From positions 310,001 to 374,000 of the forward strand of contig CM073193.1 of the NCBI GenBank assembly GCA_037042915.1: a stretch of 64,000 bases of DNA, given 5' to 3'. Every line of letters starts with the position of its first letter. Position 1 is the first letter of the stretch. The notes beneath the pieces were generated by a model. The model was given only the letters and a program-made list of their open reading frames with translations. It did no database searches and was not told where the DNA came from. Positions 1 through 64,000 of this stretch are shown here, piece by piece. The position numbers and the translations under genes are program-made. The stretch comes from Auricularia sp. M13. Taxonomy: Eukaryota; Basidiomycota; Agaricomycetes; Auriculariales; Auriculariaceae.

Positions 1-1026
1 GTCAATGTGGGGCAAGTGATAGTTCAGCGTCACAGATTAGGAGCGCGTTCATGACTCTCGTTCTTTCCCAAGCCGCAAAAATCGAGTTCGTCACGATCAA
101 TCGGCTCGGCCGCGCTCTCACTGTTCAAGTTCGCTCTTGTCTGCGTCGGCATTGATCTATTCACTAGCTTCGACCCGGTGCACATAACTTACGTCACGGT
201 GAGGAGGTATTCTTGCCAGGCGGGCATTATCTGTCTCGTTCAATTTGGAACGTGTTGTGCCAGGGCTTGGGACGATCACGAACTCGCCTGGATTCCTTCT
301 GCCTTCAACGCCATCTTTTCGCCGTCGTATGCCCTCTTCAATTCGGCGGCTATTATCATTAATCTGTTTGCCCAGCTGCTACTTCGCGCAGCAGTTCCGT
401 CGCTTGCGATTCCATCGCTCGTTTCTCTTGCACGGCACATCCATCTATAAACCCCAATTCCACATGTGGTACGCCGTCGTGCTTGGTGCAGTGCTTGACG
501 CGTCCTCGCAATTATACCAGTTGCCACTGCAGGCTGCGGACGTTCCGTACCAGTAACTGCGTCAAATTCATCGCCCAAGCGAGCAACCTTACGCGATGAT
601 GATTAATGTATCCACTCCCGAGATTTCGAGTACAGTAGCAATTTGTCAGCGCAAGTGCAATTGACAGTACAGACCGACAGCCGCACGAAGAGTTTCGAAA
701 TGGACAACCACAGCAATATAATATTGGGTTCTCATCGCTGGATCATTTGCGTATGCATTCGTTGACTTTGTAGATTTCGAAGTACGGTTTGAGTATTAAC
801 AAGTCCCAGGCCCGGAAGACAAGTTAAAACACAAGAGGAATTTTTGCTCTGAGGAGAAAGCAGGATCAGGTACACAGCTGAGACCACAAGCCTTTACCGG
901 AGCGCGGACATACCGTATGCAGCTGCGAATATTTGGGCGGCACGGAGAGTGGACGGCAGCAGAGCCGGGCGTGCGGCAAGCTCCGCATCTTCGCACCGTT
1001 TATCTTTCTCCGCGCCACCCCTCACG
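1..1026. other. Upstream region, no gene identified
   Basis: About 1 kb ahead of the ABCF gene. Short open frames exist on both strands, but none continues across plausible splice sites or resembles a known family. A TATAAA-like string lies near 445 with no convincing reading frame behind it. The last 100-200 bases presumably hold the ABCF promoter and 5' leader. Confidence 0.4.
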
Positions 1027-4000
1027 ATGGCCCCGTCCAACTCGAAGCAAAAGCGCCTGGCGGAGAAGGCAGCGAAGCAGGCGGCCAAGGGCGCCGGCGC
1101 GGGCTCGTCCGACGCGGGCACCTCGACGCCGACCGCGTCGTCGACGAACGGAAAAAACACGCCGCTGACGAGCGTCAGCGCCGCGGGCAGCACCGACGAC
1201 CTGTCCGACATGAAGAAGCTCGCCATTGCCACCGATCGGTGCGCCCAGCGTCGCTAGCAGATTTTTCTGGCCCCTGAGCGTGCTTGCAGGAGCGCGGCGG
1301 GCGTGCTGGTATCGGACCCCAAGAGCCGCGACATCAAGATCGATTCGTACACGCTCTCGTTCCACGGCCGCTTATTGTTCGAGGGCGCAGAGGTCTCGCT
1401 CAACTACGGCCAAAGGTGCGTGTCTGCCTGGCTTTGCGCTGCTTTAATCGCTGATCAATTCATTTTTTCCAAGATACGGATTGCTGGGCGAAAACGGATG
1501 CGGAAAGGCAAGCAGATTTTCATTTGCATATCGTTGGGCGGGATCTGACCTGGGATCCAGTCTACGTTCCTGCAGTCGTTAGCCGAGCGCGATATCGAGA
1601 TCCCAGAGCACATCGATGTGAGTGCTTTTCCCGTTCGGCGCGTTTCACATCGGGCGCTTGGACCCCGCTTTGCTTTTGTTGGCCTGCCATTGAGCGCCTT
1701 GCCGCGTGCGTTACACGTTTCCTGGGCCCACTGCGCGGTTGTGTTCGGCATGACGCATATGGCGGCGCTGGTGACAGGCGGAAAAGGCACACGAGCCGAT
1801 GCCGGTGCGCTCGTCTTGCAGACCCGCCTTCCGCGTCTGCTCTTTCTCTGCTCTTGTCAAGGACCGTTTGGGTGCGACAAGGCACTGCTACATTCGCAGA
1901 ATCCACGGTCGATGAGCAGAAAATCCAAGGACCTAACCAGTATAAGCCATCTGCCATCGCAGCGTCCATTGCGTTGACCGCTCGTAATGCCTATCTCTCC
2001 GTCGCTCAATCGTCTAAGCAATGTGCTTCAGCTGGCCACGCCGCGCAGCTTTCGTGTATTCTCGCGATCCCAGATTCCCCATCCCCGCAGTAATATTGCT
2101 AACTCGCTGCTCATGCAGATCTACCTCGTCTCCGGCGAGGCAGAACCGTCCGACGTGAACGCGGTGGAGTTCATCGTGGCGTCTGCGCGGCAAAAGGTCG
2201 CGCGGCTGGAGCAGCTGGTGGAGGACCTGGCGGCGTCGGACGACCCGGACGACGTGGACCGGATCGACGCGCTGTACGCGGAGCTGGAGGAGCTCGACCC
2301 GTCGACGTTCGAGGCGCGCGCGGGCTCCATCCTCAACGGCCTCGGCTTCTCCGGCGACATGATGAAGAAGCCGACGAAGGACATGTCCGGCGGCTGGCGC
2401 ATGCGCGTCGCGCTCGCCCGCGCGCTATTCATTAAGCCCCACCTGCTGCTGCTCGACGAGCCCACGAACCATCTGGATTTGGGTGCTGTGGTCTGGCTGG
2501 AGGCGTATTTGAGCACGTATAACCATATCCTTGTCGTGCGTATCGCCATTACGCCTTTTCTGCACTGTTGAAGCTCACCCGAATGGTTAGTTGACCTCGC
2601 ACTCGGCGGACTTCATGGACACGGTATGCACGAACATCATGGATCTGACGTTCAAGAAAAAGGTCTGCCCATCAACCTTCCTTCCTCGAGGCGTATTGTT
2701 GCTCACGCGGCGCACTGCAGCTTGTGTACTACACCGGTAACTACTCGACGTACGTCCGGACTAAGACGGAGAACGAGGTCAACCAGATGAAGGCGTACAA
2801 CAAGCAGCAGGAGGAAATCGCGCACATCAAGAAGTTCATCGCGAGTGCGGGTACCTACGCCAACTTGGTAAAGCAGGCCAAGTCGAAGCAAAAGGTGCGC
2901 GTCTTGTTCGGGTTTCGCGTTACTGCTGCTCTCGCGCTCGTCTCGTTCTTTCCATTCTTCCCATTCTTCCTCATGCCGCCCAGCTTTGCACCATCTTCCA
3001 CCTCTTGCAAAACTCCCCGCGTTGATCTTGCTATATTATGGCTTGCGTCCTTGCCCCGGGCTGCCGCTGCTGCAGGTCGTTCTTGCTCGCGCGCTGCCTT
3101 GTCCTCGTCCCCAGTCATACCCTCCTGCGCCTGCCAACTCCTCGCGCCTATGCTTCTTGATGGGCCCTCTCTGTTTTTCTGTGATAACTGACCTCTTGGC
3201 TTGTAGATCATCGACAAGATGGAGGCTGCAGGCCTTATCGAAAAAGTCGAAACGCCTAAGCCTCTCCGCTTCAACTTCGAGGACATCCGGAAGCTCCCTC
3301 CGCCGATCATCGCGTTCAACGACGTCGCGTTCTCGTACAGCGGGCGCAAGGAGGACTACCTCTACCAGCACCTCTCCTTCGGTATCGACATGGACTCGCG
3401 CGTCGCCATCCTCGGCGCGAACGGCGCGGGCAAGTCGACGCTGCTCAACCTCATCACGGGCGTGCTGCAGCCCGTCGAGGGCACAGTGCAGAAGCATTCG
3501 GCGCTCAAGCTCGCCAAGTATAGTCAGCATTCGGCGGACCAGCTGCCGTACGAGAAGTCGCCCGTCGAGTACTTCGACTCGCTGTACAGGGAGAAGGTTG
3601 CCAACAGCGATCTGATGGTGCGTTGCCTTTTTTTTTGGCGTTCGGCGGTGGGTGCAGACTCGCTGATGCATCGAGCAGACGTGGCGCGCGCAGCTGGGCC
3701 GCTTCGGTCTGTCGGGCGCGCACCAGACGTCGCCCATCAAGCAGCTGTCGGACGGCCTGCGCAACCGCGTGGTGTTCGCGCAGCTCGCGATGGAGCACCC
3801 GCACATCCTGCTGCTCGACGAGCCGACGAACCACTTGGACATGATGTCCATCGACGCGCTCGCGCGCGCCATCAAGGAGTTCGAGGGCGGCGTCGTCATC
3901 GTCTCCCACGACTTCCGTGAGCACCTCTCCCGCTCCTGCATTGTTGCTGACATACTCTACGTGTGTAGGCCTGATTGAGCAGGTCGCCGAGGAGATCTGG

Positions 4001-4144
4001 GAGGTCAAGGACCGCACGATCCGCAACCTGACGAAGATGGACATGACGATCCGCGACTACAAGGCGCAGCTCGTCAAGCAGTCCATGGCGTCCATCGAGA
4101 AGGCCAAGCTGTTCTCGAAGACGACGCAGAAGGGCAAGGCGTGA
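1027..4144 (+). CDS. ARB1: ABCF ATPase, Arb1/ABCF2-like ribosome biogenesis factor
   Basis: Twin-ATPase ABC protein without membrane segments. In yeast the Arb1 family acts in 40S and 60S subunit assembly. Ten exons: 1027-1238, 1290-1415, 1474-1507, 1561-1617, 2119-2535, 2591-2662, 2721-2894, 3207-3617, 3679-3916, 3969-4144; they join in phase to 638 residues, close to yeast Arb1. The N-terminus is Lys/Ala-rich, as in the family. The first Walker A reads [12 protein letters not shown]; the first signature is MSGGW and the first Walker [13 protein letters not shown]. The linker carries the conserved [20 protein letters not shown]. The second Walker A is [11 protein letters not shown], the second signature is LSDGL instead of LSGGQ, and Walker B is repeated. 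Intron 1508-1560 starts with GC and splits Walker A between GK and ST. Introns 1618-2118 (501 bp) and 2895-3206 (312 bp) are long for this genome. Confidence 0.95.
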
Positions 4145-4736
4145 ACGCTCGGCTTACGATAGAGACGACGTGCTACAGTACAGTACATACTTACGGACTT
4201 CATACATTGTTTCGTGTTTAGAGTCCAGCGCGCTGCATTAGACTTGTTTTCGCGCGCGCATGTCTGCTGCCCTTCGAGCTGCTTTGTGTGTTCTGAGAAA
4301 GGCCTTGCGCGACCGCGGATGTGCATCGGAGTTTGTTGGCAGCTTTCTTCTTGGCTCTTGTCATGTCGCTCGGCGCCCACTCGCGGTACTGCTCTGCTTT
4401 TCCCCTGCAGCTCTCTCGCTCGTGCTGTGTTCTTCGTGTGGTGGAGATGGGAACCTTGGCTTGACTGCCTCGGAACTGCTTTGACTTTCCCTGCCAATGC
4501 GCTGCTGTGTCATTCGACAATGACAATGGGCAAAGGCCGCGCGAAGTGTAATGAATAGCCTGTGCTCGAGTTCATATGGTTACGGCCGCCTTTTGTCTTC
4601 TTGAAGGGCTTGGGTGGCTTCAGTGTGGTGGCGGCGGCCACGTATGCTTGCAACTCGTCGTGGTGGTCGAGGCGGAAGCCCTATAAAAGCTTCGGGATAA
4701 GTTGGCGTCGCCCCCTGCCTATCTCCAACTCACATA
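4145..4736. other. Intergenic, ABCF 3' side and zinc-finger promoter
   Basis: No supported gene. It should hold the ABCF 3' UTR and, at its right end, the promoter of the zinc-finger gene. Confidence 0.4.
4682..4687 (+). promoter_or_regulatory. TATA box of the zinc-finger gene at 4737
   Basis: TATAAA sits 50 bp before the start codon, a usual distance for a short fungal leader, and supports the start chosen at 4737. Confidence 0.55.
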
Positions 4737-5795
4737 ATGTCCGAAGTAAACGACCGTGTGCGTGGCATTATCCTTGCGTCGCGACTTACTGAATCGCGAT
4801 GCCGTAGTTGCCCTCTGCGGGAGTTCTCGAATCTTTCCTCGCGCTCAGGCAGCTTGCCAGGAATCCCAGGAAGTATCAGCGAGGGAACTGTCTTTTACCG
4901 CCGTCAGAACTCCCCGATACGGAGGTGGACTTCACGCGCACTGGCAGAGTCAAGTCGCTGTGGACACCCTCCCGCGACGATTATTACGATGACACAGGCT
5001 CTGAAGTCAGCAGCCTTCAACAGGCAACGACTCTGGTCGGACTGGATTATGACGCCGACTCGCTTTCTTCTTTGACCTCCTTGTCTTCGTCTGAGGCCGA
5101 AGACGCGCCGCCGCCACCGCCGGGAGATCCAACCCGTGACCCCTTCGTCTTTTGGAAGTCAGACGAGGTTCGTTTTTACGTGCAGAGCGCATCCTCTTCT
5201 TTTCCGCATTGACATTCCGTTGTAGGCTAAGTCTATCTCCCGAGGCGATTACAGAGTCATCCTCGACGCGATCGAAAGTTGTCGGCACGCCGACACGACT
5301 AGTCTGCTGGCGCCCAGGTCCACCGCTCGTGATCTACAAGCATTCATCGACGCTGCTGCGCCCTATGCCGACGAGGCCTGTCTTCCGTCCGATGTGGTTG
5401 TGCTCGGTATAAGCTACCTGTGCAACAGTCCGTCTGATACAGACTGGGTATGCCCTATTTGCGGCCTCCGCTTGTCGAGTCGCCCAAATGCGATTACCCA
5501 CCTCCTGTGCCACTCCGCGCTCCACTTACATTGCGGCATTGTTGACAGCGATGTAAAACCATGCCTGGTCGCGCTCCCACCCAAGACATCAGATGTGGGG
5601 AGGCATCTCATCGGGCCCGCCCACAATTTGACGGTTGAGGATAGTGCTTTATGTGTCAAGCGCCTGCAACTCGAACACGGCCTCGCGACGGCTACTCTGG
5701 CGCTTATTGCGGCCTGTGGATGCACTTCTACTAGCCAGTCATCCTGCATGGCATTCATTCAGAGGCGTCTGCGTCAGGCCAAATCGCGCCGGTGA
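4737..5795 (+). CDS. Cys/His zinc-finger protein, paralogue of the gene at 18494
   Basis: Three exons, 4737-4757, 4808-5167 and 5226-5795, give 316 residues; all junctions are phase 0. The first exon encodes only seven residues. The N-terminal half has a basic block (LARNPRKYQRGN), an acidic/Ser stretch and a run of prolines. The C-terminal half contains a C2H2-like finger, CPICGLRLSSRPNAITHLLC followed by H and HLHC, then a second looser Cys/His group and a basic tail. The same order (basic LARxPRxYQR block, proline-rich part, DPF motif, two fingers) occurs in the gene at 18494, so the two are paralogues. Nucleic-acid or protein binding is likely; the target is unknown. It converges on the FtsJ-like gene 176 bp away. 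Confidence 0.75.
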
Positions 5796-5971
5796 TCTAT
5801 CTATCTGCTTCCTTGCTTAACCTCGATGCTCGATACGCCGGACAATCTAACTGCTCTTTTATCGTCACGCGCGCAATTTCTGAGACGTCCGAATCATGGT
5901 GAACCAACAAGGAAAAGTGGTACAAGACTGCGGGGTACTGAGAACAAAAATAAGACATGTCCACTTGCAGC

Positions 5972-7063
5972 TCAAAATTCGACTCGTAGCTCCTCCTTCA
6001 TTGCTCCCTCGATCGCCTCGCATTGCACGCGGTCGACATCCACAGTGAGTTCCCTGTACCGCAGTGCGTAAACCTGACTCTGGATATCTGCGCGAGAGCA
6101 CAGAGCCTCCCAGAGCCACTCTTTGTTCACAGCCTGAGGAGCCGACGAGTACTCGGCATAGCGCCACATGAGACCGTCGAGGAGGTCTGCGAGGCGCAGC
6201 TCGCGGCATACGGGCGTAGCCCGTCCCGCAGGTCGTATTCCCTGGGCGATCGCATAGAAGGTATCACGGGTGGCGTGGATAGTCGTCGGTTTGCATAAAA
6301 CGAGGTTCTCGCACAGTGCATCCAGAGCGAATAGGACGCGCTTGGTGTCGGGCGCGGCGGTGCAGGCGAGCTTCACGATCAGCGTGCCGCCGAAGCAAAC
6401 ACTCTGCAGCGCTATTATGAGCTGAGACGCGAGCAGACGTGTGCCAACGGCGGTCTCAGTCTGAGTTTGGGTGCGCAAGGGATGTCCATCGAGGAGGACA
6501 AGGCCAAACTGCCTGCATCGAAGCCCCCACGGCAGAGGCACACCGGTCATGGTCACGTTTCCAGGGGCGCTGAAGGTATACTTGAGGATATCTGCCCAGA
6601 TCAGCTCGTGCCGCGGCCGCAGATCTTCTTCGAGAAGATAGTCGTGTCCAGCAGGTACCGGAAGTGAGATCCCGACTCCCCGCGCGTCAGGGTTCTTTTC
6701 GAGAATATACGATGAAAAGCCGCCGGGGCAACAGCTGCGGACGATGTATCACCGTACTGCAGCATTACAGCTACAACCATGTCATACCCAACGTCGAGAA
6801 AGCGGAATGAACCAGAGATCGGAAGCGCCTCGCCCTTGGTTGCCCAGTCAATCTCATTCAATGCAGACTTCATGCCGTTGAACCACCGTTCTTGTAGCTC
6901 TCGCGGGGCATAGTCCGCGTTGATCTGTTGATTTTTCAGGTGTGAGCTGTAGAGCGGGCGGTTTCGATGCTAGATTAGAGCATTGTCAACGCGGCCGAAT
7001 GGCGCAAGACGAGGGTTGACTAACCTGCGCCTTAGCACGAGCGAGCCTCTGCTCTACATCCAT
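5972..7063 (-). CDS. FtsJ/RrmJ-fold SAM-dependent methyltransferase
   Basis: Minus-strand exons 7025-7063, 6788-6969 and 5972-6734 join in phase to 327 residues; introns are 55 and 53 bp. Splicing rebuilds the SAM-binding motif I, FLDVGCCPGGFSSYIL, from two exons. Downstream are GLVLLDGHPLRTQ (likely the catalytic Asp region) and GGTLIVKLA (likely the catalytic Lys), as in the K-D-K-E layout of FtsJ-type RNA 2'-O-methyltransferases. The final TFYAIAQ strand fits the last beta strand of the fold. Substrate unknown: the fungal members are divergent, and rRNA, tRNA or mRNA cap methylation cannot be told apart here. The start ATG at 7063 is the only one giving a short in-phase first exon. Confidence 0.8.
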
Positions 7064-7817
7064 TATGAGTCTCTTGAGTGATCACGTTTATCGAGAAAGC
7101 GGCACGGAGTAGTCTGCGGAAACGCGACGGTCCTGTGGGGTGAAAGCCAACATACACAGAGGACGCCGACGACAGGCAGACAGCCCTGTAGCGTGGAGGA
7201 TTCGCGCCGAGCACATGAGGCATGTGCGCCTAACTGGGACATTGACTTCTCCCATCCCAAACTCAATTCAAAGCCCCAAGGAAGCTGATGGCCAGAGACA
7301 CCCGAGCTTTGATACGGGCCCATAGGTTCATTACTGCGGTATATCGCACTCCAGGCAGGCGGGCTGACTGTCGATGAGTATAGATTTTTCAGAGGACATC
7401 AGCGCTGTTACAGGGAAACACAGTCACACCAGATTCAGGCATAGATGGATGGGTTAAGGGAAAAATAATGCGGATCTTGAGGCTGGATTTTTTTTTCTGA
7501 CAAGCGGAGAATTATCCGGAGGTATTTGCTGTCTGCTCCGACCACCTTTGAGAGCAACGTTCGGAAGTTTTAGGCGGCCATCGATTCTTCCGACCTGAAT
7601 GGTGTCAATAAGCCATGCGGCCTTCTTGAACCTTACGCACGGCAACGGCAACATCGTGAAAACCGGACACGGAAGCTGTTTCGATAGTCACCAGTAGTAT
7701 GCGCCGCGGCGTATACCTGAGACGGTACCTCTCAAGAAGCCCAAAAGGCACAGCAGGCTCTTGATTTTCCGTGTTCTCGTCGCTTGCTCTCCTTCTCTCT
7801 CGCGACCCACTCCTGTC
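7064..7817. other. Intergenic between divergent genes
   Basis: Shared upstream region of the methyltransferase (minus) and the DUF6533 gene (plus). No coding frame or RNA gene recognised. A short T-rich stretch lies near 7490. Confidence 0.4.
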
Positions 7818-9471
7818 ATGAGCTCCAGCGACGAGCGCAGGCTGGTTGACCCTGTCGGGTACTGTCAGAGTGAGCAGCACCCAGACGCGTCCTCTTACAG
7901 TGACTTATATCTAATCCAGTGGTCGCCATCACATGGTTTATTCACGACTACCGTACGCAGACGTTCCGTGCGACCCTCGATCTATCAGTTGACCAACTCA
8001 CCAGTCCTCACCTTTGCCGATGAGGCAAGCTGAAATCCAGCCTTGAAACGCTCTGACATGAATATATGAAGGTGGAATACGTCTGGGTCGGTCGCTTGTC
8101 ATCCCCACGCCCATAGCGCTGACCGGAAGCTACTTCAAGAGACAGCGAGTTACGCCGATGATAAGCCTCTTCCTCGTGGTTGGCCCTGGCAATCATTTCA
8201 TATGGAATGGGTTCTTCCTGACCTGTGCCGCAGACGCGATACCTCGCGTTCGTGCTTCTCGTCGTGAGCGTTGTTGTTTACGCTTCAGAGGGCATCGACA
8301 GAATGGTACGCTCACTTCGCAGATGCATTGTTATGTCTAATCGGTCGGAGGGGTGAGTGTCCCCGCAAGCCGGAGTGACTTCACGCTATATCACAGAGAT
8401 TCAGCTGCAACATCTTCGACTGGATATCTGCCGCCGGAACCTTCGTGTTAGTCATTCTTGTCGACAGTACGTTCCGAATCTGGCACGGACGTCGGAGGCC
8501 CGCTGAACTCTTTTATGCAAGTCATATTACAATTTCGGTACGCTGTCCGCTATCTATAGTCACAGCTTCAAGCTTCATCCTCAATGGCTAGAATATATGT
8601 GATGTACGGAGGGAGTCGCAAAATCCTGTACATCAACGGCGCCCTCTTCTTGCTCGCCATTGCAGGCGCAATCGTCTGCGCGTCGCTCTTTTTCCCGGAA
8701 CCCGTTGGTGAGTCTATTTTGTGCCCTTCGCTTCTCGGAATTCAAACGTCTTCTTCCAGAGGTGCCATCGAATGCGGAGGGGTCGTGTTATTCGTGGCGG
8801 TCTGCTGAGCTTAGCTCGGTCTGGGCAACTCGTACGCTTTCCCTTTTAGAATCCGTCTTTAATCATGATTATGATCGTTCCCTCTCGCCTTAGCTCTCGT
8901 TTTCGATCTCTATCTGGCCTGTCTTGCCGTGGTGAAGTATAGTAAAGACTGGAAGAAGTATTCGGGCCGAAACGTCAATCTCCTGCGGATCTTAACGATC
9001 GACAATATCGCATATTTTGTTCTGTACGTCTCCCAGCTGTTTCGTAGTGGAATCATTTCTGACGAATGCCTAGCATGACCTTGGCCATCGCTGTCGTATT
9101 CGGTATATGGCTCTTTGTCAAGGTGCGCAGCTCATAGGCTCGCTTTATTTCGGAGCTGATGAATGTCAGGTCACGCCTGCAGCTGCATCAATCTCGTGAG
9201 CCCCTGAATCGCATCTGTGCTTTTCCCGCTGCTAAGTTAATCGAGATTGATCCACGCTGCGGGGGCTGTAGGGGGGTCAAGACTGATCATAAATATCCGC
9301 AAAGCCATCATCCAACAGGACAGAGCACTTCCATCCCCGCTGGATGCGCCGTCAGTGCATTCGCACGCAATGTTGCACTTGCGCGAATTGCGAGCCTCAG
9401 TGCAGCCGTCCATCACGAGTATGAATCACCATCACACATCCTCGTCAGAGTTGGTTGGTCTTGCAAAGTAG
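7818..9471 (+). CDS. DUF6533-family multi-pass membrane protein (copy 1 of 4)
   Basis: Basidiomycete membrane family of unknown function with about seven helices. The start MSSSDERRLVDPV is followed by exons giving VAITWFIHDY, LLTFADE and VEYVW, the DUF6533 signature, then RQRVTPMISLFL and the helix TRYLAFVLLVVSVVVYASEG. Later come a Cys-containing helix (NIFDWISAAGTFVLVILVD), IILQFRIYVMYGGSRK, a hydrophobic segment ending in FFPEPV, and LYLACLAVVKY. The C-terminal tail after GGSRLIINIRK is hydrophilic, as in the other copies. More than ten short introns are needed and most join in phase; exons between 8890 and 9250 are less certain. The intron after ADE begins with GC (GAG|gcaagc). Role unknown; the layout resembles 7-helix receptors, but no ligand or signalling motif is visible. 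Confidence 0.8.
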
Positions 9472-9623
9472 ATTTCGTGGCATGGACACCCGTTGTATCA
9501 CACCCATACCTCTGTATACTCCTTTCTGGCCGTTCCAGCTTTGTTCCATTAGTCATCTGGCGCGCCGGTCCGGCGTCGGCCATCGAAATCGATTGCGCGA
9601 GAACAGCTCGTCCCCTACCTATC

Positions 9624-10118
9624 ATGCCCAAGCCAACTCTCGAGTTCACGCCCGTCGCTGATTTTGCATTGCAACAAACTGGAACCAGTACATCGGACGC
9701 AAGTGTGCGGATACTGTCGCACGATCCAGAGACTGGTGACAAGACAATGATCCTTTACCATCCTCCTGGTCAAGAATGGGGCGGCAGCAAGGGGAAAGAA
9801 TACCCTACCACGCACACCTACTGGGAGGTGAACATGAAACGCATTTTCACAAGTAAAGCTCAATTTTTCTCATAGGAAGTCCTAATCTTGAAAGGACGCC
9901 TCTTCGACAAATCCTTAGGTAAATGGTTCGAAGGTCAGTTTCTCATTATATCCAGATTCCCCTCCTCAATATCTTTTATTTCTTCAGCACAGTGCTATTG
10001 TTGCCGGCCTCCTGGAATGGTACATGGTCCTTGGGTTGCAGACGCGGAAATCGGATGCGAAGAAATCGTCTTCATTCGTTACGCTGGGAGAGGGACGGGC
10101 GTGAACGATAGCTCGTAA
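9624..10118 (+). CDS. Small cupin-domain protein
   Basis: Exons 9624-9827, 9876-9933 and 9988-10118 join to 130 residues. The spliced product has the two cupin motifs in order: HTYWEEVLILKGRL, where His and Glu would be metal ligands, and RPPGMVHGPW, with the motif-2 His. It resembles the single-domain ChrR/AraC-type cupins common in fungi. Such proteins bind a metal and act as dioxygenases, isomerases or sensors; the substrate cannot be predicted. It has no signal peptide, so it is probably cytosolic. It converges on the tyrosinase gene, leaving 95 bp between stop codons. Confidence 0.8.
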
Positions 10119-10213
10119 TCACACGTGAGAGCATATTGCAGTCAAGAAAGGTAGTCATTGAGCATAATCGTGCATACACGGTCTCGCAAAAATGGGGTTG
10201 GGCAACGAGATGA

Positions 10214-13200
10214 TTACGCCCCCTTCTTCCAGCAGCCTGCGAAGACCTCCTCGTGGTCCTGCCAGCCGAAGAAGGACAAGGGACCCTCCTCACCGAAAAG
10301 CGCATCCAGCCCAGCGTACGCTGAAAAGAACTTGACGCTCGGGGTGATCACGGCGTCGAGCCTGTTACCCTCGGGGACGATCTGGCCAGCGCGCGCAGTG
10401 GCGAAGACATGGCCGCCGCGGCCGACAAGCTTAGCAGAGAAGGACGACTTGATGACGTCCGCCTCGTCGCGCTCGTTGCGGTCGGTCGGGTGTCCTGAGA
10501 CGAGGTTGTCGAGAAGCTTTACGACGTGATGCCTGGTTGTGACTTAGCTACGTGCTTGCCGGCTGGCGCATGGAGGGATGCTTACGAGGGGATATGAATC
10601 ATGCCGCGGACGAGATTTCCTTCAGCGTAGCGTCCCTGACAGGCAGCGCATCCTGTATTCTTCGGGCCTGGTAACAGTCAGCTCGAAAATTCGACATCAA
10701 GAGCACCGGGACTTACGGCTAAGAACTACGACGTGAGACTCGACAGCAGGTTCGTCCGGGCTGTGCTGGTACGAGAGCTCGAACGAGTAGCTATCGTTGT
10801 ATGCATGCTCGTTTAGCATAACGCTGACGATGAAGTGCCTGTAGTTCTTGATGGCATTGATTCCAACCGGGACGAGGATGTCGGTGATAGGGTTCGAGAA
10901 GAGAGGCGACGGATGGGTGCGCGTCCTGTTCTTCGACTTGTCGACGACCTCCTTCAGCCCGAAATGGGCCTGCAGAACGGAGCGGTACTTCACGCGTTCC
11001 TGATCGCTAACAGTCTTGGAGACATCCACGCCTTCGACAACGGGATAGGTATAATCTTTGCATAGATTCAGCTGTGCCGAAAGATAGTGCTCACGAAGTT
11101 GCTTACGCTTAGGAAACACATCCGGTCGGTTCTCAAGCGAGCGAGCGTCCTATATCAAATTTCAGCCACCGCGCTACTAACGCGGAGAGAGCACCCTCAC
11201 CATGGGCGTCCAGTAAGCGTCGCGCGCCTTCCTGAATCTGAGTACATTGTCAGTATCAAATAACCATGCATCTGAAATTACGAACGGAAGCATGTCTGTC
11301 GCTTGGTCGAGGCGCGTGTGATCAAGCTGGTAGTAGGTTCCACCAGTCGGCTGAGTGAAATACGTGAACTTGCCGGTGTCCTTGTCGTTGTAACCCGCGC
11401 CGACCCAGTAATCTTTGTAGCAATACTCCCAGAGAGCGTAGATCCTAAAGAGTTTGAGCATTTGTGCCACGGCTGTAAAATGCATTTACCTGTCTACGTT
11501 GGCATGGTGGAGCCAAAAGACAGGATCAAATCCAGCGTAGTCGTTCTGACCCTATCGCAGCATCAGAGTCAGGCCGGAGAACAGACTCTCACAAATACGA
11601 CGACGGACCATGTGGCCCACTCCGCCAACTATGACGTGAATTGAGTTGTGAGATGCCTCGAGGGATTCTGCAGAGAGTTAGCAATTAGGAATAATGACGA
11701 TGGTGGTGCATACTCGAAACTGTAGTGCTTCCGCCTTTGCTGGGATCGGATTGAACCTGGGAATGTTGAGTCTTCGCGCGACGGCAAAGCATATAATTTA
11801 CCGTCGTGTTCGACATTTCATCCCAGCTATGTAGGTTATTAGTAGCGGTAATGAAAAAGAGAAGACGAAACGAACAAGAGAGACCACTTCGCCGGATCCG
11901 GCTCGCTCTCAAACGTGAAAAGGTGAGCAACCTTGGCGCGCATATCAGCGTAGAGGCGCTTGAGCTCCCTGATTGTAATTAGTCGAAGGAGATGAGGTGG
12001 TAGAGGATGCACGCACTTGTCGATCTTTGCGTAGTCGTCAGTGGGAGTCGGCGTCGCGCCCGGCCAACGGTAGGTCCGGGCCCACTTGGAGAAGAGCGCC
12101 TCCTGCTTGACAACCGGGTCGGTGAAGGGAACGTCGGCGATGATGTCCTGGAACTGTTCGTTCAACGGCGTGGGGAATGTGTAGTGCGCCAGAGGATTGG
12201 GGACCGTCTCGGTCGTGCCACCCGGGGTAAGGATTGCGACCGTCTCATCCTTGATGACCTTGGGGAAACCCTCGGTCAGCACGATGGGGTCGGTCCAGTC
12301 CCAGAAGCTGCAAGAAGGTCAGAGTTAAGATGCGAGCGGGTAAAGCTACCTACGGCCAGCGCAGTTCCTTCGCCGCAGCCTTCCACTTCGCCGCCGTCGG
12401 GGCCGGGAGGCCTTGGACGAGCTGCTCCGCGATCTTCGTCGCTGCGATACCGATAGATTGCTGCAAATGTCAATCGTGAAACATCGATGAACACAAATAG
12501 GCAAACCTCGAGCGCAAGCAGGTATGGGCGGTGCCACGGCGGGAAGAGAACAGCTGCGCGGAATCACGCGTTAATGGGGCATGGAGGGAGGTTTATCATT
12601 ACGTACAGGCATGGTTGCAGTAACCTGTTGGATGCCTTAGTATTGGTTTTTGTAAGTGATGCATGAAGTCTCACCTCCGTAACGTTTCTCTCCGGAAGGA
12701 GCAGTGCTTGCCGTCTGAACAGGGCCAGGTGCGGCAGTGGTACCAGCTCCGAGGAGGTTCAGCGGCGAAGAGCTGAATCGTGTCGTGCATCATCAGCCAA
12801 GGATCAATTGAAAATAGATGAGCAAATTACCCCAGAACGGTGCTCGGATCGACGTTCAGAGTCTGGGTCGCGGCGCCGAGGGCAGTGGTGACGCCGCCGA
12901 CGACGCCAGTACCCACGTCGCGTGCGCCCTGCACAACACCACCAGCAACTTGGCCAAGGCCGGTAGCAACATTGCCAAGGAGGCCTCCCGCACCGCCAAG
13001 GGAAGGAGCGGGTTTCCCAGCGCTGAAGAGGCCGACGGGCGAAGGCTTCGGTGCGGACGTGGTCGTAGCGGTCGCAGCAGCCGCGGTCACAGCGGCGCCT
13101 GCGAAGGATTAGCCTGGTTTTGCATCTTGACTCGCGCACGCACCTTTGTCAGACAAGTCTCCGGACGCTGGGTCGCCGCTATCATATTATGAGCTTCATT

Positions 13201-13535
13201 CAACCATGGGGCAGGAAAGATTTACGGGTAGCGCGAGTACGGGATACCGTGGATGCCGCCTTGAGATATCGACATAAGGTAAAGCAGGATCCCGACGGGG
13301 AAGACGCACCCAGATTGAACCAGGTTCCGGCCTCAGGAACAATGCTCTCTGGCTTGAACGTCGGCGGCAACGTGGGGACCGGCTGGTTGGGATACTGAAT
13401 CGCCCTGAGGGAGAGGATGAACAGCGTAAACTGCTCAGGGTGGTTCTTCTGGAGGTCCTTGAGGTTGAGGCGGGGGTATGTCCCCTCGGGGCGTCCGGTG
13501 ACGATATAGGTAGGGTCGGTAGCGTTCGAAGACAT
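10214..13535 (-). CDS. Tyrosinase (polyphenol oxidase), long form with internal insertion
   Basis: Type-3 copper enzyme oxidising monophenols and o-diphenols in melanin formation. Nineteen exons (first 13310-13535, last 10214-10532) are in phase throughout and give 808 residues; usual fungal forms have about 550-660. CuA histidines lie in GGIHGIPY, GGYCNHA (its Cys would form the thioether) and PPWHRPY; CuB histidines in SLEASHNSIHVIVGG and FWLHHANVDR. FWDWTDP and the C-terminal lid domain with a CAACQGRYAEG motif are present. No signal peptide, consistent with a latent cytosolic proenzyme activated by cleavage of the C-terminal domain. Between the first and second CuA histidines, exons 12831-13098 and 12675-12772 encode about 110 residues rich in Ala, Gly, Thr and Pro that known tyrosinases lack. 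Confidence 0.93.
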
Positions 13536-14836
13536 CGCGGGGTGTGACTCTGTAGAGGCAGCAACTTGAACGGTCTTGACACGTCGCGATTTATAGCAGA
13601 CTGGGGCCGGAGATCCACAGACAGCGACGCACCAAGTCGCGACGCCGGTCGCGAACCTTGGCATAGCGCGCTACGAGGGGCTAAATCCTGCGGTTCTTTG
13701 TCCTGAGAACGAGCGGGCTCCGATTTGCCGACACTGCTGGCCAGACGACATCTCCAGTAGCTTAGTCCGGCCGCTTCTAGTGTGTCCGCACAACGTTGCA
13801 GGAGTATCTGTGCCAAGACCTCTCCGTTGTCACAGCAAATGGCTAACGCGGTGCGTACGCTCGCTGAAGAGTGTACGGAGATGGATCCTGGCTATCCTTC
13901 ACGCGACCAAGCGACGCGAACATGAGCTGCACGAGCATCCTTTCCGAAGGTCCAAGTTCAGACAGGCTATGGAGCAGAAATCGCGCATTTGTTTGCATGA
14001 TTCGAAGTTGACAGCGGGATTCTAGCCAGCGCCTCGCAATCTCCCAGGGTAGCAGGCAGTAGCAGCGCAAGAGACGTCCGAACGAGCCTAGAGCTACTGA
14101 ATGACCTCCGAGCGCATAAACCAGATGCAGTACGAAGCAGGTCCGCGTCGCGCACGTCAAAGCGAGAGCCGTCAAGGTTCGTCAAGGGTGCAAACTAGCC
14201 AGTCAGCACAAGCCAGCATGATCACATGGCACGCGACCCGTGTTCGCATGTAAAAATCGCGAGGAAGAGGGCCTTTGGCATATGCAAGCGTAACACGGCA
14301 AAAATCTGAGGTCGTATGGAAAAGGAAAGGGGCAAAAAGAGAGCTGTTCGTCGGCGTTGGCCGCACCGGGCGTTGACAGCTCTTCCTCCGGCCACTGGCA
14401 GCATCGAAGTCCCCTCGTCGAATTACTGTTCTGTGAATATACGTGCCCCGAGAAACTTGTGCGCATCAGACAAGCTTGGGATTAGTATCAATGACAAGAG
14501 CCTCCTCCAGCTTGATGGCACTGCTCATGCCGCACCTCCAAGACTTCAAGGAAGTTGGAGACAAGTGCACAAGATGCTGCGACAAGGTGCGGCCGATGTG
14601 AATACAACACGCAATGTCATTCCGCACACAATACAAATCCAGAAGGATCACACTCGAGCAAAAATCGAGTCTACATAGTCAATAAAAAAAGCAGTGCGCA
14701 AATGGCAGGCAGGATGGACCGTCCTCCCACAGCGCGGCGCGACAGGCCAGGCCGTGAGTGGTGGCGCGCGGGCATGCTCACATGGCGATGGAGCGGGGTC
14801 ATCATGATACACAGCAGGGAGTCCCATCAATAGGTA
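13536..14836. other. Intergenic, tyrosinase upstream region
   Basis: About 1.3 kb between two minus-strand genes. Only short frames without family resemblance or splicing logic. It should include the tyrosinase promoter and the 3' end of the next DUF6533 transcript. Confidence 0.4.
13590..13595 (-). promoter_or_regulatory. TATA box of the tyrosinase gene
   Basis: TATAAA on the minus strand, 55 bp before the ATG at 13535. The spacing matches the other TATA boxes in the window and supports that start. Confidence 0.55.
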
Positions 14837-16452
14837 TCATACGCTGCCTACTGTCCGCAAGTCGGCGAGTCGGTCGTCGTCGGACCCGTGCCAGGTGCGC
14901 AACGGTGACGACGAGTGCGGTGTGGACGGCAGCGGCGGCGGCGGCGCGAGCAGCCGCGTGGCGCTGGTGCGCGTCGTGCCCTGCGTCGTCAGCGCCTGCG
15001 TCCGGCTCAGGTGGCGGTCTGCGGGCTGCCACTGGTCCATGGACGCCATGCCGTCCTCATGCGCGAGCACCTCCTTGCGTAGCGACAGCGTCAGCCGCGT
15101 GCCTGCGAGACTGAGTCAGCACCAGGGCAGATGAGATGACCTGACAGCTCACCTCCGATCCCTGCGGCAGCCTGGAACAGCGAGATTGCGCTGGAGGTTG
15201 GCGTCAGATCGAACTCCATCCAGAGCGTGATGACAACGGTCGACGCGGCCAGAATCCTGCAGCCCATCAGCGTGGGAGGTCAAGACGCGGGGTGAACGTA
15301 CAGCGCAAAGTACGCGATGTTGGACGTGGCGAGCAAGCTGATAAGAGAACCCGCCTCGCCCGGGTGCGATCTTCGGAAGGCGAACCAGCGAGATACCGTC
15401 AGGATGGCCAGGTACAGTACGTAGGCGAGGGCTGACAGGTATGGGCACAAGGGTGAGCGGTGCGCCCGAGCCCGCAAAAGGAAAAACAACGCACGAAGAC
15501 CGAGGGCGGAGGCCATGGAAGGCCCATTGTGCTGGAAACACGTCCCGAAATGCTCTTGGAGTTTCGAGTTCGGCTCCGGCGAGACTGTCAAACGCCTGTC
15601 AGATGAGCTGGCGTGTGAACTGAGCACACGCACACTCTTGTTTGCGAAACGACACGGCGACGATGATGCCTGCCCCGGCAACGACGGCCGCGAAGAGGAG
15701 GGCGTTGATAATGACCAGCCGTCTGTTGCGCATGTACATTGCGTAGACGCGGATTTGTAACATGACTGGAGGGCGTGTCAGCGTACTGCGAGTTCTGCGG
15801 TGCGCAAGGCACGGAGATGGACTCGACAGCAATGTAGAACGAATCGAGCCCCATAGTGGATGTCGTTACTCACTACACATAGAAAATGCCAGGAGGAAGG
15901 TGCCGCCAGCTGTAAAGTTGTCGAAGGCCTGGCAGCCGCCGCGCGTCTCGATCTTGGCCCAGATCGTCGCCACACTCGCGTTCAGTAGCGCCATGGTCGC
16001 CATTCGGATCTATATTGCCGCGGAGTCGGTTGTAGTAGCGCGGTAGGAGAAGTGCTCGAGCTTACGAAGAAAAATATGCCAATGCTCCAGCCCCATACCC
16101 ATGTTCGTTGCTGGATGGTCGATACGGTTACACCAGTTCAAAATGGCTTTTGGCCAGAGGAAAAACGCGTACCCAGATGAGGTCAATCTAAAAGTATAAC
16201 CATTGAGATTAGCTCGGAGCGATACGCGGCTAACCGCTTAGCGCGTCGCGGACATACCTCGTCGCTGAACGTTAACACTGCCGAGGATTAATATCTCAAA
16301 CGATAACGCGCAGGATTATGGTTGTACTCACGGAGGTCGTAGTGATACCATGTCCAAGCCGTTACTGTCCACGCGCTCATCAGGACCCCCTTGCGCAACC
16401 TTGCGTCGCACAGCGCACCTTTTACAAAGGAAATTGGGTACAGCAAGGCCAT
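14837..16452 (-). CDS. DUF6533-family membrane protein (copy 2 of 4)
   Basis: The first exon 16419-16452 encodes MALLYPISFVK and joins in phase (intron 16365-16418) to VTAWTWYHYDL, then LLTFSDE, IDLIW and QRTWVWGWSIGIFFF. The next exons supply IRMATMALLNASVAT, a Cys-containing helix (CQAFDNFTAGGTFLLAF), IQIRVYAMYMRNRRLVIINA with a hydrophobic segment, a further helix before the conserved SNIAYFAL, and GIGGTRLTLSLRKEVLAHED. The C-terminal tail is hydrophilic and proline-rich (LLAPPPPLPS) and ends at 14837. The start was chosen because the same short first exon ending in a VK codon occurs in the copy at 58914-60459. Its intron after SDE uses a normal GT donor, unlike copies 1 and 4. Membrane protein of unknown role. 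Confidence 0.8.
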
Positions 16453-18493
16453 TCCTCCAGCACCCGCACGCGGGCGACAAAGCGACGGGTCGAGCGCAAA
16501 CCAAGAGGGCGCGGGCTGGGGCTCGATGTGGGGTAAGGAAGAAAAGAAGCCGGCCCGGGTGACGAGGGCGGAGACGGAACGGAGTAATCACCACGGAACA
16601 ATACACCGTTGATGGCCCCGAACTCTGGCCAGTGAGGTACCCAGGTAACTTATTGAGTACTACAACACTCCTGGCTCTCCAAGTAGTCTTGAGAGCTATC
16701 CAACGCGTGTTATATACCCCATGAAATCAGATGACGCATCGTTAAGGTCAATATGGAACAAAACAAGCTGCCATACAGGCGCTCCGGGAGCCCTCACCTT
16801 CGGGCTTCCCGGGATAGGGGATCTGACGCCAAGGATGGCCAATCGACTCACGGTCGAGTGGGAAGAAGATGACAGAAGCTTACCAAGATGTCAGTTCAGC
16901 TGGCAGTTTCCCCCGATGCTCCCAGTCCGTCATCCCATCTCCAAGGGCCGGCCAGAAAGGTTTGATTACCGGCGCAACACCCAGATACGGGCTAGTAACA
17001 GCGGACACTCATATCACGTCGGCTCCGTCCTGTTTGTTTACAGGGGTCAGGTGCGTCGGAAGTTCAGCCTGCTCAAGGAGTACTTGAGCTGAGGCTCCTG
17101 TTCATCGTGAGAAACATCTCAGAATGGCAACGTTGTGTCATAGTGGAACGATGCTTGGCTTCTCAGCGAGCAGAGCCACGTCACCGTCACACGACGGCAC
17201 AACTTCGCCGTCTCCTACGGACAGCAAACACTGCGACTCGGCTGCTCTCCGAGTCGTCTCAGCAAGGCATTGGCGATGAGATCGCCTCGGTCTACACGCC
17301 GTCTCAGGCTAGATAGGTCTGTATACGATCCCATCCTGCAAGTACGTCAAAAAAACAATCAACACAGCCAGGGAAATCATCGAGTTACTGTCTACCATCG
17401 GGATAGGTCCGAGAGACGCCAACAGGCTTCCTACATATCCGGGAGAACATCGCAAGGCTGAATCTGGCGGTACTCTCAACTCAACGGGCTTATTGATCGA
17501 GGAATTCAGTCAGAACATTCCTTCCCAGTCGATGTCTCAGTTGTGTGCTCATCAGGGGCATGTCACCCTTGCGAACCCCTCAATCATCCTCCTCCGTCAA
17601 ATGGCACATCACGTGTCCCAGAGCTCACTAAATGCATGTCCCAACCCATGGAATAAGGCGAACCTAACTGTATGAATACTACAGCGCATCTTCGGCGGGA
17701 TTTGGCTCTTCGGAGAAAGTCTTGAAGGTGGATATTGCGCAGGCGTGCCGCGCTCGCCGTGTAATAATCAAAAAATCCATAATAATAGAATCATGATGCT
17801 TTGATACTTGTACATTGGACAATTGTAGCTACCGACCCAAACATTATCAGGTGCTCCGTCGTGAATCGAGTGGCTGAAATGGTGCTGCGTTCCGCACCAC
17901 GCTTCGCCTCGTTTGGAACAACGCTGTGGTTCTCCACCACGCTATCCCACCACGTCGGATGTACAAAAACCTCGGAAGGGAGCAACAGATCACAACAGCG
18001 TCTCTTGCTCTCCTACCACCGACTACCTCAAGCGCAGAAATGAGGGATACAACTCACATAACGGAGGCATCGGAGAAACCGGCTGGGTATTCGGTGCTGG
18101 CGGAGGCGATGAAGAGGAAGGCGGAGAAGAAGGAGGCGGAGAAGAAGAAGAAGAGAAAGCAGTATGCCGAGAAACGCGCCGGGAGCGAGAGAAGTGACAA
18201 AGTCACCATAACCACCAGCGCGTGGGACCTGACTCGAAAGTGCAGCGGTCCACACGAAGGCGGAACAACCGCGGGGAAAAGACACTAGTCGCGACAAGGT
18301 ATTTCAGTTTATCGAGACTTTTACATGTCTTCAGCTTGAGATATTTTCGTCTGACTGAATTTGTTGTGAGCCATCAAAGAATTGCAACTCCGGGCGACAG
18401 GATCACGGGCCGGACGTATCCGATGTTGGTTCATTCCCCGCTGCTGTAACGTCTGGGCAGAAATCCGCCTGTCCCCTCCAGGCGCCGCTGCGC
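16453..18493. other. 2 kb region without a supported gene
   Basis: Several frames of 60-120 codons occur on the plus strand, but none joins into a family I recognise. A frame at 17926-18288 has a Lys/Glu-rich core (AEKKEAEKKKKRKQYAEKRA) encoded by a purine-rich tract near 18100-18180. It may be low-complexity DNA or the end of a small unrecognised gene. Confidence 0.35.
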
Positions 18494-19897
18494 ATGTCGA
18501 CGGCTGAAGTATCGCACCCATGGATATCCATGACGCCCCCGCGCGACGTGCGCGAGGACGATGGTGGATCAGACGCGCTATCGCGCCACGTTGCCACCGT
18601 ACCTGATGTTGCCACGGTGGACGTCCGTCTGCGTTTCGTTTCTCAAAACTGCGCCCAGGCTTATGCTCTACTCAGGGCCCTTCGTATAAAGCGGATAAAC
18701 CGGCGTCGCATGCTCCTGATCCTGACGGCGATGAGTCGGACTGCGAGGTGAGCAGCTTTTCGTTTGTGGCTAACATATGTTTTTAATGAACCCAAGGATG
18801 AAACTGGCTGGCCCGATGCGTTCGTTGGTGCTCGATCTCTGCTAGCACTGGCGCGTAAGCCGAGACTCTACCAACGAGCCAATATCGAACCGATGCCCGT
18901 CTTGCCACCACGCGTTCGAAAGCCGCCGATTAAGATCGAGGAGGACGTCCAAGAGCCAACGATCGTGCCTCAGCCGCAGGTCGTCCCTAAGCCTTCTCAA
19001 CCTCCACCACTGCAAGTAGTTGCGAGCGTATGTCTCCGTTTTTGGGAGCCAGAGGAGTCCTGCATTCATTTGCTCCGCCAGCCCCATCAGCTTCGGAGCC
19101 GAAAAACCAGAGCCAAACCCTACGATGTTGCTGTAGTCAAAGATGGCGGTAGCGACCATGAAAACAGCAAGGCTCGGTCTAAGGTTCAGAAGCGAGTTCC
19201 TGTCAACGCCGCTCCCGTTTCCGCCGTTCCCCCACCTCTTCCAGGAACCTCACCTCTCACCGACATCGATGATAGCTGGTACTGGGATCCCTTTTCTACT
19301 CTCACCCTTGAAGAGGTACGCCGGTTGTGCAACGCCGCATCGCGCCTCTCATGCCTTTCGCAGAGAACCACTCGCGGCGGCTATATGAAGGCCCTGGACG
19401 CCTACCGTTCCATGCGGGAGTACCCGACCCCCGAGGAGCTGCAGGCCGCGCACAAGGAAGTGGCCGACTTCCACCGCAACCATCCGCGGCAGAAACTGCA
19501 GGGGCTCTCGGCCGACGCGGCGGCGGTCTTCCTCGCGAGCGCTTCCTCGTGCGTCAAGTCGCCCAACTACGCGTGCCCGTGCGACCCGGCCTGCCCGGAA
19601 ACGCAGGCGAACTTCCTCGGCCTGCGGCGCCACATCCTTGCGCACTCCCACTTCCACCTTCATTGCATGGCGAAGAACCGGTATGGTGAGGAATGCCGCA
19701 ACATCGTGCTCGGAGGCCGCACGAGCGCCCTCATCCGCCATCTCCGCCAGCGCCACGGCTGGCAGGAGTGGCAGCTCAACCATTTCAAGCTGTCCGACGG
19801 GTATGTGTGCTGGCCGGACTGGGCGTGCTTCATAGACCACCCGCCGGGCGAGTTCACCAACCGCACGCAACAGAAGGCAAGGAGAGAGAGAAGATAG
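18494..19897 (+). CDS. Cys/His zinc-finger protein, paralogue of the gene at 4737
   Basis: Exons start at 18494-18622 and 18676-18747, then continue from 18797. Two further introns are likely, 19028-19081 (54 bp) and 19316-19363 (48 bp). Both are multiples of three without stops, so the frame stays open whether or not they are removed. The second sits just after LTLEE, matching the intron after FWKSDE in the paralogue, which argues it is real. The fully spliced product is 399 residues. N-terminal part: acidic and proline-rich with LARKPRLYQRAN. C-terminal part: a Cys-rich finger (YACPCDPACPE, then RRHILAHSHFHLHC) and a second finger (C-x8-C followed by RHLRQRH). The protein ends in a basic tail. 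Function unknown. Confidence 0.75.
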
Positions 19898-20602
19898 TTG
19901 GTCGTGGCATGTCCCAAGCTATGTTTACGCTTTCTACGCTCTTTTACGCTCTGCTGTATGCAATGATAGAATGCATTTTATGTATATGTCCACACGTTGA
20001 CGTTGCGCAACGCCGAGCGTAACTTGATGTCGACCATCGCCCATCCTGGAGTTTTCCAGAGTCTACACCATGGTTTTCACTGAAGCTTGGCCCGCGGCGT
20101 AGAGTCGACATGCCAGCTGCTGTTTGTGCGCAACTTCTCGTACCTGTACAACTCCATGTGCCTGGCAAGGAGCTGCGAGCATAGAAGAAAACTCAGAAGG
20201 ATTCATTTCTCTTATGATTCCCGTAAAACGTCAATTTCAGGGTGATCCTACGGCTGGGCAACGTGCGCGGGACCGTAAAAAGTGCCGCGAAGCAGACAGA
20301 TTTCAACTTACCACTTTCGCTCGCGCCGTCCGGTGCATATACACCGCATTTTGTGCTCCCTCTCTCGTATCGCTGATATTGTACGGTCTGTTCTCAAACT
20401 CGAGAATTGCTCGACACACTGATCGGACCCTTTGCCCTTTCCGCTCCATCCGCTTCGGTCCTCGGTGAGACCCATCCGGATCCCCTCCCCCGCAACCCAG
20501 ATAAGCCGTGAAATTTTTTAAGCTCAGCAGACCTCTCCTTGACCTGGTACCCCCCCTTCCCCCCATAGTACCAGTGATTTGAGCCGTGTCTGCTTGCGCA
20601 TC
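19898..20602. other. Intergenic, left edge of duplicated segment
   Basis: Contains the 3' side of the zinc-finger gene and, from about 20235, sequence repeated nearly base for base at 29505 (beginning atttcagggtgatcctacgg). The duplicated part is the upstream region of the repeat-protein gene. Confidence 0.6.
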
Positions 20603-21298
20603 ATGTTCGCTGCATCCTTCTCCGCATCCTCCATCGCCTCCTCTTGCAGTGCGCAGAGTCTGAGCGCGTTCGTGTCTGAGGTCGCCGTCGCCAAGCGCGT
20701 CGGCGAGCTCACGAACGCTGCGATGGCTGCGCGTCGGGCGCGCTCGCGCCCGGCGTGGCAGAAGGCTGAGGACTCGGAGAAGAGCAGTGATACGCTTTGC
20801 GCATTTGTTGCTGATGTTGCTGCATCAGCAAGGTTGCCCGAGTTGACGAGCGCTGCCACGGCCGCTCGTCGCGCTCGCGCACGCCCTGCACTCGAAAGTG
20901 CTACATTTATACCCGCCTCTCAGCACAATAAGACGTCGAATACACTTCTCGATGAGATATCTGCGGCTCCATATGCCGATGAGCTGCAAGATGCCGCGAC
21001 TGCCGCTCGTCGCGCCCGCTCACGCCCGATTTATCACGACGGCCCGGCGAAAGCTGTTCCCACGCCGACTCAGATGCCTGAACCCATGCGAGTCCAGTAC
21101 GGTTATGCGTGCCAGACAATGCCCACGCGCACAGCACCACCTCCCTGTCATGAGCTTGAAGAACTGGAAGTCATCGTGTTCCCTGCTCCTGAGCGGAGGA
21201 GCTCGACGCTGGTCCGGATGGAGACTATGCTCCAAGATCTGAAGGAAAACGGCATTAATGCTGAAGTTATCCGTCGTAATTTTCACCGCAGTGACTGA
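20603..21298 (+). CDS. Ala/Arg-rich protein with three tandem repeats (intact copy)
   Basis: Single exon, 231 residues, family not recognised. Three imperfect units of about 46 residues end in AARRARSRP, AARRARARP and AARRARSRP, near residues 41-50, 86-95 and 133-142. Each is preceded by a predicted amphipathic stretch (AFVSEVAVAKRVGELTNAA, AFVADVAASARLPELTSAA, DEISAAPYADELQDAA). The second half is unrepeated: a Pro-rich linker, an acidic segment (CHELEELEVIVFPAPERR) and a helical end (LVRMETMLQDLKENGINAEV). No signal peptide or membrane segment. The basic repeats could bind nucleic acid or pack as helical hairpins, which is inference. The copy at 29882 has lost the frame, so this one is the likely functional gene. 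Confidence 0.6.
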   Translation: MFAASFSASSIASSCSAQSLSAFVSEVAVAKRVGELTNAAMAARRARSRPAWQKAEDSEKSSDTLCAFVADVAASARLPELTSAATAARRARARPALESATFIPASQHNKTSNTLLDEISAAPYADELQDAATAARRARSRPIYHDGPAKAVPTPTQMPEPMRVQYGYACQTMPTRTAPPPCHELEELEVIVFPAPERRSSTLVRMETMLQDLKENGINAEVIRRNFHRSD

Positions 21299-21525
21299 TG
21301 GCTTTACAGTGGCTTCTTTCTGGAGTCGGCGAGGGTTTTTCTCCTTTCAATTCATGTTGTTCATCTTCTGATCTGATTCTTTCTCTATTACCATAATTTC
21401 CATCTTAATCTTAATATCTTTTCTTTCCCTCTCATTGGCTTGAGACTCTAGAAAATTGTGCGATCATGTTGCGGTCACGCTCCGGCGAATTGCCGAGGTT
21501 ATTCTCACGCGCTGCTATAACCCGG

Positions 21526-23868
21526 ATGCGTGTCCTCGCACGCGTGCTGCCGGCCATATTGGCCGTGGGGCACGGTGCGCTCGCCCTACACGCGGAGGAC
21601 GCTGGCAAGGTCGACTGGCACAAGCAGCAAATCGGCATACCGCTCTCCGGGCCACGTTTTGTGCCAAATTTCCATCGCGTGCCTCCGTACAGACACGGCC
21701 AGACCTGGAAGAGCGTCGTTCTGACGGCCACTGAGGCCAACATCCTTGCTGGTATAAATCCAGCCGATGGAGCGCTTGGTGAGCAATATGCCTCGCTGGA
21801 TAGTGCTGAAGCTGACGGACTGACAGTATGGCGCAGACAGTTCTTAGCTGGCGATGCGATTGTAAATATGAAAACTAACGACGATGGTAATTCCCAACGC
21901 GCGCTTTCAAGGCATATTTCTAATTGTCATGCAGTCATTGCATTGTACGGACGCGGCGAGCCCAAAGCTGAAGCCGATTTGGACCCTCGCGGACCCGTCG
22001 CTGTGGCCGCATTATCCGGCCCTGGTGGTGCCAACTTGCGCGTCTTCGAGGCTACGAGTGGCCTGTCAACATTCGAAACCCAATTACATAAACCATAAGA
22101 CGCGTTTCTGACAGAACCCGTCACGCTGTCTAATGAGATCCAATTCGCGCTTGAGTCCCCGGACATGTTCGTCCTTACCAACGGCCGCTCGGTCACTCGT
22201 GTCAATGGACTCTCTGGGTTGAAGACATGGCGCTGGGAATCGCAGGACCAGAGGTAAGCAGTCGTATGACCGTTTGATTGCCTGCTTATGCCCAGTCAGT
22301 TCGTTATATACACCAAGCTCGTAGTCAGCTCGACAGCGGTATACGCGGCTGGCCTTGTCAAATCCATCTGGTCTTGCACTCTGCACGTTGTTGTGCTCGA
22401 CACGCAGACCGGCACCGAATTGGCCAGCGCTGACGTACCGTCGGACATCACGGACACGCAGGACTCGCTGGTCGCCGTATCCGCCAAAACGGTCGAGAAC
22501 CCATTCATGGTCTGGGTAGAAGGAGGCAACGCGGCGTACTTCGAGCTCAACCGCGAACTGTCCGGAAAGCCCGCGACGGTCGCAGGCGCCAAGTACGACC
22601 GCGTGCTCGACGTCAACCTGGAGCTCTCCGATATCGTGGTCGGCATCCGCCCCGATGGCAGCGCCCAGATTATCCGCCTGGACGTGCCGTCGCGCAAGGT
22701 TGTGCCCACATGGGAGTTCCCTCTGAGCAAGACGACGCCCGGCGAATACTCCGAGCCGACATTCTCGGGCACGCTGGACCGCCAGGGCAAGCCGTACGTC
22801 GCGCGAACATTCTGGGCGCACCAGCCCGCTGTCGGCGCGACGCACGTCTTGACTGCGCACGGCGACAAGGACGGCGGCTAGATTCACGGCACGGGCTTCA
22901 TGTTTGACACCATCGCGCACGGCATCATCGTACGCCGCGCCATAGACGCAGCCAACCCTCAACCCGGCGTCGTCGTTTCGCGTACGTTGCTCGTCGCCAG
23001 CACCGGCTCCCTGCAGCTCTGGCAGCAGGAGAAGATGGTCTGGAACCGCGAAGAAGCGCTGGGTAACCTCGCCGCCGTCGAGTTCGTCGACCTTCCAGAA
23101 CGCAAGGCCGTCGTTGCCGGTGCGACCGCTGGGTCTGAAGGCTTCGTGCCGCGACTCGTTCGCCACATCGCCAACCTGCAAAACCTGCCGACTTACGCGT
23201 TCGAGTAGTCGCAGCGGTTCCTGTCGAACTCGTACACCCTGACCGCCGCCAAGCCCGGCGACCTCTGGCGGGACCCCTTCGGCTTCCGGAAAGTCATAAT
23301 CGCCGCATCGCGTTCGGGCAAAGTCATCGTACTCGACTCGACCACCGGCGCGGTGATCTGGACGAAGCTGTTCGGAATGGACGCGCGTAGTAGTAAGTAC
23401 CATCGAGCCCGTCAAGATTCACGTCCTCCGCACGGCAGTGGAGACGAGCGAGCCCGAGGTCGTCACTCTTGCGCACCATCACATGCCTTGCGTACGTTCT
23501 TCTCGAAGCGCTGTGCTACTGCAATGCTTATCGCGGTCTTAGGAACACTCAGAAACGTTGGCCTACCACTTCTACGCGCTGACGGGCGAGCAAGTGTACA
23601 CTAAGGGCTTCACCGCGCTGTCCGGCGTGCTGCTCTTCAAGACGCCCATGCGCGACCCGTACCTCGTGCGCCGCCCGCACGAGCCTTCGGTGTACATTGG
23701 CCGCGTGCTGGCGAACAAGACGACGCTCTACCGGTACCTCAACCCGAGCTTGCTCGCGGTCGTGTCTTTCTCACGAGCGGGTCTGGATGTGGGACGGGCA
23801 TGCCCGATGGGCGTTGTCGACGGCGCGAAGGGTATCTGGCTCGTCACTGTTGAACTGTTCGAAGGCTC
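21526..23868 (+). pseudogene. EMC1 pseudogene (copy A)
   Basis: Duplicate of the intact EMC1 gene at 32237-35694. It keeps the signal-peptide start, the first introns and most of the luminal propeller region, but has in-frame stops at 22096, 22879 and 23206 where copy B has sense codons. It also has two deletions: one near 23665 removing about 255 bp of the copy B sequence, and one near 23830 removing about 130 bp, both at short matching strings. The last quarter, including the transmembrane helix, is absent because the duplication ends first. It cannot make EMC1. Confidence 0.92.
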
Positions 23869-24081
23869 GCCATGTACTTATTCGAGCCAGGCACGGAACG
23901 TTACTCGATTATTGAACAGAGATCTCAAATAATGTGCGAAAGGCTCAATTGCGCGTCTGATACCTGTACAACCTAAGGGGTCAAACGCAAAACTCGGACA
24001 GGCTCGGAGCTGTAGTCGAAAGGCAAGGCCCGGGCATCGGAGTGCAAAAATGGGTCATGCCTCTTGACCCTTATATTACCC

Positions 24082-25573
24082 ATGCCTGCCAACCTTAGCT
24101 CTCTGCGCGCTTGGCGCGAGTTGGATGTCCCTGGGCCCGGTCGGGCTGCCTGGGACCAGTTTGAGCCCTTCTTCAAGCAACACGGTTATAAGCTCTTCAG
24201 AGTGAGCGACGACATCACCGATCGTTTCCTGGTGCCACCCGCGGACTGCAGTGATGTACGCGCTGAAGATGACTACGCTCGCTTCCTGCCCGAATGTCTT
24301 GAGATGCCCCCCAGACAATCCATTTTCTACCCTCAGGCGAGTGCTCAGGCCTCGTTGGCTCCGTATAAAACCGATCTTACTAGATTTTATAGACTGGCAT
24401 TCATGTCGGTGCACGCTCGCCCGAAAACACTGACGTTGTCATTCGCATCATGGCCATTGGGGATGAAGGCCAGGAACACCTTGACATAATGCGCGCGCTG
24501 GCCGCGCCGGACGCGCAGGTCCCAGAAAATCATACAGTCCCGATGTTGCGCGAGCTGCGGATTGACAACATAGTATTTGGCATATTTCCGATGATGTGGG
24601 ACGACGGCATGGAGCGCCCGTGGTTCAAGACTGTGCGTGAGGTGCTTGACGCTTTAGAGCAGATTTTTGAAGTACGGCGCTCAAGTTCAAGTAATTCTCT
24701 TACTAAGTCGGCACCGTCAGGGCTTTGCATTTCTTCACGAGCGACTCATTGCTCATCGGGTGCGTGTCTACATACGACTGCATAACGTAGCATCTCGACC
24801 CTTACCTTCTGTCATCGCAGGATTTCTCATTCTTTGAAGTCTTTACAAACTACGGTCGCGGATTCGTTCACCAACCGAAGCCCGGCGCCTGCTATCGTAT
24901 ACCGCTCGTTTTTCGCTCCGTTTGCCCCGACTTGCGCTACTTTATCAACGACTTCGAACTCTCTGTTCAGTTTTCGCCGGAGTCGGATCCCGGAACGCGC
25001 GTAGTCACTGGCATTCCAGTCGCGCGTTACGGCGCCACAGCCGAGCAATATTCCAGGCACCTTGCCCCTGAGGCTGTCTGTGACATGCCGTACTGTCCAT
25101 TCAAGGCGGACATTTACCAACTTGGCAAGTGTGCTTCGGCTTCCTTTGGGGTACGCGTCATTGGCTATCCATTGTTTGCTTGCCGCTAATGGTGTTGTCC
25201 CAGAACATCGACGGTGTGCCGGGACTGCAGGACCTCTTTCTCGTTATGGGAAGCGACGATCCCAACGCGCGACCCACGGCCGCCCAGGCGCTGGCTTCGC
25301 TGCGCGCCATCCGTGAGCTGACGCCTCAAGAGGAACTAGATGATATTCCGACATCCGACACTGGACGATTTCGGCGCAGACTGCCAGGCGAATTATGGTA
25401 CGCCTCTTCTGTACATTTACGCTTTGACTGAGACGTTCTCTAGTCCCTGTATGATCTGCTCTTCGGCTCGGAGGGTTTTGACTCCTCGAAATCAGTCATC
25501 GTTTTTTACCTACAGACTGAAGGAAACGGCTGATAAATGTCAGGTTCAGAATTCCCCAGTTTCCTCTGTTTAG
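24082..25573 (+). CDS. Protein kinase-like protein, probable pseudokinase
   Basis: Exons 24082-24336, 24393-24671, 24721-24759, 24821-25150, 25204-25397 and 25444-25573 join to 408 residues. It resembles the large family of agaricomycete kinase-like proteins with an N-terminal region before a compact kinase domain. The domain shows VVIRIM where active kinases have the ATP-binding Lys, a GFAFLHERLIAHRD catalytic loop, YFINDFELS in place of DFG, and SRHLAPEAV as the activation-segment end. The HRD Asp is present, but the loop Asn, the VAIK Lys and the DFG Gly are not, so catalysis is doubtful. The first intron (24337-24392) starts with GC. It lies just right of the decayed EMC1 copy. Confidence 0.7.
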
Positions 25574-26968
25574 AATAAGTGAATACACGGAATTACTTTG
25601 CTATGTGAGCGACCATTGAAAGATGTGAACCAATTGGTCCGCGTTCGGGTCTGTCGTTTGATTACTGTGGATGTATAACCTTCATCGCTGGCTCTATGTG
25701 AGGAGGGAAGTCCTTCGCAGGGAACAGGTCGAATCTCTTTCCGAGTGGACGCGGCAGCATTACTTACAGGACGGGTCCGGATCGGGAGCAGATGTGGATG
25801 CGATCCGGCTATCGTCTTCACTATGACCACCATCCGCACAACTATCGTCGTTGAAAGTCGTTACACCCGCAAGGACACGTATAATTGGATTACCAAGAAT
25901 CCAAGATACTCGCCTGGAGATTTCCCCGACCAGAAGGGAGCCTGGAGCGTCCGGGTTAGTCTTCAAGTCCCGGATTCCGTCTTTCAGGCGATCACGTCGT
26001 CGTTGCTCGGTACCTCCACCATGATAACGCCCCAAGGGCCCTCGCGGGCAAACCCCGCTACCTTATGCAGTCAGTACCGTCAGTACATGGTTGTGTTCAT
26101 GTGCTCATAAACCTGCTATTCTTTGGGCAGTACGCCGCCGGTAGCAGCGCTCATGCGAGGATGGTTCCCACCTCGTCATTTGCGCCGCTACCTTGTTCGA
26201 TGATCCCCATGATCAGATTTTACATAGTCCAGTGTTCACAAGCCATGTGAAATCTTAATCTACTGTCTCCCAGATGTACCAAGCATGCTGACATTGCTGA
26301 GACTTGCGATTTGTTGCAGCAACACAATGCACACAATCTGTGGTCAAATGGGATGGGCTCGGAGTTGTTGTAGGGGGTGCGAGGCATACCGGAGTGCCTG
26401 CAGAGTTCCCTGGAGCAAACCCGAGCGTTCTCTGCAGCTCAGGCGGTTTGGTGCGGCCAGAGGCATATGCATATAAACACACTGCAGTGGATGGGAAACT
26501 CACCACTCGAGGTCAGCCCTCTTTGAGCCCTCTGGAAATGTGTCGTGATATGTTATGTGGGATTGGACTGCAGAAAGAGGGATACAAAATTGCATCCTAG
26601 GCGGAACTGCTGAGATGCGAGGAGAGTGCCCGTCGTCCATTATTCTACATGGGCAATGTGTTTGCGCCAGTGTGTTCAAGACCGACGCCGCACGCCATGA
26701 GAGGCATGTGGACGAGTGAATAGTCCTTGAGATGAGACATTCAAAAAGCTGAAGAACACCAAAGATAAGCTACAGAATGCATTCCGAGGCCTGCAGGTCC
26801 ATAAATCGGCTCTGGGAAGCGCGATATGAAATGAAGATCGTGTGTATCCCGACGATGGTCTCATGCGGACGTTTGGCGGGACTCAAATTGTGTCATAAAA
26901 CATAAAGGACGGAGATCGCCTGCGGGAATGTGCTCCTTTGCAGGAGCGGAAGCGGGGAATGGGGAGCG
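25574..26968. other. Region without a supported gene
   Basis: Short plus-strand frames (25823-26110, 26304-26600) have protein-like composition but no recognised family and no joining splice pattern. Possibly remnants of an older gene or element. Confidence 0.3.
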
Positions 26969-28017
26969 GGTGCATGTCGATGGCGGTACCTCGCATCGAT
27001 GCTGTAGCGGACGTGCAGGACAAAAGTCGTCTGCAGATGGACGATGTGTTGCGAGAGCGGCAACACAAGTTTGCGATCCAGATGTACACAGCAGGGAGCA
27101 GAAAGTCTTAGTGTGGCAAAGGCAAGTTAATGCAGTCTCCTGAGGGGTTTCCCGAGGGTGAGAAGCATGTGCGCTGCGAAGCATCGCCCCGTATTTCCTG
27201 CGCGACGCCCAGGGTGCCAGGTGCAGACGGCTTTGAAGACAAGAACGCGAACACCGAGTGTGCCAAGAGGAACCTGGCAGATGCGCAGTTGCTCAAGCCG
27301 AACGCTCCGGTGGAAGTTACCATAAAAGGGGAAGTTCATCAAAAGTGGCAGTTTACTATCAATAATTAAATAGTGCGGATTCGCTGGTGTTGCAGGGCTA
27401 AGACCCACTACCAAGGTAGCGGGAATCTCGGTCACGAGCGAGGCCGAAGCCACTGTTAATCCAACGCATACCATGGCTGTCGGCTCGGACAATACCCTCC
27501 ATTTTGATGGCGAGTGGAGGCAAGAGAGACCGTCGATCAGGGCGAATAAGGTGCGCTCAATGCAACATCATCATCATATTAGAAGTATGCTGATTTGTTT
27601 ATCGAGAATGGGGACGCGTTGATTACATTCGATGCCAATGTCCAGATCTACGTTCCGCAAAACTGCTTTTTCAAGATCAAGCAGGGACGGTAAGACATCA
27701 TTTTGCTGAATCTGTGCGCATCGTCAAGGGAACAACGCTGGGGACGAGGACGGCCGAGGAGCGCGCAAAGACGGCCGAGCATTACCGAGTGATGGAGAAC
27801 CACGTCCGGTGGACTTAGCACTCGGTGAACAACATCAAGCGCATGCTCTATCGGATGCTGCAGTGGTAGGCGCAGCACTTCGGTCAGTCGATCGAAGGGT
27901 CGATCGACAATCCGTTCACGAGCAAGGAGGAGGGGGAGGACAAAGAGGAGGCCGAGGAGGAGGCTGAGGAGGCGGTCGAGGAAGCGACCAAGGACGTGGC
28001 CGAGGAAGCGGACGAGT
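26969..28017 (+). pseudogene. Unidentified, apparently degenerate coding region
   Basis: Several plus-strand blocks read like protein: one around 27130-27369 ending in VHQKWQFTINN, one around 27396-27546 with TTKVAGISVTSEAEATVN, one around 27602-27690 with FIENGDALITFDANVQIYV, and an acidic tail near 27930-28017. They do not join into one open gene and the region looks broken. A short stretch (TKVAGISVTSE) resembles HYKVAGITLSSD read at 32038-32073. Family unknown; it may be a host gene remnant or part of an element. Confidence 0.25.
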
Positions 28018-29506
28018 AGGCGATCGAGTAGAGTAGTAGCGGGTGCGACCAAAGTCGCCAAAATGTAATAAATGAAAGTTTTCTTGGAACCGGGTGAAAA
28101 GCGAGTGAGCGAAGAGAAAGCGAATGAAAAGCGAGTGCTTGGATGTTCTCGAATTTCTTGAGGATTTGCTGGAATTCTTGATAGCTACCGGGAGCGCTGG
28201 GATTTGCAGCATAGAAGTCTTGAACTGCTTCTTGCGCGTGTTCGAAATTTTCTGAGCCCATCTCAGTGGTCTCGGAGTCGTCGGGGGTGCCGATGTGACC
28301 GATCCAGCGAATGCGAAAACGAAGGCGTGAGTGACGATGGCGATTGTCGATGCGTACGCTGAGTACTTCAAGCTTGTACTCCTGTTCGCCGTCGACGATG
28401 ACAGGCGGAGGAGGTTCTTGACGTTGGCCGGGGAACGCCTCTCGAGGGTGAGGTTCGAGCTGCGAGACATGAAAGACCGGGTGTACGCGAGCGAGGTAGT
28501 CGGGTAGGCTGAGAGTGAACGATTGCAAGCTAGGTTGAGCGACGATCAGGAACGGGCCTAATTATCGATCGGCGAGCTTGCGAGTGGGCTGCGTCGTCTT
28601 GATGTGCTCTGAGAGGACGTAGGCCATGTCGCCGACCTTGAAGTCAGGCGGGGGAGTGCGTCGAGCATTCGCAGAGGCGGTGTAGCGTTTCTGAGCAGCA
28701 GCGATCTGTTCCTTCAGAACATCCTGCAACTCGTGAATGTCGACAGCGAAGTCGCGAGCGCGAGCAGAGGCAACGTCGCACTCGGGGTAGACGGAGATGT
28801 TCGGGTGGGAACCCGTGTTGGCGAAGAAAGGCGAGACACCAGTCGAGTCGTTCGGGGTGTTGTTGGACGTGAACTCGGCGAGAGGAAGGAGCTCAGACCA
28901 GTTGTCCTGCTTGTAGTTGCAGTAGAGACGGAGGTACTGCTCGAGCGTCTGGTTCGTGTGTTCGACCTGACCGTTCACCTCCGGGTGGTGACCCGAGGTG
29001 AAGTGCATGGTCATGTTGAGGAGCGAGCCGAGTGCGCGGAGGAAGCGGGAGACGAATTCAGAGCCACGGTCGGTGGAGACGTGCGAGGGAGCGCCGTGAT
29101 TGGCGAAGACGTGGATGAGGAAGAGGCGCACGGGTTCTTCAGAGGTGATCTTGCCCTTGGTCGGGACGAAGATACCCTGCTTCGAAAGGCGATCAATAAT
29201 GACGAGTATCGCGGTGTAACCGTTGGACTCAGGGAGTTGTTCGATGAAGTCCATCGAGATTGAGTCCCAGTTGCGAAGCAGAATCGGGAGCGGTTGAAGT
29301 CGACCGTACGGCTTGTGTCGTCGAGACTTGCTGCATCCGCAAGTGACACAGGCTTGGACGTAGGTATGAATCGAGTCGCGCAGGTCGGGCCAATAGTACT
29401 CGCGGGCGACCATCTTGAGTGTCTTGTTCTGACCCGGATGGCCAGCGAGCGGGTGATCGTGCTTTTCGCGAAGGATATGAAGGCGACAATCGAGAGTGTT
29501 TGCTGA
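27884..29506 (-). mobile_element. Ty3/gypsy retroelement fragment (pol 3' part), fossil
   Basis: Minus-strand fossil of an LTR retrotransposon. Visible parts are the integrase zinc-binding region (HDHPLAGHPGQNKTLKMV with CVTCGCSK), the integrase core (WDSISMDFIEQLP, DRGSEFVSRF, EVNGQVEHTNQ) and a C-terminal part with a chromodomain-like segment. Gag, protease, reverse transcriptase, RNase H and recognisable LTRs are missing. It is broken: cut off at its 5' side exactly at the edge of duplication copy B, with at least one frame break besides. The readable integrase suggests moderate rather than great age. Confidence 0.88.
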
Positions 29507-29881
29507 TTTCAGGGTGATCCTACGGCTGGGCAACGTGCGTGGGACCGTAAAAAGTGCCGCGAAGCAGACGGATTTCATCCTACCACTTTCGCTCGCGCCA
29601 TCCGGTGTATATACACCGCATCTTCTGCTAGTATCCCTCTCTCATATCGCTGATATTGTACGGTCTGTTCTCAAACTCGAGAGTTGCTCTCGGACACACT
29701 GATCGGACCCTTTGCCCTTTCCGCTCCATCCGCTTCGGTCCTTGGTCAGACATACCCGATTCCCTCTGCCGCAACCCAGATAAGCCGTGAAATTTTTTAA
29801 GCTCATTAGACTCCTCCTTGACCCGGTACCCTCCCTCCCTCCCAGGGTACCAGTGATTAGAGCCGTGTCTGCTTGCGCATC

Positions 29882-30402
29882 ATGTTCGCTGCATCCTTCT
29901 CCGCATCCTCCATCGCCTCCTCTTGCAGTGCGCAGAGTCTGAGCGCGTTCGTGTCTGAGGTCGCCATCGCCAAGCGCGTCGGGCGCGCTCGCGCCCGGCG
30001 TTGCAGAAGGCTGAGGACTCGGAGAAGAGCAGTGATACGCTTTGCGCATTTGTTGCTGATGTTGCTGCATCAGCAAGGTTGCCCGAGTTGACGAGCGCTG
30101 CCACAGCTGCTCGTCGCGCCCGCTCACGCCCGATTTATCACGACGGTCCGGCGAGAGCTGTTCCAACGCCGACTCAGACGCCCGAGCCCATGCGAGTAAA
30201 GTACGGCTATGCGTGCCAGACTATGCCCACGCGCACAGTGCCACCTCCTTGTCATGAGCTTGAAGAACTGGAAGTCATCGTATTCCCTGCTCCTGAGCGC
30301 AGGAGTTCGACACTGGTTCGGATGGAGATTATGCTCCAGGATCTGAAGGAAAACGGCATTAATGCTGAAGTTATCCGTCGTAACTTCCACCGCAGTGGCT
30401 AA
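29882..30402 (+). pseudogene. Broken copy of the three-repeat protein gene
   Basis: Matches 20603-21298. Two deletions lie between short direct repeats: one of about 34 bp at a gcgcgtcgg repeat, which shifts the frame after AFVSEVAIAKRVG, and one of about 140 bp at a gctcgtcgcgc repeat, which removes a whole repeat unit. The second half stays readable in another frame from about 30001 and ends at the matching stop. Not expected to give the original protein. Confidence 0.85.
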
Positions 30403-30814
30403 TGGCTTTACAGTGACTTTTGTCTGGAGTCGGCGAGGGGTTTTCTCCTTTCAATCTTTATAAGTCCCATAGGCCGTTCCGGCACCGCCCGCTACCTTCA
30501 TAGACCCAATGTTTTCTGTCTATGAGAAGGTGTGGACTCAGTTGCGAGCGGAACTATGGAGGTAGAGTTGAATTTCCCTCTCAGTAACCACTCTCTTGAT
30601 GGACAAGTAATAGCTTGTGCTGCTGCTCAGACTCGTGACACTCAGTTTGGCACCTCGCCCGCACACCAGACAATGCCAGCAGCTGTACCTAGTCTCTGTG
30701 ATATTAGCGAGCACATTTTTCTCATTACCTTGGCATGAGACTTAATGACAGCTATAAACTCTGCAAGCGGCTGCAGCATGTGGCCACTAAGAACTGAACA
30801 TCTGTGCGCCCGAA

Positions 30815-31133
30815 TGTAAGGGGTACTTTGTGCTTAACTCCGAGCGCCGCTCATTAGGAATTGTTTTCGTCTATTTGGCAATACACTCTCTTACCGACTT
30901 CGCTTTTCACTCACGTTCAGGCGCGAAGCTTGAACCGTGAACCGTGAATTGCGAGACCGTACTCGCGCCCCCTGTCCTCTATATCGTCCTCGGGGGTCTG
31001 ACTGGCAGACCCCTACTCTGACTTATCGGTACAGACCGCTCATACGGCACGTACACCTCTGACGGTTGCCCGCCGTGACGTCAGTTGGACTTTCCTGCTA
31101 AGAACCTCAACGAGTGATCCCGCACTCGTTACA
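30815..31133. mobile_element. Solo LTR (319 bp), fossil
   Basis: Begins TGTAAGGGG and ends CGTTACA, so the termini are TGTAA...TTACA. It is flanked on both sides by ccgaa, a 5-bp target-site duplication. No internal retroelement sequence is attached, as expected after recombination between two LTRs. It lies in the extra sequence of copy B, so it is probably younger than the duplication. Superfamily (Ty1/copia or Ty3/gypsy) cannot be decided. Confidence 0.8.
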
Positions 31134-31211
31134 CCGAACCATTTGCTTAATCCAATGCTTAATGCATGCGATTCGCTGCACATCGAACACGACACGTCTG
31201 CCACCCACATA

Positions 31212-31479
31212 CTGTAAGCACACGAACTATTACCGGCCCCGCGGCTCCGTGACATGGCGGAACCATTACCGCGGAGGCTCCGTGACCGTGACAAAATGCT
31301 CCCATCACCGCCGTCGCGGAGCGGCGGCGAAAATTTTGGTATGTGTGAGGTCCCCGAGGGTCAAAAACGCGTGACATCCCATTACCGAGATCCGCCTGTG
31401 ACGCGTGAAAAAACACCTTTATTACCGGGCCGCGGCACCGCCGTGACGCGTGACGCGGTAATAGTTTGTGTGCTTACAG
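31212..31479. mobile_element. MITE 1, 268 bp TIR element with TA target duplication
   Basis: Inverted termini CTGTAAGCACAC(G/A)AACTATT extend for about 24 bp and are flanked by TA on both sides. The inside is GC-rich with repeated ATTACCG and CGTGAC strings in both orientations. No coding capacity. The TA duplication points to a Tc1/mariner/pogo-type transposase acting in trans. Confidence 0.82.
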
Positions 31480-31679
31480 TATAAACATTGTGGTACCGGG
31501 TGGAGGAAATTGAATGGGCGCACTCACGCGCGAGGCTGCGCGCCGCGCCGTTCGTGCGCCTAAATCTGACTGAGGCGCTCATGCGAGGCGCTTCGCGCCT
31601 CGCCATTCGCGCCACGAACACTCTTACTAGGTTCATAAGTTACTATACCGTTACCTACACAGGAACCTGAGCTCAAGAG

Positions 31680-32080
31680 TTGGCGGCGTGAGGAGCTGTG
31701 GCTAGAGCTGCATCAACCTCGGAACAAGGAGCCCGCGGACGTGCTCCTCATTGGGAACCGTCCGCGGAAGATTACCCCATTTATCGACCTGGGCATCAAT
31801 CGAGAGATCTTGAGCCAAAACGCGTTGTACAGTCGAAGCCCTTTTAACCCATAGCATTTGGGACCACCCAAAAGCTATGGGTTATGGGAATTATGGCCAA
31901 AGAGGGCGTTCATTTGTATGTAAATCTCGATTCCGGAGGCAGCCAATCGCTCTGGCCGGCTATGGATTATGGGCGAATAGGGCTATGGGTTATAAGGGCT
32001 TCGACTGTATTGCAGATTTGGTCATCACACGCCAAAGACCCACTACAAGGTAGCGGGAATTACACTGTCTTCTGATCTCA
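31680..32080 (+). pseudogene. Unidentified coding remnant split by MITE 2
   Basis: An open frame reads SWRREELWLELHQPR and PRKITPFIDLGINREILSQN up to the MITE. Beyond it the frame resumes with HTPKTHYKVAGITLSSD if the MITE is ignored. The last part resembles TKVAGISVTSE at 27.4 kb. Family not recognised. Confidence 0.35.
31830..32007. mobile_element. MITE 2, 178 bp TIR element with TA target duplication
   Basis: Inverted termini CAGTCGAAGCCCTT(T/A)TAACC run for about 26 bp, flanked by TA on each side. The CAGT end and TA duplication are typical of Tc1/mariner-derived MITEs. Internal AT-rich repeats of a CTATGGGTTAT motif; no coding capacity. Confidence 0.85.
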
Positions 32081-32236
32081 TTTCATCTTCATTAGCATGA
32101 TTTTCTCTTAATCTTAATACCTTTTCTATCCCTCTCATTGGCTTGAGACTCTAGAAAATTGTGCGATCATGAGGACACCTTGCGGTCACGCTCCGGCGAA
32201 TTGCCGAGGTTATTCTCACGCGCTGCTATAACCCGG

Positions 32237-35200
32237 ATGCGTGTCCTCGCACGCGTGCTGCCGGCCATATTGGCCGTGGGGCACGGTGCGCTCGCCCTAC
32301 ATGCGGAGGACGCTGGCAAGGTCGACTGGCACAAGCAGCAAATCGGCATACCGCTCTCCGGGCCACGTTTTGTGCCAAATTTCCATCGCGTGCCTCCGTA
32401 CAGACACGGCCAGACCTGGAAGAGCGTCGTTCTGACGGCCACTGAGGCCAACATCCTTGCTGGTATAAATCCAGCCGATGGAGCGCTTGGTGAGCAATAT
32501 GCCTCGCTGGATAGTGCTGAAGCTGACGGACTGACAGTATGGCGCAGACAGTTCTTAGCGGGCGATGCGATTGTAAATATGAAAACTAACGACGATGGTA
32601 ATTCCCAACGCGCGCTTTCAACGCATATTTCTAATTGTCATGCAGTCATTGCATTGTACGGACGCGGCGAGCCCAAAGCTGAAGCTGATTTGGACCCTCG
32701 CGGACCCGTCGTTGTGGCCGCATTATCCGGCCCTGGCGGTGCCAACTTGCGCGTCTTCGAGGCTACGAGTGGCCTGTTAACATTCGAAACCCAATTACAC
32801 AAACCACAAGACGCGTTTCTGACCGAACCCGTCACGCTGTCTAATGACATCCAATTCGCGCTTGACTCTGAGTCTCCGGATATCTTCGTCCTTACCAACG
32901 GCCGCTCGGTCACTCGCATCAATGGATTCTCTGGGTTGAAGAAATGGCACTGGGAATCGCAGGACCAGAGGTCAGCATTTTATATGATAATGAGCCGTAC
33001 CACCAGCCGCTGACGCATGGGTCAGTTCGGCTGTCATCTACACCAAGCTTGTGGTCAGCTCGACAGCGGTCTACGCAGTGGGCCTCGTCAAGTCGATCCG
33101 TTCTTACACTCTGCACGTTGTTGCGCTCGACACGCAGACCGGCACCGAATTGGCCAGCGCAGACATACCGTCGGACATTACGGACGCCCAGGACTCGCTA
33201 GTCGCTGTATCCACCAAAACAGTCGAGAATCCATTCATCATCTGGGCGGAAGGCGGCAACGCAGTGTACTTCGAGCTCAACCGCGAGCTGTCCGGAAAGC
33301 CCACGACGGTCGCAGGAGCCAAGTACGACCGCGTGCTCGACGTCAACCTGGAGCTCTCCGGTATCGTAGTCGGCATCCGCCCCGATGGCAGCGCCCAGAT
33401 TATCCGCCTGGACGTGCCGTCGCGCAAGATCGTCCCCGCATGGGAGTTCCCCGTCAGTAAGACAGCGCCGAGCGAATACTCAGAGTCGACGTTCTCGGGC
33501 ACGCTGGACCGCCAGGGCAAGCCGTACGTCGCGCGGACCTTCTGGGCACACCAGCCCGCTGTAGGCGCCACGCACGTCTTGACTGCGCATGGCGACAAGG
33601 ATGGTGGCCAGATTCACGGCACGGGCTTTAAGTTTGACACCATCGCGCACGGCATCATCGTCCGCGGCGCCATAGACGCAGCCAACCCCCAGCCTGGTGT
33701 CGTCGTCTCGCGCACACTGGTCGTCGCCAGCACCGGCTCCCTTCAGCTCTGGCAGCAGGAGAAGATGGTCTGGAACCGCGAAGAAGCGCTGGGAAACCTC
33801 GCCGCTGTCGAGTTCGTCGACCTCCCAGAACGTAAGGTCGTCGTTGCAGGCGCGGCCGCCGGCTCCGAAGGCTTCGTGCCGCGGCTCGTTCGCCACATCG
33901 CCAATCTGCAGAATTTACCCACGTACGCGTTCGAGTGGTCACAGCGTTTCCTTTCGAACTCCTATACCCTCAACGCCGCCAAGCCCGGCGACCTCTGGCG
34001 CGACCCCTTCGGCTTCCGAAAAGTCATCATCGCCGCGTCGCGCTCTGGCAAGGTCTTCGTGCTCGACTCGACCACTGGCGCAGTGATCTGGACGAAGCTG
34101 TTCGGAATGGACGCGCGCGGCGGTACCATCGAGCCCGTCAAGATTTACGTCCTTCGGACGGCGGTGGAGACGAGCGAGCCCGAGGTCGTCATTCTTGCGC
34201 ACCATCACATGCCTGGGGTATGTTTCTCCTCCAAGGGTCGTGCGACTACAATTCTTATTGTGCTCCTAGGAACCTTCGGAAACGGTCGCCTACCACTTCT
34301 ACGCGCTGACGGGCGAACAAGTGTACACCAAGGGCTTCACAGCGCTCTCCGGCGTCCTGCTTTTCAAGACGCCCATGCGAGACGCGTACCTCGTCCAGTC
34401 GAGCCCGCGCCTCATCGTGCTGGTGGACGACACGCTCAAGGCGCACATGTACCCGCTGAACGAGGCCTCGGCGAAGGTCTACAACAAACTTGGCGACGCC
34501 ATCCGCTTCGCCCTCCCGTCCACGTCGCTCGCGTCCAACCACCTCGTCGGATACTCGACGCCGCTCTCGCCGAAGTACCCCTTCCCCGCTTTGGAGCAGT
34601 GGCGCACGGCCTTCCCGGCGGGCGAGGAGATTATCTCCGTCGTGCGCCGCCCGCACGAGCCGTCGGTGTCCATTGGCCGCGTGCTGGCGAACAAGACGAC
34701 GCTTTACAGATACCTCAACCCGAACTTGGTCGCGGTCTTGTCTTCCTCGCGAGCGGGTCTGGATGTCGTACCGGCGTGCGCGGTCAGCGTGGTTGACGGC
34801 GCGAAGGGCACCATAGTTTACCGCGCGGAGCTGCACGCGCGCGGCGTGCCGTGCGATGTCCACGTCGCGTTCGCGCAGAACTGGCTTACGTATCACTATT
34901 ACGACCCGCGCGACGGCGGGCAGGACTCGGTCAAGGGCTTCCGGCTCGTCACTGTTGAACTGTTCGAAGGCTCTGGGCCGGACGACAAGATCTCGAGGCA
35001 AGCTCTTGTCTACTTCCACGACGGACCTGGCAGTGGTTGACGAGACTTATGTAGCTCGGACGCGTCCGCCGAGTCGATCGACCTGACGCGCGTGCACGCC
35101 GTCGAGAATAGCTTCATTGCGCTCGCGGGCGTCGCCGCGATGGCCACGACGACGACGAAGCATGGCATTACGACGCGCAACTTGATTGGTGTGTTTCTTC

Positions 35201-35694
35201 CTTGTTTCTTTGTCGCGTGAGCTGAATGCGAGTGTGCGCAGTGGCGAACTCGAAGAACCAGGTCGTCTCTCTTCCGCGGCGGCTGCTCGACCCGCGGCGG
35301 CACAGAGGCAAGCCATCCGCCGCGGACCAGGAGGAGGGCCTCGTGCCCTACGAGCCCGTCATCCCGGACGACCCGCGGATGGTCATCTCGCACGGCTATC
35401 CGGTGCGTCCTCTTTCGCGCTGCTCTTCCTGATGGGCAACCAATGCTCCTTCAGGTGATGGGCGTGCGCCATATCGTCACCTCGCCCGCACAGCTGGAGA
35501 GCACGAGCCTGGTCCTCGCGTACGGGCTCGACCTCTTCGGCACGCGCGTCACGCCCAGCGGGACGTTTGACCTGCTGAGCGAGAGCTTCAATAAGGTCCA
35601 GCTTGCGTTGACTGTGTGTGGGCTGCTCATCGCCATCATCATCGTGAAACCTATCGCGCGCAACAAGGTCTTGCGGCAAAAGTGGTACGGATAG
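32237..35694 (+). CDS. EMC1: ER membrane protein complex subunit 1 (intact copy B)
   Basis: Large luminal subunit of the EMC insertase, which inserts tail-anchored and multi-pass proteins into the ER membrane. Exons 32237-32597, 32646-32970, 33026-34217, 34270-34997, 35055-35188, 35242-35402 and 35455-35694 join to 1046 residues, the family size. MRVLARVLPAILAVGHGALA is a signal peptide followed by the family motif AGKVDWHKQQIG. The long middle is the beta-propeller region. The C-terminus has VMGVRHIVTSPAQLESTSLV, one membrane helix (LTVCGLLIAIIIV) and the basic ARNKVLRQKWYG end. Intron 34998-35054 starts with GC. Exon 2 carries about 22 extra residues (near YGRGEPKAEADLDPRGPV) not expected in the family. 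Confidence 0.95.
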
Positions 35695-35906
35695 AAGATA
35701 TTCTCTAGAGCGCTGAGAACTACAGTAATTCCATTTCATTCCAAACCCTCTGTGCTCTGCCCCGGGCCGCTCCAGACGCTCGACTTTGGTGGTCGCAGCC
35801 GACGATTTGATGTTTTCCTAACCAACGCTGGAAATGAATATCCGACAGCGGTGGAAGTCAATGAGAGATTTACGATCAGCGCTGTGTGCATGCTTACAGA
35901 GATGTG

Positions 35907-38078
35907 CTACTCAAACAGTTCCCAAATCCGAATAGTCCTGTCGAAAGAGCTGGAGACGATGCTCTTCCCGTCAGGTGAGAAGTTAACTGAGCACACAGGG
36001 CCTGTGTGCCCATCTAACGGGTCGCCTATCGGCGACCAGGTCTCCGTGTCCCATATTCGAATCGTCTCATCCATTGAGCCAGATGCGACATATTTACCAC
36101 ATGGCGAGACGGCGACCGCATAGACCCGATCGAGGTGTCCATGGATGGCGTATACAAGCCGTAAGGTTTGGGCGTTCCAGATGCAGATTGTGCTGTCCCA
36201 GGAGCAAGATACTATGAATTTACCATCGGGGAGATAGCGGGCACATGCCACACCATCAGAGTGCCCTGACAATATTGCAAAGAGTTCACGCGACCGGGAA
36301 CGCCAGATACGAATGGTGTTATCTGTCGATGCAGACACGATTCGGCGGCCATCAGGTGAGAATGCGACGGATTGCACCCAGGATGTGTGCCCTGTGAGCG
36401 GTTCTCCGACTGATTCCCCTGTGGAAGCATTCCATAGGCGAATTGTCGAATCAACGGATCCTGAGACAATCCAAGCTCCATCCGGGGAATAGGCAATGCT
36501 ATTGATAACGTCGGTGTGGCCTTGCATACGGCCAAGAGGATTGCCGGAGAGTGCGTCCCAACGCTGAATTGTGTGGCCTCTGGCATACGAAGCGATCTCG
36601 TTGGCATTGGGACACGCTGCCAGTGCAGCGGCTGGAAGGTAGGGACTGCCATGATCATCGTCGATCATCAGAGATTGACCAGACGTGATGTCCAGTATTT
36701 GAGTCGCATTGATGGAGCATGAGACCACGCGTCCCCCGCAGGGCATATAAACAGCATTTAACGCTGCTCCGCGACAGAGAAGGCAAATTTCTCGCTCTTG
36801 GCTGGATTTCAGCAAGGTAGACATAGCATGCTGCATGACTCTCACTTGGGAGAAGATGAGATGCCTGCATAAAAGTCCCCTGAGATTCCACGCGGGACGT
36901 ACATGCACGGTGGACTTACAGTGAGACGTTGCATGACGACTTGCATACGAGGCCGGTCACTGGGGTTGAACTTCCAGCAACAGCAGCAAATGTCCCACCA
37001 CGCGGTGCTCATAGCAACAAATCCGTTCAACTTGGGCCGTGAAGGAAGTTGGCCTGAGCAGACACGCAACATCAGGGCGAAGCTGTTCAAACCGGGAAAT
37101 GGCGCCTGCCCAGTGACGGCCTGCGGCAGGTCATTACTGGTATCGACGACATAGTAACACTATGCGGGGGACTGACTTCAAGGATGAGCATGCCAAATGC
37201 ATAGACGTCGCTCTCCCGCGATTTTGACGGTACGGGCGCATTTGAGTCGGATACACCGAGGAGAAGCTCTGGAGCTGCGAAAGAAAGCGTGTTCATGGAG
37301 CGAATTGCCGTCATTGTGCGCGTAACGGTCTCCTCCAAGAAGGTGCTGAGACCGAAGTCTGCCAATAGAGCGTCGCCGAAATCTGAGATCAAGACATTTG
37401 ACTATAACAGATTAGAGACGAGTACGACAGCGACGTTTGGGAGCGTACACATTTAAGGTCGCCATGCGCAAGTCCCTCGACGGTATGCAGGTAATCGACT
37501 GCTTCTCCAACTTGCAGAATCTACGCATTGTCAAAGACAGCCTTCAAGTAGCATCTATGGCATACCAGCCTCTCCCTGTTGGCCTCGGGGTTCGTCTTGA
37601 GGTATTCTAGCAGATTGCCGTTCTTCATGAAGAGCGATACTATGGCTTGATGTTGCCCGATGAACGCCGTTCCGAGAAACGCCAGGATTAAAGGATGGCG
37701 CATGGCCACTTTGCGCGCTGCGCGCAGCTCTCGGACGAGCAGCTTATCCGTGCGCGGCTGTCAGTACTCCTCGGCGACTCAGACCACGGAGGCGATGTGC
37801 TCACATGTTCCTGAACTTTGCCTAACATATGACCAAAGACCTTGACTGCCACGACCAGCGGTTCGTCGCCTTGGATCTGTCCCTTGTAGATTTTGGCGGT
37901 AGCGCCATGGTCAACCTCATCCGACGAGGACAGAGCGATGTTGAACGGTATATCTTCGAACGTCGACGCGTGTACTATATCCAATCCGGACCCCAAGTAG
38001 TCTCAAATTTGGATCGAAGAGATGGCTTGAATCATTCCCAGACTCACCATTGCTAGCCGCAGGCATGTGAGAAAACAT
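35907..38078 (-). CDS. Protein kinase-WD40 repeat fusion protein
   Basis: Exons 38048-38078, 37805-37974, 37566-37727, 37449-37520, 37177-37401 and 36920-37120 encode an N-terminal kinase domain, followed by a WD40 region ending at 35907. Kinase landmarks are LVVAVKVFG (ATP Lys), HGDLKCSNVLI (catalytic Asp and Asn, with HGD for HRD), LLADFGLS and FAAPELL, so it is probably active. At least five clear WD40 repeats follow, each ending like [28 protein letters not shown] and RTIRIWE; one or two weaker ones precede them. The joint between the domains (36840-36900) is uncertain; a 48 bp intron with a donor after LLP fits. About 600 residues. Cytosolic signalling protein, partner unknown. Confidence 0.8.
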
Positions 38079-39164
38079 TTGCTGCAGGAAGGGTGCTTTC
38101 GACGAAAAGACAGCGCGGAGACAGAGGGCTTGTGTGGCGTGTAACGCAAGGCGTCGGCAAACAGACTGGCATCGAGGGGTTTCTTCCGAACCATCATGGT
38201 CCGAACGCACACTTGCGAAGAAACATACCAAACCCTCCTCAAGACGCAATAAACTAGTCGAATAGCAACCGATGCAACTGCACGCTGCAAGACAAAATTA
38301 AGAACTGAGCCAGAAACCCCTCAGTCAGCCCGAGCCATCAACGCTATAAATCCCAGGGCCTGGCACTGACGCACTGAATAAAATGACCCCTGATCCACCA
38401 AACTGCTGCCAAATCATGGACTCATGAAATATGGCATGCCTTATCGACGAGGACACCGTAGCACACGACGACGACCGCAATGCCAAACACAGGCAAATCA
38501 ACCACTTCGGTTTTTCGGCCCGTAATAATCACATGTGCCCACAGTTACAAACGTGGATTAATAGTACATTCCGTCGAGCAAGCTCGTCCACGACGAACTG
38601 GGCCAAATATCTTTGACATGGACGCGACCTCGAAGCGAACGCATATGAACATCCGCAACACTTCCGGAACGTTTTTTTTCGGAGTATGAAGACATACAAG
38701 CAAGTATCTCATACACAAGCACTATGACCCGCACACGAAGCGCCCGCAACCCGCAGTGCACCCAAAGGAGACGCCACCACGTCCACGGATAATCCGGGTG
38801 CATAACCTCCCGTGCCTAAGCCCTGATGACTTGCCCAAAGATACGTACCCTGGCACTACATTGAAACAAGCCCACTACCACACAAGCTCGTCTATAACGC
38901 AGTGACTCTGCGGCTCAACGCCATAAAACGACCTGCATAGCAATGGGATAGTCACAATTTAGCGCTCAGGGCCGTCGGCGAACTCCAAGAGTTAGAGTTC
39001 ACAAGGAGCTAATCGAAGGCCGACCCATCCAATTATGATCAGCTTACTGCACCGCCTTAATATGGATGGGCGCTCTTACTCCCCATCTGACACCCTCTAA
39101 ACATCACATACCTCGTGGACAATATATAAAGAAAAAGAGAACACGGGGTGCCCACGCAGCACTA
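38079..39164. other. Region between kinase-WD40 gene and zinc-binding gene
   Basis: No supported gene. It contains aaacagactggcatc at 38159-38173, which recurs right after the LINE poly-A at 49568-49582, and a plus-strand TATAAA at 38345-38350 without an obvious gene behind it. Confidence 0.4.
39125..39130 (+). promoter_or_regulatory. TATA box of the gene at 39165
   Basis: TATAAA within tatataaa, about 35 bp before the ATG at 39165. Confidence 0.5.
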
Positions 39165-40103
39165 ATGTCCGCCCCGCGCGAATCACCGTACGAAAACGAC
39201 CCACTCCTGCTCCTCAAGTTCTTGAAGAGCGAGGACAGACCCAAGCCTGCCATGAGTGCAGCAGAGACTATCAGATTGCTCGTGGAAGACAAAGACTTCA
39301 CGCCCAACGCAGTCTTCAAGTTCCCTATCTCCATCGACTTCTCTCCATGGTACGAGAAGAACGCAGGTACCAATACCCAACCTACATTGCTACTCTGTGC
39401 CTGACATACACAGCCGAGAAGGCAAAGCGCGCTGAAAAGAGGTCCTCAATACCAGTCCATCACGGCGACAACGACATGGCGCAACATACGTCATTCCTGA
39501 GCTCGTCTCAAACGCCCGTGACCTCGCCGCCGCCGATAGAATTCCCTCCGCCGCTATCTCACGCCCTCTCCATGAGCCAGAAGCACGTCAGATCGGATCT
39601 AGTTGCTCCATACAACACTTTCCCCTACGCACACTCGGTACCAGGTCAGTTACAGCAGTACATCACGAATATGACCGTCGAACTCCTCATACTTTATAGA
39701 TACTCATCAGACGGATTGGAGATACGTCCACATCGTCCAGGAGGACGAGATTCCTACTGTCAGCGGTCACGCAAATTACGGGCCAGTCAGACCTCGCGGG
39801 CACCGAGTTATCGAACACACGAGCATCCTCCCACCAGGCACGCGTGAGGCGCCGCCACGTGGCTATAAGTCCGCGCGTGCGAAAGTCAAGAAGTGCCATG
39901 GTGGCTGCGGCCTTACTTTCTCTCGAAATGAGGGCAGAGACAACCACTGGTCCAAGTATCCCATCTGCGAGCATTATCACGAGCTGCTCACCAAGGGTAA
40001 TGCGGACGAAGAGAGCGAACTATCGCTATCCAGGGCTCGCCGCGAGTTCAGCAGGAAGAGAAAGGAGATTGCGGCCCAGAAGCTGACGAGTGACTCACAG
40101 TAG
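39165..40103 (+). CDS. Small basic protein with a Cys/His zinc-binding motif
   Basis: Exons 39165-39366, 39414-39644 and 39700-40103 join to 278 residues. No family recognised. The middle is Ser/Pro-rich with a PPPIEFPPPL stretch. Near the C-terminus KKCHGGCGLTFSRNEGRDNH followed by a further Cys (YPIC) and EHYH could bind one zinc ion. The end is basic and predicted helical (ARREFSRKRKEIAAQKL). Nuclear localisation is plausible but inferred. It lies between the kinase-WD40 gene and the LINE region, and inside the interval bounded by the possible long target duplication. Confidence 0.6.
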
Positions 40104-40813
40104 TCCTTTAGAATTTTCACCGAACTCTACGCCTGTATGCCGCCTGTATGCAGCCCTGGAATCTTTTAGCCCGTGTTTGGATCCTGGAAAGGACGGCCGC
40201 TAGCAGCTCCATTAATCAAGCAAACTTTCCCACGCCCTCCCTCGAGCCACAAGATGATCTCCCTGTTCTCACCTCCTCCACTATACCGCCCAAAATGGGG
40301 AGAATAGCGTCCTGTGAAGCTGTTCCCGTTCGTAACATGAATTAGCCTCCGATCGAGCTCAGCTGGCCGGATCGGCTTTCGGAACGGAAGCTATGCCCCT
40401 TGGCAAGCAACCACCACCATCGCCGGCGCAACGCGCGCATCTACGCCCGACTGCCCGCCGCCGCTCACGCCAATTTACGAGGCGGCCAATCCGATGGGCA
40501 GCTCGAGCTGCTCGTGATGAACATGACGCGGAATTTGGCCATCCGACCCTGCAACTACATCGCCGTAGCCTGTCTTTCCGCAGACTGGATGGCCATGTTA
40601 AGGAGGGGGCATTCAGTCGTTTCTGTAACAATCGCGTAGTAAACCGGTGCGCCACACTTGGATCATTCAAACACGTACTGGGCGCTCAACACGGTATTGC
40701 CAGCCAACCCGCATTTGGAAGACTGGAGCGCATCTGTACGGAGGTGAGCATCACCTTTAAAAAGCCCGGGCTTAACCTGAATCCATCGCCAGCCTCCTTT
40801 TTCCACCCAGCAG
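40104..40813. other. Upstream region of the gag-like ORF1
   Basis: A 148-codon plus-strand frame at 40393-40836 has no recognised domain and is probably not coding. The string cagactgg at 40579-40586 repeats the first eight bases after the LINE poly-A, so the LINE could begin at 40587. Confidence 0.4.
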
Positions 40814-43238
40814 ATGTCGCAAAATCTCCACAATAATCCGTTTGCACCTATTGATCCTGACCGAGACGTAAGCAACGACCAGACAGCAGCGTCCGTACGC
40901 TGACAGCTATGTCAGGAGCAGATGGCGGCAGAACCCCAAGGCGACGAGCAGCGCGTCGAGAACATAGACGCCGCCGACGCCGAGGACCCATCCGTGGCTG
41001 CCGATCCCGCGCTCGAACCCGTCACACGCCAATCCCTACACTTCAGCTCCCCTACCGCCTCCGAGCTGGAAGAGGTCGCCTTCGTCCCCGTTCACTACGC
41101 GGACGCAACGCCAGTCGACGCCCGTGGCACCGTCCGCAAGTTTCCAGGGACGCCGTCCGACAAGAAGATTCACCAAGATCGCCGCGACAAGATCGCGGCG
41201 GAGCGTCTCGAGAATATGCAGGACGATACGGTGAGCAGTCAAACGCTCAGTGAATGCATAAAGCAATGCTGATACGCTGTAGCCCAAAGTCCTGGCGCCT
41301 GTGCTGACCGCGCAGCGCGCTGCTGCGGAGGACGCTGCCCGCAACGCACCCGAGTCATCCCCGAGCGCGCGCCACTTCGGGACCTTCACCACCGCCCGCA
41401 ACGCTCTCGCGTACTCGCGCGCAGTAGCGGGCTCGCTCAGGTCCAGGGCATCATCCACTACTTCCACCATTCGCGGTGTGAACATCGTGCCACGCGTCCC
41501 CACCCCTCCCCCGGTGATGCCAGAGGCGCCCTTCCCACGCTTCTCCCTCCCGAGCTATGCACACGAGGAGCCTGGCGCACGCCCGGCCTGGCCGAGCCTG
41601 GCGAACGCAGCGCAGCTCCAAGGCGCACAGCGCAACCTCCAGCCGTATGCGGAATCGGACGACGGAGAAGTGTCGCCGACCGAGCACCTCGGCCATCCGC
41701 CTCGCGGGCGAACGATGCTACGCATGCCTTTCAGTACCCGCCGCCGTGACCATGCCCCAGTCGCGTCTGGAAGCCGTCCGCGCGGCACGTACGACCAGAG
41801 CGACTCCCGGACGCCGCCCAGGACGTTCCCCGCGGGCGCAGACATCATCGCGCCGCCTGGCATGCGTGCCCAGCCGTCCGCCCCATCGCCCTCTGAGCCG
41901 CGCGGCGCCCCGGTGCCTGGAAACCGCCCCCGATGGCGGTACTGCCACGATGAGCAGAACCTCGACGATTTCGAACGCCACGGCGTCGCCGAGGTCCCGC
42001 CACCGATAAAGGCGGAGCAGCGCGATGCGGAAGCGATGTCCATCTCGGACCATGACGTCGCCGACGATGGCGAGGACGTCGGCCCAGCGGGCTTCGACGT
42101 GGACGAGTATGACTTCCACGATCTGCCCGAGCTGACCGACCGTTACGGCCGCGTCAACCTCGACAGTACGCCAGCGTCCGCCGCCGATCGCAAGACAGCG
42201 AGCAGCTTTGCGAAGGTGTTCAGGGGCACGACCGTCAAGATGTCTCGCGCCGGAGACATTAACACCCCCATCGCCGGCAAACCGGCCAACTTCATCTGGG
42301 ACCGCGTCAACCCCGCGCAGAAGGACGCCCTCGACAAGATCCCGGGCCCGAAACTCCTTGCCAGGATCGTCGGCATCATCGGCCAGCCGCCCTTACGCGA
42401 GGAAGACGCGAAAACGGCAATTGCTCTCCTCAAGCAGAACCTGTACCGGGTACTGAGCAAGGAGCTGCCCGACCTCGACATGCTCTTCACACGCCTCCAA
42501 GCTGCTCTCGACGCTGGGAACTACGAGCAGGTCAACGACATCCTCGTCGCCATTTCCAACATCCCGCAAGAGGCCGCAGACGGTTTCGAAACCGGCCGCT
42601 GGTGGACCGTAGGCAGCCTGCGCCTGGAACTCCACAAGTACCAGCAGCACGATGGCTCAGACTTCGTCTACACCATGGGCGGCCTCGACCTCGCTATCGC
42701 CGATCAGCTACGCCGCGTTCAAGCCTACTGGCGCAGACGCGCCGACATCCGCGAACTCGCTGCTACCCATGCAGCGAGCAAGAATATCTCGATCGAGGAG
42801 GCGGTCGAGATGCTCATCGCGTCGATCCGCATCGAGCCCTTGGACGTCATCCTCCCGAAGACGCCAGGCGTTGCAGAACAACAGGTCAACATTTACGCCG
42901 GCCACTTCTTCACGCCGACCCTCCATCGCCGCCTCCGTGACACAGCCGCCTCCATCGTCATTGACGATCTCATCCATGGTCGCGGCGTCGCCTGGGATGG
43001 CTGGAACTGCTCCGTCTGCAGAGGAGAGAACCACCCGGGCGGCAAGTGCGAGGCATGCCAGCTCGAAGGCTGGGACCCAAGGGACGACAAAGTCAAGCGA
43101 GGCCGCCGCAAGGACGACGACGAAGACGACAGCACCAACGGACCGCGCGGCGGACGCGGGCGCCGCGGCGGCAGAGGCGGACGTCGCGGCGGCCGCGGCG
43201 GTCGCGGAGGACGCGGTGGACCGAGCAACCGCAAGTGA
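40814..43238 (+). CDS. Gag-like ORF1 with zinc knuckle and RGG tail, apparently spliced
   Basis: Exons 40814-40867, 40916-41230 and 41283-43238 are all phase 0 and give 774 residues. Both introns (48 and 52 bp) have GT-AG ends and a gctgac/gctgat branch site. The first half is Pro/Arg-rich and probably disordered. The second half holds a helical region (from about residue 430) and CSVCRGENHPGGKCEAC, a knuckle-like motif. It ends in repeated RGGRGGRR, typical of RNA-binding nucleocapsid proteins. Position and composition fit LINE ORF1. Introns are unexpected in an element copied from mRNA, so this may instead be a host gene of gag origin, or a LINE ORF1 whose introns survive copying. Starting only in exon 3 would lose the first fifth. 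Confidence 0.65.
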
Positions 43239-44042
43239 GTTTCTTGACTACTCTCGCAGTCTCCTCGCGCTCTGCACCTGCTCGCACACGCTCGCGGTCA
43301 TGCGCATCAACCCGTATCATATCTTGGAACGCATACACGCCCCTTTAGTTTCTCGCTCCTCACTACTCCCTCATCTAATCCCTATCACTCGTCGCCTGAA
43401 ACGATACATTCATTTACCCACCTTCCTCTGCCCGATCCCGTGCCGCCTTTTCCGCGCGTCCAGAAGCTCTACACTTACCTACGCTCTAATGCAAGCCCGC
43501 ACTACTCCTCCCATCACTCTCGCTCGCATCATACCGTATAGAACTACGACTCGATTGTCTCGACCATCCATACCAAAATAAAATGGTCGATTACCGCTCG
43601 AAGTCATCCTGCTGCACTCTGTGAACTCAACCGGAGGTGGACACCGAGTGATCTGCAAGAGCTAAGCACAATCTCTTCCAAAGCTAGTGCCGTAGTGGGC
43701 CCAAATATACTGCTCGTTCAGGAAAGCTCGCTGCGAAATTCCTTTCAAACGGCGGCCTATTCAGGCCACGAACGTGCCGTGCGGAGACGCTTAAGTCCCA
43801 GATGCGGAAGCATGAACCGGATATCATTCTTCTATTATCGACGGACATAGTTCACCGGGTTAGTCGGGATATACTAACTGGGCGGGCGAGGTGCACTGGC
43901 CTCGTCCGCAAGACTCTCAGTGCAACCATACTCTCCTCAAATTAGATACAATCTCAGGTCATCTCACAACTGGTCAGGCTCATTAACCTCTGATGCCAGA
44001 GCAGCGGCCGATCCTATCGCCGCGGCCGCCGTCGAGGAAGGC
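43239..44042. other. Spacer between LINE ORF1 and ORF2
   Basis: About 800 bp with no supported gene. The ORF2 frame opens after a stop at 43875-43877 and its first ATG is at 44043, so downstream initiation would need reinitiation or a separate transcript. Confidence 0.5.
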
Positions 44043-47000
44043 ATGGAGGTCACGGAAGGCGATAATACGTCCGCCTCACGCGGAAGTGACAGCTCGGACT
44101 CTCCGAGAGGAGTAGTACAGCTAGCAGCTGACGCGAAGAGGCGGACGGCTTCAAGAGCAAATAAGCTCGCGGTAGATGCGCCGCAGGGCATCAATACTAT
44201 GGCAAATGATGCCCAGAGTGCCGACGGTGACACTGAATCTTCGAGCGACTCTCAAACGAGCCATCTCAATTTTTATGACTCTCAGAGTCATTCTAAACGG
44301 AGTAGCAAAGACTCTCCTGCATCCTTGTCTGATGAAGACTCAATACAAACTCCTAGTTCATGGAGAATACCGTTACCAGGTCGTAGTAGCTCACTCTCAG
44401 ATGTTGACCCCGACGCTTTCGAGCGCCGTATTCCCCGCGAAGCCTGCGAAGATAGGGCGCGGCTCACGGCAAGTAAAAAGAAGACTAAAGCGTGTCTGAA
44501 ACTCGCCACTGAGAACATGCGCGGGCGCGGTTCCTCGAAAATTGCTGGTAATAGAAAATGGAGAAGAATCTCCGAGGACATTAGACGCACAAAAATTGGT
44601 GTAATGGCAATACAGGAGACTCACCTGTCTGCGGAACATGTTAGAGATATACATAACCTGCATCAACATCTAGTAGTCATAAACTCACCTCATCCAACGA
44701 ATCCTACGGGGGCGGGTGGCATTGCGATAGTACTGAACAAGCTGCTTACGAATACGGACACCGTAAGAACGCACGTATTAGTCCCCGGACGCGCCATCAT
44801 TGTCACATTTAGATGGCACAGAGAAGACGACATCTCCATCCTGGCGACGTACGCGCCAACAGACAGGCGTGAGAACCGAGAGATGTGGGACTCCATCAGA
44901 TCCAAAATTAGAAAGTCAAAAGGAAAAATACCCAAGCCCGATGTGCTGATGGGGGATTTCAACATGGTGGAGGACCCTATTGATAAATACCCTGCGAAGC
45001 TGTCACCAATCGATAATCCAGAGTCCTTCCGGTCGCTTAAAAGGTACTTGGCACTAACGGACTGCTGGCGGGAGACGTACCCTGACCGAGTCGAATGGAC
45101 TTGGCGTAACAGCACGCGTACTGCGATGTCACGAATAGACAGGATTTACCTCACCCAAGCGTTGTCTCAGTCGAGTAGGAGCTGGACAACTTGCATGTCC
45201 GACCTGACAGTCGATGATCACAGCAGAGTAACAGTTGAAATTGTCAATCTGGATATGCCAGTCATTGGCCCAGGACGCTGGTCGATGCGAAGTGATCTGG
45301 CGAAAGACAAAGAGCTCCTCAACGCAACCAATACACTCGGGAAGGCCGCAGAGATAGAAATCGCCAGGATACATGCAGGCGGGAGGACCGAAGAGCACAA
45401 TGCGCAGCGTGTTTGGAAGTCGATGAAGACGGAGATCATAGAAATTGCCAAGAAGCGATCTCGCGAGATAAACTGCGCGCGGAATTCCAAGCTGGATGAA
45501 TGTCTCCGGGACAGAGAAGCGGCCAAGAGCCAAGTGCTACGCGCAGAATCGAAAGAGCAAGAATCGCATGCAAGGGAACATCTACGTGATGTGGAGAAAG
45601 ATTTGAATCGCATTCAGGAGACGGCACATAGACGTACCTTCAGGCGAAGACAAACCAAGGCGTGGGTGGAAGCTGAGACCATGCAGAAGTCGTGGTTCGG
45701 ATGGGCAAAAGAAAATAAGCCGCGGGATACCTTCCTCTCCCTACGAAAGCAAGGCTCTGACCCGCCCGTGTACGCGACTGATTCGAAGACGATGTGTGAA
45801 ATAGCGAAAGAGTACCATGACAGTGTTCAGAGGGTAGACCTTGATGTAGACGCTCTGGATAGGGAAAAGGCCACGGTCGAAGTTCTATCGCACATCGAGT
45901 GCGTGGCGGACGCGGCTGCAAAGACTGAAATGGGAGCATCAATATCACGTGATAACGTAATCGAGTCACTCTCGACGGCGAAGAACGGGAAGGCCGCAGG
46001 AATAGACGGCTTAATCTACGAGTTCTGGAAAGAACTGGCAAGGAGGCATGATGAGACCAGCAATATAAAGGATCCGTGGTTTGACCTAGCGTACGTACTC
46101 ACGGAGGTTTACGCGGACATCGAGATGTATGGCGTTGCGGACGGGACAGGCTTTGCGGACGGCTGGCTTTGCCCGCTATACAAAAAAGGGGAAAGAAGTG
46201 AGATCGCAAATTTTAGACCGATAACGTTACTAAATACCGATTATAAGATATATACGAAGGCCTTAGCACTCAAGCTCGCTCGTGCTGCACCGAAACTTGT
46301 GCACGAATCACAGGCGGGTTTTGTCAGAGGAAGAAGCATAACTGAGCAAACCAAAATCACCTCATTGATCCTGGATTACGCTGAGGCCTACGAAGAAAAT
46401 GGGATGATAGTTGCACTCGATCAAGAAAAGGCTTACGATCGAATCCGCCATGACTACTTATCGCGTGTTCTCCGAAGGTATGAATTACCAGAGACCTTCG
46501 TCCGAGCCGTTGAGAGACTTTACACGGGCGCAAGGACCTCAGTTATGCTCAACGGGTGCATGAGCTCAACTTTCACAGTAACCCGCGGAGTCCGTCAGGG
46601 CGATCCTTTGTCGTGTCTGCTCTTCAATTTAGCCATCGAGCCTTTGCCAGCAATGCTCAGGCACTCACAGCTCTGCGGCTACGACATCCCGGGACTCACA
46701 CGAAAGCTAATCGCAACGCTATATGCGGACGACACGACCGTATATCTGGCCAGCGATGACTCCTTCGCACTGCTCACACAGATTCTAGATCAATGGTGTC
46801 TTGCATCAGGCGCGAAATTTAATACGAAGAAGACTGAAATCATACCTCTCGGATCGGCGGATTACCGCAATCAGTTATGCGAAAGTAGGAAAATTCAAGC
46901 GACCGGAGAGACTCTACCTGATGGGATACGGATTGCCAAAGACGGCGAGCCGACCAGAATCCTAGGAACCTGGCCCGGAAATGGCGTCAAAGAGGCGAAC

Positions 47001-49364
47001 GCATGGTCCGGGATTCTCGACAAGGTCGTCGCATCGCTCGACCGTTGGGAACGGATAAGACCTTCGCTAAACGGCAAGAGTATCATATCACAGACCGTAA
47101 TTGGTGGATACACACAGTATCTCACATCTGCTCAGGGGATGCCATTACGCATCGAGAAGGCTCTAGATAAAATTACCCTAGATTTTGTGTGGGGGGAAGG
47201 TCGAACTCACCCGGTTAATATGGCAACTTTGCGAGCAGCGAAGGATAAAGGCGGCCTCAAGCTCTTCCATGCACAAGAACGTAATGAGGCCCAATATGTC
47301 ACATGGATCGGCCGCTACCTAGCCCCTCCTGGCGAGAGACCAATATGGGCGTTCATTGCGGAAGAGATCCTCCGTGCAGCTACGATCGCGAAGGATAAAG
47401 CACGGGTCCCAGAGCATCAGCGCCTGAATCCCTTCTACCAAGACTGGAAGCCGAATATGAACAAGCTCCCCTTCATGCTGAAACAAATGATACGGGTCTC
47501 GCGGAAGTACGCGCTCATGCCGGACGCGCCGCACATACCGCAGAAGCTGCGCGAAGAGATTCACGTTTGGTCTCACCCGGCACTCCGCGGGGTTCCTTAT
47601 GTAAAAAAAGCACGGCCTAGAATCAGATGTCTCAAGAAGCACCATGCCGTCAGGACAGTCGAAGATCTCGAAGAAATTGCAGAGCAGGATGATCCTAGCC
47701 ACGAAGAGGCGGCGGGCTGCAAATGCACGAACTGCAAGCAGGATCGCCGCGAGGGATGCAGAGATCCAGCCTCATGCCAGAGAGTTGCAGCGGATATATT
47801 GAGCGCGATTGGCGGTAAGTGGAATGTCACGGCCGTGGACCCGGACAGAGATAGAGACCTTGGGGATCTCTTCGAGGACACTCGCGACACGGCCCTAGCC
47901 CAGGAGGAACTCGTTGTCTTCGATCCAAGAGAGCCTGCCGTTGACCGCATAGAAGATATAATGAGGCTAGGGGTTGAATCATTCGCGCTAGAGACCGGCA
48001 CAGTGCAGGAGATGCTGAACCGCGAAGCCGGTGTTCTCGCGGTCCGCGCGGCGAATCAAGAGGCAGTCCAAGCCATAGTCTGCGCGGGGATGAGTAACGA
48101 CAGCTCAGCACAGGCACGTGGAGGGTTCTCGATACACTTCCCGGACTCGGATTTCACTGACCATGACCAAGCATGCGAGGGCGCGAGCCAGACGTATCTG
48201 AGGAGCCTAGCCCTAGCAATCGTCAAAACTGTCGATATAGTGCCGCCAGCTGCGCCATTGCACCTTATCGTAACTTCGCGGACAATCATTGAGTGCCTCA
48301 CGACATGCCTCGAGCAACATGAGTCGGCGGGCTGGCTAGACATCCCAGATGCAGCCATAGAGCTGCGCGCCGCTGCCGCGGCGCTGCGGTCGCGTACAGC
48401 GGAGACAACTTTCTACCATGTAGGTAAGAAACGTCGGAAGGCGTGGATAGAGGTCAAGGAGACACAAGATAGAGCAACGGTGTTCGCAAAATACGGAACC
48501 GGCGCTCAGGTCGATTTCTCTAGATACTCAGCCTTCGATCGGCCTGGCCTGGCAATTGCAAACATCATGCAACGGAAAGCGCACAATGCGATACGGCTGA
48601 TGAAGGAGGCAAAAGAGCTCCCACGCAGAGCAACGACGAAGAATCTGGAGAAAGTAAGATCGGATCTGGCCGAGATCGGGAATTTTACTCCATCGTCGAG
48701 ACAAATATGGCAAGGGCTTCGTAGCAAGGACATATCAAGGCCTGCACGTAATTTCCTCTGGAAATGCATGCATGGTGCCCACAAAATTGGTGAATATTTC
48801 AATAAGATGCCCGAACCGTGGAAGAGTTACGCCACGTGCCCTACTTGTCACGTGACCGAATCCATGGAACACATACTTCTGGAGTGCCCGGACTCAAGGC
48901 AAGGGCCCATATGGCACCTCACTCGCGAGTTCCTGGCTCACAAGAAGATCGAGCTGGACATCTCGATGGGTCTAATCTTGGGCTGCGCAAACATACGGCT
49001 ACCCGGCTTCCTGAGCGGTCGCGACGTTGCACGCGAGCGCGCCGCTCGTATCGTTATATCAGAATCCGCGTTTCTCGCCTGGAAAATCAGGTGTGAAAAG
49101 AGACTCGGACATGACGACGACCCCGACTGGCGGCTCAGCTCGGAAGAAGTCCGCGCCAGATGGGTGGGCATCATGAAGACACGTGCGAAACAGGATCGCC
49201 ACATCGCAAATCGAGATAAGAAGCACCCTGCGACCGGCTGGCTTGTTTGGGCGACATGGAGAGACCTTCTCGACCCGAATGCATGGAATATGTCTACGAT
49301 TCTCGAACAACTCGGAGTTTTAGTGGGTACAGACCCAAGCCGTACGGCGAATGGCATTGGTTAA
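44043..49364 (+). CDS. LINE ORF2: endonuclease, reverse transcriptase, RNase H-like region
   Basis: Uninterrupted frame of 1773 codons from the first ATG. N-terminal APE-type endonuclease: LATENMRGRG, GVMAIQETHL, VLMGDFNMV, MSRIDRIYLT and VDDHSRV keep the expected Asn, Glu, Asp-Asn and His positions. Reverse transcriptase: NFRPITLLNTDYKIYTKALA, GFVRGRSITEQ, IVALDQEKAYDRI, GVRQGDPLSCLLFNLA and LYADDTTVYL, with the YADD about 890 residues in. Further down is a region arranged like RNase H (from GGFSIHFPDSD) but without the usual acidic residues. A CPTCHVTESMEHILLEC knuckle follows. Expected to nick target DNA and copy the element RNA in place. No inactivating change seen. Confidence 0.9.
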   Translation: MEVTEGDNTSASRGSDSSDSPRGVVQLAADAKRRTASRANKLAVDAPQGINTMANDAQSADGDTESSSDSQTSHLNFYDSQSHSKRSSKDSPASLSDEDSIQTPSSWRIPLPGRSSSLSDVDPDAFERRIPREACEDRARLTASKKKTKACLKLATENMRGRGSSKIAGNRKWRRISEDIRRTKIGVMAIQETHLSAEHVRDIHNLHQHLVVINSPHPTNPTGAGGIAIVLNKLLTNTDTVRTHVLVPGRAIIVTFRWHREDDISILATYAPTDRRENREMWDSIRSKIRKSKGKIPKPDVLMGDFNMVEDPIDKYPAKLSPIDNPESFRSLKRYLALTDCWRETYPDRVEWTWRNSTRTAMSRIDRIYLTQALSQSSRSWTTCMSDLTVDDHSRVTVEIVNLDMPVIGPGRWSMRSDLAKDKELLNATNTLGKAAEIEIARIHAGGRTEEHNAQRVWKSMKTEIIEIAKKRSREINCARNSKLDECLRDREAAKSQVLRAESKEQESHAREHLRDVEKDLNRIQETAHRRTFRRRQTKAWVEAETMQKSWFGWAKENKPRDTFLSLRKQGSDPPVYATDSKTMCEIAKEYHDSVQRVDLDVDALDREKATVEVLSHIECVADAAAKTEMGASISRDNVIESLSTAKNGKAAGIDGLIYEFWKELARRHDETSNIKDPWFDLAYVLTEVYADIEMYGVADGTGFADGWLCPLYKKGERSEIANFRPITLLNTDYKIYTKALALKLARAAPKLVHESQAGFVRGRSITEQTKITSLILDYAEAYEENGMIVALDQEKAYDRIRHDYLSRVLRRYELPETFVRAVERLYTGARTSVMLNGCMSSTFTVTRGVRQGDPLSCLLFNLAIEPLPAMLRHSQLCGYDIPGLTRKLIATLYADDTTVYLASDDSFALLTQILDQWCLASGAKFNTKKTEIIPLGSADYRNQLCESRKIQATGETLPDGIRIAKDGEPTRILGTWPGNGVKEANAWSGILDKVVASLDRWERIRPSLNGKSIISQTVIGGYTQYLTSAQGMPLRIEKALDKITLDFVWGEGRTHPVNMATLRAAKDKGGLKLFHAQERNEAQYVTWIGRYLAPPGERPIWAFIAEEILRAATIAKDKARVPEHQRLNPFYQDWKPNMNKLPFMLKQMIRVSRKYALMPDAPHIPQKLREEIHVWSHPALRGVPYVKKARPRIRCLKKHHAVRTVEDLEEIAEQDDPSHEEAAGCKCTNCKQDRREGCRDPASCQRVAADILSAIGGKWNVTAVDPDRDRDLGDLFEDTRDTALAQEELVVFDPREPAVDRIEDIMRLGVESFALETGTVQEMLNREAGVLAVRAANQEAVQAIVCAGMSNDSSAQARGGFSIHFPDSDFTDHDQACEGASQTYLRSLALAIVKTVDIVPPAAPLHLIVTSRTIIECLTTCLEQHESAGWLDIPDAAIELRAAAAALRSRTAETTFYHVGKKRRKAWIEVKETQDRATVFAKYGTGAQVDFSRYSAFDRPGLAIANIMQRKAHNAIRLMKEAKELPRRATTKNLEKVRSDLAEIGNFTPSSRQIWQGLRSKDISRPARNFLWKCMHGAHKIGEYFNKMPEPWKSYATCPTCHVTESMEHILLECPDSRQGPIWHLTREFLAHKKIELDISMGLILGCANIRLPGFLSGRDVARERAARIVISESAFLAWKIRCEKRLGHDDDPDWRLSSEEVRARWVGIMKTRAKQDRHIANRDKKHPATGWLVWATWRDLLDPNAWNMSTILEQLGVLVGTDPSRTANGIG

Positions 49365-51274
49365 CCATTGGGTCAAGCCCCACACTACCGGACCGGTGTG
49401 TTAAGCGCTATTTCTCCGAGCGGAGCTCCGGCTTTCTCTCAGGAACGAGGCGGCTATAATGGCGGCCTCAACTAGCTGACATGGCAACACGACAAGGAGA
49501 CAATCTGGGTCACTATGTGATTGCAGACTCTCTGACGCTCCATAAAAAAAAAAAAAAAAAAAAAAAAAAACAGACTGGCATCAGCTTCAAGGCGCTGCGA
49601 CTGGCTTCATTTCCCGCCCACTGTAGCCGTTCAAAAACCTGAGCGCTCAGCTACCGCTACCGGGTCTCAATTCGGCTTCAACAAAAAACGGAAGCATATG
49701 CCCAGCATGAGTGACCGCGCCCAGAGTGGCGGCACGTGACGGTGGCGAGGAAGCAGTTCGCCCTTTGAAACTCCGCTGCCCTCCATGTGCACCCCTCTCC
49801 TCCAAATTGCGCCGGAATCGGCATTGATGACCACTGTGCTTGGCAGATCATGCCCTTTGTGCTACCGCTACGAGTACGCGGTTGACTCATGAAGCGGCCG
49901 CACAAATGTCATGACGCCGTACATAAATGGGCTTTCACTGCACGAACTGCGCGCCCCCAACCTCAGGGCCCTCAATGTAAGCTCTGTCGTACCTCTGAAA
50001 CTGTCGCCTCCCATCCTGCTCATAATAACTGAGCCTCAAATGCGGATTTTGACATGATTTCCACATCCAATTCCTGCGCCGCGAGGTCAATTGTACGTGC
50101 TTACCATCCGCCGTCTCATCACGTCTTGCAGAAGTACTTGTGATAAACATGCCAAAGAGGATGAGCGGCTGACATTGAGTTCTCGTTGCGAAGCTCCGCG
50201 GAAATTGGACCGAGTCAACTGCGTTCCCGCCGTCGTAAATACCGCAGTGTTCGGTCCCTGCAATGCACGATATATGCATGACTCAGCATTTCGATAGCAT
50301 GAGCAGAAAAGACGACTCGGATGGGCTCTAGGCACGCTCGCAACAGGCCATGCAAAACGCCGCGCTCAAGCATGAATGTAAAATTTGCCACTATCCTTAG
50401 ATGTCGTCTGCTACGCAGAAGGGCGAGAGCAGGCCGAAAACCAATGCCTGGCATGGATATGTAGTTAGCTCAGGTAAGCCGTGATACGATGAGGAAAGGC
50501 TAACGATACCCCCTGGACGATGAACGACCAATCCGGCTCGAGGAGCCAGTTGGAGTACGCTACGCCCAGTCTCGCGCAATGACTACCGTTCCCGTTCTCA
50601 GTGTGCAGATCGGACAAACAAGGGGGGCCTCAACTCGACATGTGAAGCCAAGAACGACGGACCAGGAAGAGGACGTAGCTTCGACAGCGCTGAGATAGGT
50701 TCAGCGGAAACACAGCATCGTCAGGCCCACTTGGGAGGGTTTCTGGTGTGTAGGAAGTAGATCCGCAGTTCACTATAGGGCATAGAGAATGGTTGGAGGC
50801 TACATTATTGTCAATGCACGCCCTAGACATTGACAACTGCTCACTTTTTTTTTCTATGCGGATACCGAGACAAATATCGTATCCCTCGACGAAAAAATGG
50901 GCTGAAATAATGCGAGAAGCTGATGCGGTTGATCACCACGACCACGTCGGTCCGGGTATCGCCATTAGCCGAACGACGCCCAAGTGTGAGCAAGCTTCAT
51001 TGCGCATTTTCCAGCCTTTTCGCTGCTCCCCTGCCGCGAACCTGGCCCTAGCACAGCTCGATAATTTTCGCGGCTTTTGAACCCGGATTTCGCACGACTC
51101 TGGAGTAAATTTCTGTGGCGCAGGGGCCAAAAGAGCTCCTAGGAATGCAAACAAGTTCAAGCCACGCAGTCGGAGTTTCGGTTCTTTCCGATTTTCTACT
51201 CAGAGTCTGGGCGTCGTCCCACACGACGAGCAGGCCCATTTAAACCGTCGATACCCATCTGATTGACCGTCGAT
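49365..51274. other. LINE 3' end and intergenic region before TAF4
   Basis: 49365-49570 is LINE 3' UTR plus poly-A. From 49571 to 51274 there are only short frames on both strands; none resembles a known protein. The last part should hold the TAF4 promoter; no TATA box was found. Confidence 0.4.
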
Positions 51275-52721
51275 ATGGCTGGACGACCCGCTGCAGCCAA
51301 GAAGGTGAAGCTGGACAACGGTTCTGGCGTCCCAGCCCCGGTCCAGCCGCAGCACCCGCCGCCCCAGCCCTACGCTCAGTATATGCCATGGCCGCCCCAG
51401 GCAGGCAGGGGTACGCCAGTTGCTTTCTTGTCATTATGTAGATGCTCAGACAACTGTAGGCGCCATTCCTATTGACCCGGCATTACAAGGACACCCGCCG
51501 CCACCACCACCAGGGTTAGCTGCTCATTGAACCCACACAATGAGTCTCTAAACCCTGTTAGATATGCCTATCCTCAGTATATGCCACCTCCTGGCACTCA
51601 GCCGCATTATCCACCTGGGGCGTACGCTTTCCATCAATATCACCCAGCTCCTGCGCCGCAACAACCGCCACCCGCTCGACAGGCACCAGCCGCCTCGACC
51701 TCAAGCGGGGGTGGAGGCGGAGGGGACTTGCACGACGTTTCTACTCTGAACGACTCGCTGGCCAGCGCTGGTGTTGACCTTCGCGTATGTTTAGAGTTGG
51801 TATTGAAGTTGACAAACGCTGACCGTCGTCAATCAGGCTGAAGAGGAAAACCTGACCAAGGCGCAAGCAGGCAACCACAAAATGTGGAACGTCCGCGAGG
51901 ACCGGACCAAGCGGGCAGCAGTGGTCGACACGCGGCTCCTGGCTCAAACGATCAACAATGTCGCAAAGCACCACGGCCTGGCCAAGGGCGCCCAGGACGA
52001 CGCGGTGCAATACGTGGCGCACGCGCTCCGCGCGCGGCTGCAGGCACTCATAACCGCCATGGTGGCTGCCGCGCAGCACCGCAACGAGGCGCAGGTCACC
52101 GCCCCGCCCGGCGTGTACGATCCGCACGAGACCGGGACGCCCATGTGGGACAACGTCGTCCGGCGCGACGTCGCGCTGCAGCTCGCCGCGCTCGAGAAGG
52201 CCGAGCGCGAGGAGGAGATGCGCGTGCGCAAGGAGCGCAAGGAGCGCCTCGACGCGCAGGCGGCGCAGCTTGCCGCGCTCAACGCGCCGCAGGGCGCCAA
52301 CGGCAGCGGCGGCGCGGATGACGACGAGCCGAAGCGCAAGAAGAAGAAGGAGGGCCCGGGCGTCGCCGCGCGCAACATGAGCGAGGACGTGCGCAAGAAG
52401 ATGAGCAACGCCGTCGCGAGCCACGCGGCCGGTCTCGGCAAAAAGTACGCCTGGATGACGGACGGCGCGGCCGGCGCGGCCCCAGCTGCGCCGCCGAAGC
52501 CGAAGCCCAAGGCGGACACGCCCGGCCCATCGACGCCCACGCCCACAACGCCGGCTGCGAGCGGATGGACGAAGCCGTACGTGCCGGCGGGCAAGAGTGC
52601 GACGCCTACGACGCCTGCGGAGCCCGAGCAGCGCAGGATCACCCTGCGCGACGCCATGTTTGTAGTCGAGCACGAGCGAGGGCACGGCGGCGGCCGCGGT
52701 GCTGCCCGGGGATGGACCTAG
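51275..52721 (+). CDS. TAF4: TFIID subunit TAF4
   Basis: Core TFIID subunit that pairs with TAF12 through a histone fold. Exons 51275-51410, 51460-51514, 51562-51784 and 51837-52721 give 432 residues. The first 100 residues are Pro/Gln/Tyr-rich, as in many TAF4 proteins. The histone-fold entry DVSTLNDSLASAGVDLRAEE spans the last intron. The TAF4 domain continues through LLAQTINNVAKHHGL and VQYVAHALRARLQALITAM, then a charged coiled coil (KAEREEEMRVRKERKERL) and a Lys-rich patch. It ends with ITLRDAMFVVEHERGHGGGR, the conserved C-terminal motif. Introns are 45-53 bp with good branch sites. It converges on the EthD-like gene 234 bp away. Confidence 0.92.
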
Positions 52722-52955
52722 TTTTTGCTGTTTTCTAGTATTGTTTCTGCTTCCTGCTGTCCTATTGCTGCTGTGCCGCTGTACATCTCCATTGTGCCGA
52801 TATTCCATTGCTTCAGACGTTGCTTGCCCCTCGCAATCCACTTCTCGCTACAGTAAGGAACATTGTATTGCGCCCTGAGCTTCTGATCTCCCGCCCTGCA
52901 CCATGATGGACTAACAATCACATAGTACAATACTAAGTATAACACGTGATGGTGC

Positions 52956-53743
52956 TCAAAGGACCTTGTACAGCTTGAAGATGCGGCGTTCGAGATCTGT
53001 AGAGGCTTTGAGTATCGCTTCTCGCCTCGGGTCGCTACGAAGGGCGCTCTCGAACTCCTCCGAAGCGAAAGCATCCTCCCTCGACCACTCATGGATGACG
53101 AAGACGGTGGGAATTCCGCCTTGACGGCCCTCGTACATCGGCCCAGTTCTCTGGCCGCCCACCAGGAGGTACCTTCGCGTCCGCACCCACCCCGGTATCG
53201 CGCGTATCATGGCGAGATGATGCTCGTTGTGCCAGTTCTCAATCTTTCCACAGTCAGGCGGACCTGCCAGCAGCACTGTGGCGTACTGTGACGTACCTCG
53301 CTAGGATCGGGATGCGTGAGGGCGACGGCGATGAGGAAGGCGCCGACGGGCGCGTCGCCCGAGTCGTACGCCAGCCGGTACAGCCGGCGGTCCGCAGCGG
53401 CGTAGTCAGCTGAGATGCGGATCTCGCGCGCGCTGCGGCTGGCGCTGATCGCCTGCACCGCGGGCGACGAGGCGACGGCGATGTCGGAGACGTGGAAGAG
53501 GCCCGCCCAGGTGGGCGTCAGGCCGTCCGCGGCGCGGTACCGCACGCCCTGCACGAACTCGGGGAGCGCCATGCGCGGCGGGCAGTGCTCCGTCTCGTAC
53601 ATCTCTGTGCGGGTTAGCGATCGACGACGTTGCGGGGTTGCCAGCCCGAGTGTGAGTCCCAATTCGAACGCACCATGATATTCGGCCTCGGTCGTGTTGG
53701 GCCCGAGCTCGGTGAACACGACGACCACTCCGGGGGTAGCCAT
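52956..53743 (-). CDS. EthD-like dimeric alpha/beta-barrel protein
   Basis: Exons 53674-53743, 53297-53604 and 52956-53243 join to 221 residues. Two ferredoxin-like halves are visible: MATPGVVVVFTELGPNTTEA with EMYETEHCPPRMALPEFVQG, then GAFLIAVALTHPDPSE with NWHNEHHLAMIRAIPGWVRT. The YxxEHxPxR pattern and the paired His residues are typical of fungal EthD-type proteins. Members bind or convert small hydrophobic compounds, some in polyketide pathways; no substrate can be named. It lies 645 bp from the P450 gene on the same strand, so a shared pathway is possible. Confidence 0.75.
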
Positions 53744-54387
53744 TCTATGTGTGTACGCAGTCGAGAGGTTGGAGGGGGGAATGGAATTGGGGGGTCGTGC
53801 GCGGGACCAAGATGTGGCGTGCTCTATCACCCAATGTCCGATGAACTGTCAGCCCCTTGAGTCTATATCTGAATCATTACTTATCGCGTCTGATACCCCG
53901 GGATCTCAATCAGCTTGTGTACCTATTATGATAACCGGCCCTGTATGATGAACCATTGTGAATAAAATGTAGCAGGGCAGGTTGCCGCGATATTGGTGCA
54001 CCCAGCGTTAATCCGTCAGACGACAATGGGCGCGTGCAAGTTTCGTGCAACATCATGCACGGCGCCTTCAGCCAGCGTGGACAGCAATTCCGCCAAAATC
54101 CGCGTGTAACAAGCCTTCACAAGATGCATATCCGGTCTTGGGAGTCGAACGATAAATGAATGTTCCGAAATTAACTTATATTGTTCAGTGCAGTGTTTGT
54201 CGTCGAAGTACAGTACACGCTACGGATCAAGTATCGACCGCATAGGCTATTGTATGGAGTCGTTGAATAGTGGAATAGGGAGTCTTGTACATGTATGTGA
54301 ATTATGAGGTACAGTTGCGTTGAGAAAGTTTGAGGTTGAGCCATGAGTCCATGCGGCTAGCTAGCGGCGCCTTTGTATTACGGTCGA
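53744..54387. other. Intergenic between EthD-like gene and P450
   Basis: AT-richer stretch with no open frame of note. Upstream region of the EthD-like gene and downstream region of the P450. Confidence 0.45.
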
Positions 54388-56385
54388 TCATCGCGAGGAT
54401 TCCTCTACCAACGACTTCATATCCTCCGAGCGTGGCAAGATCCTGCATCGGAATGGCATTGGGCCGCTGCAGAGTGTCAGCTTTACCGGTGATCTGCCAG
54501 TGCTCTGCCGCTCAAACGCACCAGTTCGGTCCTGGGGTCCACTCCTCGGGCGGCACACGTTCCTCCCCTTTTTCATCGCATTCAGGACGGAAGCTGAAGG
54601 CGGCAAGCATCTTTGCGATCGCCATAAACAACGTTGCATCGGCCAGATGCCGCCCTGGACACCGCCTGCAATGTTTTGCATCAGTTCAGTCCGCGGCGAA
54701 CGCGAATCACTGTCCGAGGCGTAACACACCTTAACCCGTAGCCAAACACGATGTCCCAGGGATCGCGCTCGACGGCACCGTTCTCGTCTGGCATGAAGCG
54801 CTCCGGCCGGAAGGTTTCTGGGCGCGAGTAGATGCTTTCGTCGCGAGTGACGGCCCATAGGTTCATGTAGACCGTCGAGCCCTTGGGCAGCGTGTATCCA
54901 TTATAGTTGTCCTCGCGCCTCAGTGAGTGGCCGAGGGCCAGCGGGCCAATAGTATTGTATCCTGTCATGCACATGATCAGAGTCGAGCTGCTTTGTAAGG
55001 CAAGTGCTTACTCATGCATTCCTTCATTACAGCCTCGACGTACGGTAATCGTTCGCGATCGTCGAGATTGGGAAGTCTCGACGTCCCGAGGAGAGCGTCA
55101 ATTTCCCTTTGCGCCTTGCGTTGCACCTCAGGATGTCGGACCATGAGGAGGATGAAGGTCGATAATGCAGCAACGGTGGTGTCCGCGGCGCCGACGTAGA
55201 GAGCCGCCGAGACCCACAGCACGATTTCTTCTCTTTCCGCTGAAACAGGGGCGCCGTCGTTATCGACGAGATTGCGGGATGTAAATGAAGGTACAGCAGT
55301 CCCCGCGGCCTGCATATAATTGATAAATAATTTTCTGCGCGCTGATCACAAATGCGTACCATCTGAGCCTTGACCATGTCATGGGGAGCTCGTGTCATCT
55401 CGTCCAGCTTGGACTTGGCTGCCGCAGCCCATTTCTTGAATCCTGCTGCGGGCATCCAGCTGGGGACGTAGCGTACTGCGCATGTCGGTGCGTGAGCATG
55501 CGCTTTTGTCAGGTTAATCGGGCGATGCTTACGAAGAGGGAAAGAATCGACCAGCCAGCGTCCAGGCTTGAACGCCTCGTTTCCGAGCGCTATGGACTGC
55601 TGGACGAGGCCGATGAAGTAATCGTCCTCGCCCTGCAACTCGTAGCCGTACGCGACTCTCATTATGATACGACCCGCGAAGCTTGAATACCCCGCAACCG
55701 TGAGCAAGAAACTGCGTGGAAGATGGGAGACTCACGTGCGAATGTGTTGGACGAACGCGTCCGGGTTGGTGAGCATACTTCTGAGCATCCTATTCGTCGC
55801 ATCGTCCTGAGCCGATTGGTAATCTTGAATCGCAGTCTTGCTCAGCGCCTGGTGTAGAAGTTTCGAGTATTGCCTGAAGCGGTCCCCATAATTGCTCGAG
55901 AAGACAGTTTTGCCGCGCCCGACGAGATCGCAGTACATGGTCGTCTGCGCCCGGTCGCTGTAAATGTCCGCGCGCCGGACGATTAGATCGCGTATGGCGC
56001 GTTCGCTATTCAGTACGATGACGTGTCGGGAGTAATTGCGCAGGTGAATCAGGTCCCCTGAGGTGGCAAACAAGGCGGGGTTGATCATGAGAAAGCGGTG
56101 CACACTGCGAATTCGGAACGTCAATGCGTACCTAATGTCTTCGACCAGGCAAAGTACTGGCGACCTCCTGGGCCAGTGGGGAACTGATGTGCGTTTCCTG
56201 ATATGAAGTGTCCCGCGGGCCCTACAACATAAGCGCTAGTCAGTTCCTGGCGTCGCCACTGAAAGTAGGATGCGCGGCTAACCTGGAGGAAGCCGCCTGG
56301 TGCCAGACTGCAATTTCACCAAGACAGCGACGAAAGCGAGGCCGAAAGCAAAGTAGATGAGGAGTTCATGGGAAACATCGAGCAT
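54388..56385 (-). CDS. Cytochrome P450 monooxygenase
   Basis: Nine exons give about 530 residues. The N-terminal anchor helix is ELLIYFAFGLAFVAVLVKLQ, followed by the RRLPPGPAGHFISGN hinge. The I helix has GAADTT, the K helix EAVMKECMR (ExxR), then FRPERFM. The heme loop FGYGLRRCPGRHLADA is split by an intron inside the motif. A last 55 bp intron (donor gtgcgt, branch gctgac) must be removed to reach the usual GPMPFRCRILPRSED end; without it a stop appears at once. It looks like the large agaricomycete microsomal P450 groups (CYP64/OrdA-like or CYP5150-like); the family is not assignable by eye. Anchored in the ER; substrate unknown. Confidence 0.9.
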
Positions 56386-57569
56386 GAGTATAGTCGAGAG
56401 CGAATCGGGTGATGGATCGACTGGAGCTACAATCAAGGCTTGGGGTTTTATAAGCAGCTGAGGTCCGGGCGAGATGATGACTCGGAGTCCGCTCCCTTTT
56501 GATTTCATTCTCATGAGGCTGAGTTATGGTCTGGAGCGCGCAGCGCCGCCGCGCGCATCCCGGCGCTGTAGACCGAGATCGACAGAGTAGGATGCAGCGC
56601 CTTTCCCCTGGCCCACGAGACATTGTGGGCGCTGTCAGTGTCATGAGATGCAGGGGTGATCACTACGGCAAAAACAGCCTGTGGTAAACAGACAAGCAGT
56701 CCATTGCATGAGGCGATGCTATGCCCGCATCCTTCGCTCCGAGTCATAGCATACCGCCGAAGTCCCCGGAATAAGCGCATGGTATGTGGCAATACGAAAG
56801 CCAATGAGAATTGCGCGTATATGCTAGAAGATGCTGGTCTAAGCTGGTTCAATCCCGGTGGTCATGCTGGTAGCGGCCAAAATGAGAGTGCGGACTTTAA
56901 ACCGGGACGGCCTCATGCTCGTCAGAGCGCTTCCTATCGGCTTCACGATGCTGTTCAGTTGGCGCCCTCAAGATACCCATCGATACCATCTCTTGTAGTC
57001 AACCCTAGTTTCCAACCAGAGGAATACGAAGCGATGAAAAATAACCATCGCTTTCCCCCGCCTTTGAGCGGTGGTTTGCCTTTCGTAACACTGTCGCTTG
57101 CGCACGCAGCACATGCTGACGATCCTAGAACTATCTAGTACGATGCGGCTCGACAATCCTGGCAGCACATGCGAAAGGCGCCAATTCGCTTCCGATCGGT
57201 GCATGCTTACAATTATCGGAACGTTGACTGTTATGAAACAAGCAGCAATGGTATGTACAGGTTATGATGTCTACGCGCTACTTAGAGTTAAACAAAGGTC
57301 AAACTGACTACTTGAATGCCGCAGCACGTGTAAATTGCCGGCAGACGTTCCCCGACAGCGCTCCGCGCCGAGAAATGTCAGAACAACTAGGTGGGAAGCT
57401 GTTGCGCAATGGCGCTCTCGCATATGGCACGCGCATGACCTGCAAATATGATCCCCGATAATGCGGCGCGAAGTTCTGCAACGTGTCACACCACCACAAA
57501 TTCCCGCCCCTTCGCGCCGCGGCCCGGCGGCGCACGTCGTTCTTCAGTCATAAAGGTGGGTATGGACTC
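56386..57569. other. Divergent intergenic region, P450 and GH43 genes
   Basis: 1.2 kb between oppositely directed genes. Frames on both strands are short and unrecognised. It should hold both promoters. Confidence 0.4.
56447..56452 (-). promoter_or_regulatory. TATA box of the P450 gene
   Basis: TATAAA on the minus strand, 62 bp before the ATG at 56385. Confidence 0.5.
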
Positions 57570-58817
57570 ATGACTCTCTCAGTGTACGCCATGTTGCTCT
57601 CTCTCGGTCTGCTACTTGTCCCCGTGCTCTCTATTCTGGCATCCCCGGTAACAAGCAACTCGGGCAACAGCACGATCTTACAGCTGGGAAAGCGTCAAGT
57701 CAACGCGCGCTATGTGTGGACTGCTTTCACGAGCAATAGCGAAAGCAACCTTTACGTGTATACTTCTTCCGACGCCACTACATGGACAGCGCTCGCGGGG
57801 CCGACGTACACTCCGCCATCGGGACTGATTCGCGACCCCAGCGTGTTATATCATTCGGAGTACGTGATTGTCTCTTGTGTCACGTCTTATTGAACGCCCC
57901 CAGTGGAAAATACTACATTGCGTGTACGTCTCAGTTAAATAAGCCCTGTGTTGCGTTCTAACCGAACTTCAAACAGATACGACTGACTGGACCGGTACAA
58001 ACTTCGCCATCGCAGTGAGTCAACTCGACCGCTCATCATGCCGGCACCTTTTCTCACAATTCATTATCCTTCAGTCTAGCGCCGATGGCAGAAGCTGGAG
58101 CCTTCACGCGACCGTCTCCACGAAGTCATCCGTCATCACACCAATCAACACCTGGGCGCCGGAGTGGTTCAGAGATTCCAAGGACGGCAAGATCAAGATA
58201 ATCGTTTCTCTGTCCACGGGCTCCTACGGACCATTCAGGCCATATGTCTTCACGGCCAACGACGCCAGTCTGAAGACTTTCTCGGGCCCAGTAGTCATGT
58301 CCGGCGTGCCCGGAGACGGCAAAGGTATGCCATCCGCAGCGGTGCGACGGGGCGATTCTCAGACCAGTTGCAGGGTACATCGACACATTCCCGATCTTTT
58401 TCAAGTACGTCTCCGTTGCGCCATTTGCAACATCCGCGGGCTGAATTGATTGCAGTAATCAATACCATATTTTCACCAAATCCGAGACGTCCTCAAAGCT
58501 CATCGAGCACGCTGTCGCTACCAATCTCACTGGGCCTTACAGTTTCGTCCAGACCGGAAACTTCGCAGGATGGGGTCACGCAGAAGGACCGTGTATTACT
58601 ACACTGCCGGATGGCACATTCCGTCTGTCCGTGATCATGTCGGCGTTACCGAAGGGACAAGCGCTCACGCTAACATCGCAGGTTCGCCGACGGGTTCGAC
58701 AGTAGCAAGTATATCTACTCCGACTCCAAGGACCTATACAATTGGTCGGCGTACAAGACACTCTCCGGAGGACTGTCAGGCTTTATTCGGCATGGCACCG
58801 TCCTCAAGCAGTGGTGA
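57570..58817 (+). CDS. Secreted glycoside hydrolase, GH43-like five-bladed propeller
   Basis: Exons 57570-57859, 57904-57923, 57977-58014, 58075-58324, 58374-58404, 58456-58626 and 58682-58817 join to 311 residues, the usual length. The start MTLSVYAMLLSLGLLLVPVL is a signal peptide. Catalytic-region motifs follow in GH43 order: GLIRDPSVLYHSDGKYYIAY (general base Asp), INTWAPEWF, EHAVATNLTGPYSF and GHAEGPCITTLPDG (likely acid Glu). It ends with KYIYSDSKDLYNWS and RHGTVLKQW. Probably acts on arabinan- or xylan-type side chains outside the cell; the exact linkage cannot be told. The first intron starts within a GA|gtacgt donor; the 20-nt second exon is unusually small. Confidence 0.82.
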
Positions 58818-58913
58818 TCCCGCGCACAGCGGGATGTGATGTAAACTCAAATGGACAGGCGGGTGTGTATTGAATCCTTCTGTACACGTTGTGGCCTTTT
58901 ATAAACGCCCGTA

Positions 58914-60459
58914 TCAACTCTGCATTCGCCTGGCTCCGGTCGTAGCCTTGAGCGTTCGAAGATCGGAAAGCTCCCATCCTAGCCTTCCCAAGCCAGGCAG
59001 GTTGAGGACATGCGTGGCGCTTTCTCCGTCGTCCCCGACCGTAGAAAGCTCGGCGGTGAGGGCTGGAGGATGCGACAGCATCTCCTTCCGTAGAGTGATA
59101 ATCAGGCGCGTCCCTCCAATGCCGATCGCGGCCACCATGACCCTGTGCATAGTTCAGCCCTGGAGGACTCGTTTTGCGGGCCAAATATCTCACTCAAGGC
59201 TCGTAGCAACAGGAGCTACCTGAGGAACGGATCCGTCAGTCGGCGATTAGCGCACCTGACTCGCTTTGCGTACCTTGATCACCGTCCACAAGCATATAAC
59301 AACCGTGACAGCGGCAACAATGCTAGGGCAGGATGAATAATGTAAGCAATGAGCCGATGGCACCGACTCACAGTGCAAGATATGCAACGCTGCTCTGCAC
59401 AAGCAGTTCCATCAATGCGCCATGAGATCTACTCGAGTGCGATTGACGGTATTCCTTGAATTTCCAAAGCGCCAGAAGCGTGAGATAGACCACGTAAATT
59501 AGAGCTATGCAAGGTTCAGATCGTTCAGATTCCACGTAAATCGGATTGAGGATGAGCGGAACGTACGCGGAACAAGGCAAAGAGTGAATCGTGGATCGTT
59601 ATAAGAGTAACATGGCGTCATGTGCGCACCCGCGCGCGAGAAATCGAGGTCTCAACAACTGTATCAGTAATGGTCGCACACGGGCTCGGAAATGCGTACC
59701 TTGTTCGTGTTTAGCAGGGAAGAAGAGAACAATGACCAACACCGAGAACATGGCAGTAATGAAGCAGAGCGCCGCGTTGATGTATAACAGAAGGCGGTGA
59801 CGATGGTACATGACATAAATTCTGCACGCGTTAACGCAAGCAGTAGAGTACCCGGGCGCCTCACCTTGCCTGCAGTATAACTAATGGAAGAATCAGACTA
59901 CGAGCGCCAATTTGCTACCACGCTCTTTGCAGCGTACCTGAGACCAGGAAAGCAAGGATAAACCCTCCACCGGATGTCAAACTGGCTAAAAGCCGGCAAC
60001 TGGGCACTGTAAGCTGCGTAGCAGGTGTTGCCGAGGCAAAATCGCAGACCTTCGCGTAGAGACATGCGAAAGAAGGAGCATCGATGCCCCAGATGTCAAA
60101 AGAGCGATGGTAAGCGAGCGAATCTTTGTGCAAGGTCATCTTGAGCTCTCAGAGGTCACGCAAAGGCAGAATTTACCAATAAGAATAGGGTGATCGTCCA
60201 AGTCCAGCCTCGTAACTATAAATCCTCAGGCCCACGTACAACGACAACACACGTCCAATGACTGACCCAGACAAACTCGATCTGTTCGTCTTCAGTCACC
60301 AATCTAGGATGCGTAGATGGACTTACCTCGTCGCTGAGCGTAAGGAGGACGTCGTAATGGTACCACACAAAGGCGACCACTGAGAGTGCTCAGCCTAGAC
60401 AAAGGAAAGCCACCAGGAGGTGAACAATCACCCTTTACATAGGTAATAGGGTCTGGCAT
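58914..60459 (-). CDS. DUF6533-family membrane protein (copy 3 of 4)
   Basis: The first exon begins MPDPITYVK at 60459 and joins in phase to VVAFVWYHYDV, then LLTLSDE. Later exons give CRLLASLTSGGGFILAFLVSG, MYHRHRLLLYINAALCFITA and the following hydrophobic segment to VLFFPAKHEQ, a helix region before KFKEYRQS, LMELLVQSSVAYLAL, and GIGGTRLIITLRKEMLSHPP. The hydrophilic tail ends at 58914. The exon layout matches the copy at 14837-16452. The intron after SDE has a normal GT donor (gtaagt). The region 60150-60290 was not resolved in detail. Unknown function. Confidence 0.78.
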
Positions 60460-62102
60460 CCTCAACCCCGGCAAGAGATGCCCCCTTGAGCTCGTCGAGA
60501 CCTGTGCGTGACGCGTGCGCGGCCGGCGGGAAAGACCTGTGTTCTGCCTGTTGTATCCCGATGCAGTAGTCGAGCGCCCGGGTATGCGCCGGCAGAAGCA
60601 GAGAAGCTGAACCCGTCGCGAGGCCGCCACTGATCGGCGAGCTCACAGGGTAATAGGTCCATGCCGCAACGAGCAATGACGGGGACGGGCAGGCCGGCTT
60701 CGTCACGCCGCACGCAGGAGATGCAGCGGGAAATGAGTTTTATGTGTGAAAATTAGGCCGAAGGTTCAGCTTGCTGGCCTATTGAAGCGCAAGTCGTCGG
60801 TTAAGCGTCATAGTAGGTAGGTAGGTATGTAGGTAAGACAGCGGCTTGCCGTAGTACCTTTGAACTGATGGCTGGAGAAATGGCTTTGCGTGCGAATTTT
60901 CTGACCAAAGCGTCATAGTAGCAACCCACATACCAAGAACCGAGGCTCGACGAGCAGTCAGGACGCCGATTTAACGTGCTCAGTGTTGGGCAGTGTCGAT
61001 TTCTCCTCGCCGGAACGCCGGTAAACTGCATTTGAAAACTTGCCGCGTGCCGGTGCCCAGGGGTGTGAAGGAGAACTGCCCCTTTCCAGGTAAAAAGTGC
61101 AGGCAAGCGTCAATAATGGGACGAGGGTGGACATCAAGGACGAGTAGCGAGCCTTCGAATGCGTTTGAGTCTGATAGTCGACAGCAATTTCAGTGGCGTT
61201 GACCACAACATCACACGCCTCTCGACCGTGTAATGCTGGTAGCGCATGGCGTTGGTTCCACATTTGCGCCGAAATATGTACCAAATTCTTGAATTAAAAG
61301 ATGCTCGGGATGAAAGGGAAGAGAAAGGCCGGGAGAAAGTCGAGTTGAAACTCCGCCCCGCATCTTTGCTTCCACCTTCTTCTCAAGTTTCAGAGAGGGC
61401 CAGCCAGGTATGTTTTCAATAGATTAGGATCCTCTAAATTTATGCAGTTGCATCGTTTAACATTGTTCATCGCAGCGTCAAGGTCCCTCATCTTTAAGAA
61501 GCAGCTACAGACGCCAATGGCAGATGGTGGCGCAGACAACCCAGTCCCATGGATGCGATCCCGTGACCCGTGGGAATTGTTGGCCTTAGCGCGCGTGCTT
61601 CAGTGCCCGTAAGTTTGTTTCGGATTTATGCATTGAGGGGTCGAGGCAGTACGGCAATTCTCGACGGCGTGCCAAATCCCATGGAATTGTAGCTCGAAAG
61701 CACTCGAGCTCATTTATACATAGCTTGATCCGCCACGACTTGCCTGCTGCTCCGCAAGCGCACATATTGATGTCTTTGATTGTGAGCCATATCACTGGGT
61801 GATGGTCCTGTTGATTTCAGTTCGACAGAATTTTTGAACAGCAAGTGGTAGAAAGTCAATAGTAGATTCTCTGGTCAGACCGGAAGCCCAACTCGCGATT
61901 AGTCTCCATGCCACGGACTCCCGAAGACAACCCGAAGACCAGGGTTCATCTGCACAGCATCTGCGAAGCATGATCCCGAAGTGCCTTATCTGTAACGGGC
62001 TCCTGGTAGACCACGGAGATCTACCCGGACAGATCCCGTGTTGCCATTGCACGAACTTGATGGCGGGCTGCGACGCTCTTTGCCTCGTACCATTCCCATT
62101 GG
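60460..62102. other. Region between two divergent DUF6533 genes
   Basis: 1.6 kb with only short frames. A Cys-rich 60-codon frame at 61970-62152 overlaps the start of the next gene in another frame and is probably not a gene. A TAGG-rich microrepeat (about tagtaggtaggtaggtatg) lies near 60811-60834. Confidence 0.4.
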
Positions 62103-63844
62103 ATGGAGACGCTCAGTCCAAATGTCGTTTCGCTCACGTACTGCTCTGGTGAGAGCTCGCCGTGAGCTTACCGTGCCGTTCTAACATGTAGATGCAGTCG
62201 TGGCGTCGACTTGGTTCTTTTGGGACTGCGTGCGTGCTGTCTCTCTCATGATAACCTAGCCCTGACAGGTGTAGTGCCTAACATTCAACGATGAGGCAAG
62301 CAGTTCTACCTCGTATCTCTGCCATTCTTCTCATCGTGTTTTGTGCGTAGCTCGAGTTCATGTGGGTTAGTCGCTGCCTTGAATTATGGATCCCGCGACC
62401 CATACCGTCTCGCAGCGTCGGCGATGGTCATATTCGCTGGTTCTCTTTCTCTGTGTACGTCCGAGGGTTCGCTCAGAGCAACTACTGAAAACTCATCAGA
62501 TACGATACCTGACGATGGCTCTCCTCGCGGCAAGTTTGGCAATGATTCCTGCACGACATATCTCACAAGCCGTGAGCTCTATTTATGCCAAAGTTTTGAC
62601 GCTGACGTTTCCTAGGGGTGAGTTATCCGGACTGGGAACGGCGTTGCTTAGACGTTTACACGTACCAGCTGCCAAGCATTGGATACTCTCAGCACGGTTG
62701 GCGCATTTATTCTCTTAATTATTGTCTGCAGTGAGTATCTGCTGGCCTCTGCGCGAGCCATCACTCACGCAATTGCAACCAGTCATCTTGCAGTTGCGGT
62801 GAGCTCTTAGCTCCGTGCACCTACCAGACTCTCAACAAGCGCTATGCATCAGCATATACTCGATGTACGGCCAGAATAGACGCGTTCTCATCACCAACGC
62901 TGTCGTCTTTATCGTGCTCTGCGCATGTTCAGGCATCATCGTCGGCGTGTTCTTCCCTCAAGAGATATGTAAGCGCCTCATATTTATCCGCAGCTCAGAA
63001 CGCCGTCTCACCTGTCACAGTCTTGCATGTAGATCCGCCTGTTCGGGGATCATGTTTTGTCTACATGGGAGCCGCGCTCAGCACGGGACTATGCCCTCGT
63101 AAGTCTTCGAATTGTTGGCCGGACAACCAACTCACATTACACCGCACTAGCATTGCTGTTCTCCGTATATCTTACCATTCTTGCCCTGTGGAAATGGCGC
63201 GAATACAAGAGCGCAAAGGTTACTGGCCACAGCGATGCGCTCATGGCGTTGCTTGTGCAAAGTAATGTGGCGTATCTTCTGCTGTAAGTCGTGCTCCAGT
63301 TCCAAGCGCTTACCGCTCACGCCTGCCCGCAGACTCAGTGTGGCCATAGCTTGTGTGCTGTATCTGCAGATCAACATCAAGGTCGGCCAGGTTTCTACCT
63401 CGTGGAATGGAGGTTAACATTGCTTCAGACGGAACCATCCTCGGCCGCGATATCGTGAGCTGCATGAGTTGGCGACCGATCATGAGCTGAAGTCCTTTCG
63501 ACAGTCTACTTACGGCGGCCGCTGGAATCGGAGGCACGCGCCTGACCCTCAGCCTGCGGAAGGAAGTCCTGACGACCCCGCAAAGCAAGAACGGGCGCTC
63601 GCATCCAGGAGGGACTGTCGACGACAGAATCATCGTCCACAGAGTCACCAAGATCACCAGGGATGATGACCTGGACATGGAGGTCTTTGGACGCGACTCA
63701 GATGTTGTCCGCGCGGCAACGAGGACGCTGAGGACGGAGGAGAACGATTATCACGAAGGGGGTGTTTACGCGCAATGGCTGCAATTGCCCGGTGCAAGCA
63801 GTCCGAAGAGTGGCAGGCCATCAACACCATTTGCTATTGTATGA
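62103..63844 (+). CDS. DUF6533-family membrane protein (copy 4 of 4)
   Basis: The start METLSPNVVSLTYCS joins in phase to DAVVASTWFFWDC, then CLTFNDE, LEFMW, RRRWSYSLVLFLC and IRYLTMALLAASLAM. Later exons give SIYSMYGQNRRVLITNA with a hydrophobic segment to VGVFFPQE, ALLFSVYLTILALWKWREYK, ALMALLVQSNVAYLLL, SVAIACVLYLQINIK, and AAGIGGTRLTLSLRKEVLTT. The hydrophilic tail ends in RPSTPFAIV at 63844. The intron after NDE starts with GC (GAG|gcaagc), at the same place as in copy 1 at 7818. Exons between 62540 and 62850 are less certain. Function unknown. Confidence 0.78.
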
Positions 63845-64000
63845 AGTAGTGGTAGATCTTCGTGAGCACCAGTGGGCGAGCTATCTTATTCAGTAATCAA
63901 TGGTACCGGTATGGTAGGGTAAATAGGCGGACGAAAGCGAAGAACAATCAGTTGGAGCTCATGCGAGCGCGGACCCCGGGATTCTTGGCGACGTAGTCGT

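Follow-up and report, generated by a model that had tools for sequence, protein, structure and literature searches.

A predicted full-length EMC1 gene among dead and partial copies in a duplication and gene-conversion cluster of Auricularia sp. M13

Results

Duplicated units on one contig

We analysed a window of 64,000 nucleotides (C1:310001-374000) in the genome of Auricularia sp. M13, which comprises 52.1 Mb in 14 contigs. Its gene structure and short introns are those expected of a basidiomycete. The window contains two homologous direct repeats with identical gene order, copy A (20234-23868) and copy B (29506-34973). The first-pass annotation had described them as segmental copies, and this is borne out by the blocks of A that match B (20234-20886, 20993-21351, 21364-23667, 23664-23832 and 23828-23868), which are 88-93% identical to it. 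The jumps in spacing between A and B correspond to a 1.6-kb insert in B and to small deletions. A third copy, C, makes it evident that the A-type unit extends beyond 23868 to 25491. The end of A is thus separated from the start of B by 4.0 kb on a single contig, and for this reason we infer that the two rarely separate.

Treating A and B as a simple pair had to be abandoned, as further copies, C to F, were found (Table 1). Copy C and the partial copy D are inverted and lie 21-77 kb away, and E and F are found 81-90 kb further on, so that the whole cluster occupies about 252-436 kb of contig C1. The last piece of D (305092-305011) probably belongs to this copy, judging by its order and strand. 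No obvious telomere was seen in the first 300 bases of contig 1.

Table 1. Features of the cluster (window positions unless a contig is given)
Feature	Position	Strand	Remarks
Copy A unit	20063..25491	+	Repeat gene, dead EMC1, unnamed downstream gene; bounds set by copy C; 93.6% to C1:304975-303504(-), 95.8% to C1:256543-252642(-)
Repeat-protein gene of A	20603..21298	+	231 aa, open; three units ending in AARRARxRP
EMC1 of A, dead, 3'-truncated	21526..23868	+	Stops at codons 159, 408, 517; 4-nt insertion; 6-, 249- and 129-nt deletions
Stretch matching relatives of the downstream gene	24081..25400	+	In A distributed across several frames, where introns are not distinguished from breaks
Retroelement integrase ORF (H2C2 + rve)	28562..29641	-	Reaches into copy B at its left end
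Copy B unit	29506..35694	+	Broken repeat gene, 1.6-kb insert, complete EMC1
Repeat gene of B, broken	29861..30399	+	Mosaic of D-like and A-like stretches
Repetitive element between repeat gene and EMC1 of B	30462..32058		About 180 nt upstream of the start codon; many partial genome matches
Gene-conversion tract	32166..32790	+	B nearly identical to dead A; 7/617 columns differ; edges set by eye
EMC1 of B, predicted complete	32237-32489, 32538-32597, 32646-32970, 33026-34217, 34270-34997, 35055-35188, 35242-35402, 35455-35694	+	8 exons, 1030 aa; full model, plausible splice sites
Copy C	C1:304975-303504, 296470-296426, 256543-252642	-	Three collinear pieces vs A: 93.6%; 45 nt, 100%; 95.8%
Copy D, partial	C1:308565 to about 305011	-	Repeat gene and pieces of the EMC1 front
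Copy E	C1:427681-426832	-	Repeat gene only; 81-82%
Copy F	C1:435331-436192	+	Repeat gene only; 81-82%
Diverged EMC1 scraps	C3:939866-940210, C3:944089-944470

The family of the downstream gene has 15 DNA matches in the genome and looks kinase-like by eye only. A Pfam search of four frames of the gene in A returned no match, and a search of four pieces of its relatives returned one match at chance level (E 0.36, below the cut-off). Leaving A and C aside, its closest relative (74%) is located between the two EMC1 scraps on C3, so the association of EMC1 with this neighbour may be older than the cluster. The 1.6-kb element is absent from A, C and D, and D keeps the empty site. Proximity to a mating-type locus was considered as a cause of the divergence and rejected: the sole Homeobox_KN match is on C3, and all five STE3 matches are on C7.

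The repeat-protein gene is broken in copy B only

The repeat-protein gene of A is open over 231 codons, as had been noted, and five of the six copies are open (A 231 aa, C 229, D 226, E 228 and F 228), with dN/dS ranging from 0.18 to 0.36 across all 10 pairs of the open copies. In this genome the family is restricted to C1 303-437 kb, where it has 8 matches, three of which are pieces in B. A Pfam search with the repeat protein found no family match, and structure prediction from the single sequence had a mean pLDDT of 46.9 and a pTM of 0.18.

The frameshift previously reported in the B copy is a 34-nt deletion between two 9-nt GCGCGTCGG repeats. A second deletion of 141 nt is in frame and takes out one repeat unit. 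From 20475 onwards, the majority of 75-nt windows place the broken gene nearest to D (93-100%). A is the closest match at 99-100% in the windows 20625-20700 and 20775-20850, and at 93% in 20400-20475; the 75-nt window at 21000 barely discriminates the source (95, 95 and 96%).

EMC1 is predicted to be complete in B and is dead in A and C

The EMC1 gene of B has plausible splice sites and includes one GC-AG intron, and its predicted product scores 254.3 bits against PF07774 (EMC1_C; cut-off 27) and 69.6 bits against PF25293 (EMC1_N, beta-propeller; cut-off 34). It also matches EMC1 chains in the PDB (best E 1.4e-59). Judged from its sequence, it is a full-length member of the EMC1 family with both EMC1-specific domains in one open protein. 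The gene had been called whole, which is correct, but the interval assigned to it was too short, as it runs to 35694. This is the sole complete EMC1 in the genome: among 21 protein matches, all those that fall outside B are pieces, and the EMC1_C domain was found at B only (3 exon matches). EMC1 function would hence be expected to rest on B.

The EMC1 of A is indeed ruined, as the first reading of the window had it, and its homology does not extend beyond B 34973, which leaves it without the C-terminal domain. Most of its lesions recur in C, namely the TAA at codon 159, the 6-nt deletion, the +4-nt shift, the 249- and 129-nt deletions and the 3' junction with its truncation. The stops at codons 408 and 517 are found in A only, and exon deletions of 4, 9, 1 and 5 nt and two inserts in exon 1 are found in C only; a TAA at codon 825 of C was left uncounted as the alignment is non-homologous there. 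The common lesions mean that the death of EMC1 is older than the A/C duplication. The EMC1 genes of A and C are duplicated (non-processed) pseudogenes, with the sequence of introns 1-4 retained alongside stops and indels and an intact, probably working B also present.

A conversion tract covers the start of EMC1

Over about 0.6 kb, introns included, A and B are 99% identical. Within the 617 aligned columns of this tract, A and B differ at 7 positions, A and C at 13 (20 are expected from the rest of the alignment), and B and C at 16 (2.6%). Differences unique to B occupy 5 of 617 columns in the tract vs 151 of 1593 outside (Fisher 1e-16), leaving out two patches, 137 columns in total, in which C resembles B. 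In a shuffle test, 0 of 10,000 permutations reached the observed minimum. Noncoding columns behave in the same way, with 1 difference in 159 in the tract compared to 15 in 42 in intron 3 and 13 in 51 in intron 4, so the near-identity is not explained by selection on the protein. Such a sharply bounded near-identity of coding and noncoding sequence inside a diverged duplicate is gene conversion.

The direction of the conversion is probably from the dead A to the living B, provided that the event postdates the A/C split. A transfer from B after the split predicts a B-C difference of about 10% in the tract, far from the 2.6% observed. Singletons in the tract are 2 for A and 11 for C (binomial p 0.022), whereas beyond the tract the two numbers are balanced (21 and 23); the imbalance between tract and outside has a Fisher p of 0.054 and rests on 13 sites. 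We give about even odds that the only complete EMC1 is a chimera of two long-separated versions, with its first ~150 codons copied from the version that is now dead. After position 32737, the next site at which B stands apart is 32807, which belongs to the stop that A and C carry at codon 159 and that B lacks. The first departure of B from both dead copies beyond the tract is thus their first stop, as if selection had bounded the copying.

Both EMC1 versions appear to have been constrained for a long time

In Nei-Gojobori counts with the Jukes-Cantor correction, which small conversions may distort, B and A differ outside the tract by a dS of 0.35 and a dN of 0.047 (547 codons). For B vs a composite of A and C reconstructed by parsimony, dS is 0.30, dN is 0.030 and dN/dS is 0.10 over 549 codons outside the tract (103 synonymous and 36 nonsynonymous differences); with the patches removed, dN/dS is 0.11 over 502 codons. 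A dS of about 0.30 combined with a dN/dS of about 0.10 argues that the B and A/C versions were both constrained for most of their divergence and that one of them died late. With patches removed, equal branches and a background ratio of 0, the unconstrained share of the A/C branch is at most 22%, and it is less if the background is positive. The assumption of equal branches is based on 13 sites polarised with a single C3 fragment, which divide 7 to 6 between B and A/C and show no lean; 3 sites were left unpolarised.

For the period after the A/C split, dN/dS with patches excluded is 0.81 on the A branch (5 synonymous, 12 nonsynonymous) and 0.33 on the C branch (12 synonymous, 12 nonsynonymous), and 0.45 and 0.31, respectively, with patches included. 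The C-branch ratio is below the expectation for a dead gene; these post-split counts are small. The A-C comparison gives 0.47, patches excluded. That this value and the 0.33 of the C branch are not 1 would reflect either constraint that outlasted the shared lesions or further small conversions that are hidden.

Discussion

We read the C1 locus as a cluster of diverged versions of one unit, repeat gene plus EMC1, which have undergone recurrent copying, inversion, interruption by inserts and patching through conversion, with a late death of EMC1 in the A/C lineage and a separate loss in B; we put the probability of this reading at roughly 0.6. Two versions of EMC1, that of B and that of the A/C ancestor, would have been present together for a long time under constraint. 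The A/C version would then have been hit by a nonsense mutation, a frameshift, deletions and a 3' truncation, and the dead unit would have been duplicated to give A and C. The exchange of about 0.6 kb between A and B at the start of EMC1 would have come later, its most likely direction being from A to B. The repeat gene of B would have been broken separately, by deletions between repeats, a loss buffered by the five of six repeat genes that are open. With a single whole EMC1 whose front nearly matches the dead copy, the losses look like separate events and not like a swap. Such a cluster is the most economical account, and the complementary pattern of A and B would come from two unrelated losses.

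The first-pass annotation had proposed a reciprocal loss after a recent duplication, in which A and B were once both intact and each dropped a different gene that was covered by the other. The complementary intact genes of A and B are what such a history would leave. However, we find it quite unlikely: more than two copies exist, EMC1-A was dead before the A/C split as its lesions are also in C, and the synonymous differences, once counted, amount to a dS of 0.30-0.35 outside the tract, so that divergence is not low throughout as 'recent' would require. The repeat gene, moreover, is open in four other copies (C, D, E and F), and hence its loss in B is not the counterpart of its retention in A alone. 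An intact third copy of both genes elsewhere had been named as evidence that would count against a reciprocal loss; one was found for the repeat gene, but not for EMC1. The A/C EMC1 could also have been dead from birth, having been copied only as far as B 34973 and never having functioned. A and C share the point at which homology to EMC1 ends, both lack the C-terminal domain, and D likewise has only the 5' part; yet at a dS of 0.30 and with equal branches an unconstrained copy predicts a dN of at least about 0.15, and the 0.030 to 0.033 seen makes this origin very unlikely.

The long constraint on both versions also fits two lineages with one gene each. The A/C EMC1 might then have been the working gene of a related species or of a diverged haplotype, and it would have been partly imported together with its neighbours (by introgression or in a hybrid) before it decayed. 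We consider this rather unlikely, because the versions B, A/C, D and C3 lie at varied distances and in both orientations, which points to recurrent duplication, and no long collinear second block was seen within the stretches compared. Long-coexisting paralogs would account for the old divergence of B and A/C in one genome; diverged alleles or introgression would also fit these data. An assembly artefact with two haplotypes placed side by side is scarcely credible, given the distinct flanks, opposite orientations, insertions that differ from copy to copy, about 10% divergence, an EMC1-downstream-gene junction that is identical in two places, and zero N in the window and in seven other stretches checked.

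On the preferred history of a recurrently copied and converted cluster, EMC1, which encodes a core subunit of the ER insertase, lies inside an active duplication and conversion cluster and has part of its sequence in common with dead relatives. Should the inferred direction be right, the locus offers a clean natural example of a pseudogene as a sequence donor. Two-copy readings of such loci can produce a false story of 'reciprocal loss' as well as false dates, because conversion makes parts look young. Otherwise, this is ordinary genome turnover.

Comparison with known systems

Scannell et al. in 2006 reportedly described alternative duplicate copies being lost in different lineages after whole-genome duplication. 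The cluster resembles such reciprocal gene loss in that different copies retain different genes, but here a single genome is involved, the lost genes are not the same, the shared lesions are older and there are extra copies. Compared with known EMC1, the B protein itself is unremarkable; the striking feature is how many dead and partial copies accompany its gene. Among the literature matches listed, nothing concerned EMC1 pseudogenes or duplicates, and the single EMC duplication named in the passages of PMC4602282 that were covered is that of vertebrate Emc8/9.

PMC2876123 describes yeast pseudogenes that arose by species-specific duplication, some of them being duplicated again afterwards, and these are found preferentially less than 30 kb from a chromosome end. 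The dead EMC1 genes are likewise pseudogenes from duplication that were then duplicated themselves, but the cluster that contains them is situated about 250-440 kb away from the end of the contig. For the human gene-pseudogene pair GBA1/GBAP1, conversion has been described following CRISPR cleavage in human cells (PMC12075325). Both systems have close direct repeats on one chromosome, and transfer of sequence from a dead to a live copy, as in GBA1/GBAP1, is the probable direction in A and B. The GBA1 case is CRISPR-induced, whereas the A/B conversion would be a natural one, as read from one genome.

Inserted elements, outlying EMC1 fragments and repeat-gene copies

The 39.9-kb stretch that interrupts the dead EMC1 of copy C, a minus-strand copy of the unit, has inverted ends, whose sequence begins CACCGCGGGCAAA; 3 bp of its target, TAG, appear to have been duplicated. 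Ten ORFs from the stretch were tested against Pfam: one matched an integrase core (rva_4), and the remaining nine matched no Pfam family. The stretch is either a very large transposon or a set of nested insertions. The neighboring 7.0-kb insert is bounded by 14-bp inverted ends of sequence CATCGGGGAAAACC, and 2 bp, CC, appear to be duplicated.

The empty site of the 1.6-kb element upstream of EMC1 was seen in copy D, a partial minus-strand copy. Judged by its domains, the long open frame in the window is a LINE-type element.

No match to the EMC1 stretches of copies A and B was found in the 20 kb of sequence compared around the repeat-gene copies E and F. On contig 3, the EMC1 fragments lie about 206 kb from the sole Homeobox_KN match.

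Features in the window and on contigs 1 and 3 (C1, C3) of assembly GCA_037042915.1
Feature	Position	Description
Repetitive 1.6-kb element, inserted	window 30462-32058	about 180 nt upstream of the start codon of the sole complete EMC1
Open frame, 1814 aa	window 43920-49364	reverse transcriptase and endonuclease domains
39.9-kb stretch	C1:256544-296425	within exon 1 of copy C's dead EMC1
Second insert, 7.0 kb	C1:296471-303503	45 bp from the 39.9-kb stretch
Open repeat-gene copies E and F (n=2)	C1:426832-427681 and 435331-436192	mutually inverted, 7.6 kb between
EMC1 fragments (n=2)	C3:939866-944470	flanking the nearest relative of the gene downstream of EMC1 in copies A and C
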